A DNA stretch of 56,050 nucleotides from Alphaproteobacteria bacterium (GTDB taxonomy: Bacteria > Pseudomonadota > Alphaproteobacteria > UBA7985 > JAUIBT01): assembly GCA_030428565.1 (NCBI GenBank), contig JAUIDR010000021.1, positions 1 to 56,050 on the forward strand, read 5' to 3'. A model generated the notes under the pieces. It worked only from the letters and a program-made list of their open reading frames with translations, did not search any database and had not been told where the DNA came from. This document shows, piece after piece, positions 1-56,050 of the stretch; within the stretch, counting starts at the first letter, position 1, and every line of letters starts with the position of its first letter. Made by a program: the position numbers and the translations under genes.

Positions 1-557
1 ATGGCGACGCGAGCATCAAGTCGCCGCCGCCATTGCTCATCGCAAAACACGCCATAAAATGCAACTGTAGTACTAGGAGCGAGCGTGGCCTTGCGCTACA
101 GAACCCGCCAATTGATGCTCTGTTGAGCAACGACAAGACAGTCATGCCAGAGCTGATTGTTTATCGCGAAGGTCCAGCCGTCACGACGGCGGCAATCGTT
201 ACCCTGCTGCCAAGCGCTGGCAGGGGCTGGCAGCGCCACGACGTTCCCCTGCTTGCTAGGATTCTTGATGGCGAACTGACGGTGAACCAAAGCCAAAGGG
301 GCAAGAAGGCCTTTCAAGCCAGCGCTTCCTTTCTGGAAGCTTTCCATAGTTCGCACAATGGCACCTACATCAGCGCTAAAGCGATGCGCGTCTTGGCCGT
401 TTTCGCGAGTGGGGACGGTGCTGCTAAGACGGAGCTGCCAATACGGTGACGTTGGGTCTATAGGGCGGTGAGTGCCGCCCGCTAGTTTCCTTCCTCGCCG
501 CTCGACTGATGTGATCCTTTATGATCCTCGTCCAAATCTGGCCTCTGTATCTTTGGT
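1..557. other. Unassigned left edge, no supported gene
   Basis: No open frame here is convincing. A 138-codon frame on the plus strand (33-449) and an 86-codon frame on the minus strand (96-356) overlap each other, and neither translation resembles a family I recognise. Neither has a clear ribosome-binding site. A GC-rich hairpin with 6-bp arms lies at 463-480. The stretch may be decayed coding DNA, since the next recognisable gene downstream is also broken, but that is inference. Confidence 0.4.
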
Positions 558-824
558 TTGAGGCTGCTTTTGTTATCGCCAGCACGATCAAATGGCCGTG
601 AGTCGGAATTCTGTCGCAGCACTTTTACCCGCAAGATTGAAATTCTTGAGGGCGACGCGCTTGTGGCAGAAATCAAAGGCGCCATCCGTGAGGTCGAGGT
701 CGGACCCGGCAAGGTCGTCGATTGGTACTTGGTGCCGGTTCAGACCGTCGACGAGGGCGAAATGTCTTGTGAACTGCCGGGCCACCGCGAGTCAGGCATG
801 TTCGTGCCGATCACGGTCAAGTAA
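558..824 (+). pseudogene. Cupredoxin-like C-terminal fragment, probably broken
   Basis: The last 40 residues look like the end of a type I copper protein. The stretch CELPGHRESGM has the Cys-x4-His-x4-Met spacing of the copper-ligand loop and is followed by a short final strand (FVPITVK). Upstream, residues from about 26 on (KIEILEGDALVAEIKG, then VEVGPGK) fit the preceding beta-strands. The first 25 residues do not look like cupredoxin, there is no signal peptide, and the first histidine ligand cannot be found. I therefore infer that the front was lost by frameshift or deletion. A strong terminator follows about 55 bp downstream, which suggests a formerly expressed gene. A divergent intact protein is less likely. 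Confidence 0.55.
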
Positions 825-880
825 GCCACGATCGTCCAAGCCATGGCCAAGTCTTGGCCTATCAAGCTTTAAACACAAAA

Positions 881-910
881 GGGGGAGGCCCATTGGCCTC
901 CCCCTTTTTT
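881..910 (+). terminator. Rho-independent terminator
   Basis: A perfect 10-bp stem (GGGGGAGGCC at 881-890 with GGCCTCCCCC at 895-904) has a 4-base loop and is followed by six T at 905-910. It ends the cupredoxin-like fragment. The A run before the stem could let it work on the other strand as well. Confidence 0.85.
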
Positions 911-960
911 CATGGGCTCTTGGTGTCTAAACAACGACGATTTGCCCGAAGTCCTGACGG

Positions 961-1011
961 CGTTCCCTTGTCGGCGTTCCCTTGTCGGCGCTCTCTTGTC
1001 GGCGCTCCCTG
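961..1011. repeat. 14-bp tandem repeat, about 3.6 copies
   Basis: Units start at 961, 975 and 989, with a partial fourth at 1003. The unit is close to CGTTCCCTTGTCGG. The array is intergenic, between the terminator at 881 and the end of paaK. Confidence 0.8.
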
Positions 1012-1111
1012 GGAGCGCTCTTGACGGCGATGTCCTGACGGCTCACCCTGGGCCGCAGCGCCTACAAAGGTCTACAAAGGTTTGCCATGCAGGCCGCATT
1101 GGCATTTGGCG

Positions 1112-2533
1112 TCAGCGCTCATCCACGACGCGCTTGGCTTTGCCCTCACTACGCGCAACACCGCCGGGATCGCGCACGTCGATCGAGACGCTGATGCCCA
1201 CCATGGTTTTAATCTTGTTCGACAGTTCGCTCGCGGCTTGAGCACGCGCCTCTTCGCTCTGTGCCTCGGGGTTGCACTCGACCAGCACCTCCATCGCATC
1301 CATGGGGCCCTTTTTGAACAGGCGCAATTGGTAATGCGGTGCCAGAGCCGGGACGGTCAAGACCTGCTCTTCGATCTGGGTCGGGAAGACGTTGACGCCG
1401 CGCAAGATAATCATGTCATCGCTGCGGCCCGTGATTTTGGCCATGCGGCGCATCGAGCGTGCGGTGCCAGGCAACAAACGGGTCAAATCGCGGGTGCGGT
1501 ATCGAATAATCGGCAGCGCTTCTTTGGTCAGCGATGTAAAGACCAGCTCGCCTTCTTCACCATCGGGCAGGACTTCGCCGGTCTCGGGGTTGATGATCTC
1601 GGGCAAGAAGTGGTCTTCCCAGATATGAAGGCCGTCCTTGGTCTCAACGCATTCGTTAGAAACGCCTGGTCCGATGATTTCCGACAGGCCAAAAATGTCC
1701 ACCGCGTGCATGTCGAAGGTATTCTCGATCTCTTGGCGGATGGACTCGGTCCAAGGCTCGGCACCGAAAATGCCGATCTCTAGCGAGCAGCTGCGTGGGT
1801 CGATGCCTTGGCGTTTAAATTCTTCGGCGATCGACAGCATGTAAGAGGGCGTCACCATGATGACCCGCGGCTTGAAATCTTGGATCAATTGCACCTGGCG
1901 CGCGGTCTGACCGCCGGACATGGGAATAACGGTACAGCCCAACTTTTCCGCGCCGTAGTGTGCGCCCAGACCGCCGGTGAATAGGCCGTAGCCATAGGCG
2001 ACATGAACGCGGTCACCAGGGCGGACGCCAGCGGCGACCATCGAACGCGCCACGACTTCGGCCCAGGTGTTGATGTCCTTCTTAGAATACCCCACCACGG
2101 TCGGCTTGCCGGTCGTTCCGCTGGAGGCATGGATGCGCGCGACTTGCTCCATTGGAACCGCGAACATGCCAAACGGATAATTATCACGCAGATCGGATTT
2201 CAGCGTGAAGGGAAACTTGGCCAAATCCGCTAGGCTCTCAAGGTCGTCCGGTGTGACCCCGGCTTCATCGAACTTGGCCTTGTAGAGGGGCGAGTTGTTG
2301 TAGGCATGGGTCAAGCTCCAGCGCAGACGCTCGAGCTGCACGGCCTCAATCTCAGCGCGCGGGGCCAGCTCAATGGGGTTGATCAGTTCAGCAGCCGGCG
2401 ACAATTCATTGCGCACCAGGCCCTGGGCTTGGCTGAAGGTGGCTGGCTTGTCGCTGCCTGGGCCGGTGCCGGCTGAGCTGGTGCTGGCTGAGCTGGTCGG
2501 CTGGGTCTTGATCAGTTTTGAATAAAGTTCCAT
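1112..2533 (-). CDS. paaK: Phenylacetate-CoA ligase
   Basis: This is an ANL-superfamily adenylate-forming enzyme that activates phenylacetate (or a related aryl acid) with ATP and coenzyme A, the entry step of the aerobic phenylacetyl-CoA pathway. The 473-residue product has the ATP-loop motif SSGTTGKPTV near residue 139, the YGYGLFTGGLGAHYGAEKLG block typical of PaaK, IFGLSE, YRTRD and the C-terminal lid. Residues 11-34 are a Ser/Thr/Gly-rich extension encoded in part by a 15-bp duplication and absent from typical PaaK of about 435 residues. The start has a good GAGGAC site. It lies 44 bp after paaI on the same strand. No other paa genes are in the window, so the exact acid is inferred. Confidence 0.93.
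   Translation of the reverse strand: MELYSKLIKTQPTSSASTSSAGTGPGSDKPATFSQAQGLVRNELSPAAELINPIELAPRAEIEAVQLERLRWSLTHAYNNSPLYKAKFDEAGVTPDDLESLADLAKFPFTLKSDLRDNYPFGMFAVPMEQVARIHASSGTTGKPTVVGYSKKDINTWAEVVARSMVAAGVRPGDRVHVAYGYGLFTGGLGAHYGAEKLGCTVIPMSGGQTARQVQLIQDFKPRVIMVTPSYMLSIAEEFKRQGIDPRSCSLEIGIFGAEPWTESIRQEIENTFDMHAVDIFGLSEIIGPGVSNECVETKDGLHIWEDHFLPEIINPETGEVLPDGEEGELVFTSLTKEALPIIRYRTRDLTRLLPGTARSMRRMAKITGRSDDMIILRGVNVFPTQIEEQVLTVPALAPHYQLRLFKKGPMDAMEVLVECNPEAQSEEARAQAASELSNKIKTMVGISVSIDVRDPGGVARSEGKAKRVVDER
2465..2494. repeat. 15-bp duplication inside paaK
   Basis: Two copies of a 15-bp unit (2465-2479 and 2480-2494, one mismatch) encode part of the Ser/Thr/Ala-rich N-terminal extension of PaaK. 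The period keeps the reading frame. Confidence 0.7.
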
Positions 2534-2577
2534 GTCCTCGTCCTGTTTTCGCTGATTTTTTGTTCGCCCTGAGCGTC

Positions 2578-3072
2578 TTAAAGATCGCTCTCTGGAATAA
2601 CGTGGCCCTTGATCTGCCGCGATTGACCGCGGAACAGGGCCACAAGTGCGCCAGTCTCCTGCACGCTGACCCTGATATCATAAATCTGGCTGCGGCCCGC
2701 GCCCCCAGCCTTGACCGCCTCGGCGATCAGGGTTTGCCCAATCTGGCCCGGTGCCAGATAGGACATGCTGCCCATTTGGCTGACCGTGACCAGATTGCCT
2801 GAGTTGCAGGCATGGGCAAATGCGGTATCTGCCAAACTGAAGATCGCGCCGCCGTGACAAATTTTGTGGCCGTTGAGGTGGTTGGGCCCGACGGTCATCG
2901 CCATGACGCACCGCTCGGGCTCGGCTTCAAGAATACGCATGTCGAGCGATTGGGAATAGTGATCGTGGCTCAGCATGGTCTCGGCGACGCGCTGGGCCAG
3001 GGTTTGGGCCTGGGATTGAGCCTCGGATGGGGCCTGAGATTGGGCCTGAGATGGAGCCTGCAGATCGCTCAT
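2578..3072 (-). CDS. paaI: PaaI-type hotdog acyl-CoA thioesterase
   Basis: PaaI releases CoA from stalled ring-hydroxylated phenylacetyl-CoA intermediates and so rescues the CoA pool. The core (residues 28-164) has the hotdog motif HGGAIFSLADTAFAHACN, with the asparagine and aspartate that mark this clade. Residues 5-25 are a Gln/Ala/Ser stretch encoded by a 12-bp tandem repeat, so the protein is longer than the usual 140 or so residues. The start has a strong AGGAGGAG site 7 bases upstream. It is the first gene of the operon with paaK and lies just behind a palindromic promoter. Confidence 0.9.
   Translation of the reverse strand: MSDLQAPSQAQSQAPSEAQSQAQTLAQRVAETMLSHDHYSQSLDMRILEAEPERCVMAMTVGPNHLNGHKICHGGAIFSLADTAFAHACNSGNLVTVSQMGSMSYLAPGQIGQTLIAEAVKAGGAGRSQIYDIRVSVQETGALVALFRGQSRQIKGHVIPESDL
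3006..3065. repeat. 12-bp tandem repeat, five units, in paaI
   Basis: Five units in exact 12-bp phase (3006, 3018, 3030, 3042, 3054; consensus GGGCCTGAGATT) encode the Gln/Ala/Ser N-terminus of PaaI. They begin only two codons after the start, outside the thioesterase fold. Confidence 0.85.
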
Positions 3073-3161
3073 GTTTAGTCTCCTCCTGGCGGCTGTTGCA
3101 AATCGCTGCCTCTGTTGGGGCCGCTTGTTCCCACTGAGCGGCTTACCGTATTTATCCTGAC

Positions 3162-3204
3162 GTTATGTTACGTAAACATTGAAAGTCAATCTTTTTTGTA
3201 ACAT
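3162..3204 (-). promoter_or_regulatory. paaI-paaK promoter with inverted-repeat operator
   Basis: On the minus strand a -35 box TTGACT (3184-3189) and a -10 box CATAAC (3162-3167) are 16 bp apart, about 90 bp upstream of paaI. A perfect 7-bp inverted repeat, ATGTTAC at 3165-3171 and GTAACAT at 3198-3204, flanks the -35 box and touches the -10 box. A TTACGTAA palindrome lies at 3168-3175. Such a layout is typical of a repressor operator. A PaaR/TetR-type or GntR-type regulator is a guess, as no regulator gene is near. Confidence 0.5.
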
Positions 3205-3315
3205 TTAGTGTCGCTCGGGCTTTGTGACGACCATTGGCCGAGGGGCCCAATCGCCAAGCTTGACCTTGTGCTTGCGTCAGCGTCAAGTAGCCGAACGACC
3301 TTGTAAGGAGCTTGC

Positions 3316-4230
3316 ATGATTTTGCCGATCTTGCGCAAAGGGCCAGAGATCGGCTTTGCCGCGGCTCTCTTGGCTTTGTTTACACCAGGCTTTGATGCTC
3401 AGGTGGCGCAAGCGATTCCGATTTTGTTGCCTCTATTGACCTTCCTGTCCTTGGTTTTGCTACCCCCTCAATCAGGCGAGGCGCGCTTTGCCTGGTGGCA
3501 ACCGCCCGTGTTGGTGGTCTGGGGGCAAGGCGTCTTGCCCTGGCTGCTGGTGGGCGCGCTCGCCCTAATGGGCCTGCCGCGTGATTGGCTGTTGATCGCT
3601 TTGTTGCTGAACTCGGTTAGCAGCGTCTATTTGGTGACAAATTTTGCGATCTATCTGGACCGCCGACCGCGATTGATGTTGGCGCTCTTGTTGACCGGAC
3701 TCTGTGCTACGCCTTTGTTTTTGTTCATCAATGCCAGTCTATTTTTCCGCTCGTTGGTAGCGATTGACCTGGGCGGTTTTGCCGTGGCGGTGGGGCTCTA
3801 TTTGCTCGTGCCCATGCTGGCCGCGTGGCTGGTGCGTCGAGGTGGCGTGGGGCCAAGCCATCGGCCCTACTGGCAGCTTGCCAGCCTGGCCACTGTGGCG
3901 CTGATTGCCTTTGGGTTGGAGGCTGAGGTCAGCGCCGCCCTGGCTCAAGCGGTAGGCGCGCAGGATGCTAAGGCCCTGTTGGCCATCGCGCGCGCTTTGG
4001 GCTTTGTGGTGATGTTGTCGTTGGTCACTTTCCTTGTCTCGCGTGCCTGCCTGCGTCTGGTGGGGCAGGATGCGGCGGGCTTGGTGGCGCTGAGCCACGC
4101 GGTGCGCAATGCGGCCATGGTCTATGTGTTGGTGCAGGCCTATTTGCCTGACAGCTATGGCCTGGTCTTGGGCGTTGTACAAATACCGATTTATTTTGCG
4201 CCCATCGCGCTTCGCAAAATTCGCGCCTAG
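3316..4230 (+). CDS. Polytopic membrane protein, bile acid:sodium symporter-like
   Basis: The 304-residue product is almost entirely hydrophobic, with eight to ten predicted membrane segments and short loops. The length and the late segment with RNAAMVYVLVQAYLP followed by QIPIYFAPIAL fit the BASS/SBF family of sodium-coupled organic anion carriers. An AEC-type carrier is the main alternative. The start has an AAGGAG site 7 bases upstream. It is transcribed divergently from the paaI-paaK operon across a 243-bp gap, so an aromatic acid substrate is possible, but this is inference from position only. Confidence 0.55.
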   Translation: MILPILRKGPEIGFAAALLALFTPGFDAQVAQAIPILLPLLTFLSLVLLPPQSGEARFAWWQPPVLVVWGQGVLPWLLVGALALMGLPRDWLLIALLLNSVSSVYLVTNFAIYLDRRPRLMLALLLTGLCATPLFLFINASLFFRSLVAIDLGGFAVAVGLYLLVPMLAAWLVRRGGVGPSHRPYWQLASLATVALIAFGLEAEVSAALAQAVGAQDAKALLAIARALGFVVMLSLVTFLVSRACLRLVGQDAAGLVALSHAVRNAAMVYVLVQAYLPDSYGLVLGVVQIPIYFAPIALRKIRA

Positions 4231-4424
4231 CGGCTCTAGACGCCTGCGGCTCGACGGCGCACACGATGCCAGCTTCAGCTTTGCGCCGATTGGCCCTTGT
4301 CCGGTGCGAAGTTTCCAGACCTTGCGTTTTGACATTACCGTTGGTGAATACGGTCTGGACGATACCGGCGCGATCAAAATTGTTCAGCGATGGACCTACG
4401 ACGGTGGCGCTCTAAGGTCGGGAC

Positions 4425-4754
4425 TCAATTAGCCCGCCAGACGACGGTAGCCACGAGGAAGATAGCAGATTGGAAGACAGCAGATAGAAAGACATGAGCG
4501 CGCATGTCATAGCGCGTTGCAATTCTGCGGAAATCCTTGAGGCGGCAGAACATGCGCTCCACGACGTTGCGACCTCGATAAGCAGCTTTGTCATAGGATT
4601 TGGGGTGTTTGCGTGTTGGGTTCGGTGAGATGGCGGCCTGGTATCCCCTTTCAGTCAACCAATCGCTTAACCGTTGCGCGACATAGGCGCGGTGCGCGAG
4701 AAGGCATCGTGGACTAGGGGCCATACTGGGCAGGGCAATCGTGCCGGCGGGCAC
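4425..4754 (-). pseudogene. IS5-family transposase C-terminal remnant
   Basis: The 109-codon frame matches the C-terminal third of IS5-family (IS427-like) DDE transposases. It has the YRGRNVVERMFCRLKDFRRI block containing the catalytic glutamate, followed by ATRYDMRAHVFLSAV. The RNase H-fold aspartates and the N-terminal half are missing, and I see no inverted repeats around it. It lies between a transporter gene and the aldolase gene and is a dead scar of an old insertion. Confidence 0.8.
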
Positions 4755-4830
4755 CTGTCTTGAGTATATGCACGATGCCGAAGATTACCCGCCGGTGATC
4801 AACACGCCGCGCAACAACCGCCAATCTGAG

Positions 4831-4920
4831 TTTGACTTAATTGGTTTCGGCGTAACCGGGTTTGACTTGACTGGTTCTGACTTAGCCGGGTTCGGCCAGT
4901 TTTGGTTCGGCCCGTCTAGA
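4831..4920. repeat. 15-bp degenerate tandem repeat, six units
   Basis: Six units in exact 15-bp phase run from 4831, alternating between TTTGACTTGACTGGT-like and TTCGGC..CCGGG-like forms. They lie just downstream of the stop codon of the aldolase gene. A 73-codon minus-strand frame crosses them with a five-residue Pro/Lys/Asn repeat, but I see no start signal for it and do not call it a gene. Confidence 0.7.
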
Positions 4921-4944
4921 CCAGCCCGACCAAACCGACCCGGT

Positions 4945-5835
4945 CTAGGTGCGCGAAGCAGCAACCGTTTCTTCGATGGTCTGGGCGATGGTGGCGTTGA
5001 AGTCATCGTCGCTTTGATCGCGGCTCAGCCCTTCGGTCAAGGCGCGTGAAAAACTAGCGATAATGCCCTTGTTCGCCGACAGGCGGCGGTTTGATTCGGC
5101 GCGCGAATAGCCGCCCGACAGCGCCACGACGCGCAACACGCGCGGATGGTCGACCAGCTCTTGATAGAAGCCCGGCTTTTCCGGCAAGGTCAGTTTGAGC
5201 ATGATCTCTTGACCCGGCTCAAGATGATTGAGGCCGCTCAAGATGGCCGCTTTCAAGGTGGCTTCACAGTCGGCTTTGTCATCGGCGTTGATATTGACCT
5301 CGGGCTCGACGATCGGCACCAGCCCGTGCGACAGAATTTGGCGCGCTAGCTTACACTGCTGATTGACCACCGCAGCAATACCAGCCGCGTTGTTCTCATG
5401 AATGACCGAGCGCATTTTGGTGCCAAAAATCCCAGCGGCTACCGCCCGGCTGCACAGCGCGTCGAGTTCGGGCATGGGCTTTAGAATTTGCACGCCGTCT
5501 TGGGTGTCTTCCAAGCCCTTATCGACCTTCAAGAAGGGCACTACGCCGCGTTGTTCCCACAAGTATTTCGGCACCGGCACGCCCTCAACGCTGCCGTCCA
5601 TGGTGCGTTCGAACAAGATGGCACCGATGACCTGCTCACCGGTAAAGGCGGGCGCCGTCATGATGCGCGCGCGCATTTGGTGGATCAACGCAAACATTTC
5701 ATCGTCGTTGGCATAATCCTGACCGTTCACGCCGTATGCCGCCAAGGCCTTAGGTGTCGAGCCACCGCTCTGATCCAGGGCGGCAATCATGCCTTGGCCG
5801 TCGATAAGTTGTTTGCGTTGTTCTGAATTGCTCAT
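4945..5835 (-). CDS. fda: Class I fructose-bisphosphate aldolase
   Basis: This enzyme cleaves fructose 1,6-bisphosphate to dihydroxyacetone phosphate and glyceraldehyde 3-phosphate through a Schiff base, without metal. The 296-residue protein matches the bacterial Fda (FbaB-like) class I type: AALDQSGGSTPKAL near the start, ILFERTMDG, VPFLKVDKGLE, IVEPEV, and IMLKLTLPE carrying the likely Schiff-base lysine (K214), then ALSGGYSR. The length is normal. It stands alone on the minus strand, followed by repeats and the IS5 scar. The start at 5835 gives the conserved N-terminus. Confidence 0.93.
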   Translation of the reverse strand: MSNSEQRKQLIDGQGMIAALDQSGGSTPKALAAYGVNGQDYANDDEMFALIHQMRARIMTAPAFTGEQVIGAILFERTMDGSVEGVPVPKYLWEQRGVVPFLKVDKGLEDTQDGVQILKPMPELDALCSRAVAAGIFGTKMRSVIHENNAAGIAAVVNQQCKLARQILSHGLVPIVEPEVNINADDKADCEATLKAAILSGLNHLEPGQEIMLKLTLPEKPGFYQELVDHPRVLRVVALSGGYSRAESNRRLSANKGIIASFSRALTEGLSRDQSDDDFNATIAQTIEETVAASRT

Positions 5836-6020
5836 GACGCTTGTTTTTTCCCCAATAGTACATGCGCGGCTGCGGATCGCCGGCAGGCAGAAATTGGCGC
5901 AGAGTTTGCCTTATCTGCTGGACCAAGACTAGTGGCCAGGGGTCGCATGGCGCTGAAGCCAACACGCATTGTTGCTGATCTGACATTTGACGCGCGAAAG
6001 CGGCCTTAGTGGTGGCGGAC

Positions 6021-7175
6021 CTAGCGTTTTAGCCAGGTCCAGCGCGGGCGGTCGGCGTCGATGACCTGGGTCTCGCCCCAGCGCTTTTCCAAGGTGAGCG
6101 TGCGCACGTCGGGTTCGGCCATGAGCGCTTCGATGAGGGGCGCGGCGTGGCTGACCACAACGACTTGCGTAGAGGCTGCCGCGCGCAAAATTAGCCGCGC
6201 CAAAGCGGGCATGAGGCTGGTCTCGGGCTCGTTCAGAACCAAGAGACGCGGCGGGCGTGGCGACAAAAGCGCGGCCGTGAGCATGAGATAACGAAGCGTA
6301 CCATCTGAGATTTCAGCGGTGGATAGGGCGCGCAGCAGTCCCTTTTGATGAATGGCGCATTCGAACCAACCGTCGCGATTGGTGATGCTGATTTGGGTGC
6401 CAGGAAAGGCATCGTCGATGGATTCGGCTAGCGCATCGCCGTCACCGACTTCAACGATGGTCTGCAGCGCGGCGGCCAGATTGGCACCGTCGCCCGCCAA
6501 TACCGGTGTGCGGGTGCCGATTTGAGCTTGCCGAGCAGGGGCTTGCTGATCGCTGCGCAGGGCATCATAAAAGCGCCAGGCGCGCATGGTCTCGCGCAGA
6601 TTGAGCAGCTCGAATGCGGCCTTAGGGTGGGCCGCGTGGGTCATCATGCTGTCGTAGTCGGCTAGCTTTGTGTGCACGACTTGCGCTTCGCCCATGGCGC
6701 CGGTCTCGGGATCGCGCAAGGTCACTGCTGGGCCGCGCCGCTCGGCTAAGGTGGTACGCGGATTGAGCTGTTCGCCGATCCACACCGCTTCAGTCTTGAT
6801 GAGCGGATCGCGGGCAAAAGCGCTGCGTCCCTCGGTCGGCAGGCCCAGGTCAATCGCATAGCCGTAATCTTCGCTGGCAAAGCCCAACTTCAGCGCTACT
6901 CTTTGACGGCGTTGGGTGCCCTGCAAGGGGTGTTCGCCGCGCTGAACGGCAGCGCTGGGGGTCTCGGGCCCTGCCCAAAGCGTCGAGTTCAGGCCCCCCT
7001 CTTGCGCCAGCGCCGCGATAACACGCCCCTGGGCGACCTCACCCAACAAGCGCAGAGCGCGGTAGAGATTGGACTTACCACTGCCGTTGGGGCCGGTCAT
7101 CAGAGTCAAGCGGTCCAGAGGGACCACCAGGTCGCGTAGGCTCCGGTATCCGGAAATGGCAAGCGTTATCAGCAT
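6021..7175 (-). CDS. AAA family ATPase, RecF/OLD-like
   Basis: This is a SMC/RecF-type ATPase of the AAA_15/AAA_21 group. Residues 28-36 form the Walker A loop GPNGSGKSN, a signature-like AEISDGTLRYLML occurs near residue 285, and the Walker B stretch RLLVLNEPETSL follows. The switch histidine (VVSHAAPLIE) is present. There is no TOPRIM nuclease domain, so it is not a full OLD nuclease. Such stand-alone proteins are common in proteobacteria and their substrate is unknown. The neighbours on the same strand are housekeeping genes, which gives no sign of a defence partner. Confidence 0.8.
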   Translation of the reverse strand: MLITLAISGYRSLRDLVVPLDRLTLMTGPNGSGKSNLYRALRLLGEVAQGRVIAALAQEGGLNSTLWAGPETPSAAVQRGEHPLQGTQRRQRVALKLGFASEDYGYAIDLGLPTEGRSAFARDPLIKTEAVWIGEQLNPRTTLAERRGPAVTLRDPETGAMGEAQVVHTKLADYDSMMTHAAHPKAAFELLNLRETMRAWRFYDALRSDQQAPARQAQIGTRTPVLAGDGANLAAALQTIVEVGDGDALAESIDDAFPGTQISITNRDGWFECAIHQKGLLRALSTAEISDGTLRYLMLTAALLSPRPPRLLVLNEPETSLMPALARLILRAAASTQVVVVSHAAPLIEALMAEPDVRTLTLEKRWGETQVIDADRPRWTWLKR

Positions 7176-7201
7176 GCTAGCGCATCATTGCCGCGAAGGT
7201 A

Positions 7202-8317
7202 TCACCAAGATACATGCGGCACGGGCCCCAAAAAGACCGGGCCAACGCTCATGCCCGCATCGCTTAGATCAATGGGCAGCAACAGCAGCGGCTGCCCATT
7301 GGCGTCGCTCACACCGCTGTCGAGGCGCGCCATCATGGCGACGGCAAAACGCGCTTGAGCGCTGGTTAGAATTCCGGTCTCGCTCAAGGTCTGGATAAAG
7401 TCAGTCAGCCCCGCCAGTTGCAGATTAATACGTCCGCGCGGTTGCAGGTCTTCATTGAGCCGCAGCGCGCCTTGTCCGCTCAGCTCCAAGCGTTGCAGCT
7501 TGGCAGACATGCTTTCCAACGCCAGGACGCCGCCTTGTTTTTGCCAACGCGATACGCTGGTTTCGTCGGGCATGGTGGGCAAGGCTGGCTCGGCGTAGCC
7601 GGTCAGATGGGCGCTTTCAAGAAAGTCGCCGATGGCGGGCGCCAGCTGCTCGGCGCTGGCACCACGGATGAAGGGCAGCTTGCTCAATGCCTGCGCCAAT
7701 TGAACGGTGGCTTCGGGTGGCAGGCGCAGCGCGTCGGCACGCGCGTCCAAGGTCGAACGCGCGCCGGGGCGCAAGAAATGTAGGCGGATCTGCTCGGCTT
7801 CGACCGGTAGACGATCGAGCAGGTTTCCGCTTACAGGGCCCAAGGCCAAATCAACTTCGTTGGGGATTGCGCCAGCAGAGAGGCGGCTACGCAAATAGCC
7901 TTGGCTGACATCGACCGTCGAAGCCAAAGCGGGTTGGCCCAAAGGCGCCAGACGGTGGGCGCCGCTAAGATCCAGGTTGAAGGACCAAGGGGCGTAGGCC
8001 GGAACGCTGACCTTCAGATCGCCTTCGGGCGGCTGCCAGGCCAGCCCCAAATCGCGCGCCGCCACTTCCAGGCCTTCAAAGCGCATATCAAAATCAAACG
8101 GAAAGCCAGAGACCGCCGCCGCTTCTACGTCCAAACGATTGCCGCTGACGTCGCGGCTCATCAGGCTGGCCGCAAAGCCCCAAACCGCGCCCGCGACCAG
8201 CAGCCAATAGACGATATAGGCCCCGCATAGGCTGCCGAGGCTCCAAGCACATCGGCGCGTCCAACGGGCGAGCGGTCCCCGCTTGGGCTTGATTGAGGAG
8301 GGCGAGGAGGCGGTCAT
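7202..8317 (-). CDS. DUF2125 membrane-anchored protein
   Basis: An alphaproteobacterial protein of unknown function. After a basic, Pro/Ser-rich N-terminus a single membrane helix (about residues 25-50) anchors a large extracytoplasmic beta-rich domain, with the DUF2125 features SGFPFDFDMRFEGLEVA and AYAPWSFNLDLSGAHRLAPLG. I chose the ATG at 8317, which has an AGGTG site 5 bases upstream, over a GTG two codons earlier. It ends 26 bp before the ATPase gene and may be cotranscribed with it. A cell-envelope role is inferred from topology. Confidence 0.8.
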   Translation of the reverse strand: MTASSPSSIKPKRGPLARWTRRCAWSLGSLCGAYIVYWLLVAGAVWGFAASLMSRDVSGNRLDVEAAAVSGFPFDFDMRFEGLEVAARDLGLAWQPPEGDLKVSVPAYAPWSFNLDLSGAHRLAPLGQPALASTVDVSQGYLRSRLSAGAIPNEVDLALGPVSGNLLDRLPVEAEQIRLHFLRPGARSTLDARADALRLPPEATVQLAQALSKLPFIRGASAEQLAPAIGDFLESAHLTGYAEPALPTMPDETSVSRWQKQGGVLALESMSAKLQRLELSGQGALRLNEDLQPRGRINLQLAGLTDFIQTLSETGILTSAQARFAVAMMARLDSGVSDANGQPLLLLPIDLSDAGMSVGPVFLGPVPHVSW

Positions 8318-8357
8318 AGGCACCTGTGACTATAAAAATGAGAGCATGGCAGTCGGT

Positions 8358-8594
8358 CTAGCCGCCGAGCTTGGCGGAAATAAGCCGCGCCCACAGCGAC
8401 CAGTCAACGACAAGATAGCCGATCATGAGGACGATGAGCCCGCCCATGGCATAGACCCACCATTGCAGCTCTTTCGGTAGCGGCTGTTGACAATGTTCAC
8501 AGCGGTCTTCAGAGCGCTTGGTCTGCTTGCCGCAATAGGGGCAGGCGCGGGTCATGAGGGTTTTGCGCCGCGGCGGCTTGTTGGCTTGGCTCAT
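8358..8594 (-). CDS. Small zinc-ribbon membrane protein
   Basis: The 78-residue protein has a four-cysteine zinc ribbon (CPYCGKQTKRSEDRCEHCQ) and then one membrane helix (about residues 50-70), with a short tail. I set the start at 8594 because its ATG overlaps the stop codon of the acyltransferase gene in an ATGA junction, a sign of translational coupling. A longer frame upstream would run through the repeat region of that gene in the wrong frame. The function is unknown. Confidence 0.75.
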   Translation of the reverse strand: MSQANKPPRRKTLMTRACPYCGKQTKRSEDRCEHCQQPLPKELQWWVYAMGGLIVLMIGYLVVDWSLWARLISAKLGG

Positions 8595-9451
8595 CGCGAT
8601 TGGCCCGCGTCTCGGGTCAGGCCTTGGTCTTGGTTCTGGTCTTGGTTCTGGTCTTGGTTCTGGTTTGGGGATACCGCTGGGCCGACACCTTGATCTGGAT
8701 CGCTCTGCTCTGTTGCGCTCGTCCGCAGCGCGGGCGCATTGGGATCGGCGACCAGGCGGGCGACCTCGCCTTCTATACAATCTTCAAGTTGCTTGAGCAC
8801 ATCGCGCTTGGAAAGGCCTGGCGGGATCGGCGGCAAGATCGACAGCGTAATGCATCCAGGCGCGAAATTGGAAAAGCCGCGCCCCCAATAGAGGCCGGAA
8901 TTCAAGGCCACCGGCACCAAGGGCACGTCCAGCGCGTCATACAAAGCGGCAACGCCGATGTGATAGCTGGTGTCTTCCCCGATGGTGCGGCGGGTGCCTT
9001 CTGGGAAAATCATCAGTTGTGGGGCCCTTGCGGCCATAAGGGCTTTGCCGCGTTCGACCAATAGGCGCAGCGCTTTGCGGCCTTGTTGTCTGTCTAGGGC
9101 GATGACCGGCCAGCGCTGAACAACCCATCCAAACAGCGGTACGTTCAAGAGCTCTTGCTTCATGACATAGCCCGGTCGCGGCAGCAGCAAGCCGGGCATA
9201 AAGGTATCCCAGGCGCTCTGGTGCTTCATGGCAAATATGCAGGGCCCTTGCGGCAGGTTCTCCTTGCCAATAACGCGATAGCGGATGCCCAGCAGGGCCC
9301 ATGCCAGCACCATGATGCCCTTCAGCCAGACCCGCTTCAGCGGATTGAGCACCCTAAGGCCAAGCGGGCTCGTTAAGATCATGGCCAGTGCCAAAACCGC
9401 GCCCCAGAGCCAAAACAGCGCGGTGAATATATAGCGGCGAAGGGTGTACAT
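8591..9451 (-). CDS. plsC: 1-acyl-sn-glycerol-3-phosphate acyltransferase
   Basis: It acylates lysophosphatidic acid to phosphatidic acid in membrane phospholipid synthesis. One or two N-terminal membrane helices (residues 8-55) precede the PlsC domain, which has the catalytic KHQSAWDT (H-x4-D) and FPEGTRR motifs and the downstream VPVALNSGLYW block. The core ends near residue 235. The last 45 residues are a Gln/Asn/Asp repeat encoded by 12-bp tandem repeats, unusual for this enzyme. It overlaps the zinc-ribbon gene by four bases. Confidence 0.9.
   Translation of the reverse strand: MYTLRRYIFTALFWLWGAVLALAMILTSPLGLRVLNPLKRVWLKGIMVLAWALLGIRYRVIGKENLPQGPCIFAMKHQSAWDTFMPGLLLPRPGYVMKQELLNVPLFGWVVQRWPVIALDRQQGRKALRLLVERGKALMAARAPQLMIFPEGTRRTIGEDTSYHIGVAALYDALDVPLVPVALNSGLYWGRGFSNFAPGCITLSILPPIPPGLSKRDVLKQLEDCIEGEVARLVADPNAPALRTSATEQSDPDQGVGPAVSPNQNQDQNQDQNQDQGLTRDAGQSR
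8623..8664. repeat. 12-bp tandem repeat, 3.5 copies, in plsC
   Basis: Three identical units CTTGGTTCTGGT (8629, 8641, 8653) and a preceding half unit encode an Asn-Gln-Asp-Gln repeat in the C-terminal tail of PlsC. Identity between units points to recent expansion or slippage. Confidence 0.9.
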
Positions 9452-9683
9452 GCGTGGCGACCGGTGATGCAGCGAAAAGCAAGGGCAGAAGAGTCCGCGA
9501 CTTATATCATCAAGTTGAGGCTATGGGAATGAGCGCGCAAGGCGCAGAGGTTCAGACGGTATTGTTTCGAAATCGGAAACGCACCGGCGCCAAGATGCCG
9601 CCTTGTTGCGCGGACCGCAGCCTCTAACTCTAGCACTAGAAACAGAACCCCGACTTCCGACCTCACGAGGAGACCAGCGGCTT

Positions 9684-10652
9684 ATGGGCATGCTAGTGAA
9701 TGGCGAATGGCTGAGCGACGATCAGCAAAAACGTAGCTCAGGTGGACGCTTTGTGCGGCCCGATTCGGGTTTTCGCGCTTGGATCGGTGATAATGAAGCC
9801 TTTCCGGCGGCGCTGGGGCGCTATCATCTCTATGTCGCGCTGGCCTGCCCATGGGCGCACCGCACGCTGATTTATCGCGCGCTGAAAGATCTGGCGCTGC
9901 ATATTTCGGTATCGGTCGTCCACCCGCTGATGTTGGAAAACGGTTGGACCTTCGACGAAGCCCCCGGGGTCGTGCCCGATCCCAACCTGTCGGCGTCTTA
10001 CCTGCACCAAGTCTATACGGCCGCCAAGCCCGACTATAGCGGCCGCGTGACCGTGCCGGTATTATGGGACAAACAAAGCGGCCAGATCGTTTCCAACGAA
10101 TCGTCCGAAATCATCCGCATGTTCAACTCGGCCTTCGATCACCTGACGGGCAACCGTCTGGACTTCTACCCCGCAGAGCTGCGCGCGGAAATCGACGCGG
10201 TCAACGAGCGTGTTTATCGGGACGTGAATAACGGCGTCTACAAGGCTGGCTTTGCTACAAAGCAGAGCGTCTATGACGAAGAAGTGGGCGCGCTGTTTGA
10301 CACGCTAGATTGGCTCGAAATGCGTCTTAGCCGGCAGCCCTATCTGGTCGGCGATCAGATCACCGAGGCCGACTGGCGTTTGCTGCCGACGCTGTTGCGC
10401 TTTGATGCGGTCTACGTTGGGCACTTCAAGTGCAACCTGCGCCGTGTGGCAAACTATCCGGCCTTGTCGGATTATTTGGCGCGGCTCTACCGCCACCCTG
10501 GGGTCGCCGCGACGGTCAATATGGATCACATCAAACAGCACTATTACGGCAGCCATAAGTCGCTGAACCCCAGCGGCATCGTGCCCAAGGGCCCCGAGCT
10601 GCCATTCATGCGAGCTGATGCGCCCAGCCAGCAGGCAACACGAGCGGTCTAG
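9684..10652 (+). CDS. yqjG: Glutathionyl-hydroquinone reductase (Xi-class GST)
   Basis: It reduces glutathionyl-hydroquinones to hydroquinones with glutathione. The 322-residue product has the Xi-class signature ALACPWAHR, with the catalytic cysteine at about residue 55, then VSVVHPLM, VPVLWDKQ and NESSEIIRMFN, and the all-helical C-terminal domain with ITEADWRLLPTLLRFDAVYVGHFK. I chose the ATG at 9684, preceded by GAGGAG, since the 27 residues upstream in frame have no counterpart in the family. It is divergent from plsC. Confidence 0.92.
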   Translation: MGMLVNGEWLSDDQQKRSSGGRFVRPDSGFRAWIGDNEAFPAALGRYHLYVALACPWAHRTLIYRALKDLALHISVSVVHPLMLENGWTFDEAPGVVPDPNLSASYLHQVYTAAKPDYSGRVTVPVLWDKQSGQIVSNESSEIIRMFNSAFDHLTGNRLDFYPAELRAEIDAVNERVYRDVNNGVYKAGFATKQSVYDEEVGALFDTLDWLEMRLSRQPYLVGDQITEADWRLLPTLLRFDAVYVGHFKCNLRRVANYPALSDYLARLYRHPGVAATVNMDHIKQHYYGSHKSLNPSGIVPKGPELPFMRADAPSQQATRAV

Positions 10653-10770
10653 CCAAGTTGGACGTAGCCGACGACTGCTTGCAGTCAGCCGCAATACTGA
10701 AACGTTTACAATTTTGCGTGTTTCAGGGGCTAATTAATGCAATTGTGATGAAGGTTTCGTTGATTTTTTA

Positions 10771-10800
10771 TTGAAATGTGTTAACCGCGGATGGGATAAA
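10771..10800 (+). promoter_or_regulatory. Possible sigma-70 promoter of the L,D-transpeptidase gene
   Basis: A -35 box TTGAAA (10771-10776, five of six) and a -10 box GATAAA (10795-10800, four of six) lie 18 bp apart, 27 bp upstream of the start codon. They sit in an AT-rich stretch (10690-10820) that contrasts with the surrounding DNA. Confidence 0.35.
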
Positions 10801-10826
10801 TTTAATCGTCTTTTGGGGATCATTTC

Positions 10827-11420
10827 ATGCATCGCATTCTTGCAATGGCTGGCTTGTTCAGCCTTCTATTCTCGGTCCCAGCCGTCGCGCTGGATGTCAC
10901 TAACCCTAGCACGAGCCTGGAGGCGCAAAGCGGCCTGGCTAGCCAGGATGCCTACCAGGGGACACAGTTGGCTGCGACAACCTTCAAGAGTTCGCGTGTC
11001 TCCAATTATGGCAACTGGAACACAGGCCCGCGCAGAAACGTCAAAGCCAGTTTGGGCTCGCGCGCGGGCAACGTGGTGGCCAAAATCGACCTGTCGCGTC
11101 AGGAGATGGAAGTCTACATAAACGGCAATCTGCGCCATACCTGGAAGATTTCGTCGGGCCGGTCGGGCTACGGCACGCCACGTGGCACCTATCGTCCGCA
11201 ACGGATCTATTCGTCGTACTTTTCGCGCAAGTACGACAACGCGCCCATGCCAAGCGCGGTCTTCTTTAGCGGCGGCTATGCGGTTCATGGCACCGGCCAT
11301 ATCTCAGCCCTAGGCCGTCGCGCCTCACATGGTTGCGTGCGTTTGCATCCCGGCAATGCGCGTCAGTTTTTCAATTTGGCCAAGACCTATGGCCGCAACA
11401 TCAAGATCCAGATCCGCTAG
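10827..11420 (+). CDS. Periplasmic L,D-transpeptidase (YkuD domain)
   Basis: It likely forms 3-3 peptidoglycan crosslinks or anchors proteins to peptidoglycan. A cleaved signal peptide (residues 1-22, ending PAVA) is followed by a low-complexity linker to about residue 80 and then the YkuD domain. The catalytic block is complete: H154 in VHGTGHIS and SHGCVRL with the nucleophile C170. The length of 197 residues is normal for the minimal single-domain type without LysM. GGGGAT precedes the start. Confidence 0.9.
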   Translation: MHRILAMAGLFSLLFSVPAVALDVTNPSTSLEAQSGLASQDAYQGTQLAATTFKSSRVSNYGNWNTGPRRNVKASLGSRAGNVVAKIDLSRQEMEVYINGNLRHTWKISSGRSGYGTPRGTYRPQRIYSSYFSRKYDNAPMPSAVFFSGGYAVHGTGHISALGRRASHGCVRLHPGNARQFFNLAKTYGRNIKIQIR

Positions 11421-11470
11421 TTTGAGCGCTATCTGATCGCGGGCGCCCTGCGGGATGTCAGCAAAATAAC

Positions 11471-11507
11471 AAGGGCTAGCGGTCGCTCGATCGCTGGCCC
11501 TTTCTTG
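11471..11507 (+). terminator. Terminator after the L,D-transpeptidase gene
   Basis: An 11-bp stem (11471-11481 with 11492-11502, one G-T pair) has a 10-base loop and runs into a short T-rich tail, 50 bp after the stop codon. Confidence 0.65.
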
Positions 11508-11605
11508 TTAGCGGGCGCGGCTGCGTTGGGATGGCCGACGTAGGCCGAGCGCCTCTGAATTGCTGGTTTGTGCTGGCTACAAAAGTCTGCTAGCTCCAGA
11601 GCATC

Positions 11606-12049
11606 ATGCAAAGTTTGACCCTTATTTTTATTGCCCTCGGCGGCGCGCTGGGAGCTTTGGCCCGCTATAGCCTAGCGCTGCTGGGGCAGGCTTGGGGCTG
11701 GAGCGGCCTGCCTTGGGCGACCCTGTTGGCCAACACCTTGGGCTGCTTTTTGATGGGCTTGATCGCAATGCCCGTGACCGCGGCGCTGTTGGCCGGTCCA
11801 GACCATGCCGCTTGGGCGACCGCGGTGCGCGCCTTTGTGATGGTGGGCTTTTTGGGAGCCTTTACCACCTATTCCAGCTTTTCGCTGGAGGTTTGGCGCC
11901 TGTTTGAAGCGCCCCACGCTAGTGGAGGGTTTGCCGGTGCGGGCTTGACGGCTCTGGGCTATGCAGGCGGGACGCTGATTATGGCGGTTGTGGCTTGCGG
12001 CCTGGGCCTGTGGCTGGGCGCAATAATTATGCAGGTGCGAGCGGCCTAG
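11606..12049 (+). CDS. crcB: Fluoride exporter CrcB/Fluc
   Basis: This is a fluoride channel of four membrane helices that acts as a dual-topology dimer. Family motifs are present: GGALGALARY in helix 1, ATLLANTLGCFLMG in helix 2 and GFLGAFTTYSSFSLE in helix 3, with the pore phenylalanines and the sodium-site region. The length of 147 residues is slightly above the usual 125, from a longer loop before helix 4. It is 40 bp upstream of the pseudouridine synthase gene, a linkage seen in many alphaproteobacteria. I found no fluoride riboswitch in the leader. Confidence 0.93.
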   Translation: MQSLTLIFIALGGALGALARYSLALLGQAWGWSGLPWATLLANTLGCFLMGLIAMPVTAALLAGPDHAAWATAVRAFVMVGFLGAFTTYSSFSLEVWRLFEAPHASGGFAGAGLTALGYAGGTLIMAVVACGLGLWLGAIIMQVRAA

Positions 12050-12089
12050 CCCCTTTCGCAGGCACTTGAAGCTTTAAAAGGACAGAGCA

Positions 12090-13109
12090 ATGAGCAAGAC
12101 CGCCGTTACTCAAGAGACCGTAGCGCGAGAGTTTGACGGCCAGCGTCTGGATCGTTGGTTTAAACAACACCGCCCAGGACTGAGCTTTGGCCGCCTGTCA
12201 AAGTTATTGCGAACGGGTCAAATTCGGGTCGATTCAAAGCGCGCCAAGCCCGATACACGCTTGGCCGCCGGGCAGGTCATTCGCATTCCGCCTTTGGATG
12301 CTGAGGCCTTGGTCGCCCCGGCGGGCAGCGCTGCCGGGGCGCGTCCGGCGCTGAGCGAAGCCGATCGCGACATGCTGGACGATGCCTTGGTCTATGAAGA
12401 CGATGATCTTGTCGCCCTGAACAAACCACCCGGTCTGGCCGTTCAAGGGGGCTCTGGCACGTCGCGTCACCTGGACGGGCTGGTCGCGGGCTGGCGTAAG
12501 CAGGGCCGTTTGCGCTTGGTTCACCGCTTGGATAAGGACACATCAGGGCTGATTTTGCTGGCCAAGAGCGTCGGTGCAGCCAACCGTTTGACCCAGGCTT
12601 TCAAAGCCGGAGAGATCGAAAAGACCTATTGGGCCATTGTGGTCGGCCGTCCGCCCTATATGTCGGGTGAGATCAAGGCCCCCATCGCAAAAATGCCCGG
12701 CGGTCGGCCTGGCGGGGCCAGCACGGGCGCAGAAAAGATGATGGTCAGCGACGGTGGTCAATTTGCCTTGACCCATTACCAGGTCTTGGACCGCGCGGGC
12801 AAACGTGCGGCTTGGCTGGCGCTGTCGCCGCGCACGGGGCGCACCCACCAGTTGCGCGTTCACTGCCAGCACATGGGCACGCCGATCTTGGGCGACGGCA
12901 AGTATGGGGCTCAAGAGGCCTTCTTGGACGGGCTGGATTTGTCGCGCAAATTGCACCTGCACGCGCGTCAACTATTGGTGCCGCACCCAGAACTGGGTGA
13001 GCTGCGCTTGACCGCGGATTTGCCCGCCCACATGGCTGCGACGTTTGAGACGCTTGGCTTTAGCCTGAGCGAGGCCCGCGACCTGGACGAAGAAGCGCCT
13101 TGGCGGTAG
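12090..13109 (+). CDS. rluC: RluA-family 23S rRNA pseudouridine synthase
   Basis: It isomerises specific uridines of 23S rRNA. An N-terminal S4 RNA-binding domain (residues 15-65) is followed by the catalytic domain with HRLDKDTSG, where D148 is the expected nucleophilic aspartate, and with SPRTGRTHQLRVH. The 339-residue length fits RluC/RluD-type enzymes. Which uridines it modifies cannot be told from sequence, so the symbol RluC is provisional. AAGGAC precedes the start. It sits between crcB and the HAD phosphatase. Confidence 0.88.
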   Translation: MSKTAVTQETVAREFDGQRLDRWFKQHRPGLSFGRLSKLLRTGQIRVDSKRAKPDTRLAAGQVIRIPPLDAEALVAPAGSAAGARPALSEADRDMLDDALVYEDDDLVALNKPPGLAVQGGSGTSRHLDGLVAGWRKQGRLRLVHRLDKDTSGLILLAKSVGAANRLTQAFKAGEIEKTYWAIVVGRPPYMSGEIKAPIAKMPGGRPGGASTGAEKMMVSDGGQFALTHYQVLDRAGKRAAWLALSPRTGRTHQLRVHCQHMGTPILGDGKYGAQEAFLDGLDLSRKLHLHARQLLVPHPELGELRLTADLPAHMAATFETLGFSLSEARDLDEEAPWR

Positions 13110-13241
13110 CGGTTGGGTGCTCATGGTCCGTTGTTGGCTGCGATAGCCTCTGGCTTGGCTGGCCGCTGGCTGGGATGAGCAGCCTTGGGAGGCGTTGGCC
13201 AGAGGCGACGTGTTGAGTTTTGACAAAAAGGCAGACTATCT

Positions 13242-13916
13242 ATGACCGATCCCGTCCACCGTTTTCGCCTGTTGGCGTTTGATTTTGATGGCACTTTGGC
13301 CGACAGCAGCGCCAATATCTATCGGGCGGCGCGGGGCGCCTTTGCGAGCCTGGGGCTGGACTACCCCGGCGATGCTGCGGTGGGCGCGACGGTCGGGCTC
13401 GACCTTATGGGTTGTGCGCGGCTCTGGTTGCCAGAGGGCGAGCTTGGCGACCACATCGCGTTGGCCGATGCCTACAAGCGCAGCTTTGTCAGCATGCGCC
13501 AGCAGGGCGACTTTCAAGAGCCCTTGTTCGACGGGGTGCGTGAGACCTTGGCCGAACTCAGCCACGACGCGGTTTTTATGGGAATTTGTACCGGTAAAAA
13601 TCGGCGGGGCCTGGATCACATGCTAGCATATCATCAGATCGAGCATCACTTCCACACCCTGCAAACCCCTGACACAAACGCCTCAAAGCCCGCACCCGAT
13701 ATGGTGATTTCGGCGCTGGGCGAGACCGGATGTGAGGCGCGTGATTGTGTGGTGGTGGGCGACACCAGCTTTGATATGGCCATGGCCAAAGCGGCGGGTG
13801 CCTTGGCTATCGGGGTCAGCTATGGCCATCATGTCGAAGAACGGCTGCTGGATGCGGGTGCCGATCTTATTATTCACGCTATGGTCGAGCTGCCTGCTGC
13901 CTTAGCCCGCTTTTGA
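13242..13916 (+). CDS. HAD-family phosphatase, Gph-like
   Basis: A haloacid dehalogenase hydrolase with all four motifs: FDFDGTLADS (nucleophile aspartate), a threonine in GICTGKNRRG, the lysine in NASKPAPDM, and VVGDTSFDMAMAKAAG. The helical cap fits subfamily IA, which includes phosphoglycolate phosphatase. The crcB-rluC-HAD order is common in alphaproteobacteria, where an ATP12 chaperone gene often follows. Here no such gene follows. The substrate is unproven. Confidence 0.85.
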   Translation: MTDPVHRFRLLAFDFDGTLADSSANIYRAARGAFASLGLDYPGDAAVGATVGLDLMGCARLWLPEGELGDHIALADAYKRSFVSMRQQGDFQEPLFDGVRETLAELSHDAVFMGICTGKNRRGLDHMLAYHQIEHHFHTLQTPDTNASKPAPDMVISALGETGCEARDCVVVGDTSFDMAMAKAAGALAIGVSYGHHVEERLLDAGADLIIHAMVELPAALARF

Positions 13917-13940
13917 CCTAACCCGCAAAAGACCTTTGGG

Positions 13941-14018
13941 CCAGACGCGCGGGCCAGACACGCGGGCCAGACGCGTGGACCAGACGCGTGGACCAGACAC
14001 GTGGACCAGACACGCGGG
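13941..14018. repeat. 13-bp tandem repeat, six units
   Basis: Six units begin at 13941, 13954, 13967, 13980, 13993 and 14006, with consensus CCAGACGCGTGGA and few mismatches. The array is intergenic, 24 bp after the HAD phosphatase stop. Confidence 0.9.
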
Positions 14019-14072
14019 CTGGCAATAGCCGCTAAGCGTAAACGAGCAATAGCTGGAGCGCGAGACACTACA

Positions 14073-14115
14073 CTAGATCGAGCCACACCAGCACAGAGCG
14101 GTGTACTCGATCTAG
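14073..14115. other. Perfect 10-bp inverted repeat (hairpin)
   Basis: CTAGATCGAG at 14073-14082 pairs with CTCGATCTAG at 14106-14115, and an inner ACACC/GGTGT pair lengthens the stem. No T run follows, so a normal intrinsic terminator is unlikely. It lies between convergent genes and between two 13-bp repeat arrays. Confidence 0.6.
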
Positions 14116-14147
14116 CGGCTGGGCTGCGCGTTGCCCGGATAGCACAT

Positions 14148-14204
14148 CCTCATAGTGCATCCTGGCAGCGCACCCTAGAAGCGCACCCTGGCAGCGCACC
14201 CTGG
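14148..14204. repeat. Second 13-bp tandem repeat, three to four units
   Basis: Units start at 14161, 14174 and 14187 (consensus CCTGGCAGCGCAC), with a degenerate unit before at 14148 and a partial one after. It has the same period as the array at 13941 but an unrelated sequence. Confidence 0.75.
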
Positions 14205-14211
14205 GTTGGCG

Positions 14212-14964
14212 CTATCGGGACAGGATCAAGAACTGATCGGCCGCCAAGGCCTTGGTTGCGGCTAGCAGATCAATCTCGCCCACATTGACGACGGTGCCCT
14301 GGGTCGCAAAGATTTGGTCTTCCAGCTCAGGGGGAATGCCCGGTGGCCAAAGCAAGTCACGCTTCAGAAAGTCGTCCGGCAGGCACACGGTGTCTGTGCA
14401 ACCGCCGCCGAAGATTGCTGGAATCATTTCTATTTTCGGTATGTTGATACAACTCGCAAGTGGGACGCCGTGGCACAGGACCGCTTCGCGAGGATCGATG
14501 CAGCGCTTTAGAACTGGGTTGAACCATTCACCCTCGGGGCAGTTTGGTAGGAGGGCGCTGCAGTCGGTGAGTTTGCACAACTGTTCCAGGTTAGCCTGAT
14601 TGTGCTTAGCCGCTTCGATGAGGGGGTGCGCCGAGGGCATAGGGCTGGCCTTGTCACGTCTTGGGCTTATGCCGCCGCCACAGATTTGGACCCAAGGGCT
14701 GTCGGGCCCGTAGTAGATATACATACAGATATCTGGGATTTTGGAGAACATGATCTGTTCGACCGTCAATTCTCCATTCTCGCCCAACACAAGCTGCCCT
14801 GAACCTGGCGGCAGCGTGTCAAGGTTGGGTCGCTTTGCCAGCAGATCAGCGAGAGCCCCTCGGTCGATGACCAACAAGTCCTGCGCGTGAAGGCCGGGGG
14901 CCAGTCCTAAGCTGGCGACCAAGCTGCACAGCGCCACCAGAACGGTTCTAAATCGCAATAGCAT
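14212..14964 (-). CDS. Secreted cysteine-rich protein of unknown function
   Basis: I do not recognise a family. The 250-residue product starts with a typical signal peptide (about residues 1-27, ending GLHA before QD). The mature part has about ten cysteines, clustered from residue 80 to 200 (DICMYIYY, VQICGGG, QLCKLTDC, NCPEG, RCIDP, CHGVPLASC, GGGCTDTVC), which fits a disulfide-bonded periplasmic or extracellular protein. I chose the ATG at 14964, preceded by GAGGAG, over a longer frame. It is monocistronic, with an AT-rich leader, and convergent with the HAD phosphatase gene. Confidence 0.65.
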   Translation of the reverse strand: MLLRFRTVLVALCSLVASLGLAPGLHAQDLLVIDRGALADLLAKRPNLDTLPPGSGQLVLGENGELTVEQIMFSKIPDICMYIYYGPDSPWVQICGGGISPRRDKASPMPSAHPLIEAAKHNQANLEQLCKLTDCSALLPNCPEGEWFNPVLKRCIDPREAVLCHGVPLASCINIPKIEMIPAIFGGGCTDTVCLPDDFLKRDLLWPPGIPPELEDQIFATQGTVVNVGEIDLLAATKALAADQFLILSR

Positions 14965-15046
14965 ATGCCACTCCTCGGTTTGTTGACCGGGAGAACATAT
15001 CACAACTTAAAACATAAATATGCTTTTAAATAAATAGCACCATATA

Positions 15047-16342
15047 TTAGCTAGGCAAGCGGCCCGTGGCCATGACCGGCAAGCTGGCACCGAACCCTTG
15101 GCCAAAGCCCATCGCCTCGGTGATGAGGCGCTTTTTCAGGCGCGGCATGCGATGAACAGCGGCCAGGCCCAAATCGCGCGCGATGCGTAGCGGCGGAAAG
15201 CCGGTCGAGAACAGCCGATCCAGGGCATCGGTGGCAGCCAGCATGGCGGCGTTGTCGGGTCGCCGCCAGGCTTGATAGCGCTCCAATTGGTGGAGGTCAC
15301 CCAGCGCTAGGCCGCGTTTGCGCGATTCCACCAAGATCTCGGCCAGGCTGGCGATATCCTTCAACGCCAAGTTAAAGCCCTGGCCAGCGATGGGGTGAAC
15401 GCCGTGGGCGGCGTCGCCAACCAGGGCAAGGCCGGGTTGTACATAGCGGTCGGCGTGCTGGGCGGAAAGCGGGTAAACCCAGCGTTGGCCAACGGGGGTA
15501 AGGCGGCCCAACCAGGGCCCAAAGCTGGCATTGAGGCAATCGGCCAGATCGTTTTGGTCCAATTTCGACAGCCCTTTGACCGCCGCCTCGGACTTGGTCC
15601 AGACCAGAGAGGAGCGATGGGTTCCATCCGGCAGGTCGGGCAGCGGCAAGGCTGCAAAAGGGCCATCGGGCATAAAGTGTTCAAAGGCCCAATTGTTGTG
15701 CGGTTGTTCGTGGTGCAAACAGGTGACCAGCGCCCACTGGTTATAGGGGATAAATCGCAGCCCAATTTTGGCGGCCTTGCGGGTGGGTGAGGGGCGGCCA
15801 TCGCACGCCAGCACCAAATCGGCGGTCAAGCGGCGACCGTCTTTCATGCCAAGGGTCGGTAGCGGACCCGAGAAATCGAAGTCAGCGACCTCGCATTCGG
15901 TCCAAAGGTGCTCGCCCAGCGCCGCGCTCATAGCCTGGAACAAGACCCGGCGAATGGGCTGGTTTTCGGTGATGTAGCCCATGGGGCCGGCCTTGTAGGT
16001 CTCGGCCTCGCGAAGACCCAAATCATCGACATTAAAGGTCATTTGCAGGGGCGAGATGCGCCCATTGCGCTTGGCGTCGGTGATGCGGATATGGTCGATG
16101 GCGCTGGCGTAAGGCGCCATGTCTTGCCAAAGGTCCAGGGCTTCAAAGATCTGCTGACCCGCTTTGGCGATAGCATGGCCGCGGCCATCGAAACTGTCAT
16201 CCAGCGTTGTGGGGTAGGGGGCCCGCTCGATCAATCGCACATCAAACCCCAGGCGCGCAAAGGTGATGGCGGTGGTCATGCCGGCGAAACTGCCGCCGAT
16301 GATGGCAATTTCACAACGGTCGCTGACAGAGGTGGCGGACAT
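15047..16342 (-). CDS. FAD-dependent UbiH/UbiF-type monooxygenase
   Basis: A flavoprotein hydroxylase of the ubiquinone biosynthesis type. It has the N-terminal dinucleotide fold IAIIGGSFAGMTTAI, the middle motif LACDGRPSPTR (the DG motif) and the FAD-ribityl motif LVGDAAHGVHPIAGQGFNLALKD that marks the UbiH/UbiF/Coq6 group. The ring position it hydroxylates cannot be told. I chose the ATG at 16342, since the 29 residues upstream in frame have no place in the fold. It is divergent from amtB, whose long leader lies between them. Confidence 0.87.
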   Translation of the reverse strand: MSATSVSDRCEIAIIGGSFAGMTTAITFARLGFDVRLIERAPYPTTLDDSFDGRGHAIAKAGQQIFEALDLWQDMAPYASAIDHIRITDAKRNGRISPLQMTFNVDDLGLREAETYKAGPMGYITENQPIRRVLFQAMSAALGEHLWTECEVADFDFSGPLPTLGMKDGRRLTADLVLACDGRPSPTRKAAKIGLRFIPYNQWALVTCLHHEQPHNNWAFEHFMPDGPFAALPLPDLPDGTHRSSLVWTKSEAAVKGLSKLDQNDLADCLNASFGPWLGRLTPVGQRWVYPLSAQHADRYVQPGLALVGDAAHGVHPIAGQGFNLALKDIASLAEILVESRKRGLALGDLHQLERYQAWRRPDNAAMLAATDALDRLFSTGFPPLRIARDLGLAAVHRMPRLKKRLITEAMGFGQGFGASLPVMATGRLPS

Positions 16343-16544
16343 GGCAAGGCTCCTAACGCAAGGCCCAAAGGATGAGTGGCGCCGCGCGGGCATCGCGCGC
16401 ACCGACCCTCCTGATAATAATGTTCTCACTATAGGAGCCTAGAGCGCCGTTGCGACTGGGACAAGGAGGCACAGCGGCATTCTACGGCCCAGGGAGGGAA
16501 CGCTTGGTTACAAGGGAAAAAATGCCTTCGGCTAAAATGGCTAA

Positions 16545-16616
16545 ATTTTGGTCAAGATATTAGATTGGCGCAAAATTTGACTAAATCCTACGCTCACGTG
16601 GTTAAAATATAGTCAA
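16545..16616. promoter_or_regulatory. Three copies of an A/T-GTCAA motif upstream of amtB
   Basis: The element ATTTtGGTCAA occurs at 16545-16555, TTGACTAAAT (its inverse) at 16577-16586, and ATATAGTCAA at 16607-16616. Centres are about 30 bp apart. They lie 100-170 bp upstream of the sigma-54-like element, where an enhancer-binding activator would act. They do not match the usual NtrC palindrome, so the binding protein is unknown. Confidence 0.35.
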
Positions 16617-16714
16617 CACAGTGACGGCCACATGAGCGCGTTCTGCTGTCTCAATGGGTAGAATTGAAGAGGTAACGTATTGAAATATCGTACAAATATT
16701 GGGGATTTCCAAAG

Positions 16715-16731
16715 TTGGCACGGTCTGTGAA
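16715..16731 (+). promoter_or_regulatory. Weak sigma-54-like promoter of amtB
   Basis: TTGGCACGGTCTGTGAA matches the -24 box perfectly (TTGGCACG) but has GA in place of GC at -12. It lies about 100 bp upstream of the amtB start. Nitrogen control of amtB through RpoN is the rule in proteobacteria, which supports the reading. Confidence 0.45.
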
Positions 16732-16831
16732 AGGAGAGGGCAAGAGGCAAAGTCACATGCAAGGCTTTGCCCCTCCCAACAAAGACAACCCTAACCCTCC
16801 AAATCACAACGACCAACTAGGGAAAGACACA

Positions 16832-18226
16832 ATGCTTCGAGCTTCTTTGACCCCTCTAAAATCGCTAACAAGGCTCCTACCGGCGCGGGGGCATACGTCG
16901 GCTGGAGCGTCCACTTTGGCCCCCGTATTGGCGCTGGCAACGGGCGCTTGGTTTGTGGCCGGCAGCCCCGCTTTGGCTGAAGTCGACAGCGAAGTCGCGC
17001 ACATCTTCAACACCTTCTCCTTCTTGGTCTGCGGTGCCTTGGTCATGTTTATGGCCGCTGGTTTTGCCATGCTAGAAGCGGGCTTGGTGCGCTCAAAAAA
17101 CGTGGCCACCATCTGCCTGAAGAACATCGCGCTCTACGCGGTGGCGGGCATCTTATTTTATGTCATCGGCTATTCGATCATGTATCCAGGCGATGCCTGG
17201 CTGACTGGCAGCTTGGAATACCTGGGTTTTTCCAACGCGGGCTTACTCTATAACGCAACCGACGCCGATGTCGCTGATTTGGCAACCGGCTACTCCATCT
17301 CTTCTGACTGGTTCTTCCAGATGGTCTTCGTGGCGACCGCAGCCTCGGTGGTGTCGGGTACCATAGCCGAACGCACAAAGCTGTGGAGCTTTATGGTCTT
17401 CGTCGTGGTTCTGACGGCTATCATCTATCCCATCCAAGGTTCTTGGACTTGGGGCGGCGGCTGGTTGGCCGACTTGGGCTTCAGCGACTTCGCGGGTTCG
17501 ACTATCGTTCACTCTGTCGGCGGCTGGGCGGCTCTGGTCGGCGCTCTGATGGTTGGTCCTCGTTTGGGCAAATTCAGCGGCAAGAAGATCAACGCCCTGC
17601 CGGGTTCAAGCATGCCGCTGGCGACCTTGGGCACTTTCATCCTTTGGCTTGGCTGGTTCGGCTTCAACGGCGGTTCGGTGCTGGCGCTGGGCTCTGCAGA
17701 CGCTGCTACCGATATGTCGATCGTCTTCGTGAACACTAACCTTGCGGCTGCTGGTGGTGTGGTTGCGGCCATGATCACCGCGCAGATTTGGTTCGGCAAA
17801 GTCGATTTGACCATGGCTCTCAACGGTGCCCTGGCTGGCCTGGTGTCCATCACTGCGGGCCCCGACCTGTCCAATCACTTGTTGTCGATCATCATCGGCG
17901 CTATCGGCGGTTCGCTGTGTGTGGCGTCTGTTGTCGTACTCGAGCGTTTGCGGATCGACGATGTTGTGGGTGCCATTTCGGTACACTTGGTCTGCGGTAT
18001 CTGGGGCACTTTGGCTGTCGGCATCTTCGGCAGCGGCGACCTGGGCGTTCAGATTGTTGGTATTCTGGCCATCGGTGCGTTCGTATCCATCGCCTCCTTG
18101 ATCGCCTGGTTTGTCATCAACACCATGATGGGCCTTCGGGTCAGCGCTGAAGATGAAGTTGCAGGCCTGGATGAAGCTGAGGTCGGCCTGCAAGCCTACC
18201 CCGAGTTTGGAAAGAACTCCTTCTAG
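16832..18226 (+). CDS. amtB: Ammonium transporter
   Basis: An Amt-family ammonium channel. The N-terminal 50 residues contain a signal-like hydrophobic segment ending ALAEVDS, followed by eleven membrane helices. The pore histidines lie in TIVHSVGGWAALVG and AISVHLVCGIWGT, and the family stretch GFAMLEAGLVRSKN is present. The length is 464 residues. I chose the ATG at 16832, with AGGGA 8 bases upstream. The usual partner glnK is not adjacent; the PII gene of the window is glnB at 40 kb. Confidence 0.95.
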   Translation: MLRASLTPLKSLTRLLPARGHTSAGASTLAPVLALATGAWFVAGSPALAEVDSEVAHIFNTFSFLVCGALVMFMAAGFAMLEAGLVRSKNVATICLKNIALYAVAGILFYVIGYSIMYPGDAWLTGSLEYLGFSNAGLLYNATDADVADLATGYSISSDWFFQMVFVATAASVVSGTIAERTKLWSFMVFVVVLTAIIYPIQGSWTWGGGWLADLGFSDFAGSTIVHSVGGWAALVGALMVGPRLGKFSGKKINALPGSSMPLATLGTFILWLGWFGFNGGSVLALGSADAATDMSIVFVNTNLAAAGGVVAAMITAQIWFGKVDLTMALNGALAGLVSITAGPDLSNHLLSIIIGAIGGSLCVASVVVLERLRIDDVVGAISVHLVCGIWGTLAVGIFGSGDLGVQIVGILAIGAFVSIASLIAWFVINTMMGLRVSAEDEVAGLDEAEVGLQAYPEFGKNSF

Positions 18227-18254
18227 GCAAGTCATAGGCGATCCCCCTCGCCTT

Positions 18255-18288
18255 GGGGCGCAGCTTTTCCTCCTCCCCGCTGCGCCCC
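18255..18288 (+). terminator. GC-rich hairpin after amtB
   Basis: A perfect 10-bp stem (GGGGCGCAGC at 18255 with GCTGCGCCCC at 18279) has a 14-base loop but no T run. It may protect the mRNA 3' end or act as a weak terminator before the stronger hairpin at 18393. Confidence 0.5.
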
Positions 18289-18392
18289 CTCCCTGACGCC
18301 GGTCTTCACCGAGCCAGCGTCTGGTAAATTTCAAAGATTGGTGGTTTGCCCGTAAAACAGGAAGCCACCTACACGGTGCGTTCCCAAACTAA

Positions 18393-18440
18393 CTTGGTGA
18401 GGATGGCGATCTTCGCTTGTCATCCTCGCCAAGCCCTTTT
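18393..18440 (+). terminator. Strong hairpin with T tail just before the aminotransferase gene
   Basis: A 13-bp stem (18393-18405 with 18421-18433, one G-T pair) with a 15-base loop is followed by CCCTTTT. It ends only 42 bp before the aminotransferase start chosen here. It may end amtB transcripts or act as an attenuator in the leader of the next gene. Confidence 0.7.
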
Positions 18441-18481
18441 ATGGGCAAGATATGGAACCTGCCTTTTTCATTCTGCCTGAA

Positions 18482-19660
18482 ATGAGCGTGCTAGAGGCGT
18501 CAAGTCGCATGCACCCCTTCACCAAGACCCGCGCTCTGTTGGATCACCACAAGCCGGGCAAGCCGCCGGTCGCTCTGACGATTGGCGAGCCGCAAAATCA
18601 GCCCCCTGCTTTTTTGGCTGACGTCATCGCTCAGCACGCGCAAGAATTTAATCGCTACCCGCCCAACCAGGGTTCGGATGATTTGCTGGAAGCGCAGATC
18701 GCTTGGTTGAAAGGCCGCTACGATTTAGGGCCCGTTGATTTGCAGCCTCAGCGCGATCTTTTGGCCTCGGCGGGGAGCCGTGAGGGCATCACGATGGCCA
18801 TCCGCGCTGCAGTGGCGCGCAAGCAAGCCCAAGGCATCGCCAGACCCTTGGTCATGATGCCCAACCCCTTCTATCATTCCTATGTCGGCGCTTGTCTGTC
18901 GGCGGGCGGACAAGCCATTCTGGTCAACGCCGAAGCGGATACGGGTTTCTTGCCCGATTTCAATGCAGTACCAGACGCCTTGTGGCAGCAAAGCGCGGCG
19001 GTGATTATGTGCTCACCTTCGAACCCGCAAGGCGCAATCGCCAGCGCCGCCGTTCTCAAGGCCCTGGCGCAATGCGCTCGGCGCTTTGATTGCTGGGCCT
19101 TGTTTGATGATTGCTATGCAGAGATCTACCGCCAGACGCCACCGCCCGGCGTGCTAGCCCAGCTTGACGGCGATTATTCTAATGTCCTGGCGCTGCATTC
19201 CATGTCTAAGCGCTCCAGTGCCGCGGGCTTGCGGTGTGGCTTTATCACCGGTGACCGCCAGGCCATCGGCGATGTGGCGGCCATCATGAAATTTACCGGG
19301 GCGGCCATCGCTGCGCCCTTGCAAGCGGGGGCGGCGGCGCTGTTGCGCGATGAGGCGCACGTCGCAGCGAACCGAGCGCGCTATAATCAAGCCTTTGATG
19401 CTGCGCGCGCGATCTTTGATTGTCCGATCCCTGAAGGCGGCTTTTTCCTTTGGCTGCCCGTCGATAACGCCGAGGAAGCATGTCTTCAGCTTTGGCAAGA
19501 AGAGGGCATTCGCACCTTGCCAGGCGATTCGGTTGCTTGGGGCGAGGGCGGCAACAATCCGGGTTCACAATATTTACGCCTGGCTCTCGTAATTGAGCCC
19601 AATTTGCTGCCTAGCTTGTTACAGCGCGTGGCAGATTGCTTGAAAGATCGCCTTCGTTAG
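18482..19660 (+). CDS. dapC: PLP-dependent aminotransferase, DapC-like
   Basis: A fold-type I class I/II aminotransferase, most like alphaproteobacterial N-succinyldiaminopimelate aminotransferases of lysine and peptidoglycan synthesis. It has LTIGEPQNQPPAF near the start, RYPPNQGSDDL, the cofactor motif SPSNPQG, FDDCYAEIY, the lysine motif SMSKRSSAAGLRCGF and a late arginine in YLRLALV. I prefer the ATG at 18482 because the N-terminus then lines up with the family. An ATG at 18452 would add ten residues and start just after the hairpin. Neither has a clear ribosome site. The substrate is inferred. Confidence 0.8.
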   Translation: MSVLEASSRMHPFTKTRALLDHHKPGKPPVALTIGEPQNQPPAFLADVIAQHAQEFNRYPPNQGSDDLLEAQIAWLKGRYDLGPVDLQPQRDLLASAGSREGITMAIRAAVARKQAQGIARPLVMMPNPFYHSYVGACLSAGGQAILVNAEADTGFLPDFNAVPDALWQQSAAVIMCSPSNPQGAIASAAVLKALAQCARRFDCWALFDDCYAEIYRQTPPPGVLAQLDGDYSNVLALHSMSKRSSAAGLRCGFITGDRQAIGDVAAIMKFTGAAIAAPLQAGAAALLRDEAHVAANRARYNQAFDAARAIFDCPIPEGGFFLWLPVDNAEEACLQLWQEEGIRTLPGDSVAWGEGGNNPGSQYLRLALVIEPNLLPSLLQRVADCLKDRLR

Positions 19661-19784
19661 GCGTTTGAACGCGGTGAACGGAACATATTTCCGCCCGCTC
19701 TTAGTTTGATCTTGCGCTTTGCCATGCCGTTCGCAGCAGGATTTCCCTGCTTGTCTTATTGGTTTATGGAATTTCAGCGTAGAC

Positions 19785-22700
19785 ATGGCCTCGCATTACC
19801 CGGCGTTTCAGACCCGTCCTCAAGATCCTGCTACCCATGGCACCGCCGCTGCCGATATCGGCGACAGCTCTAATGGCGCAAACGCGCGCGCCAACCATGC
19901 AAGGACGCAAAAGCGGCAGAGCCATCGTCGTCGCCACGAGGGCCATAACCCCGCAGGCCGCAACCAATTTGCTGTGCATCCGCAGCAAGCGCGCGGCTTT
20001 GTAGACCCCTATGACGACGGCGAAGAGCTGGACAGCTATAGCGCTGCTGCCAACCAGATCCCTACAGCACCCAATACGAAGGCACCCAATACGGTGACGC
20101 CCGATGCAGGGGCGCATGCAACCGGCAGCTATAGCTCCTATGTTGACGATTGGGACGCGCCCGAGCCCACGCCAACGACTGCTTTCAACCGCCCGCGCTT
20201 GTTGCCCGAAGGCTTCGGTGCCAAATGGCGCATTGGATGGGTGCGTTGGCATGCCTTGGCCTATGGATTGGTCAGCCTCTTCCTGATCATGGCGCTCGGC
20301 AGCTATAGCCCTGTCGATAATTCATGGAATTCTTCTGGCGCCGCGGGCACGCAAAATCTGTTGGGTCAGCCGGGCGCTGTCCTGGCCGACTTTTTGGTGC
20401 AACTGTTCGGCTACAGCGCATTTTTCCTGCCTTGCGTGGCGATCGTTATGGCGACCCAAGTCTTGTCACACGGCCATGTGCCGCGCTTGGCGAGCCGTTT
20501 GATCTATCTGGTGCTGGGGCTCGTATTGTTTTCTGCCGCGCTCAACCTGACCGGCATGCCGAGCCATTGGGGACGCCCGGATCGTTGGGGCGGCGCGCTA
20601 GGCTTCCTTTTGCAATACAATCTCAATACTTGGCTGTTTTTGCCCTATTGGGCCTCGGCACTGATGGCCTTGGTGCCCAGTATTATGCTTTTGGGCTCGG
20701 CCATGGCTATTGCGCCGCGCGAGTGGCAGCGCTTGGCCGAAGGCATCAGCGACCGTCTGGTGCCATTGGGTCAAGAGGCTGGCCATCGCGTTGATCAAAG
20801 CGTCCGCCAGGGCCTGCGCTCGGCATGGCGCCAAGGTCGGCGCCCGTCTCAACACCAGGGCCAAAATCAGGGCCAACACCAGGCCTCCCAACAGGCCGCA
20901 CAACAAGGACCGCGCCAGGCCCAACATCGCGGCCAATATCAGGGTCAGCGGCCCGTCGCTTCTAGTGCCAAGGGCGAAGACGGCATGGCGCATCCGGTCG
21001 CGTCCCAAGCAGAATTCGCTGCGCCGAGCCGCCCTGTCCCCGCTTGGGCACAGCCGCCGCGCATTGATGAGCAGACAGCCTATCCGCCAGCGCAACAGGG
21101 ACAGCGCCAACCTCGTCCTGCAGCTCAGGCGGCGGCACGCGCGCGCGGTCCGCATCTGGCAGCAGGCGCTCGGCAGGTCGCCATGTCGGCACCCGCTGCA
21201 GCCGGGCCACACGCCGCCAGCTATCAAGACTACAACAATGAGCCCGCCGCTATGCGCCGCATGGCAGAGCAGGAGGCACGCCAGCGCGCCCTAGCGGCGA
21301 TGGAAGAAAACGCCCGCCAAATCGCGGCGCAACGCGCGGCTCAAAGTCAAGGTTTGCGACAGGCCGCAGCGCCTTCGACTGGATATGGCGCGCCCTTGAG
21401 CGCCGTAGCGCCGCAGGCAAGCGATGCGATGAACCAGCAAAGCGAAGCGGCCTACTTGTCGCCGCATGGACACGCGGCGCCTGCCCAAGCGAGCACAACC
21501 GAGCGCGCTGTTCAGGCCGATACCTACGCGGCGCTTCAACCCATCGTGGGTGGTGATTTCGTTGGTGGCGATTTGAGTGGCGGCGCGGTCCAGAAGCCTA
21601 GCCCGACCACTAGTCAGGCGCGTGTTCAGGCTTATGAGGAGCGCATGCCGATGGCTGACGCTCAAGCCGACCTGGCTGCGCGCACGCAGTCGGTCTTGGA
21701 TCAGGTGCCCCAGCCTGGATTCAATCAAGACAACAGCTATGATGCGACCTGGGACGACGAGGCACAGAGCGCGGACGAGGATGACGCGTGGCAGGCGTTC
21801 GAGGACGCCCAAAACGCTGAAACCCAGGCCCAGACCCAGGCCCAGACTCAGGCCCAGACCCAGACCCAGACTCAGACCCAGGCCGAGAACCAGGCCCTGC
21901 GCGCAAATGAGAACGGGGCTGCGCCTTGGGATGACGATCTGGAGGCTGCTTTGGGCCTGGAAGACGACCAGGAAAGCGCGGAGTTGCAAGACGACAGCCA
22001 GCACGATTGGCAAGACCATCACCAAGCAGACGAGTCCTTGCAAGGCGCGGCCTGGGACGGGGATGACTGGCAGCACGACGACGAGCAAGACCTTGCCTGG
22101 CAGGATGAGGGCTTAACCGACGACGAAGCGGCCTATTCGAGCGACAGCGGCGGCTATGAGGATTGGCACGAAGACTCCAGTCGCGTCAGCGCGACACCTG
22201 CTGTCTCGGCTCGCGCGCAGATGCAACCCGAGGCGCGCCAGCCAGAATCCCGCCCAGATTCCCGGCCTGTGCCGCCGAAGCCAAGGCCAGAACCGGCGCC
22301 CGAACCCGCAGCGATCAGCGCCGAACGCAAGGTCATGGCAGTGTCTTCAGCGCAGTTAGCGGTGCAGAGCCACCAGACCCGCTATGAGCCGCCGCGCCTG
22401 GACTACTTGAGCGATGCCGACCCTGGCCAACTCGCCAACCGTTTGACCGCCGAAGAGGCGCACGAAAACGCGCGCATGCTGGAAAGCGTGTTGTCCGATT
22501 TCAACGTCAAGGGCACCATCGTCAACGTCAAGCCGGGCCCGGTGGTCACGCTGTACGAATTGGAGCCGGCACCGGGCACCAAGACCAGCCGGGTTGTCGG
22601 ACTGGCCGATGATATCGCGCGCTCTATGTCGGCCCTGTCGGCGCGTATTGCGGTTGTTCCTGGGCGCAACGTCATTGGTATTGAATTGCCCAACCCGCGC

Positions 22701-23924
22701 CGCGAAACGGTCTATTTCCGCGAGATGCTGGAGAGCCCGGCCTATCGCGAACCAGGCTTTAAGTTGCCGTTGGCGCTGGGTAAGGATATTGGCGGTGAGC
22801 CAGTGGCCGTGGACTTGGCCAAGATGCCCCATTTGCTGATCGCCGGTACCACCGGCTCGGGTAAGTCGGTGGCGGTCAATACCATGATCTTGTCGCTGCT
22901 CTATCGCCTTGGCCCAGAGCAGTGCAAGTTCATCATGATCGACCCCAAGATGCTGGAATTGTCGGTCTATGACGGCATTCCCCACCTTCTGTGCCCGACC
23001 GTGGTTGACCCCAAAAAGGCCGTTGTGGCGCTCAATTGGGCGGTGCGCGAGATGGAAGATCGATATAAGGCCATGAGCCAAGTGGGCGTACGTAACATCG
23101 CTGGCTTTAATAAGCGCCTGGCCGAAGCGCGTGCCAAGGGGGAAGTCATCTTGCGCAAGGTTCAGACCGGCTTTGACCCTGAGACCGGTGAAGCCGTGTT
23201 CGAAGAACAGGAAATGGACCTGACGCCTTTGCCCTACATCGTCATCATCATCGACGAATTGGCCGACCTTATGCTGGTCGCGGGCAAGGACATCGAGGCC
23301 GCGCTTCAGCGTTTGGCGCAGATGGCGCGTGCGGCTGGTCTGCACCTGGTCATGGCGACCCAGCGTCCGTCGGTCGATGTCATTACCGGTACCATCAAAG
23401 CGAACTTCCCGACGCGCATCTCCTTCCACGTGACCTCGAAGATCGACTCGCGGACCATTTTGGGAGAGATGGGCGCCGAACAACTGTTGGGAATGGGCGA
23501 TATGCTCTATCAGCCCTCCGGTGGCCGCCTGAAACGGGTTCACGGGCCGTTTTCAAGCGATGATGAGGTGGAAAAGGTCGTCTCTTTCCTCAAGGCACAG
23601 GGTGCTCCTTCCTATATCGGTTCCATCACCGAGGAGGCCGAGAGCGAGGAAGGCGACGAGCGCGTTGATGATGAAGCCGCGGGTGTTGGCCAAGGCTTTG
23701 GCCATGGCTTCGGCAACTCAGGCGATGATCTCTACGATCAAGCTGTGGCCATAGTTTTGAAGCACAAGAAGGCCTCAACATCCTTTGTTCAACGTCAACT
23801 TCAGATCGGCTATAACCGCGCGGCGCGCCTCATCGAACGCATGGAAGAAGAAGGGCTAATTTCTTCCTCGGATCATGTGGGCCGCCGTCAGATTTTGGTC
23901 GGCGGGGACTCAGCGGACATCTAA
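19785..23924 (+). CDS. ftsK: DNA translocase FtsK
   Basis: FtsK anchors at the division septum and pumps DNA to resolve chromosome dimers. The 1379-residue product has a long hydrophilic N-terminus (to about 145), four membrane helices (about 150-320), a very long Gln/Ala/Asp-rich linker (about 340-840), and the alpha-beta motor with Walker A GTTGSGKS (K1027) and Walker [12 protein letters not shown], ending in the DNA-binding gamma winged helix. The linker holds a 12-bp-period Gln/Thr/Ala repeat. The ATG at 19785 is preferred to one 22 codons upstream. The gene precedes lolA, as in many proteobacteria. Confidence 0.95.
21822..21893. repeat. 12-bp tandem repeat, six units, in the ftsK linker
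   Basis: Six units in 12-bp phase (21822 to 21893, consensus ACCCAGGCCCAG) encode a Thr-Gln-Ala-Gln repeat in the linker between the membrane and motor domains. Confidence 0.9.
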
Positions 23925-23964
23925 TCCGCTCCCGTCGCCAGGGCCTTTAAAACGGAACCTCTGT

Positions 23965-24627
23965 ATGAGCGTTATTTTGCATCTTTCGACTTTGGTTAAG
24001 CGCGCCAGCACGCTGGCCGCGGCCGCTCTGCTTATCGGCTTTTCGGGCTTGTCTACCGCCCACGCGCAGGACATTACCGATGCCGAGCTTCTGGCCGTGG
24101 TCGAAGCCGAACAGGTCTTGAACAGTGTGATTACCGCACAAGGCCGCTTTACCCAGCAAGATTCCTTAGGCGGGCAAGCCAGCGGCGAAGTGGCCATTTG
24201 GCGGCCTGGGCGCTTGCGTTTCGATTATGACGCGCCCAGCCCAACGCTGATTTTGGCCGACGGTTATTTCGTGATGAGCGTCGATCGAGAGCTGGAAAAC
24301 GTGGCCCACCAACGCATTTCGCGCTCGCCCCTCTATTTCCTACTCGACGAACGCGTAGAATTTACCAAAGGGCTAAACCTGGTCGATGTCGTGTTGGGCG
24401 ATCAGTTGCTGGAAATCACCGTGCAGCGCCAAGGCCGCGAGGACGAGGGCTTTTTGACCCTGCTGTTCCATCCGCAGACCAAGGAACTATTGGGTTGGCG
24501 CACGGTGGATGCTCAGGGCGTGACCACCTTGTTGCAGCTTGAATTCATGAGCTATGATGTGCCCATGAACGAAGCTGACTTCCGGTTGCCCGCTGGCTAT
24601 GGACGCGACGACCGCGACCGCAACTAG
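23965..24627 (+). CDS. lolA: Outer-membrane lipoprotein carrier LolA
   Basis: LolA takes lipoproteins from the LolCDE complex and carries them through the periplasm. The 220-residue protein has a signal peptide ending THAQ/D near residue 34 and the LolA fold pattern: RFTQQDSLGGQASGEVAIWRPGRLRFDYDAPSPTLILADG, then SPLYFLLDE and a late LEFMSYDVPMNEADFRLP. It starts 40 bp after ftsK, the usual gene order. The frame extends upstream into ftsK, but the ATG at 23965 gives a proper signal peptide. Confidence 0.9.
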   Translation: MSVILHLSTLVKRASTLAAAALLIGFSGLSTAHAQDITDAELLAVVEAEQVLNSVITAQGRFTQQDSLGGQASGEVAIWRPGRLRFDYDAPSPTLILADGYFVMSVDRELENVAHQRISRSPLYFLLDERVEFTKGLNLVDVVLGDQLLEITVQRQGREDEGFLTLLFHPQTKELLGWRTVDAQGVTTLLQLEFMSYDVPMNEADFRLPAGYGRDDRDRN

Positions 24628-24730
24628 GGCCGCTTCACGCCTGCCGTCAAGCGACAGACAAGTCTTGCAACCCACCGCATTCTAAATCCATAGTGGGCCT
24701 TCATTCGATCTATCGCGATAAGGAGGCCGC

Positions 24731-26233
24731 ATGGCGGGCTATGTGCTGGCAATCGACCAGGGAACCACCTCGTCAAGGGCCATCGTCTACGATGACACCC
24801 TGGCACCGTTGGCGAGCGCACAGCAAGAATTTGCCCAGCACTATCCGCAAGAAGGCTGGGTTGAACACGATCCAGGCGATCTTTGGCAGACCGTGTTGGA
24901 ATGCAGCCGCCAGGCCATCGCCAAAGCGGGCCTGGTTGCCAGCGATATCGCAGCGATTGGCATCACCAACCAGCGCGAAACAACGGTGGTTTGGGACCGG
25001 CAAACGGGCGAGCCTGTCTATCCGGCCATTGTTTGGCAGGACCGGCGCACAAGCGCACGATGTGAGCAACTGAAGGGCGAAGGCCTGGAGACCGAGGTGC
25101 GCGCGCGAACCGGTCTGCTGCTGGATCCCTATTTTTCAGGGACCAAACTGGCCTGGATCTTGGATGAGGTTGCGGGCGTGCGTGCGCGCGCTGAAGCGGG
25201 CGAACTGGCCTTTGGAACGGTCGATACTTGGCTGATTTGGCAGCTAACGGGCGGCAAGCGGCACGTTACAGACGCCACCAATGCGGCGCGCACCATGCTC
25301 TACAATATCCACGAAGGGCGTTGGGATGCGCAGATGCTGTCTGCGCTCAATATTCCAGATTCGCTGTTGCCGGAAGTGCAAGACTGCGCGGCGGATTTCG
25401 GCCAGACCAAGCCCGAGCTGTTGGGCGCCAGCCTTCCTATTCGTGGGGTGGCCGGGGACCAGCAAGCGGCTACGGTGGGCCAAGCCTGTTTTGAGCCCGG
25501 CATGCTGAAATCCACCTATGGTACGGGCTGTTTTGCATTGCTCAATACCGGCGCTCGCGCGATTGCCTCGGAAAACCGCCTATTGACCACCATCGCCCAC
25601 CAACTGGACGGCCAGCCAACCTATGCGCTGGAAGGCTCGATCTTTGTGGCGGGCGCGTTGGTGCAATGGCTGCGCGATGAGCTGGGGATTATCGATGACG
25701 CCAGCCAGACCCAAGCGCTTGCCGAAGCCGCGGATCCGAGCCAGCGTGTCTACCTGGTGCCCGCCTTTACCGGGCTGGGCGCGCCCTATTGGCTGGCCAA
25801 CGCGCGGGGCAGCCTGTTAGGTATGACGCGCAATACCGGCCCCAAGGAGATTGCGCGCGCTGGATTGCAAGCCATTGGCTACCAGACCAGCGACCTAATG
25901 GAAGCCATGGTCGGCGATTGGCCGGATCTGGCCAAAATGGGCGGCGTGTTGCGGGTCGATGGCGGTTTGGTTGCCAACGACTATGCTATGCAGTTTTTGG
26001 CCGACATACTTGGCCGCCCGGTAGAGCGTCCTCAGAATATTGAGACCACAGCGTTAGGTGCGGCGGCGCTGGCCGCTCTGGGGGCAGGCGTGTTGCCCGA
26101 CCTTGGTGCCTTGCAACAGAGCTGGCGATTAGAACGACGCTTTGATCCGGCGATGGCTGAAGCTGACCGGGCGCTCGCATTGAAGGGGTGGGCCAAGGCG
26201 GTCGCAGCGACCCAGCTCATGGCGGAAGATTAA
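24731..26233 (+). CDS. glpK: Glycerol kinase
   Basis: It phosphorylates glycerol to glycerol 3-phosphate with ATP. The 500-residue protein shows FGGY kinase features: [13 protein letters not shown] at the N-terminus, [31 protein letters not shown], the glycerol-binding region [25 protein letters not shown], the FGGY signature region [13 protein letters not shown] and the C-terminal [22 protein letters not shown] lies 7 bases before the ATG. No glpF or glpD is near, so it appears to be a single-gene unit ending at the terminator at 26294. Confidence 0.95.
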
Positions 26234-26293
26234 GGGGGCGGGGGCGAAAAAAGCCCTGTGCTTTCATCTTGCTTGAACGATAGGATTCGCCAA

Positions 26294-26322
26294 GGCCGCG
26301 CTAGACGGGGCGGCCATTTTTT
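26294..26322 (+). terminator. Terminator after glpK
   Basis: A 6-bp GC-only stem (26294-26299 with 26310-26315) is followed by A and six T at 26317-26322, about 60 bp after the glpK stop. Confidence 0.65.
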
Positions 26323-26444
26323 GAGAGCCCCAAAAACGGAACTAAAGAACCCGGGAGGTAATTCGCTTGCCCTGGGGATTGGCTAGATACGACAAGCCTC
26401 AGGTTCGATCGCAAAACGCTGATATTTCGAAGAAAAAGAAAAAA

Positions 26445-26529
26445 TGGTGGACAGGGTTGGATTCGAACCAACGTAGGCATAGCCAGCGGATTTACAATCC
26501 GCCCCCTTTAGCCACTCGGGCACCTGTCC
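26445..26529 (-). tRNA. tRNA-Tyr (anticodon GTA)
   Basis: On the minus strand the 7-bp acceptor stem GGACAGG/CCTGTCC, an anticodon arm with loop TTGTAAA (anticodon GTA), a long class II variable arm and a T arm with GGTTCGAATCC give an 85-nt tRNA including an encoded CCA. The gene lies between glpK and rlmB on the opposite strand. The A-rich stretch at 26430-26444 becomes a T-rich tract just after the tRNA and may serve as its termination signal. Confidence 0.96.
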
Positions 26530-26690
26530 ACGCCGCGCGGAAGGCTTTTCGCGCTGCGGGAGTGCGCGGTTTAGCAGCCGACTTTGATGCCGTCAACTGG
26601 CTTTTGGGCCTTTTTTATTGAGCTGCCCAGCCAGGGGCCTTAAAGGTGGGCCACGCGCCCTTCAACGGGGCCATATCCAAGGAAGAAATC

Positions 26691-27473
26691 GTGTCGCAAA
26701 AGAAAACTCTGAAGCTGCCCAAGGGCGCGCTGTCCAAGAAGCGCCGACCGGCCAAACACTGGATTTGGGGGCATCACGCGGTTGAGGCGGCGCTGCGCAA
26801 TTCCGAGCGCAAGGTCAAGCGCCTGTTGGTCTATCCCGACCTTTTGCCAAACTTGCAGGCTTTGCTGGATGAAATGGATATTCCGCCCGCAATCAGCGAG
26901 GCGAGCAAGGCTGATATCGACGGCCTTTTGCCCGAAGGGGCGGTGCATCAGGGCTACGCGCTGGAGTGCAACCTGCGACCAGAACTAACGCTGGGGCAAT
27001 TTTTGGCCCGCCCCAAAGACCAGCGCCGTTTGCTGGTGGCGCTGGATCAAGTCACCGATCCGCACAACGTGGGCGCCATCTGGCGTTCGGCGGCCGCGTT
27101 CGGCGCGAGCGGGCTCTTGTTGACCGAGCGCCATGCACCAAACGAGACCGGTGTCTTGGCCAAGACCGCTTGCGGCGGTTTGGAAGTCGTGCCGCCGGTG
27201 CGTGTGCGCAATCTGTCGGACAGCTTGGAGGCCTTGCAAGACAAGGGCTATCGCGTCCTGGGGCTGGCCGGTGAGGCTGAGACAAAGCTAAACACGTTGG
27301 AGCCAGCCGAGTTGAACGTTTTAGTTCTGGGCGCCGAGGGCGAAGGCATGCGCCAGCGCACTCGCCAGACATGTGACGCGCTTGTGCGGCTGCCGACCCG
27401 CCCCCCAATCGACCATTTAAACGTTTCAAACGCAGCAGCCATTGCGCTCTATGCGCTGGCGTCCTATGCCTAG
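26691..27473 (+). CDS. rlmB: SPOUT-class 23S rRNA Gm2251 methyltransferase
   Basis: A TrmH/SpoU-family ribose 2'-O-methyltransferase with an N-terminal substrate-binding domain (WGHHAVEAALRN) and the trefoil-knot motifs DQVTDPHNVGAIWRSAAAFG, VLVLGAEGEGM and HLNVSNAAAIALY. This set fits RlmB (also TrmH group 3). I chose the GTG at 26691, which has AAGGAA 6-7 bases upstream. Another GTG at 26646 would add 15 residues. The Lys/Arg-rich N-terminal tail is common in alphaproteobacterial members. Confidence 0.88.
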   Translation: MSQKKTLKLPKGALSKKRRPAKHWIWGHHAVEAALRNSERKVKRLLVYPDLLPNLQALLDEMDIPPAISEASKADIDGLLPEGAVHQGYALECNLRPELTLGQFLARPKDQRRLLVALDQVTDPHNVGAIWRSAAAFGASGLLLTERHAPNETGVLAKTACGGLEVVPPVRVRNLSDSLEALQDKGYRVLGLAGEAETKLNTLEPAELNVLVLGAEGEGMRQRTRQTCDALVRLPTRPPIDHLNVSNAAAIALYALASYA

Positions 27474-27554
27474 CTTTCCTGCTCCGGCGTCACCCAGCGC
27501 GTCGAGCCTGCCACTCTTGACCGCAGACATTGCCATCTCTTCCGTCGCTGCCCC

Positions 27555-28571
27555 ATGACTCTCACATCGCAATCCTACATCGAATCCCGTATCGGGGCCC
27601 TGTTGGGCCGTTGGGAGGGGCGCTGGTTTGATATCTCGGGCGATGGCCAGTGCGCAGCTGTCAGCGAAGAACCGCTGCCCGAACGACTGCACGCGATGAC
27701 GCTGCCGGATCGCGACGGAGCACAAGAACACCTAATCGTCACCCACGGCAACGGTATGACCGGTGCCACCCACGCCAATCTGGCGCTGGCGCTGGCCGAG
27801 GCTAGCCCCAACATTCAGCCCTGGTTGGTCGATACCCGCGGTCACGGCCGCTCCACCTTGTCGCTCGATCCTGCCAAGCTGCGCGATTTCAAGCGCTATA
27901 GCGCGGATCTCAAAGCTTTGTGCCAGCGCTTGCCGGGGCGTTTGCACTTCATGGGGCATTCCATGGGCGCGCTGCTGGCCATGCGCGAAGCGACCGACCT
28001 GTGCGCCAAGACACCCGAACGGGTGGGCTCCTTAACGCTGCTAGAGCCGACCTTGCTGTCGCGCCCGCTCTATGCCGCGATGGTTGTCGGGCACTATATC
28101 CCGTCGTTGATGCGTCGGCTCAATCCGTTGATTAAGCCCGCCGCCCGCCGCCGTCCGGCCTGGGAAAGCTGGGCGCAAATGTTCGCCTCCTACGAGAACA
28201 AAGAGCTGTTCGCCGCCTTCGACCCTGACAGCTTTGCGGGCTATTTGGCAACGGGGATCAAGGCCAGCCAATTCGGTGTCGCCCTGTCTTGTGCACCCGC
28301 CTTGGAAGCGGCCAATTTTCAGTGGCTCGACCTCAGTCTGTGGGGCACCATCAAGCGGCGTCGCAGTATTCGCGATGTGCCGACATTTATGGCTTACGGC
28401 AAGCTGACCGGCTCGACCGTCGCGCCTGGGCGAGTCGGCGAAGTCGAATCGCTGTTCCGCAATTTGACGGTGCTGGGGGTCGAGGATGCCGACCACTTCC
28501 TCCCCATGACACACGTTGAACTCTTGCAGCGCGAACTGCTGCGCTTTCATCAATCCCTGCCGCAAGGCTAG
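27555..28571 (+). CDS. Alpha/beta hydrolase
   Basis: A serine hydrolase of the alpha/beta fold, 338 residues. The oxyanion motif is THGNG (near residue 74), the nucleophile elbow is GHSMG (about residues 136-140), and the final histidine is in VEDADHFLPMTH. The cap region between (residues 160-270) is basic and helical. The substrate cannot be inferred. It ends 25 bp before aroA, so the two may be cotranscribed. No clear ribosome site precedes the ATG. Confidence 0.8.
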   Translation: MTLTSQSYIESRIGALLGRWEGRWFDISGDGQCAAVSEEPLPERLHAMTLPDRDGAQEHLIVTHGNGMTGATHANLALALAEASPNIQPWLVDTRGHGRSTLSLDPAKLRDFKRYSADLKALCQRLPGRLHFMGHSMGALLAMREATDLCAKTPERVGSLTLLEPTLLSRPLYAAMVVGHYIPSLMRRLNPLIKPAARRRPAWESWAQMFASYENKELFAAFDPDSFAGYLATGIKASQFGVALSCAPALEAANFQWLDLSLWGTIKRRRSIRDVPTFMAYGKLTGSTVAPGRVGEVESLFRNLTVLGVEDADHFLPMTHVELLQRELLRFHQSLPQG

Positions 28572-28596
28572 GGCGATTTCGGATAGACCAAGACCC

Positions 28597-29871
28597 GTGA
28601 CCAGCCTAACCCCGGCCACAGCCGCTTCAGCGACCTTGACCCCGCCCAGCCAGCCCATGAGCGGCCAGCTTCGTCTGCCGGGCTCCAAGTCCATCACTAA
28701 CCGCGCTCTGCTGTTAGCGGCGCTAGCCAAGGGGCGCAGCGCGCTGACGGGCGCCCTGACCAGTGATGATACGCGCCATATGTCCACCGCGCTTCGCGCC
28801 ATGGGCGTACAGGTCGAACAACCCGACGAGACGCGTTTTATCGTCGAGGGCGACGGACAGCTGAGGCCCGCTGATGCGCCCTTGTTTCTGGGCAACGCAG
28901 GCACGGCGACGCGCTTTATCACGGCTGCTGTGGCGGTCCAGCAAGGGCGTTTCGTGGTGGATGGCGACGAACACATGCGTAAGCGCCCCATCGCGCCGCT
29001 GGTGGAGGCGCTCAACCGTTTGGGCGTTGCGGCCAGCGCGCCCAGCCAATGCCCGCCGGTGACTATTGAGGCGACCGGTGATTTTGCCAGCGATAGCGTT
29101 GAAATCGACGGCGGCTTATCCAGTCAGTACGTCTCGGCCATTTTGATGGCGGCGGCTTGCCTACCAAAGCCGTTTGATTTGCAGCTGGCCGGGGCCGACA
29201 TTGGCGCCAAGGGCTATATTGATATCACTCTGGCGGTCATGCGTGCGTTCGGCGCGGTCGTCGATCAGCCGAGCCTTGGCCATTGGCGCTTGCAAGGTGG
29301 TGGCTACCAGGCGTGCGATTACGCCATTGAGCCCGACGCTTCGGCGGCGACCTACCTGTGGGCCGCCGAGCGCATGAGCGGCGGTAAAATTGACTTAGGC
29401 GTAGATCCCAAAGCCATGAGCCAGCCCGATGCCAAGGCTTGGCAGGTCATTCAGGCCTGGCCCCAGATGCCAGCGGTCATCGACGGCAGCCAAATGCAGG
29501 ACGCCATTCCGACGCTGGCGGTGCTGGCAGCCTTCAATGAAACGCCAGTGCGTTTTGTCGGAATCGCCAATCTGCGGGTCAAAGAGTGCGACCGTACAGC
29601 GGCCTGTTGTGCAGAGCTAAATAAGCTGAAGCCTGGTCTGGCCGAGGAAATTGGTGACGATTTGCTGGTGCATAGCGACCCCAGTCTAAAGGGGCAGGCG
29701 TCTGACGCTAAGATCCACACCTACGCCGATCATCGCATCGCTATGAGCTTTGCTCTGGCGGGAATTTTCATGCCGGGCCTGACCATCTTGGACCCCGGCT
29801 GCGTGGCCAAGACCTATCCAAACTACTGGCGGGATATGGCCGCGCTGGGCTTGGGCGTTGCGCTCGCTTAA
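28597..29871 (+). CDS. aroA: 3-phosphoshikimate 1-carboxyvinyltransferase (EPSP synthase)
   Basis: It transfers enolpyruvate from PEP to shikimate 3-phosphate in the shikimate pathway. Conserved blocks are LPGSKSITNRALLLAALAKG, LGNAGTATRF, HMRKRPIAPLV, SSQYVSAILMAA, NLRVKECDRT, YADHRIAMSFAL and DPGCVAKTYPNYW. The spacing and the GNAGTA form fit the E. coli-like class I enzyme rather than the class II type found in Agrobacterium CP4. I chose the GTG at 28597; the frame extends upstream into the hydrolase gene, but that part is not conserved. The first 17 residues are low complexity. Confidence 0.93.
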   Translation: MTSLTPATAASATLTPPSQPMSGQLRLPGSKSITNRALLLAALAKGRSALTGALTSDDTRHMSTALRAMGVQVEQPDETRFIVEGDGQLRPADAPLFLGNAGTATRFITAAVAVQQGRFVVDGDEHMRKRPIAPLVEALNRLGVAASAPSQCPPVTIEATGDFASDSVEIDGGLSSQYVSAILMAAACLPKPFDLQLAGADIGAKGYIDITLAVMRAFGAVVDQPSLGHWRLQGGGYQACDYAIEPDASAATYLWAAERMSGGKIDLGVDPKAMSQPDAKAWQVIQAWPQMPAVIDGSQMQDAIPTLAVLAAFNETPVRFVGIANLRVKECDRTAACCAELNKLKPGLAEEIGDDLLVHSDPSLKGQASDAKIHTYADHRIAMSFALAGIFMPGLTILDPGCVAKTYPNYWRDMAALGLGVALA

Positions 29872-29908
29872 ATCCAAGGTCAGAGCTTGTGTCGACGCGG
29901 CTCCACGG

Positions 29909-30382
29909 CTAACCGCGCAGCAAGCGCTTGAGTTTGCGTTGCTTTTCGGCCTCTGCATCGGCGATGTTCTGGCTCACCACTTGGGCCACATGTGCGAAAA
30001 ACTCTGCCGAAAAACGCGCATAAGCTCCCTGATGGCTGGGCGGCGGGGCAAAGGGCTCGAACAGGGGGCTGGGCCAGACGACACGGTTGGCCCCTGTTGT
30101 CACCACCCAGGACTTTTCTTTCAGACCCGCTCGTTGACGCTCTAGGTGGGGTACTGCCAGACCTTTATCGGGCTCGCGCTGTTTTTTCGTGCTGATGGCC
30201 AACAGCATGAGCTGAAAACGCCCCGCGCCCAGCGGCTCGCGGTGCAGAACCAGCACGGGACGCACTTTGTCGGCATGATTCGGGGTACGGGCAAAGTTGC
30301 GATTGACCCAGACATAGCGATAACAGACGAGATCGCCCGCTTTGGGAGGCAGGGCGGGCATGCCGGAGGGCGGGCTTGTCAC
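29909..30382 (-). CDS. PemK/MazF-like toxin-family protein
   Basis: The 157-residue product has the PemK/MazF barrel pattern: PKAGDLVCYRYVW at the start, KVRPVLVL after a long first loop, then LMLLAIST and AGLKEKSWVVTTGANRVVWPSP. This matches the longer, chromosomal PemK-like family rather than classic 110-residue MazF. MazF-type toxins are mRNA interferases; activity here is unproven. The GTG start overlaps the stop of the upstream gene in a GTGA junction, which suggests a coupled partner. It is the last gene of a chaC-led operon. Confidence 0.65.
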   Translation of the reverse strand: MTSPPSGMPALPPKAGDLVCYRYVWVNRNFARTPNHADKVRPVLVLHREPLGAGRFQLMLLAISTKKQREPDKGLAVPHLERQRAGLKEKSWVVTTGANRVVWPSPLFEPFAPPPSHQGAYARFSAEFFAHVAQVVSQNIADAEAEKQRKLKRLLRG

Positions 30383-30654
30383 GCGCGGGGCTCCGGCTCG
30401 TCGCTTGTGGCGTCGGCGGCGACTTGCGCTTGCTTGGCTTGCTGGTGTAGGGCGTCTTGTTCTTCGGCGCTCAGTTCGGCCCAGCTAAGGGCGTGGCGCT
30501 TGTAGGCCAGAAGCTCTGCGTAATCAGAAAAGGGCAGTAAGACATGGCGAGTGCCGCCTCGGTCCTTGAGCCAAAGACGCTTGGGGCCGCGTGCGCTTAG
30601 GATGCGCGGCAGACGGTTCAGGGGCGCGCGCTGCCAAATCTTCTTGGTCTTCAC
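30379..30654 (-). CDS. Small protein, possible antitoxin to the PemK-like protein
   Basis: The 91-residue product is basic at the N-terminus, has a central stretch RHVLLPFSDYAELLAYKRH that resembles the core of Phd/YefM-type antitoxins, and an acidic, Ala-rich C-terminal tail. Its GTG start overlaps the chaC stop (GTGA at 30651-30654) and its stop overlaps the next start, so three genes are translationally coupled. The antitoxin role is inferred from position, size and composition; no DNA-binding motif is clear. Confidence 0.5.
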   Translation of the reverse strand: MKTKKIWQRAPLNRLPRILSARGPKRLWLKDRGGTRHVLLPFSDYAELLAYKRHALSWAELSAEEQDALHQQAKQAQVAADATSDEPEPRA

Positions 30655-31367
30655 GGCCGCCCGGAATGGCCCTGCTGGGCATCTGTGGTCTCACGCGCGC
30701 TGTGCAATTGGCCTTCCAGCTGCTCCAAGTAATCGCAAACGATGCCTTCATCGCGCAGACTGGCGAGCGTTTGGGTGAAGTATTCAAAGCTGGTGCCCAG
30801 CATGCCTTCACCGGTCAGCAACATGTGCAGTTTCTGTTTGGGGCAAATGGCGCCGGTGTAGCGCCCACAATTGGTATCAATCACAAAGCTCAAAAGCGGT
30901 GTGGACTGGCCGTCGATCTCGCCTTCTAGCCAGAGCGGGCGGTATGACCCCGACAGCATCTCACGCCGCCACAACAAGAACAGCTCGTGTTCCAGATTGT
31001 GCGGGCGCACCCGAAATGCGCGGCCTTCGGTTTGTCCGCCCTCATCCAAGGCCAATACCAGGCCGGGTTTTTCCGGGCTGCCACGGCCAAAGCGGGTCTT
31101 GAGGCAAAAGCGACGGCGGTAGCCGCGTACCACGGCTGGGCGTTTGAGGTCGAAATCCAACAAGGGGTTCCAGATCAACGAGCCGTAGCCGAAGACCCAA
31201 ACGCCTTGCGCAATATCCAGATGCGGGGGCGCTTCGGCCAAGGTGGTCTTGACTGAGCTTCGAAGCTGGTCGTCGCTCCACAGGGGGTAGTCGAGTTTCT
31301 CGCCCAAGGCGTTGGCTTCTTGCCGCCAGGCATCGGAAGCTAGAAACTCTTTGGTCAGCGCAGCCAT
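30651..31367 (-). CDS. chaC: ChaC-type gamma-glutamylcyclotransferase
   Basis: It cleaves glutathione to 5-oxoproline and Cys-Gly in the cytoplasm. Residues 58-66 have the family signature VFGYGSLIW (substrate loop YGSL), followed by RPAVVRGYRRRFCL and LALDEGGQTEGRAFRV, where the acidic residue in LDEGG (E109) is the likely catalytic one. The length of 238 residues is normal, with an N-terminal helix. It leads the coupled three-gene unit with the possible antitoxin and the PemK-like protein. Confidence 0.9.
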   Translation of the reverse strand: MAALTKEFLASDAWRQEANALGEKLDYPLWSDDQLRSSVKTTLAEAPPHLDIAQGVWVFGYGSLIWNPLLDFDLKRPAVVRGYRRRFCLKTRFGRGSPEKPGLVLALDEGGQTEGRAFRVRPHNLEHELFLLWRREMLSGSYRPLWLEGEIDGQSTPLLSFVIDTNCGRYTGAICPKQKLHMLLTGEGMLGTSFEYFTQTLASLRDEGIVCDYLEQLEGQLHSARETTDAQQGHSGRP

Positions 31368-31472
31368 GGCGCTCGGTGTCCTTTCAGGTCAGGGTCAGAT
31401 CGGGGCAGGCCACGGCCCGCCGCAAACATAGTACGCGTATGAGAGCGAGCCCGGTGGTGCGATTGCTAGACG

Positions 31473-32135
31473 CTAGGCGTCGATCTCTACGCTCTTGTCC
31501 TGCCAACCGGCAGCCAGCGCGGCGGATTTGGCTTCAGCGGCCAGTTCACGGATTTTGTTCCAATTTTGATCCGCGATCAAGTCCTGCGGCAGCATCCATG
31601 AGCCGCCTGCGCAGACCACGTTGGGACAAGCCATGTAGTCGGCTAAATTGCTGAGGCTGACGCCGCCGGTGGGGCAGAAGACTAGTCCTGCAAGTGGGCT
31701 GGCCAGGGCCTTGATTGCCTTGGCGCCGCCCGACGCTTCGGCGGGGAAGAATTTTAAAAATTGATAGCCAAGATTGTTGGCGTTCATGGCTTCGGTGGCA
31801 CTGGCAACGCCAGGCAGCAGAGGCAGGCCCGCATCTTGGGCGGCTTGCAACAGCGTCGCCGGTGAGCCCGGCGAGACGCCAAAGGTGGCCCCGGCCTCTA
31901 GCGCGGCGTGGACATCGTCGCTGTGGCGTAGCGTGCCAGCGCCGACAATGGCCCCTTTGACGTCTTGAGCCATAGCACGGATAGCCTCTAGGGCTACCGG
32001 CGTGCGCAAGGTTACTTCCAATACCGGCAAGCCGCCGTCGACCAGGGCTTGCCCCAAAGGTACCGCTTCCTCTAGGCGCTCAATCATGATTACGGGGATG
32101 ATGGGATGGCGGGCGATTGAGCGCAGTACTGTCAT
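31473..32135 (-). CDS. eda: KDPG/KHG aldolase
   Basis: It cleaves 2-keto-3-deoxy-6-phosphogluconate to pyruvate and glyceraldehyde 3-phosphate in the Entner-Doudoroff pathway. This is a 220-residue class I barrel with the catalytic glutamate in LEVTLRT (E40), the Schiff-base lysine in FLKFFPAEA (K128), and GAGTL, GVSPG and CPTGGVS. AGGAC precedes the ATG. Neither edd nor other pathway genes are near. It lies 25 bp upstream of msrA on the opposite side and may share its transcript. Confidence 0.94.
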   Translation of the reverse strand: MTVLRSIARHPIIPVIMIERLEEAVPLGQALVDGGLPVLEVTLRTPVALEAIRAMAQDVKGAIVGAGTLRHSDDVHAALEAGATFGVSPGSPATLLQAAQDAGLPLLPGVASATEAMNANNLGYQFLKFFPAEASGGAKAIKALASPLAGLVFCPTGGVSLSNLADYMACPNVVCAGGSWMLPQDLIADQNWNKIRELAAEAKSAALAAGWQDKSVEIDA

Positions 32136-32160
32136 AGTGTCCTAAGGTCTCTGGCAGGAA

Positions 32161-32859
32161 TTATTCTTTGTTGAGGCCCCGGTGTGCGTCTTGGCCCCAG
32201 AGCTGCTTGACCCTTTTATCGCGTCCGCAGGCAAAGCGGTAGAAGTTATAGCGACGCGGGCTCTTGGTATAAAAGTCCTGGTGGTAGTCTTCGGCCGCAT
32301 AAAAGGGCGCGGCATCCAAAATGGGCGTCACAATCGGCATGCCCTGGTCGACCAGAGCTTGCTTGGAAGCTTCGGCAATCTGGCGCTCTTCCGGTGATGC
32401 CACAAAAACGGCGGTCTTGTAAGAATGGCCGCGGTCGCAAAATTGCCCGCCGGGGTCGGTGGGATCGACCGAATGCCAAAAGGCATCCAGGACCTGGGCA
32501 AAGCTGACCACATCGGCGTCATAGTCGATCTTGACGACCTCATAGTGGCCCGTACCGCCCGCAGAGACCTGTTTATAGCTCGGATTGTCAACGTGGCCGC
32601 CCGCAAAGCCGCTGGTGGTTGCGACAACGCCGGGCAAGTGATCCATGTCGCTCTCAAGGCACCAAAAACAACCACCTGCCAGCACGACCGAGGCCATGTC
32701 CATCGGCATGGTGGTGGATTGAGCCTGGGCTTGGGTCTTGCTGGCGGGCATGGCCAACCATGCCAATCCCGCGCTTGCGATGAGCCCAAAGCCGAGTACG
32801 GCCGCCAGGCGCAGGGGGCGGGTAAAGTGAAGAATGCTGTGTTTGAATCTATTTTCCAT
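32161..32859 (-). CDS. msrA: Exported peptide methionine-(S)-sulfoxide reductase
   Basis: It repairs oxidised methionine in proteins. The catalytic motif GCFWC lies at residues 63-67 (C64), followed by GYSGG-like [25 protein letters not shown] and [12 protein letters not shown], with the usual AEDYHQDF near the end. Residues 17-45 form a signal peptide or anchor ([20 protein letters not shown], then ASKTQAQAQ), so the enzyme works in the periplasm. No MsrB domain or gene is adjacent. I chose the ATG at 32859, with GGAG 10 bases upstream; the longer frame has 36 unconserved residues. Confidence 0.9.
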
Positions 32860-33078
32860 GAGGGGTAGCTCCGTTTTTTGTTGTGGGAGATCTGGAGCCC
32901 TTGTGCACGCCGCCTTTACTTTAGGCAAAGCAAGCCCGCTCAAGTTTTCGTAAGGCTTTTGTAACAAAACCGCAAAGCCGCCATGTTTGCCGCGACGCGC
33001 TGTCCCGGCTATTGGTCCCCGGCACGGCGTTGTTTGCGGTGAATATCCGAACGAGCGCTAGAGGCGCACCGCAGGCTT

Positions 33079-34398
33079 TTAGACCAGCGGGAAGCGGTCG
33101 TACCACAGGTCAGCTTTCAAGCCGCGCTCCTGGCCATAGGCGAACAAGGTGTTCATGTAGTCGGCCTTAAAGCTGTTGGTCTCAGAGGATTGGGACATTT
33201 CTTGCGGTAAGAATGTCAGGCGCGCTGGTGTCTCGAAAAACTGCGCGATGCGGAATATTTCCTTAACGTCGCCTGCGGTGCGGTTCTTCAGCAAGGTCTG
33301 CAGCGAGGTATTGGCCAGGTTCAAGGCTCGGGCGCGTACCGGATCGTAGGTCGGCAAAATCGGCCCGTTAATGACCATGTAGATGTTAAAGCGCATCTCG
33401 GGAGCGACTTGGCGCACGGTTGATAAGCTGTCTTGCGCACCAGGGAACAGGTACAGGCCCTGGGTAACAGCGCCGTCAACGTGGAATTCATCGTAGGCCT
33501 GCCCGTCCGCTACAACCGAAAAGCGCACCGGTGGGAACAGGCCCGGCAGGGCAGCGCTGGCCAACAATATCTTACGCACTAAGGCGTAGCGCGAGGGGTG
33601 GCGAGACGCCGCTATGCCGGTGATGTCCCAAGCGACCGGGCGCTGTTGATCCAAATTTGAGGTGATGACCATAAAGCGCCGCCCTGCAAAGTAGGCCCGG
33701 CCCATCAGATCAATCATGGCATCGTCAACTTGCGCTTCAAGCTGGGTGGCCAGCTTGTTGGCGCTGGATAGACTTGGCCCGCCGAACAGCAAGGAGGTTG
33801 GCCGCAGCGCCAAGATATCCGAAAAAGCGTTGCTGGTGAAAGCGGCTTGAATGCGCTTGTCGTAGTTATGCCCCAGTATGACGCTGGCCCCGACGATGGC
33901 GCCCGCCGAAATTCCACTGACTAAATCAAACACTGGACGGTCGCCGCGTTGCCCCCAGCCTACCATGAGGCCGCCACCGAAAGCCCCCTCGCTGGAGCCG
34001 CCAGAAAAGGTAATGGCCTGCAGGGGAGCGGTCGTCGCGAGCCCCAGATTACGCCGCTGCTTGGTCCAAGCGTCCAACCAGACCGCAAAATCTTGGCTCG
34101 GGCGGTCGGCAAAAAAGCGCGTGTTAGGGAAGGTTGGAATACTGGCCTTATCGATCAACTCCGCTGGCACCGGCTCTCGCTTGCCGTAGTTACGGGTGAT
34201 AATCTGGCTGTTTGGTTGAGCGGGCTGACACGCGCTGAGGCTTGCCAGGCCGCTGGCGGCCAATCCTGCCGCTGCCATCCCGCGCCCGCCAAGCCGCAAG
34301 AAATCGCGCCGTGCCAACCCGCTGGATGCGGTCGTTGTCGGCGCGCTAAGATCGTCTGGTTGTTCGAAGTGAGTCAGGGGCGTTTGGCTCATGGTCAT
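33079..34398 (-). CDS. Patatin-like phospholipase, Tat-exported lipoprotein
   Basis: A patatin-family serine lipase of 439 residues. The catalytic dyad is S164 in GISAG and D308 in VDGAV, with the oxyanion glycine loop FSGGSSEGAFGGG at 131-143. Residues 30-56 are a Tat signal (RRDFLRLGG) ending in a lipobox LSAC (C57), so the mature protein should be a lipid-anchored envelope protein. The N-terminus before the twin arginine is unusually long. Its substrate, a lipid or acylated protein, is unknown. No signal overlaps the neighbouring parE. Confidence 0.85.
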   Translation of the reverse strand: MTMSQTPLTHFEQPDDLSAPTTTASSGLARRDFLRLGGRGMAAAGLAASGLASLSACQPAQPNSQIITRNYGKREPVPAELIDKASIPTFPNTRFFADRPSQDFAVWLDAWTKQRRNLGLATTAPLQAITFSGGSSEGAFGGGLMVGWGQRGDRPVFDLVSGISAGAIVGASVILGHNYDKRIQAAFTSNAFSDILALRPTSLLFGGPSLSSANKLATQLEAQVDDAMIDLMGRAYFAGRRFMVITSNLDQQRPVAWDITGIAASRHPSRYALVRKILLASAALPGLFPPVRFSVVADGQAYDEFHVDGAVTQGLYLFPGAQDSLSTVRQVAPEMRFNIYMVINGPILPTYDPVRARALNLANTSLQTLLKNRTAGDVKEIFRIAQFFETPARLTFLPQEMSQSSETNSFKADYMNTLFAYGQERGLKADLWYDRFPLV

Positions 34399-34495
34399 CT
34401 AAATGGGGATTTGGCTAGCCGATGGCTAGCCCGCGGCGAGTCTTTTGACAGTGCGAATACACCAAGGCTAGCAGCTTACCCGGCAATAGTTGACT

Positions 34496-36637
34496 CTAGA
34501 TGTCCAAATCTTCTGCAAAAGCTGCGTTTTCTTGTATGAAAGCGAAGCGGCGCTCGGGCTTTCGGCCCATGAGATCCTCGACCAACTGATCTACGTCATC
34601 ATTTTGCGCGTCGTGGTTGGCCTCATCGCTACCCACGTCAGTCCCCAGACTCGATCCCAGATTCGATTCCAGATTGGAACCCATATCTGAACCTAGGTCT
34701 GATCCCAGGGCCAAGGCCGCCGCTCGGAAATCATCCAAGCGCACCTGCAGCAGTTGGCGCGTGGCAGGATGCATGGTCGTCACCTTAAGCTGGGGCGAGG
34801 ACATCTCGCCCAGGCCTTTAAAACGCGAAATCTCGATTTTGGCATTGGGCTTAAAGGCTTCGGCGACCAACTCGTCTTTGTGATTGTCGTCGCGCGCATA
34901 GACCACCTTGCCGCCCTGGCTGAGGCGATAGAGCGGTGGCATGGCCAAGAACAGGCGGCCAGCCTCGATCAATGGCCGCATTTCACGATAGAAAAAGGTC
35001 ATGAGCAGGCTGGCAATGTGGGCGCCGTCCACATCGGCATCGGTCATAATGATGACCCGCTCATAGCGCAGATCATCCAGCTTGAATTGCCGCCCCAGAC
35101 CGACGCCCAAGGCTTGCGACAGGTCCGAGAGCTCCTGATTGGCCCGCAGCTTGTCGGCGGTGGCGCTGGCCACGTTCAAGATTTTCCCGCGAAGGGGCAG
35201 GATGGCTTGGGTCTCACGATTGCGGGCTTGCTTGGCCGATCCGCCAGCCGAATCGCCCTCGACCAAGAAAATCTCAGTATCGGCGCGATTGGCGCGCGAG
35301 CAATCCGCCAGTTTACCGGGCAGGCGCAGGCGAGATGTTGCGGTCTTACGTGCCGAGTCTTTGGCTTGGCGGCGGCGCTGGCGCTCTTCGGCGCGCAGCA
35401 CTACGTTATCCAACAGCGCTTTGGCTTCCTTGGGGTGTTGGGCCAGCCAGTGGTCCAGCTGGTCTTTGATGGCGTTGTCGACCAGGCGCGTGACATAAGA
35501 TGATGTCAGGCGATCTTTGGTCTGACCCTGAAACTGCGGGTCGCGGATGAAGACCGACAGCAGGCTGCGCGCGGCTCCCATCACATCGTCAGGGGTAATG
35601 TTGGCTGCCTTTTTATGCCCGGCCAGATCGCCAAAGCCCTTGAGGGCACGGGTCAAGCCAGAGCGCAGGCCTTGTTCGTGGGTGCCCCCCAGAGGCGTTG
35701 GAATGGTGTTACAAAAAGCGCCAACACTGGCGTCGGCCTGATCCAACCAGGCAATCGCCCACTCCATGCGGCCTTGATCGTCGGGAAAGCTCGCCTCGCC
35801 CGCGTAGAGAATAGGCGTGATCAGGCTCTCGCCGGCGACGGTCTCTTGCAGGCTGTCGGCCAAACCGCCTGGAAAGTGCAACACGGCTTCTGCGGGCGTT
35901 TTGGAATCACTGGCCAACAAGTTGGGATCGCAGGACCAGCGAATCTCGACGCCCTTTTGCAAGAAGGCCTTAGAACGGGCAAAGCGATAGAGAGCATCGG
36001 CCTTCAGTTGGGCTTTTTCGCCGAAAATTTCCGGGTCCGGATGAAAGCGTACCGAGGTGCCGCGCCGATTGGGCGCCGCGCCGACGCGCTCTAGCTTACC
36101 TTGGGGCAGGCCGCGGCTGAAGGTCTGGCGGTAAAGAGATTTATCGCGCGCGACCTCGACCACCAACAGGTCAGACAGAGCGTTTACGACAGAGATACCC
36201 ACGCCGTGCAGACCGCCCGAAGTGGCATAGGCCTTGCCCGAGAATTTGCCGCCCGAGTGCAGGGTGGTCAGGATGACTTCCAGGGCGGACTTGTCTTTAT
36301 ATTTGGGGTGCGGATCGACCGGAATCCCGCGTCCGTTGTCGACGATGGTGGCACAGCCGTCGGCGTCCAGATGGATTTTGATGTGGCTGGCATGACCGGC
36401 AACGGCCTCATCCATAGCGTTGTCGATGATTTCGGACGCTAGGTGGTGCAGGGCACGCTCATCGGTGCCGCCGACATACATACCAGGGCGCTTGCGCACG
36501 GGCTCTAAGCCTTCAAGGACTTCGATATCCTTAGCGCTGTAAGAGCCCTTGTTGTTATCGGAACTGGGGGCGGGAACCAAATCGTTGAGCAGGTCTGACA
36601 CGGCGGCAGGGCCTATAATTTCACAGGGATTAATCAC
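34496..36637 (-). CDS. parE: DNA topoisomerase IV subunit B
   Basis: ParE supplies the ATPase and TOPRIM domains of topoisomerase IV, which unlinks replicated chromosomes. The 713-residue product shows EGLEPVRKRPGMYVGGTDERALHHL, EIIDNAMDEA, DNGRGIPVD, HSGGKFSGKAYATSGGLHGVG, the TOPRIM EGDSAGGSAKQARNR and MTDADVDGAHI, and ends ERRFAFIQENA, as in ParE rather than GyrB. A 12-bp tandem repeat inserts about 30 residues of a Leu-Gly-Ser-Asp repeat near residue 640. The start is a GTG at 36637; a GTG 12 codons later is possible. Confidence 0.94.
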   Translation of the reverse strand: MINPCEIIGPAAVSDLLNDLVPAPSSDNNKGSYSAKDIEVLEGLEPVRKRPGMYVGGTDERALHHLASEIIDNAMDEAVAGHASHIKIHLDADGCATIVDNGRGIPVDPHPKYKDKSALEVILTTLHSGGKFSGKAYATSGGLHGVGISVVNALSDLLVVEVARDKSLYRQTFSRGLPQGKLERVGAAPNRRGTSVRFHPDPEIFGEKAQLKADALYRFARSKAFLQKGVEIRWSCDPNLLASDSKTPAEAVLHFPGGLADSLQETVAGESLITPILYAGEASFPDDQGRMEWAIAWLDQADASVGAFCNTIPTPLGGTHEQGLRSGLTRALKGFGDLAGHKKAANITPDDVMGAARSLLSVFIRDPQFQGQTKDRLTSSYVTRLVDNAIKDQLDHWLAQHPKEAKALLDNVVLRAEERQRRRQAKDSARKTATSRLRLPGKLADCSRANRADTEIFLVEGDSAGGSAKQARNRETQAILPLRGKILNVASATADKLRANQELSDLSQALGVGLGRQFKLDDLRYERVIIMTDADVDGAHIASLLMTFFYREMRPLIEAGRLFLAMPPLYRLSQGGKVVYARDDNHKDELVAEAFKPNAKIEISRFKGLGEMSSPQLKVTTMHPATRQLLQVRLDDFRAAALALGSDLGSDMGSNLESNLGSSLGTDVGSDEANHDAQNDDVDQLVEDLMGRKPERRFAFIQENAAFAEDLDI
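34632..34715. repeat. 12-bp tandem repeat, seven units, in parE
   Basis: Seven units in strict 12-bp phase from 34632 (consensus CCCAGATTCGAT) encode an LGSD-type repeat between the C-terminal part of the TOPRIM region and the final VEDLMGRKPERRF block of ParE. Such an insertion in a core replication enzyme is unusual. Confidence 0.92.
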
Positions 36638-36747
36638 GAAGACAGGCCCTTGATATAAGCCGCCGGGCGCGCGCTGGCTATAAAGCTGGGGTTGCGAATC
36701 TAATCGCGCGCCAGCTTTGGGGATAATTTGCTGGAGGGATCGTTTGG

Positions 36748-37416
36748 CTACCAGTTGGCGTTCTTATCGCGCGTATCCAGATGCACCCAAGCGCCATAGC
36801 GACCAATACCGCCGGTAAACAGCTGCTCCTCATCGCGCATCTGACGCAGCAGCTCATAGAGCTTTTCCACGTCCTCGGGCTTGCGGCTCTTGGGCGCGAC
36901 GTCGAAGGCCTTAAAGCGCATGTGCTGGCTTCGCCGCGCGCCGCCGACCGCCGCGTTGTAAGCCGGGGCGCGATAGCCAGAATAGATATTGAGTTCACCG
37001 CCAAATCGCTCGCGCAGTTCCTCAATGATGAACAGGCTGGCCAACATCTCGTCCCAAAGATGGCGCGGCGGCAGGCGGTTGAGGCCGTAACCTTTTGATC
37101 CGACCTGCCGGTGTGAGCCGCCGGGCGTCAGAACCTCACGGGCCGTAAAATGAATGACGTAGTTGGCTTTCAAGAAGTCCTCAAACTTTGCGACTTCTGC
37201 GGCATTTTGTGGGTCGTCGATGGGGTCAAAAAACTGCCGGTCTTGGCTGTAGAAATAGCGCCATGCCCAAAGGCCGCTCAAAGCGACCAGCAGCAATAAA
37301 CTCACGACCGCAATCCCGAGCAGCACTTGGCGCTTTCGTGGGGTGCGCGGCGGCTCATTGCGCAGCGGGTAGCTGCGGCGCTTGTCAGGCGGAATATAAA
37401 GGGCATTGGCGTCCAT
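36748..37416 (-). CDS. Membrane-anchored M15-family D-Ala-D-Ala peptidase-like protein
   Basis: A peptidase of the M15A/M15_3 type, which trims peptidoglycan peptides. After a basic N-terminus, one membrane helix (residues 31-52) anchors a periplasmic domain. The zinc ligands are present: H165 and D172 in SQHMRFKAFDV and H212 in WVHLDTR, with SGYRAPAYNAAVGGA before them. The length is 222 residues. I chose the ATG at 37416, preceded by AGAGG, over a frame 34 codons longer. It is divergent from the VOC gene. Confidence 0.82.
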   Translation of the reverse strand: MDANALYIPPDKRRSYPLRNEPPRTPRKRQVLLGIAVVSLLLLVALSGLWAWRYFYSQDRQFFDPIDDPQNAAEVAKFEDFLKANYVIHFTAREVLTPGGSHRQVGSKGYGLNRLPPRHLWDEMLASLFIIEELRERFGGELNIYSGYRAPAYNAAVGGARRSQHMRFKAFDVAPKSRKPEDVEKLYELLRQMRDEEQLFTGGIGRYGAWVHLDTRDKNANW

Positions 37417-37512
37417 GCGCTGGCCTCTAGCAATCCCTTGTGGCCGCATTTTGACCCCAACCGGGGAGGCGCTTAGAGTGTCGCAGAGCATCGCAATTTG
37501 GGAGCGCGCGCC

Positions 37513-37974
37513 ATGCAAAATAAATTAGGAATCAGAACTTGCTTTTGGTTTGAACGGGACGGTTTGGCGGCGGCGAAAGCCTATGTCGATCTTTTTCCAA
37601 ACAGCGCACTTGAATGCGAGGCAGAGGGGCCCGAGCCCTTGGTGGTGCCGTTTCGCCTGGGGGGCGTTCCTTATCAGATCTTGAACGGTGGCCCGCGCTT
37701 TCAGCTCAACGAAGCGGCCTCCATCTTGGTTATGACGCCCGACCAAGCCGAGACCGATCGCTTGTGGTCGGCGCTGTCCGCTGACGGGGGGCAAGAGAGC
37801 CAATGTGGCTGGCTCATAGATCGCTGGGGGCTATCTTGGCAGATCGTGCCTCGCTTGTTGCCAGAGCTGCTGGGCGCGGCAGACCGCCAGGCCGCAGACC
37901 GTGCAGCGCAGGCCATGTTTGGCATGAAGAAGTTGATCATCGCTGAGCTGCAGTGCGCCTTTGACGGTGCTTGA
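37513..37974 (+). CDS. VOC-family (PhnB/3-dmu-9_3-mt-like) protein
   Basis: A vicinal-oxygen-chelate fold protein of the PhnB-like group. The 153 residues include FWFERDGLAAAKAYVDLFPNS, PFRLGGVPYQILNGGPRFQLNEAAS and the family C-terminus GWLIDRWGLSWQIVP. The fold binds metals or small molecules in other members, but the activity of this group is mostly unknown. The ATG at 37513 is used, with GGAG 9 bases upstream; five residues upstream in frame are not conserved. Confidence 0.8.
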   Translation: MQNKLGIRTCFWFERDGLAAAKAYVDLFPNSALECEAEGPEPLVVPFRLGGVPYQILNGGPRFQLNEAASILVMTPDQAETDRLWSALSADGGQESQCGWLIDRWGLSWQIVPRLLPELLGAADRQAADRAAQAMFGMKKLIIAELQCAFDGA

Positions 37975-38271
37975 TGGCGGCTTGGGGACAGGTCACAAAG
38001 CCGTCGCTTTCTCGCGGTCTTGGCACCGCTTTCGGGCTCGGTTCAAGCCCGGATTGGATTTTGCGAACCTGGCTTATGCCTGCTTACGATATGCATTTTT
38101 TGCAACTCGGTCCCCCAAAGCTTTGGCGGTCGGTTTTGAGCTATGAAATGGCGTTGGCGGCTTAGTTCGCCGGCTTGGAATCTGCGACACCCGCAGCCGC
38201 TGACGAGCCGCGCAAAATCCCACGACTCGCCGAGCTAACCCTTGCACAAGACCAGCTTACAGGAGCTCGCC

Positions 38272-38415
38272 ATGATCGGTCTTATTCGTATGATTTCTAA
38301 GCAAAACAGCCGCAACCGTGTTTTGTCCACGTGGGATAATATGAGCGCGCGCCAGCTGGAAGATTTGGGCGTCACCCGCGCCGAATTGAGCCGCCAAACT
38401 GGCAAACGTTTCTAG
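38272..38415 (+). CDS. DUF1127 (YjiS-like) small protein
   Basis: A 47-residue basic protein with the DUF1127 pattern: an N-terminal helix, then LSTWDNMSARQLEDLGVTRAEL and a basic end RQTGKRF. Family members in alphaproteobacteria bind RNA or affect phosphate and nitrogen metabolism, but the role here is unknown. It is well supported by AGGAG 6-7 bases before the ATG and by a terminator 53 bp after the stop. About 300 bp of apparently empty DNA lies upstream. It is convergent with glnA. Confidence 0.85.
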   Translation: MIGLIRMISKQNSRNRVLSTWDNMSARQLEDLGVTRAELSRQTGKRF

Positions 38416-38467
38416 TCCCGTCCGGACCTTGACATGCCTGAAACCAGGCCTTGACGATGATTTAAAG

Positions 38468-38505
38468 AGCCCTGTCGGCCCAAACCGGCAGGGCTTTTGC
38501 TTTGC
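38468..38505 (+). terminator. Terminator of the DUF1127 gene
   Basis: An 11-bp stem (38468-38478 with 38485-38495, one G-T pair), a 6-base loop and a TTTTGCTTTG tail form a clear intrinsic terminator. Confidence 0.85.
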
Positions 38506-38523
38506 TGATCGACAGACCAAAAG

Positions 38524-38549
38524 CCAGGCACAAAAACCAGGCACAAAAA
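38524..38549. repeat. 13-bp duplication before the glnA terminator
   Basis: Two identical 13-bp units CCAGGCACAAAAA (38524 and 38537) lie between the two convergent terminators. The A runs supply the T tail of the glnA terminator on the minus strand. Confidence 0.8.
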
Positions 38550-38576
38550 AACCCCGGCCAATCGACCGGGGTTTTC
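38545..38576 (-). terminator. Terminator of glnA
   Basis: A 7-bp stem ACCCCGG/CCGGGGT (38551-38557 with 38566-38572), extended by A/T pairs, has an 8-base loop and an A run at 38545-38550 that reads as T on the minus strand. It lies 18 bp beyond the glnA stop. Confidence 0.85.
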
Positions 38577-38593
38577 TTAATGCCAAGCCGGGC

Positions 38594-40003
38594 TTAGCAA
38601 GAATAGTACATGTCGAACTCGACCGGGTGCGGCGCGTGTTCAAACTTGTAAACCTCTTCCCACTTCAGATCCATGTAGGCTTCGATCTGGTCGCGAGAGA
38701 AGACACCGCCTTCACACAGGAAGTCCATGTCGTCGGCCAAAGCGGTCAGAGCTTCGCGCAAAGAGCCCGCAACGGTCGGGATTTGAGCCAGCTCATCAGC
38801 GGGCAGCTCATACAGGTCTTTGTCCATGGGATCGCCGGGGTGGATCTTATTGCGAATGCCGTCAAGACCCGCCATCAACAGAGCCGCGAACGCCAGGTAG
38901 GGGTTGGCGGTCGGATCAGGGAAACGAACTTCTACGCGCTTTGCTTTCGGTGATGAACCGAAAGGAATACGGCAAGACGCCGAGCGGTTGCGAGCCGAGT
39001 AGGCCAACAGGACCGGCGCTTCAAAGCCGGGAATCAGACGCTTGTAGGAGTTGGTAGAGGGGTTGGTGAAGGCGTTCAAAGCCTTCGCGTGCTTGATGAT
39101 ACCGCCGATATAGTACAAGCAAGTCTCTGACAGGCCGGCATAGCCGTCGCCTGCGAACATAGGCTGGCCGTCTTTCCAGATCGACTGGTGCACGTGCATG
39201 CCAGAGCCGTTGTCGCCTTGGACGGGCTTGGGCATAAAGGTCGCTGTCTTGCCGTAAGAAGCGGCAACGTTGTGAACAACGTACTTATAGAGCTGCTGCT
39301 TGTCGGCGATGTCGGTCATGGATGAGAACATCATGCCCAGCTCGTGCTGCGAAGGCGCAACTTCGTGGTGGTGCTTGTCCATGGGCAGGCCCATTTCGCG
39401 CGCAACAGTCACCATCTCGGCGCGGATATCGCTTGCAGAATCAACAGGTGCTACGGGGAAGTAGCCGCCTTTTACGCCTGGGCGGTGGCCCATATTGCCG
39501 CCTTCGAACTCGTCGCCAGAGGCATAGGGGCCTTCGGCAGAGTAGAACTCAAAGAAGCTGCGGTTGGCTGACAGCTCAAAACGAACGTCATCGAACATGA
39601 AGAATTCAGCTTCAGGACCGCAGTAGACGGTGTCGCCAATGCCCGATGTCTTAACGAACTCTTCAGCACGCTTGGCGGTTGAACGCGGGTCGCGCTCGTA
39701 GCCTTCGCCGGTGATGGGATCGTAGATATCGCACATGACGTTGATTTGCGGCTGAGCCGTGAAAGGATCAACGGTCAAGGTAGTCAGGTCCGGCTTCAAG
39801 ATCATGTCGGACTCGTTGATGGCCTTCCAGCCAGCGATTGAAGAGCCATCAAACATGATGCCTTCTTCGAACTCGTCCTCGCCCATGGCTTCGACACACA
39901 TGGTCAGGTGCTGAAGCTTACCGCGCGGGTCGGTAAAGCGCAGATCAATGAACTTGGCACCGTGTTCTTCGATCATCTGTTTAACGGTAGAAAAGTCGCT
40001 CAT
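38594..40003 (-). CDS. glnA: Glutamine synthetase, type I
   Basis: It makes glutamine from glutamate, ammonium and ATP as a dodecamer. The 469-residue length is exact for GSI-beta. Blocks include [107 protein letters not shown] and the adenylylation loop [14 protein letters not shown] precedes the ATG at 40003. It is the second gene of the glnB-glnA operon, so it should respond to RpoN-dependent nitrogen control and to PII-regulated adenylylation. Confidence 0.97.
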
Positions 40004-40096
40004 ATGTTCCTCAGTTTTTTGGATGGTGCGTGTGTAGGATAGGTTGATGAGATGAGCAATTAGGTATTGTGCGTTCCCTTTGCTCTTTTTCATGGT

Positions 40097-40507
<411 letters not shown>

Positions 40508-40686
40508 CTAGAATAAGGCCTAGATTTTTGGGCTGACAGGCCGGTCTGCCTTGCTTGTCTAAAATTTGAGCTGGTTTGCCTATTTCTTGTCCAGCTTGGT
40601 GCGGCAATACCCCATTCGCTCCCTGCTTTGACCGTCATCGCTTGGTTATCTGCTCGCATCGAATCATTTTTATTTTCGGATTTCAT

Positions 40687-41403
40687 ATGCGCACCTTATT
40701 TCAAGCGTCAGCCTGGCGAGCCCTGGCTGCAACTCTATTTTCGGCTGCCGCCTTGGTCGGCATCTCTAGTTTATCTGCCCAAGCACAGGTCACGGGCGCC
40801 GCTCAAACCGCGCTTGCGGGCTTGCAAGATCGCTACGTGACCGTTGGCGGTTCACTTGTCGTGACCAGCGATACGGGTCTGCGCTTTGGCGGCATGCACA
40901 TGATCACAACCGGTGGCGAAGACGTACTGGAAGGATTCGCGGGCGTTGGGGCGACCGTTGCTCACAGCCAATCGGGCATTTCATCTATGCGTGTCGAGCT
41001 CGAAGGCCGCGCGGGCAATCTGGTCCCAGAAAGCTTCATGGCGGGCAGCGGTTGGACCGGCGATGTGAACCACTACGCTGCCATGGCCAATGGCTATCTG
41101 GACTTTAATGCGCCGGGTGCGGGTGTCGTCTATGCTGGTCTGGGTGTGGGCGCTTTGTTGATCGACGGCACCATTGCTCAGGGCGGCACGTCGGCCAACG
41201 TCAATGATTGGGCCCCGGCTGCGCAGGCTCTGGCGGGCGTCGCCTTCCCGGTTGCGGCTAATGTCGGCGCGAAAGTCGGCTATCGCTATTTGGAGTCGGG
41301 CGATTTTCGCTTGACCATGACCTCGGGCGGCACCACGGCTCAAGGCGAGTTCTCGGTTCGCGGCCAGCACAGCCTTGAAGCGGGCTTAATGTTCAAATTC
41401 TAA
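40687..41403 (+). CDS. Outer-membrane beta-barrel protein
   Basis: A 238-residue protein with a signal peptide (about residues 1-30, ending AQA/QVTG). The mature part alternates in the manner of short beta-strands rich in Gly, Ala and Tyr, and ends in an outer-membrane insertion signal with a C-terminal Phe (AGLMFKF). This fits an OmpA-like or Opa-type small barrel of about eight strands. No specific family is recognised. It is divergent from glnB, with the RpoN site between, and ends before a strong terminator. Confidence 0.75.
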   Translation: MRTLFQASAWRALAATLFSAAALVGISSLSAQAQVTGAAQTALAGLQDRYVTVGGSLVVTSDTGLRFGGMHMITTGGEDVLEGFAGVGATVAHSQSGISSMRVELEGRAGNLVPESFMAGSGWTGDVNHYAAMANGYLDFNAPGAGVVYAGLGVGALLIDGTIAQGGTSANVNDWAPAAQALAGVAFPVAANVGAKVGYRYLESGDFRLTMTSGGTTAQGEFSVRGQHSLEAGLMFKF

Positions 41404-41450
41404 GCATGGCGGCCTTGGCAGATGCCGGGCGGCTATCAAGAAAATAGCAG

Positions 41451-41490
41451 AGCCGATCTTGCAAGGGACAAGGTCGGCTTTTGCTTTTTT
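41451..41490 (+). terminator. Terminator after the outer-membrane protein gene
   Basis: A 10-bp stem (AGCCGATCTT at 41451 with AAGGTCGGCT at 41470, one G-T pair) has a 9-base loop and runs into TTTTGCTTTTTT. Confidence 0.85.
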
Positions 41491-41653
41491 GAGCGTGCAT
41501 TTGCGCGGGCCACGCCGCCTGCGATCTGGTCTGATGAGCGCTGCGCACCGCAATCGCCTGCCGCCAGCGCAGAAAATTGCCCTTAGCGCTGTCAGGACCG
41601 CACAAGAGCCTTGATTTTTGTTTTCATCGCGCCTAGTCATGGCGCCCTGGTCT

Positions 41654-41731
41654 GGCGATTGTAGCTCAGTTGGTTAGAGCGCCGGTTTGTGGTACCGGAG
41701 GTCGTGGGTTCGAACCCCATCAGTCGCCCCA
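41654..41731 (+). tRNA. tRNA-His (anticodon GTG)
   Basis: The acceptor stem GCGATTG/CAGTCGC, a D arm with AGTTGGTTAGA, an anticodon loop TTGTGGT (GTG) and a T arm with GGGTTCGAACCCC form a complete tRNA. The extra 5' G at 41654 faces C73, the hallmark of tRNA-His, and CCA is encoded (41729-41731). Confidence 0.97.
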
Positions 41732-42055
41732 GTCTCTCCAGAGCGCAGCTCTGGCGGCCAGAATGCACCCTAGACATTGTTATAAAGATACAGCGCTATC
41801 AAGCGGCAGCGCGCAGGCACCAGAACGCGTCAAGGCTTGGCCTCTGCAAACGGGCCTCGGCGGTTCTGTGCACCCAGGCCCAGCGCCGATGACGGGCGCG
41901 AGGTCTGGCGGTTGTTGGTTTCGGTCGTCGCCTTAGACCTACGCCAGGTCAAATGCACTCCGGGTCAAATGCACTCCGGGTCAAATGTCGCTAGGACGTC
42001 CTAACCCAAACCCGCGTGCGTGCACAGGCTCTTCCCTTGAGAGTCAGGCGCGGCC
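41732..42055. other. Gene-free stretch between tRNA-His and argC
   Basis: No gene is supported. Short overlapping frames lack start signals. It contains a 16-bp tandem repeat at 41946-41987 and nothing else I can name. I looked for a copy of the tRNA 3' end that could mark an integration site and saw none. Confidence 0.5.
41946..41987. repeat. 16-bp tandem repeat, 2.6 copies
   Basis: Units at 41946 and 41962 (consensus GGGTCAAATGCACTCC, one mismatch) and a partial third at 41978. Intergenic. Confidence 0.85.
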
Positions 42056-43090
42056 CTAGGGGAATTGTGCCGTTAGCGACAGGCCTAGGGTTTCTTCATA
42101 ACCCATCATAATATTCATGTTCTGAATGGCTTGGCCCGAGGCGCCTTTGACCAGGTTATCCTCGGCGCTGACCAAAATCGCCTGATTGGCGTTGCGATCA
42201 GCGTGCAGCGAGATCAAGACGTGATTCGAGCCGCGAACATGACGGGTCTGTGGTGCTTGGCCTTCTGCCAGGACGTGAACAAAGGGCTCGTTCTGGTAAC
42301 GGGCTTCCAGCGTCTGACGCAGCGCGGTGAGAGTAACGCCCGCGTTCATGGTGACATAGAGTGTCGAAAGGATGCCGCGGCTCATCGGCACAAGGTGCGG
42401 GGTAAAGCGGACTCGCACATCACGACCCGCAGCCTTGCTCAGCTCTTGGTCCATTTCAGGACCGTGTCTATGGGTGCCAATGCCATAAGCATGGATGCCC
42501 TCACTGACCTCAGCGAACAGCAAGCCTTCTTTGGGGCTGCGGCCTGCGCCGGTCGTGCCGGATTTAGAATCGATAATCAAATTGTCGGCGTCAATCAGCC
42601 CCTGTTCAAGCAAGGGTATCAGCGGCAGTTGCGCGCCGGTAGGAAAACAGCCCGGGTTGGCCACCACGCGCGCTTTGGCGATGGCCTCACGCTCAATCTC
42701 GCTCAGGCCATAGACCGCAGCCTTAAGCAGCTCGGGCTGTTCGTGCGGCAGGCCATAGGCGGCTTCATAAGCTTCAGGTGTGGCCAAGCGGAAATCGGCC
42801 GACAAATCAACCACGCGTACATGGTCGGGCAGACCGGCGATGATGGGCTGGGTCGTGCCGTGCGGCAGGGCGCAGAAGACAAAGTCGATATTCGACCAAT
42901 CCAGCGAATCAATTTTTACCAAGTCGGGCAGATCCAACATAGCGAACTGTGGAAAGACCTGCGCATAGGGCCTGCCCGCTTGACGCTCAGCGGTCAGGGC
43001 GCGAATCGCCACCTTTGGGTGATTGAGCAGCAGGCGCAAAAGCTCTGCACCGGTGTAACCAGATGCGCCCAGGATGGCGACGTTCAACAT
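42056..43090 (-). CDS. argC: N-acetyl-gamma-glutamyl-phosphate reductase
   Basis: It reduces N-acetylglutamyl phosphate to the semialdehyde with NADPH, the third step of arginine synthesis. The 344-residue protein has the Rossmann motif GASGYTGAELLRLLLNHP, VDLSADFRL, the catalytic VVANPGCFPTG (C148), SKSGTTGAGRSPKEG and HRHGPEMDQEL. This is the long-form (type 1) ArgC. It stands alone, 84 bp downstream of the acyltransferase gene on the same strand. Confidence 0.95.
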   Translation of the reverse strand: MLNVAILGASGYTGAELLRLLLNHPKVAIRALTAERQAGRPYAQVFPQFAMLDLPDLVKIDSLDWSNIDFVFCALPHGTTQPIIAGLPDHVRVVDLSADFRLATPEAYEAAYGLPHEQPELLKAAVYGLSEIEREAIAKARVVANPGCFPTGAQLPLIPLLEQGLIDADNLIIDSKSGTTGAGRSPKEGLLFAEVSEGIHAYGIGTHRHGPEMDQELSKAAGRDVRVRFTPHLVPMSRGILSTLYVTMNAGVTLTALRQTLEARYQNEPFVHVLAEGQAPQTRHVRGSNHVLISLHADRNANQAILVSAEDNLVKGASGQAIQNMNIMMGYEETLGLSLTAQFP

Positions 43091-43174
43091 GAGAAAGCCT
43101 TTCTTTGTTCAGCAGGAGTTGAGGGGCCTAGCACGGCCCCTAAGCGATTAGTAGGGAAGGTGAAAGGGGGGGGC

Positions 43175-44197
43175 TCAGCGGGTGGCCTCAAGCGGGGCTG
43201 GATCGCCGTCTTGTTCGCGCTGGCCTGCCAGCGGTTTGGCCGGGCGGTGGGGCCAGCCGAATTGCCCTTTGCGCACGGGCTGTCCGGACAAGCTGTAAGT
43301 CTCAACGCGCAGCATTTCCATCAACTCGGTGGGGTTGTTCTTCAATTCAGCGATGCGCTCGGGCGCGATGGGTTTGCCGACCAAGACGTGTATGTCGTCG
43401 CCGATCTTTTTGTGGACTTCGTTGAGAAACAAGGACAAGCGCAGCGTGGACGATAAATGGCTGGCGATCTGGAAAAGACGGCTGTTTTGGCCCTCAAAAT
43501 AGAGCGGAATAACGGTCGCATTCGAGCGGATGATCATTTTGGCGGTGAAATTCTTCCATTCCGGATCAATCGCGCGCCCGCGCATCCGCGCTGATGTGGA
43601 GACCGTGCCTCCTGGGAAAACGCCGATAGCGCCACCATCGGCCAGGCACTGCAGGGCTATTTTCCGGCTCTTTAGCGTAATTTCGACGCCGCGCCGCGTT
43701 TCCTCAAAGCTGATGGGCAGCAGGTTATCCTGGACTTCGGGAATTTGGCAAAGCACCGAATTGGTCAGAATCTTAAAATCAGGGCGCACCAAAGACAACA
43801 GGCGGCCAAAGCACAGCCCGTCAATGATACCGTAAGGATGATTGGCCACGAACACGGTCGGCCCTTGGCTCGGCAGACCCGCCATGCCTTCACCGCCCAC
43901 CACTAGGCTCAGCTTGAGGCGGTTGAAGGCGACTTCCCAAAAATCGCGATTATCGCTGATGTCGTCTTGGTAGTTGCTGGCGATCTTTACCAGTTTGATG
44001 CGACCGGTCAGATTCTCTAGACTGCGCACTAAGACTCGCTTGGGCTTTGACGTGACTTCGCGCGAATAGGTGATTGTGGCCGCAGGGTCGAACCCGCCCT
44101 TACTGGCCCTAACGCCGGGCTTAGCGTTTGGTCTAGCCGCAGCACGACGCTTTAGGCGTCGTTTAAGTATGCGTAAATTGCTTCTGTTTGCGGCCAT
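43175..44197 (-). CDS. Lysophospholipid acyltransferase family protein
   Basis: A PlsC-domain acyltransferase of the haemolysin/OlsA-like group (340 residues). A long basic N-terminus precedes the domain with NHPYGIIDG (N-H-x4-D motif) and FPGGTVST, then VIPLYFEGQNSRLFQIASHLS. This type includes ornithine-lipid and lysophosphatidic acid acyltransferases; the acceptor here is unknown. It differs clearly from the PlsC at 8.6 kb. No olsB-like acyltransferase gene is adjacent. Confidence 0.82.
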   Translation of the reverse strand: MAANRSNLRILKRRLKRRAAARPNAKPGVRASKGGFDPAATITYSREVTSKPKRVLVRSLENLTGRIKLVKIASNYQDDISDNRDFWEVAFNRLKLSLVVGGEGMAGLPSQGPTVFVANHPYGIIDGLCFGRLLSLVRPDFKILTNSVLCQIPEVQDNLLPISFEETRRGVEITLKSRKIALQCLADGGAIGVFPGGTVSTSARMRGRAIDPEWKNFTAKMIIRSNATVIPLYFEGQNSRLFQIASHLSSTLRLSLFLNEVHKKIGDDIHVLVGKPIAPERIAELKNNPTELMEMLRVETYSLSGQPVRKGQFGWPHRPAKPLAGQREQDGDPAPLEATR

Positions 44198-44613
44198 GTT
44201 AGCGGAAGTCCCTCAAGTGGCGACCCGATTGGTTTCTGGTGCCAGTATAGCCCTTGGCTGGCTCGGGGAAAAGACTTTGATGCGGCTCCCTCCCCGGTCG
44301 TCAGAGCCCGCGCGATCTTTCCCGGGCTGGCCGACCCAATGTTCTGTTTTGTTCACCGCAGAGCGGCGGTCGCCATTGCACCCTTTCTTGGATTAATTTT
44401 TCTATGTGGCGGGCAAAGCGCTTGCAAAACAACAGCTTTGATGGCTAGAAAGCAGCCACCTAGAATATCAAAAAAAAATTTAGCACTATAAAATTTAAAA
44501 AAACGTTCTTTTTTGTGTTGATGTTTTGTTCACGTAATGTTAGCAAAATTCACACTGGCGAAACGTCCGCTAATCAGAAATTCGCTGACACGAGATAAAA
44601 GAAGAGAAGCAAC
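44198..44613. other. AT-rich boundary between host genes and prophage
   Basis: No gene is supported. 44395-44600 is strongly AT-rich, with runs of A and T (44466-44515), in contrast to both sides. It probably holds the promoter of the first prophage gene and may mark the left boundary of the element. I found no clear repeat that could be an attachment site. Confidence 0.45.
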
Positions 44614-45408
44614 GTGACAGACACACTAGGGATCACACAACAAGCCGCCCCTTCTGCAACGGTCCTATCAAGACCCCGGCTGGTCTTGAAACCGCGCGCA
44701 GATCAGCGGAGCCGCGCGTTCGACAAGGCTTTGCCCGACCGGCAGAGCAATACTGACCGGCAGCGTAATACTGGCACGGCAACCAGCGAAAAAACCAATA
44801 CTTTTCAGCGCCCCGGAATGGGTCGGGCCGGTCTGGCGCAATCCGTTATGGAACGCACTGCATTCGATCGGGCTGCCTTGGTGCGTGCAGTCTTCCACGA
44901 ACTGCGCATGTTGCAAAACCAAGGCGCACAATTTGTCTTTGAGACCCGCTTTGAAGGCAATTTCTCTCTAACGCCCAAGAACACAGCCCAGAACACAGCC
45001 CAGAACACGGCCCATGGCGCCGCCAGGCGGGCAGAGCCACCGAAACAGGCCAACGAAAATCAAGCGCCCGCGGCGGGCCAGAGTGCCCCCGTCAAGGCGA
45101 GCCCTAACAACACGGGCGCGCAAAGCGAGCATTTCAGTTTCCTAAAGTTGGCTGATTTTTTGATTTTGGGTTCCGGCGGAAAGACTTTGCTGCTCAAGCT
45201 CAATTACAAGCGTCGCACGCAGAGCCAGCGTTCGCTCTGGCATGCACGGCTCATGACGCTGGGGCACACCATCGCCTATATCGAATGCGAGACCCCGCTG
45301 GACGGCCGAGAACGGGTGCGCCAGCTGATGGAAACGCAAGGCTATGTGCCCGAAGTGCAGATGGGCAAAGCCAACGCGCGCGCTAAGGCGCAAGCGCTGT
45401 TTGGCTAG
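44614..45408 (+). CDS. VRR-NUC-like phage protein with altered catalytic residues
   Basis: The pattern RAVFHELRMLQNQGAQFVFETRF, then LADFLILGSGGKTLLLKLN and RSLWHARLMTLGHTIAYIE, matches small phage VRR-NUC nucleases of the PD-(D/E)xK fold. D181 is kept, but where the family has E-x-K the sequence reads K-x-N (K195, N197). The N-terminal 80 residues are low complexity, and about 55 residues including a 12-bp-period NTAQ repeat interrupt the domain. The start is GTG with AAGAGAAG upstream. It is probably inactive as a nuclease; the family call is moderate. Confidence 0.5.
   Translation: MTDTLGITQQAAPSATVLSRPRLVLKPRADQRSRAFDKALPDRQSNTDRQRNTGTATSEKTNTFQRPGMGRAGLAQSVMERTAFDRAALVRAVFHELRMLQNQGAQFVFETRFEGNFSLTPKNTAQNTAQNTAHGAARRAEPPKQANENQAPAAGQSAPVKASPNNTGAQSEHFSFLKLADFLILGSGGKTLLLKLNYKRRTQSQRSLWHARLMTLGHTIAYIECETPLDGRERVRQLMETQGYVPEVQMGKANARAKAQALFG
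44980..45015. repeat. 12-bp tandem repeat, three units, in the VRR-NUC-like gene
   Basis: Units at 44980, 44992 and 45004 (consensus AACACAGCCCAG) encode an Asn-Thr-Ala-Gln repeat. The period equals that of the repeats in host genes. Confidence 0.88.
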
Positions 45409-45464
45409 CAAGGGCGCTGTCATCGCGCGCTTGTCGAAATCTATTCAAATAAACGGTTATTCTC

Positions 45465-46010
45465 ATGGCTTCTCGCCTATCTTCTGCCCGGTCGCGCGCT
45501 GGTCGGCCGCGTCGCCTTGCGCCTCTGCCATCTGTGGCCAATTCTGGCGGCGTCCCCGCCGATCCGTGTAAGCGCTGTGGTTCTGCTGTTCCGGCGCTGA
45601 GCTTAGCCCAAACCATACAAATCAATGATTTGCTGCGTTTGCCCGGTGAGCGCGATGGGCGCGCTACGCAAAGGCTGCGGGCCTTGATGCGTCTTGGCGA
45701 AGATCAGCATCGCGCGTTTTCTGGCGGCGGTGGCGTAGCCCGCTATGACGCTAGTCCGGCCGGTGCGTTGGGGCTACCAAACGACGAGCGTCACTTGCGC
45801 AAGGTCAAAGCCTTGGCGCGATACACCAAGGCGCTCAAAGCGCTGCCTCGTGACCAGCGACGGCTGGTCGAGGCCATGGTCAGCCGCACAACAGAGGAGG
45901 TCTTGTCGCTCATGCGGGCGAACAAGGTGGTTTGTTGCCGTGCGCTTGATGGTCTGTCGGCAAGTTTCGCGCAGAATCTCGCGCCGACAGTCGGGGGCAG
46001 CCATGGCTAG
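45465..46010 (+). CDS. Prophage protein of unknown function with CxxC
   Basis: I do not recognise it. The 181 residues start with an Arg/Ser-rich tail, have a single CKRC pair near residue 36, and a helical C-terminal half (LARYTKALKALPRDQRRLVEAMVSRTTEEVLSLM, then a short helix) that resembles a DNA-binding helical domain. The gene overlaps the small terminase gene by eight bases, so it belongs to the packaging operon. A regulatory or DNA-binding role is only a guess. Confidence 0.6.
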   Translation: MASRLSSARSRAGRPRRLAPLPSVANSGGVPADPCKRCGSAVPALSLAQTIQINDLLRLPGERDGRATQRLRALMRLGEDQHRAFSGGGGVARYDASPAGALGLPNDERHLRKVKALARYTKALKALPRDQRRLVEAMVSRTTEEVLSLMRANKVVCCRALDGLSASFAQNLAPTVGGSHG

Positions 46011-46380
46011 AGCCAGCAGAAAAAAGGCCCCCGCGACCAGGGACGCTGAGCGGTCTAAAACCCCGGCGAGCGAGAAGGCGCCAACGACAGGCCCGATGAC
46101 GCCGGTCGGCGCGCAAGACATCAATCTTGAGACCCAGACACGGCGCTTGCTTGAGCTCTACGCCTTGGCGCAGAGCGAGGGCAATTTGAGCGTGGCCTCG
46201 CAGAGCTTAAAGCAACTCACCGATCTACACGGTCTGGCGCGGTCCCAAAACCTGGACGAACAGAGCCTAAACGAAATGAGCGACGAAGATCTCCATGCCC
46301 AAATCCGTAGCCTTCTTAAAGAAACGGGACTTGCTGACGTTGTTGCAGACCTATCGCCAGCGCCAGCAGACGGCGATTAG
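46003..46380 (+). CDS. Probable terminase small subunit
   Basis: A 125-residue protein with a basic Lys/Arg/Pro/Thr-rich tail followed by a helical domain (TRRLLELYALAQSEGNLSVASQSLKQLTDLHGL) and an acidic end. The size, composition and position directly before the large terminase frame fit the DNA-recognition subunit of the phage packaging motor. Its ATG overlaps the end of the preceding gene, and its 3' end overlaps the reconstructed start of the large subunit by 86 bp. Confidence 0.65.
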   Translation: MARASRKKAPATRDAERSKTPASEKAPTTGPMTPVGAQDINLETQTRRLLELYALAQSEGNLSVASQSLKQLTDLHGLARSQNLDEQSLNEMSDEDLHAQIRSLLKETGLADVVADLSPAPADGD

Positions 46381-47786
46381 CCGCTATCGACCATTTGCCA
46401 AGCAGCGCCGTTTCCACGAGGCCGGGCAGGGTATGCGCGAACGCTAGCTGATGGCGGGTAATCAGCTCGGCAAGACCACTTGCGCTGGCTTTGAGGTTGC
46501 CATGCATTTGAGCGGGCAATACCCCAAATGGTGGCGAGGCAAGCGCTTTAATGCTCCGATTAATGCCTGGGCGGCCAGTGTTACGACCGAATCCACGCGC
46601 GACAATCCCCAACGCATTCTCATTGGACGCTTGGCCAAAGCTGCGCCCGAGAACCAGCCGCGCCAAGCTGCGCTGGAACGCCATTGGCTGCGCGAGGTGA
46701 CGCGGGTGCCCGGCGGCTCGGGTGCCCTGGATCAAGTCATGGTTCAACACCGTTCCGGTGGGCTGTCTTGTTTGGGCTTCAAATCCTATGCCCAGGGGCG
46801 TGAGAAGTGGCAAGGGCCAAGCCTAGACCTGGTTTGGTTCGACGAAGAACCACCTGAGGATATCTATATGGAAGGTCTGACACGGACCAACGCAACCGGC
46901 GGCATCGTCATGCTGACTTTTACGCCGCTCAAGGGTTATTCCAGCGTGGTGCAGCGCTTTTTAGGCGATCCGAAGAAAGAAGAAATCGCGGCGAATGACC
47001 ATGCAATGCGCGAGGCGCAGCATGGCTAGGCACGTTACAAAGATGACCTTGTTTGATGCCGAGCACTACAGCGAGGAGCAACGTGCAACCATTATCGAAT
47101 CCTACCCCGAATACGAGCGTCAAGCACGCGTATATGGGGAGCCGTCGGTCGGTTCTGGGCGCATTTTTCCCTTCTCAGAGGAGGTCGTAAAGTGCGATCC
47201 CTTCGCGCGCCCGCTGCATTGGCCTTTGGTTGCGGCGATGGATTTTGGCTGGGATCACCCCACGGCGGCCGTGCTGGTCTGGTGGGATCGCGAGGGCGAT
47301 GTCATGTACGTGACCCAGAGCTATCGTCAATCTCGACAGACGCCGCGCGTTCATGCCGCTGTCCTCAAGCAATGGGGGAAAGATTTTGGCGATCCGGGAC
47401 TACCCTGGGCGTGGCCGCATGATGGCCTGCAGCACGACAAGGGGTCTGGCCAGCAGTTAGCGGCGCTTTACCGCCAAGAGGGCCTGAATATGCAACCCGG
47501 ACCGGTTCAGTTTCCCGAGGGCGGCAACTCGGTCGAGGCGGGGCTCATGCTGATGTACCAGCGCCTGCAGTCGGGTCGGCTCAAGGTCTTTGCGCCCTGT
47601 ATGGATTGGTTCGAAGAATTCCGCCTCTACCACCGCAAAGACGGGCAGGTGGTCAAGCAGCAAGACGATCTTATGGCTGCTACCCGCTATGCCCTGATGG
47701 CTTTGCCTCAGGCACGGCTGCCGTCCCGCCAAGATCGCCGCCGCCAGGGGGCTTCAGACTCTCGTTTTAACCCTTTTGATTGGTGA
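46295..47786 (+). pseudogene. Terminase large subunit, broken by an amber codon and a frameshift
   Basis: Reconstructed, this is the ATPase-nuclease of a podovirus packaging motor. The frame opens with ATG at 46295 and runs YRPFAKQRRFHEAGQGMRER to a TAG at 46445-46447. The next codons give LMAGNQLGKTTCAGFEV (Walker A), then VWFDEEPPEDIY (Walker B). At 47027-47029 this frame stops, but the reading continues in the +1 frame (RHVTKMTLFDAEHY) through SLGSGRIFP-like SVGSGRIFPFS, AAMDFGWDHP and the final QQDDLMAATRYAL, ending at 47786. Total length is 3n+1, as one inserted base would give. Both lesions should block function unless they are sequencing errors. Confidence 0.85.
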
Positions 47787-47789
47787 TAT

Positions 47790-48356
47790 ATGACGATACC
47801 ATTTGAAGCGCGCCGGGCGCTGGCACAGGAAATTGACACGCTGGCGCTGCGCTTGCGAGCGGAAGATTTAAGCGAACTGCGCGCCACCGCTTTTGACGAC
47901 GATCCGGCCAGCTTAATGCAGCCCTTCAACGCGCCACAAGCCCTGCAACAGGGCTTTTTTGTTGACGGTCAACCGGTCGCCGTTTGGGCTGCGGTAGAGC
48001 AGCACCCGGGCTTGTTCATGCTAGGCTTTGTAGCTAGCGCGCAATGGCAGGCGATCGCCAAGCCCGCATCGCGCTATATCAAACAGCAAATCAAGCCCCG
48101 GCTCTTCGAGCTGGGCATGCGCAAGGGCGTTGCGCTCTCTCACGCAGACCACCGCATCGCTCATCGCTGGATGGCGTGGCTGGGCATGCGCGAAGAAGCG
48201 CGGTTTGTAGGCCACGGCAAGAATGGTGAGGACTTCCTGCTGTTCTCGATCTTTGCCGAGAGCGCCAGCGAACCCGCGCCCAAATCTGTGCCCGCGCCAG
48301 CTCCTAAGATCACGCCTGCGCCGGAACCGGAACCCATGGTGGACAGGCGGGCCTAG
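47790..48356 (+). CDS. Gp13-like / GNAT-like phage protein
   Basis: A 188-residue protein. The middle part (FFVDGQPVAVWAAVEQHPGLFMLGFVAS, then ALSHADHRIAHRWMAWLGMREEARF) resembles the small acetyltransferase-like proteins annotated as phage Gp13 family in T7-like phages. The C-terminal 35 residues are a Pro/Ala/Lys/Glu repeat tail. It starts 3 bp after the terminase frame. Its function in virions is unknown. Confidence 0.55.
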   Translation: MTIPFEARRALAQEIDTLALRLRAEDLSELRATAFDDDPASLMQPFNAPQALQQGFFVDGQPVAVWAAVEQHPGLFMLGFVASAQWQAIAKPASRYIKQQIKPRLFELGMRKGVALSHADHRIAHRWMAWLGMREEARFVGHGKNGEDFLLFSIFAESASEPAPKSVPAPAPKITPAPEPEPMVDRRA

Positions 48357-48359
48357 GCC

Positions 48360-48944
48360 ATGACACTAACCCCGGCCCCGACCAACAACAGCGGCGCCAA
48401 GGCGGAGCAAGCAAGCCCGCGTTTGGCGCCAGTGCTAAAGTTAGACCCAGATCAGGCCAACCGCCAAGTTTGCCTCTTGGACAGCAACAATCGTTTGACG
48501 CCCTGGATCGCAGGATCTGGTGCCGTTGGGGCTGGCCTGCCAGCGACGCGGGTCGCGCTGGATTTATCTTTGCGCCCCGTCATGTTGCAACCTGGCACAT
48601 CACAGCATGGCCGATCACAGCATGGAACGCCACATTCTGGAAAGTCACAAACTGGAGCTCTGGCCCGGTCAGAGGGTGAGCCTGGCCAGAGCTTGGCGCG
48701 GTTTGAGAGCGCCTATGAGGCACCGGCCTGCCTTTCGATCTGGTTGCTACGCAAACGACCAGAAGAGCGCTTCACCCAGGCGCGGCGATTGGCTTTTTGG
48801 GAGTTGGGCGCTGCGATCATAAGCTTAGAAAAGACCCTAGACCTTCCCACACCCTGGCAATTCGGCTTCTGGATCCCGGCTGACTGCCGGGTCCAGGGGC
48901 TCTGGTTGCTGGATCTGGACTGGCGTGTTGTTCGCGAGCGATAA
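48360..48944 (+). CDS. Prophage protein of unknown function
   Basis: Not recognised. The 194-residue protein has a low-complexity front, a His/Ser/Gln/Gly stretch around residues 78-100 with a four-residue period (SQHG-type, matching a worn 12-bp DNA repeat at 48597-48650), and a more conserved-looking end with CLSIWLLRKRPEERF and a Trp-rich segment. It begins 3 bp after the previous gene, so it is part of the same operon. Confidence 0.55.
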   Translation: MTLTPAPTNNSGAKAEQASPRLAPVLKLDPDQANRQVCLLDSNNRLTPWIAGSGAVGAGLPATRVALDLSLRPVMLQPGTSQHGRSQHGTPHSGKSQTGALARSEGEPGQSLARFESAYEAPACLSIWLLRKRPEERFTQARRLAFWELGAAIISLEKTLDLPTPWQFGFWIPADCRVQGLWLLDLDWRVVRER

Positions 48945-48968
48945 GCACAAGAACAAAACAGGAATATC

Positions 48969-49361
48969 ATGTATATACAAACCAATATGCTGGGATCGTC
49001 TGCCGAATTCCCTGCTGGGCTGGAAGTGCGCCAAGCCGAGGAAGAAGTCTGGCGCTGTATGGTTGAGGCGCCGGCCCATCTGCGCGGCAGCCACCAGGTC
49101 ATGGACCTGCGCGACGGCCAGGTCTGCCCTGTCTTCAAGGCGGCGCGCAACCTGGTGCGCAAGCGTTGGATTCAAGTCCTGCCGTCTCGTCTGAGCCAGG
49201 CGCAGGGTTTTCTTCAGATCATGGCCAACGATGACCAGCAACTTGTCTACGAGATCGGCCGCCAAGGTGGCTGTTTTACCACTGGCTCAGGTGCAGCCCT
49301 AAGGGTTCGCGCGCTGTCGGGCCGTGTTCAATTCATTGCAGCAGAGGAGGCCTATGACTAG
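48969..49361 (+). CDS. Prophage protein of unknown function
   Basis: Not recognised. The 130-residue protein is compact, with mixed alpha/beta character (LRGSHQVMDLRDGQVCPVFKAARNLVRKRWIQV). AGGAA lies upstream of the ATG. Its stop overlaps the next start (ATGACTAG at 49354-49361). A structural role in the virion is a guess based on the neighbouring packaging and head genes. Confidence 0.55.
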   Translation: MYIQTNMLGSSAEFPAGLEVRQAEEEVWRCMVEAPAHLRGSHQVMDLRDGQVCPVFKAARNLVRKRWIQVLPSRLSQAQGFLQIMANDDQQLVYEIGRQGGCFTTGSGAALRVRALSGRVQFIAAEEAYD

Positions 49362-50067
49362 TCAAACCGACGTGGCCGAGGTTCGGCAAGACGATCGCCC
49401 GCGTGACCAAGAAGGATCGGCCACCAAGGCGTGGCCGCTGCGCAAAAAGGCCGTAGCCGCGCCCCGTAGAAACTACAAAACCAAGGCCTTCGACGCGGGT
49501 GAAGTCTTCGCCTCAGGCGGGGCTTGGACGGGCAGCGAGGGGCATTGGTCCAACGCCATCTTTGACCTGCGTTCAAGCTTTGGTGGGCTTGCCATCCGTC
49601 GTGAAGGCGCGCGCTGGCGCGACTGGCTGGTCTGGCCGGAACTGAAACGCCCTAGGCACAAGGCCTGCGAGCTCTATTTCGATTTAAAAGTGGCCGATGA
49701 GCAAGCGCTTTACATGCTGGGCCTATGTGATCCGGCGCTCAAGGAAGGCCCAGCCTTTGCTTATGATCTCATGGCCATTGGCGCCTATGTTTGTCACGGC
49801 CAGTCCTTCAGCGATTATCAGCACGGCAAGGCGCACCACCGGGTCAATCTGCAAATTCCAGCTGGCGCGCGCCAACACTGGCGCTGGGTGATCGATGCTG
49901 ACGGTGGCCTGCGCCGAGCCAGTTTGGCCTTGGACAACCAAGACCCGATTATTTGGACGCCCAACAGCGCAGTGACCGCCAAGACCCTTAGCCCATGTCT
50001 TGCCATTGCCTATACGGCGGCTCCCCTCGAGCTGTCAGGCTTGGGATTTGAATGCGCCGCAGCCTAG
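49354..50067 (+). CDS. Prophage protein of unknown function, beta-rich
   Basis: Not recognised. The 237-residue protein has a charged front (residues 1-45), then a beta-rich body with GGAWTGSEGHWSNAIFDLRSSFGGLAIRR and LYMLGLCDPAL, and ends AYTAAPLELSGLGFECAAA. The pattern is like a jelly-roll or concanavalin-type carbohydrate-binding domain, but I cannot assign a family. A strong GAGGAGG site precedes the ATG, which overlaps the preceding stop. Confidence 0.55.
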   Translation: MTSQTDVAEVRQDDRPRDQEGSATKAWPLRKKAVAAPRRNYKTKAFDAGEVFASGGAWTGSEGHWSNAIFDLRSSFGGLAIRREGARWRDWLVWPELKRPRHKACELYFDLKVADEQALYMLGLCDPALKEGPAFAYDLMAIGAYVCHGQSFSDYQHGKAHHRVNLQIPAGARQHWRWVIDADGGLRRASLALDNQDPIIWTPNSAVTAKTLSPCLAIAYTAAPLELSGLGFECAAA

Positions 50068-50128
50068 CGGCTCGCCTGTACGGCGGCGTTTATCACCGTC
50101 GGCCAACCCTTACAAATTGGAGATTTCC

Positions 50129-50578
50129 ATGAGCCTTCCATTGCATTGCAGTTGGGAAGATTTGCGCGCGCTGCGACGGCGTGAAATCGAGCTGGCTGAT
50201 TATTTGCTGAGCTACGGCAATCTAGACGAGACCCTCGACGCCAGCGGCAGCGATGAGCGCTTGCTGTGGGAGGATTATCGCGACGCTTGGATCGATATGC
50301 CGACCTCCAGCCGAGCTGGCTGTCGCCTAAGCGATTTGGAGCTGCCGGTCCGTCCTTTGTACGCGGGCGGTACGGGCTTCACACCGCCCGATCCCGATTG
50401 CGACCCCTTTGAGGCGGCGCAAGCCAGGTCGGATGATGGGGAAGGGGTAGGCACGGCCATGGCCGATGGACAGCCGCTAGAAAGCGGTTGCGACGCCGAC
50501 TATGAGGCCGCCAACGATCTGGATGACGCCCCCTGGCAACGCCAGACCCTGCAACGCGCTCTGGGCGAGGTGGCCTGA
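50129..50578 (+). CDS. Small acidic prophage protein of unknown function
   Basis: Not recognised. The 149-residue product is strongly acidic, with an N-terminal helical segment (CSWEDLRALRRREIELADYLLSYGNL) and a Gly/Asp-rich tail. I chose the ATG at 50129, with GGAG upstream; the longer frame overlaps the preceding gene. Its stop overlaps the portal start in an ATGA junction, so it is translationally coupled to it. Confidence 0.55.
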   Translation: MSLPLHCSWEDLRALRRREIELADYLLSYGNLDETLDASGSDERLLWEDYRDAWIDMPTSSRAGCRLSDLELPVRPLYAGGTGFTPPDPDCDPFEAAQARSDDGEGVGTAMADGQPLESGCDADYEAANDLDDAPWQRQTLQRALGEVA

Positions 50579-52491
50579 TGACAAAAGATGCCAATATGCA
50601 AGATCCATTTCATGGCTCCAATCTGCCCAGCTCAAGTCGCGTTCCCGGTCGTGGCGGCCAGAAAGCCGAACACCTGTGCGCCAGTATCGACCGCTTCCAA
50701 CAGCTCAAGTCATTGCGCGGCCCCTGGGAAGCAAAATGGCGGGAAATCGCGCAATTCGTGCTGCCGACCCGCGATGACTTTAGCCAAAATCAAGCGAACC
50801 GCAGCTCGCCAGGGGAATCGTTGGTCTTTGACGCCACGGCTTTGATGGCATCTGAAAACCTGGCCGCGGGCATTTACGGCCTGATTACCAACCCTGCGAG
50901 CAACTGGTTCAGTCTGACGTCTCCCTTTCCAGCGCTACAACAAGAAGAAGCGGTCCAGCGTTGGTTTCGTGACGTGGAAGGCATCATCCGTCAGTCGTTG
51001 GCCGCATCAGGCAATCGCTTTTATGCCCAAGTGCCTGATTTCTTTCGCGACTTGGCGGCCTTTGGGACGGCGGTTTTCTATGTCGATGCCCGTAAAAACC
51101 CTCACAGCGGCGCGTTTGATGGCCTGAATTTTCAGACCCGCCCCTTGTCAGAGATCTATTTGGATCAGGATGCAAACGGGCAGGTCGATACCATCTATCG
51201 CGCCTTTAGCCTGTCCGCGCGCCAGATGCTCAAGACCTGGCCGCAGCTGGAAGCCCCCAACATTCGCGAAATGGTGGATAAGGGCCGTGGTGATCAGCCC
51301 ATCCGCCTCTTGCACTTGGTTGAGCCCAATACGGCCTACATTCGCGGTAAAGCCGGTCCAGCCGGTAAGCTCTATAAGAGCGCCTACATCAATTTGGACG
51401 ATGAACAGCTCATCGCGCGGTCTGGTTATGACGAGCTGCCCTACCAGGTGGCACGCTGGTCGCTGGCCCGCGGTGCGGTCTATGGTTCGAGCCAAGCCAT
51501 GCTGGCTCTGCCAGATATCCGCACGGTCAATGCCATGGCCAAGACCTCACTGCTGGCCGCGCAAAAGTCGGTGGACCCGCCGATTTTGGTGCCGCACGAG
51601 ACCGGTATGCAAGGCCTCAAGACCCATCCAGGTGCAGTGATCGTTGGTGGCCTCGATCACAATGGGCGGCGTATGTTCGAGCCCTTTACCCTGGGCACAA
51701 ATGTGCCCTTGACGCTGGAGATGGAAGAACAGCGCCGCACGGCTATTCGCGATGCCTTCCATGCCGGTTTGTTGTTGATGCCCGATGGCCCCGGCATGAC
51801 AGCCACCGAGTTTTTGGGGCGCCAAGATGAAAAAATGCGCCTCATGGCTCCTTATCTGGGCCGGATTCAGACCGAATTCCTGAACCCGTTGCTCAATCGG
51901 GTCTATGCCATACTGGCCCGTGCAGGACAAATTCCAACACCGCCGGATAGCTTGGTCGAGCAGCCGGGCTTTCGCATCACCTATCTGTCGCCCTTGGCGC
52001 GGGCGCAAAAGACCTCTGAAGCCAATGCCATCATGCGCACCTATCAGACACTGGGTCCACTGGCTGAGGTGGCGCCGCAAATCTTGCAGCACTTTGACTT
52101 TGATCAGGCCGCGCGTTCGATTGCGGATGCTTTTGGCGTGCCCAATGACGTCTTGAAGACACAAGAGGCTGTGGTGCGCGAGCGTGAAGTGTTAATCGAG
52201 CAGTTGGTCGCCGAGCAGCAGGCCGCTGAGGGCCAGGCACCTCAAGACCCGGGCGCTGTTAACACGAGTGCTGGCAATCAGGGCGCTGGCTCGCCAGACC
52301 GGCCGCGATCGCCCGCCATGACTGGCCAAGGTTCGCCCGCCAGCAAAGCTGCTGCTGATCTGCTTCGCGGCTTTGTGGCGACAGGTCAAAACGGCCTGGC
52401 GGCTGGGCCTGATGGACCTACGGACAGCCAGTCCGGCCTCGGCGAGGAAAGGCCGGCAGGCGGCAAGCCAGACGGACGGAGGGGATCATGA
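50578..52491 (+). CDS. Portal (head-tail connector) protein of podovirus type
   Basis: The 637-residue protein matches T7/BPP-1-type head-tail connectors, which form the ring through which DNA enters the capsid: WEAKWREIAQFVLPTRDDF, FDATALMASENLAAGIYGLITNPASNWF, FYAQVPDFFRDLAAFGTAVFY, RPLSEIYLDQDANGQVDTIYR, a long DNA-facing segment with FHAGLLLMPDGPGMTATEFLGRQDEKMRLM, and a helical wing. The last 100 residues are a Gly/Pro/Gln-rich tail. It is coupled by ATGA overlaps to both neighbours. Confidence 0.88.
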   Translation: MTKDANMQDPFHGSNLPSSSRVPGRGGQKAEHLCASIDRFQQLKSLRGPWEAKWREIAQFVLPTRDDFSQNQANRSSPGESLVFDATALMASENLAAGIYGLITNPASNWFSLTSPFPALQQEEAVQRWFRDVEGIIRQSLAASGNRFYAQVPDFFRDLAAFGTAVFYVDARKNPHSGAFDGLNFQTRPLSEIYLDQDANGQVDTIYRAFSLSARQMLKTWPQLEAPNIREMVDKGRGDQPIRLLHLVEPNTAYIRGKAGPAGKLYKSAYINLDDEQLIARSGYDELPYQVARWSLARGAVYGSSQAMLALPDIRTVNAMAKTSLLAAQKSVDPPILVPHETGMQGLKTHPGAVIVGGLDHNGRRMFEPFTLGTNVPLTLEMEEQRRTAIRDAFHAGLLLMPDGPGMTATEFLGRQDEKMRLMAPYLGRIQTEFLNPLLNRVYAILARAGQIPTPPDSLVEQPGFRITYLSPLARAQKTSEANAIMRTYQTLGPLAEVAPQILQHFDFDQAARSIADAFGVPNDVLKTQEAVVREREVLIEQLVAEQQAAEGQAPQDPGAVNTSAGNQGAGSPDRPRSPAMTGQGSPASKAAADLLRGFVATGQNGLAAGPDGPTDSQSGLGEERPAGGKPDGRRGS

Positions 52492-52781
52492 GCCATCCCG
52501 TATCGACCGCGCTCAGTTGGATCAAGAACGCCTGGGGCCACCGCCCCGTGCAAGACCGCGAGCAACTGGCCAAGGCCTACCGCCGTCTCATTGAAAGTCG
52601 CGACGGCCAAAGGATAATCGCTGATTTGGCGCGTTATACCAACGTTCTGAATTCAAGTTACGCACCAGGCGACGCGCACCAGACCCTGTTCAATGAAGGC
52701 CAACGCGATGTCTATTTGCACATCATGTCGATGGCGCGCTTGTCTGACGACGAGCTCTTGAGCCTCATGCAGCAGCCCTAA
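52488..52781 (+). CDS. Bbp19-like small phage protein
   Basis: A 97-residue helical protein. The second half, with DAHQTLFNEGQRDVYLHIMSMARLSDDELL, matches the small Bbp19-like proteins that sit after the portal gene in BPP-1-like podophages. Function unknown. Its ATG overlaps the portal stop. Confidence 0.7.
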   Translation: MSHPVSTALSWIKNAWGHRPVQDREQLAKAYRRLIESRDGQRIIADLARYTNVLNSSYAPGDAHQTLFNEGQRDVYLHIMSMARLSDDELLSLMQQP

Positions 52782-52933
52782 GAGGCGCGGCAGCCGCCAG
52801 CCTTGCTTTCCCAATCTCCCCACCGCCCAAGCACCCTTGCGAGCCCAGATCTGTCTTGGATCTGTCGCGGCTTGCCGGGGTGTCTTGGGTTGGCTGGAGC
52901 CTTTCAACTCACCCCAACTACAAAGGAGCTCAC

Positions 52934-53797
52934 ATGGAGCATCAAACCCTGACGGCAGCCCCCCTTGCTGCAACTGGGGGCGTGTCACCGACCGCAGGCG
53001 CGCAAAGCGCCGGGCCCGCAGGCGCGGTTGCGCCAAGCTGGCAGGTCTTCTTGCCGCCCGACCTACAGGTCCATCCCAAAATCCAAACAATGAGCCTTGA
53101 AGAACTGGTGCGCGCTTATCTCGCGGGGCCAGCCGGTCACGTATGTGACGCTGCCAGCCCGCAGGACTACCAGTTCGAAAAGCCCTTCGGCGCTCAATGG
53201 TACGACGATGCTATGGGCGAGACCATGAAACAGCTCATGTTCGCGGTCGGTCTGTCCCGTGACCAGGCCCGCGCTCTGCATGACGCTTTCATTATTCTGG
53301 CCCAACAAGCCGTGGCCGAAGACGAGGCCGACGCCGAGCTGGAAGCCGAGATGGTCAACGAGGAAATCTTGCGCATCTGGGGTCCGCGCTTCGAGCAAAA
53401 GCAAGAAGCCGCCCGCGCCGCTGCGCGCTTTATCGGCCTGACGCCCGATGAACTGGCGTTGCTGGCCGAGCAGGTCGATTCCTTGCGCCTGTTGGATACG
53501 CTGGCACGCATCGGTGAAGTCTTGGACGAGGACTCCTTTGCAGCCGGTCAAGTTGGCGGCGATATCACCCCAGAACAAGCCAAGAGCGAATTGGCGCGTC
53601 TGTCTGCGGACAAACAGCACCTGGCTGCCTTCATGAACCCAGCTCACCCCGAACACGCCAAGGCCAAGGGTCTGCGCGGTCAGCTCGCGCAAATCGCGGC
53701 TCTGGCAGGGGGCGGTCTGCCGGGCTTTGCCGACCAAGGCTCGGTCGGTTTCGCGCGTGGGCAATCGCTACCGGTCGCCCTTGTGAAGGGAGCCTAA
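52934..53797 (+). CDS. Probable capsid scaffolding protein
   Basis: The 287-residue product is acidic and Ala/Glu/Gln-rich, mainly helical in its middle (QAVAEDEADAELEAEMVNEEILRIWG), and sits between the portal and the major capsid gene, where scaffolds lie in podoviruses. It has a low-complexity front and a helical C-terminus (AHPEHAKAKGLRGQLAQIAALAG) that may bind the coat. AAGGAG lies 6-7 bases before the ATG at 52934. Confidence 0.65.
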   Translation: MEHQTLTAAPLAATGGVSPTAGAQSAGPAGAVAPSWQVFLPPDLQVHPKIQTMSLEELVRAYLAGPAGHVCDAASPQDYQFEKPFGAQWYDDAMGETMKQLMFAVGLSRDQARALHDAFIILAQQAVAEDEADAELEAEMVNEEILRIWGPRFEQKQEAARAAARFIGLTPDELALLAEQVDSLRLLDTLARIGEVLDEDSFAAGQVGGDITPEQAKSELARLSADKQHLAAFMNPAHPEHAKAKGLRGQLAQIAALAGGGLPGFADQGSVGFARGQSLPVALVKGA

Positions 53798-53800
53798 GCC

Positions 53801-54157
53801 ATGACCCCAGCCACTCAAATCATTGATGGTCAAGTTTGGTTGCGCGGAGAGCTGCTGCAATTGGCGCTGGCCAATCCCAATGCACTGGTCGGCGATCCGG
53901 CGGGTGCATTGGCGGAGCTGACGGCCGAGTTGGCACTGCCCGAAGGGGCCGATGCCACAACGACCTACGCCCACCTGGTGGCTCTGCGCCAGGCCAAGGC
54001 CGAGGGTCTGGTGACCCGTCAGTCCGTACAGCGACGCGTATCTGCGCTGGCGTTCGCCCTGCTGGATGGCGAGACCAAAGCTGCCAACAAACCCCGCAAA
54101 GCGAGCGCGTCGGGCAAGGCCAAGGCCGCGCCCAAACAAGCTCCTGCCCATTCCTAA
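53801..54157 (+). CDS. Small prophage protein of unknown function
   Basis: Not recognised. The 118-residue protein has a helical, Ala/Leu-rich body and a Lys/Ala-rich tail (SASGKAKAAPKQ). It lies 3 bp after the scaffold and 21 bp before the major capsid gene, with GGGAG before the ATG. A head-assembly or decoration role is possible from position. Confidence 0.55.
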   Translation: MTPATQIIDGQVWLRGELLQLALANPNALVGDPAGALAELTAELALPEGADATTTYAHLVALRQAKAEGLVTRQSVQRRVSALAFALLDGETKAANKPRKASASGKAKAAPKQAPAHS

Positions 54158-54178
54158 CCTTTAGAGGATCAACGCCCT

Positions 54179-55141
54179 ATGGCATTTTCCGATACCACTG
54201 CTTTGAATGTCACATTCTTGGACGGCCTGCGTCTGTTGTGGCAACAAAAGTCGTCGCACTTGCGTGCGGCGGTCACCCTGCAACCCGTGAGCGGCGAACG
54301 TCAGGCTTTTGACTTGGTCGGCTCCAATTCGCTGGTGCAAAAGACCAGCTCTAACATTCAAGTCCCCGTCACAGAGACCGCACGCTTCCGCCGTTGGATG
54401 GAGCAAAAAGACTATTGGAACTCTGAACGTTTCGACGGTTTTGATACTCTGCGTCAGCACTCTGACCCAACGGGCCCCTTGGCCCAAGCTTGGGCCCCAG
54501 GCGCCAACCGCGAGTGGGATCGCTGCGCCATTGATGCGGCCATGGGCACCAACTACGTCGATAAGTACGGCAATACCGCCGTCACCTTGCCAACGAGCCA
54601 GACCATTGCCCACGGCGGCACCGGCCTGACCCTGGCCAAGGTCAAGCAAGCGGTCAAGTTGCTGCGCCGTGTCTCGCCTGATCGCGATGATCCCGTGACC
54701 TTGTTCATCACCAGCGAGCAAGAAGATGACCTGTTGAACAGCCCGACTGTGACCTCATCGGACTACTATGAAGGTCGTCCCTTGATGGATGCTTCGCTGC
54801 CTTACTTCGCGGGCGCTCACTTCCACGTGGTTGATGATTACTTAGACCTGTCTCAGACCGTTGGCGGGGCTGCTGTCGATGGTTCCACCGGTACCTTTGA
54901 CCCCATTTTGCCCATGAAGGACGATGCGGGTACGCCGGTGCGTTCTTGCGTAGCGATCCTGCGCTCGGGCCTGATGATGGGTGAGCTGCTGCCTATCACG
55001 TCTGAGATCAACCCGGCCAAGGACTACGGCATCAATGCCCAACAGTTGCAGGTCGAAATGTCTGTCGGTGGCGCACGCGTTCACGAGAGCAAAGTCGTGG
55101 TTATTGAATGTGTCGATAACTCGCCCATGACTTTCAGCTAA
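54179..55141 (+). CDS. Major capsid protein
   Basis: A 320-residue coat protein, best matching the phage capsid family of BPP-1-like podoviruses. It has an HK97-like pattern: an N-terminal arm (ALNVTFLDGLRLLWQQKSSHLR), ETARFRRWMEQKDYW, a central AIDAAMGTNYVDKYGN, and a late NPAKDYGINAQQLQVEMSVGGARVHESKVVVIECV. GAGGA precedes the ATG. It is followed by about 200 bp without a gene, which may include a transcript end. Confidence 0.82.
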   Translation: MAFSDTTALNVTFLDGLRLLWQQKSSHLRAAVTLQPVSGERQAFDLVGSNSLVQKTSSNIQVPVTETARFRRWMEQKDYWNSERFDGFDTLRQHSDPTGPLAQAWAPGANREWDRCAIDAAMGTNYVDKYGNTAVTLPTSQTIAHGGTGLTLAKVKQAVKLLRRVSPDRDDPVTLFITSEQEDDLLNSPTVTSSDYYEGRPLMDASLPYFAGAHFHVVDDYLDLSQTVGGAAVDGSTGTFDPILPMKDDAGTPVRSCVAILRSGLMMGELLPITSEINPAKDYGINAQQLQVEMSVGGARVHESKVVVIECVDNSPMTFS

Positions 55142-55349
55142 GCCCCTTTTCTAGGATCTTTAGCTAAGGGCTCGGCGGCGGCCAATCCAGCGGGCACCCG
55201 CCTGTTCAGGTCGCCGCCCTCCCGGTCTTGCTTTTGCGTTCAGCCGCCTTCGCGCTGGGGTCTTGTGCTTGCAAGGCTCGCTGTCGCCAGGTGCTTTGCA
55301 GAGGCGTAAGGCTTTGTTTTTTCAGCTCCAATGACGGTAAGCGGCGATT

Positions 55350-55961
55350 ATGACTCTCATTGACCTTTGTAATAATGCGCTCGATTTGGTGGGCGCATCC
55401 TCGATTGACTCGCTAGATGAAGGCTCGCCCGAAGCCCGCTTGGTCAGTCGTCTTCATGGCCCCGTGATCGACGCGGTGCTACGGGCCTACCCCTGGAATT
55501 CCGCCCAAATGCGCCAAGTCTTGGAGCCGCTGCAAGTGGCCCCATCTTGGGGCTATTCGACGGCCTTTGCGCTGCCCGAAGCGCCGGACTATTGCCTGCG
55601 GGTTTTGGAAGTGGGCCAGCGCGAACAGACCATGGATTGGCGCATAGAGACACTGTATGATGGGGGCACGAGCAAGCGGGTCATTGCCTGCAATCAGACC
55701 AGCTCTTTGCCGATCTTGTTCATTCGACGCCTCAGCGATCCCGGCATGATGGACCCCCTTTTGGCGGATGTCATCGCCGCTGAATTGGCGGTGCGCCTGG
55801 CAGCCAAATTGACCGAGAGCGCGACCCGCATTCAGCGTCTGTCGGATTTGACACGCGCCCGCTACCGTTCGGCCATCGGGGTTGATGCGCGCGAACAAGG
55901 AAGCGCAAGCTACACCGATCCAGCCGATTGGTCAGCAGCGCCGCATCCACTCTGGAGGTAA
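55350..55961 (+). CDS. Tail tubular protein A-like
   Basis: The 203-residue protein matches gp11-like tail tubular proteins that form the ring below the portal of T7-like phages: IDLCNNALDLVGASSIDSLDEGSPEARLVSRLHGPVIDAVLRAYPWNSA, then LPEAPDYCLRVLEV and a C-terminal helical part. The stop is natural. The next gene expected, tail tubular protein B, is replaced at the window edge by an IstB-like start. Confidence 0.82.
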   Translation: MTLIDLCNNALDLVGASSIDSLDEGSPEARLVSRLHGPVIDAVLRAYPWNSAQMRQVLEPLQVAPSWGYSTAFALPEAPDYCLRVLEVGQREQTMDWRIETLYDGGTSKRVIACNQTSSLPILFIRRLSDPGMMDPLLADVIAAELAVRLAAKLTESATRIQRLSDLTRARYRSAIGVDAREQGSASYTDPADWSAAPHPLWR

Positions 55962-55965
55962 CAGC

Positions 55966-56050
55966 ATGACATCGCCCCAGACAGATGCTGCCCGCCTGAA
56001 CCTGGCCCTGACCGAGTTGCGCTTGCCCGCCATCAAAGCCCTCTGGCCAC
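55966..56050 (+). CDS. istB: IstB-like ATP-binding protein (IS21 helper), partial
   Basis: The 28 codons before the edge begin MTSPQTDAARLNLALTELRLPAIKALWP. The stretch DAARLNLALTELRLPAIK is close to the N-terminus of IstB helper ATPases of IS21 elements. GGAGG lies 8-11 bases before the ATG, partly inside the tail gene end. The partner istA, normally upstream, is absent. Only the N-terminus is visible, so the call rests on a short match. Confidence 0.5.
   Translation, partial: MTSPQTDAARLNLALTELRLPAIKALWP

Follow-up and report, generated by a model that had tools for sequence, protein, structure and literature searches.

The closest described relatives of the locus considered here belong to a SMa0917-like family of Alphaproteobacteria, in which toxins of the PemK/MazF superfamily are described beside PHD antitoxins (Makarova et al. 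2009, PMC2701414). The family is plasmid-enriched, Table 6 of that description giving 12 on plasmids as against 7 on chromosomes. A Phd/YefM antitoxin is also paired with a PemK-like toxin in papA-papT, on plasmid pSmeLPU88b of Sinorhizobium meliloti (PMC10194956). The pair described below resembles papA-papT in this respect but differs, as far as a comparison by description allows, in that papA-papT is plasmid-borne beside repABC, with no chaC gene named in the available part of that account. The MazEF/PemIK (Kid) type II systems have the predicted toxin fold and the catalytic Arg in common with our pair, whereas the antitoxins of those systems belong to the MazE (AbrB) type and not to Phd (PMC10194956, on PemI). 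In PemK homologues, an Arg in beta2 and a Thr in beta3 are described as the catalytic pair (PMC11130411). An autoregulated type II operon will typically have its own promoter/operator in front of the antitoxin gene, which our pair, judged by composition, appears to lack; this is a typical type II trait, and we do not use it to define the MazF-PHD family. The locus bears on a broader question, that of how selfish toxin-antitoxin modules come to serve fixed functions in their hosts.

The window, by which we mean the whole 56,050-nt stretch of DNA analysed, is a single contig (C109) of an alphaproteobacterial genome of 3.52 Mb in 114 contigs. A first-pass annotation made from the sequence had reported three genes joined by GTGA junctions (chaC, a small protein gene and a PemK/MazF-like gene), and its coordinates, strand and gene order proved exact. 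The features of the locus are as follows:

28516-29871, plus strand: aroA (PF00275, 304 bits)
29909-30382, minus strand: PemK/MazF-like toxin gene, 157 aa, probably of the SMa0917-type MazF-PHD family by descent
30379-30382, minus strand: GTGA start/stop overlap of the antitoxin and toxin genes (GTGA in L010, ATGA in L011)
30379-30654, minus strand: putative diverged Phd/YefM-type antitoxin gene, 91 aa, conserved core at residues 23-73
30651-30654, minus strand: GTGA start/stop overlap of chaC and the antitoxin gene (GTGA also in L010 and L011)
30651-31367, minus strand: chaC, gamma-glutamylcyclotransferase, 238 aa (PF04752, 111.1 bits)
31473-32135, minus strand: eda, KDPG/KHG aldolase (PF01081, 222 bits)
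32161-32967, minus strand: msrA, peptide methionine sulfoxide reductase (PF01625, 183 bits)
33079-34398, minus strand: patatin-like gene, a conserved neighbour (PF01734, 66.8 bits)

The genes thus run chaC, 91-aa gene, 157-aa gene, all on the minus strand. Upstream and co-directional with them are eda, separated from chaC by 105 nt, then msrA, 25 nt from eda, and then the patatin-like gene; aroA is convergent and lies downstream, 37 nt from the end of the toxin gene. The order patatin-msrA-eda-chaC-small gene-toxin is common to all three species examined of an uncultured alphaproteobacterial genus, eda and msrA being neighbours in both of the others too. These two species are represented by metagenome-assembled genomes (MAGs) titled Alphaproteobacteria bacterium, with the locus on JAUIBT010000010.1 (L010) and JAUIHE010000002.1 (L011). 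The aroA gene is in the same place in genome G001 of the genus and on a different contig in genome G002.

Synonymous sites are close to saturated between the three species (NG86 dS 0.94-1.9). That both 4-nt overlaps have been kept across such distances, as GTGA at the first junction and as GTGA, GTGA and ATGA at the second, indicates that they are not due to chance. The open frames of both small genes are intact in all three species. Estimates of dN/dS by NG86 are rough at such high dS. The toxin gene has a ratio of 0.05-0.16 and the small gene one of 0.11-0.12, the latter from two of the three species pairs, since in the third the aligned stretch ran past a stop. The values of the neighbouring genes are 0.085-0.11 (chaC), 0.03-0.08 (eda) and, from a single pair, 0.07 (aroA). 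The chaC, antitoxin and toxin genes are all under purifying selection.

The identity given to chaC in the first-pass annotation stands: the protein matches PF04752 at 111.1 bits against a cut-off of 21, over profile positions 1-171 of 176, a full-length match like that of other ChaC gamma-glutamylcyclotransferases. Since gshA- and gshB-type genes are present in the genome, glutathione is probably present as well. Further ChaC-like genes, 29-37% identical to the window chaC, occur in the genus (L102 and L108 in G001, where the two genes lie in tandem, and L107 in G000), so that the chaC of this locus is not the sole one.

The 157-aa protein scores below the gathering cut-off of PF02452 PemK_toxin (17.8 bits against 23.1), yet all nine members of its family alignment (A1) match this profile at E <= 0.1, the best at 3.3e-5. 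As a control, the 839 ORFs of at least 40 aa in the window were searched with family profiles from which the genus had been left out. The window toxin ORF was the best match to the toxin profile (E 1e-19, positions 5-140), the next ORF being at 1.8. Identity to relatives outside the genus is 23-36% over the best segment. NCBIfam matched none of the three proteins, phmmer with the toxin alone gave no meaningful match among PDB sequences, and PHROGs gave a weak MazF-like match for the toxin (E 0.16). An AF2 model built from 53 sequences (mean pLDDT 89) found 26 PDB entries with Foldseek at E <= 0.001, all of them listed as MazF-type toxins and including MoxT, YdcE and an mRNA interferase, and a second structural comparison gave Z scores of up to 11.6 (108 aligned residues, 2.8 A). 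The protein is accordingly modelled with a MazF fold; the model used the family alignment, which makes the fold evidence dependent on the homology evidence. On both counts the PemK/MazF-like label of the first-pass annotation is borne out.

In the family profile Arg41 (codon 30260-30262) aligns with the catalytic Arg of the RP motif of MazF chains, and Ser64 (30191-30193) with the position of the catalytic Thr of the PIT motif. In the model Arg41 lies within strand 39-52 and Ser64 ends strand 55-64. The first-pass annotation had held that absence of the MazF catalytic residues, in a protein that is not toxic, would speak against its reading; in all three species of the genus Arg41 is kept but the Thr is replaced by Ser, so that this absence applies to one residue and not to the other. 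Aligned MazF chains have TT or TS at the positions of residues 64-65. We considered loss of catalysis through replacement of His65 by Thr, and dropped the idea both on account of these chains and because T, S or G is present there in divergent relatives that are paired with Phd proteins.

For the small protein the first-pass annotation had offered a possible antitoxin with weak resemblance to known ones, which profile searches resolve in favour of the Phd/YefM family. The 91-aa protein scores 17.7 bits against PF02604 PhdYeFM_antitox, below the gathering cut-off of 29.8, and all eight members of the antitoxin alignment (A2) match PF02604 at E <= 0.1 (best 2.4e-13). With the antitoxin profile built without the genus, the 91-aa ORF was again the best of the 839 (E 8.9e-5; next 0.74), the match being confined to profile positions 31-75, with the first 30 unmatched. 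Alignment of the genus profile with 48 family antitoxins by hhalign gave E 2.6e-5 and a probability of 75 over residues 32-70, and a PDB profile search with the antitoxin alignment returned YefM (2a6q, E 3e-6), which we take as real. Taken together, these matches mark the protein as a probable, strongly diverged Phd/YefM antitoxin. Within the genus the core (residues 23-73) has 41 invariant positions out of 51, the head 8 of 22 and the tail 3 of 18. Neither end can be recognised against the family, and the C-terminal motif, possibly the toxin-binding part, is gone. The AF2 model of this protein is weak (pLDDT 76, pTM 0.38, with residues 1-20 at pLDDT 50-55), and the lack of Foldseek matches to it at E <= 0.001 therefore excludes nothing. 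Two other kinds of match were set aside. Designed Pizza proteins in the PDB matched the antitoxin alignment through their repeats, an artefact of summed weak stretches, and in PADLOC the small protein matched a restriction-enzyme model weakly (E 0.0025) and probably by chance.

Initial searches for toxin relatives turned up loci in other alphaproteobacteria, every one with a Phd-like ORF upstream. A scan of genome contigs then found 140 toxin relatives, of which 80 were kept for neighbourhood analysis. All 80 have a Phd-type ORF adjoining or overlapping the toxin gene, recognised by profile in 79 and by a direct test in L013, and the same holds for 33 of 34 further loci. Among the relatives fetched, the antitoxin gene precedes the toxin gene, the commonest spacing being a 4-nt overlap. 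These relatives fit the published description of the SMa0917 family in having a Phd partner, a toxin of the MazF superfamily and mostly alphaproteobacterial hosts, and it is by that description that we assign them to it. By descent, the window pair would be a diverged member of this already described MazF-PHD family, which it resembles in having a PemK/MazF toxin gene beside a PHD antitoxin gene in an alphaproteobacterium. Unlike the family, the pair has no AT-rich upstream region, is coupled to chaC and sits on a very long stem, and it has Ser for Thr, Gly for Glu97 and an unrecognisable antitoxin head and tail. The MazF-PHD family is already known; what is new is the chaC-coupled, diverged version in one genus. 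In this sense the overall reading of the first-pass annotation, a toxin-antitoxin-like pair coupled to chaC, is upheld in part; the pair appears to be a diverged copy of a described family.

The exception among the 34 further loci, L169, has a lone and strongly diverged toxin relative (1438-1917, end branch 3.21 in the toxin tree) beside which no Phd partner can be recognised; the ORF just upstream (1244-1486, 80 aa) has no Phd match. This copy is possibly another changed or decaying toxin. Elsewhere, near-identical Phd-PemK pairs (L049, L058-L060, L062, L063, L065 and L067) occur in MAGs or strains labelled Sphingomonas, Sphingobium, Novosphingobium and Microbacterium, which suggests recent transfer or, for Microbacterium, a binning error.

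Among the loci sampled, the coupling to chaC is restricted to one genus. Within 4 kb of the toxin gene, chaC was found in two of the 80 loci, both from the source genus, and no such toxin-antitoxin pair lay within about 1.5 kb of chaC in any of 42 chaC loci from other genera, a few of them shortened by contig ends. Fourteen of the 42 (L093-L106) belong to the order and the other 28 (L133-L160) to the class, the class sample being drawn from the best 30 loci among matches in 151 of 289 genomes. The three-gene order is therefore not peculiar to one strain, being present in all three species examined of the genus, but it does not extend to the other genera sampled. Among 72,556 plasmid records the window toxin matched 12, all below 60% identity. 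A search of the whole genome with PF02604 and PF02452 gave no match at E <= 0.001, the window pair itself also falling below this threshold, and so there is no better-scoring pair of these types to supply a partner. The neighbourhoods of aroA, eda and chaC in eight other genomes of the order did not include one with the same flanks; no genome came to light that has these flanks and lacks the pair, so that an insertion behind chaC is neither seen directly nor dated. In the literature, searched by titles and the beginnings of abstracts, we found no description of a chaC/toxin-antitoxin operon, which is not proof that none exists.

The region in front of the antitoxin gene sets the genus apart. 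Free-standing copies of the family have an AT-rich, often palindromic stretch 5' of the antitoxin gene: over 70 distinct family loci, the 60 nt preceding the antitoxin gene are richer in AT than the genes, by an average excess of +0.18 (sd 0.07), and only one locus (L043) has a negative value, of -0.04. In the three genus loci the excess is -0.06, -0.08 and -0.10, because chaC coding sequence occupies the upstream region of the antitoxin gene. Judged by composition, then, the pair appears to have lost its own AT-rich promoter/operator, with the 3' end of chaC in its place, at all three loci. A promoter scan of 29850-34600 found no sigma-70-type sites (mean of 1.3 in shuffled sequences), which says little for this organism. 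Among the relatives, ORFs upstream of the antitoxin gene that overlap its start by 4 nt (L018, L028) or end just before it (L050) were judged by eye to be chance-looking frames.

The toxin sequence has changed markedly on the way to the genus. In 67 relatives 21 toxin positions are invariant. Twelve of these, Arg41 included, are the same in the genus and nine have changed, His65 to Thr and Phe101 to Val among them; near-invariant positions have changed also, with Ser in place of Thr64 (Thr in 96% of relatives) and Gly in place of Glu97 (97%). Motif positions will look over-invariant in this comparison, the 67 relatives having been found with two motif patterns. In the toxin tree (100 rows, 146 columns, bootstrap not settled; L177, L181, L182 and L185 left out) the stem of the genus measures 4.04 changes per column, compared with a median end branch of 0.22, and branches inside the genus measure 0.076-0.14. 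With so long a stem and so few columns the tree places the genus neither inside nor outside the family, but the combination of a long stem with short branches implies that the change either went fast or lies far back, and that it is under constraint today.

How might such an arrangement have come about? The reading that we favour, and to which we give about even weight for and against, is that a Phd/YefM-MazF pair has been captured by the msrA-eda-chaC cluster, is no longer self-regulated and most likely still consists of a toxin and an antitoxin. On this account an SMa0917-type Phd/YefM-MazF(PemK) pair would, in the ancestor of the genus, have ended up immediately behind chaC, lost its own promoter/operator and become translationally coupled to chaC at the end of the cluster; it would then have diverged fast, afterwards to be fixed and held by purifying selection. 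The MazF-fold protein would act as an RNase, restrained through binding by the core of the diverged Phd protein, and both would be translated from the same message as ChaC, coupled to it and so in step with it. With neither a DNA-binding head nor an operator, the pair should have no conditional toxin-antitoxin autorepression and its output should follow chaC expression. A shared transcript would be part of this account, against which stand the 105 nt in front of chaC, the nine changed toxin positions and the loss of the antitoxin's C-terminal motif. Any response to glutathione or redox state, and with it the link between redox state and growth control proposed in the first-pass annotation, is something that we can at most infer.

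A possible, if rather doubtful, alternative is that the pair has been repurposed. The MazF-fold protein would then no longer be generally toxic; partnered by what remains of the Phd protein, it would bind RNA or process a narrow range of RNA targets and in this way regulate the chaC/msrA cluster or some other target. The very long stem followed by short branches within the genus is what one would expect of such a history, as are the loss of family-invariant toxin residues, the retention of the antitoxin core when head and tail are lost and the absence of any remaining operator. The catalytic Arg, however, is kept, the exchange of Thr for Ser is conservative, and the variation at the His65 position is shared with divergent Phd-partnered relatives, all of which speaks against this alternative.

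Nor need the position behind chaC carry any meaning. The pair could be an ordinary toxin-antitoxin pair from an old, separate subfamily, lying behind chaC by chance and with no link to glutathione, the overlap with chaC serving expression only. Four-nucleotide overlaps are common in compact operons, the gene order is limited to one genus and the long-stem placement in the tree is unsure, all of which this explanation accommodates; we nevertheless think it unlikely, given that the order, both overlaps and the missing upstream region have been kept in three species despite near-saturated synonymous sites. It is highly improbable that we are looking at the decaying relic of a toxin-antitoxin insertion: both proteins do fall below the Pfam cut-offs and the antitoxin termini are not conserved, but the frames are open in every species and the dN/dS values of toxin and antitoxin are close to that of chaC.

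Returning to capture by the chaC cluster, we would put forward, tentatively and with a good deal of doubt, a more specific form of it: that a mobile pair has been domesticated as the translationally coupled tail of chaC, without operator or DNA-binding head, and now serves msrA-eda-chaC as a post-transcriptional arm, cleaving or binding RNA, and not as an addiction module. The locus offers a before-and-after comparison. On one side are many free-standing relatives that have the AT-rich upstream region; on the other is one genus without it, in which the pair became joined to a metabolic gene and went through rapid change before selection came to hold it.

Elsewhere in the window, 41655-55961 is a likely prophage beside a tRNA gene (41655-41728), with terminase genes, a head-tail connector (50578-52491, PF12236) and a capsid gene (54179-55141, PF19821). 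Its terminase large subunit (46451-47786) is split between two overlapping frames, an N-terminal part at 46451-47029 and a C-terminal part at 46995-47786, which may represent a disrupted gene, programmed frameshifting or an error in the sequence.
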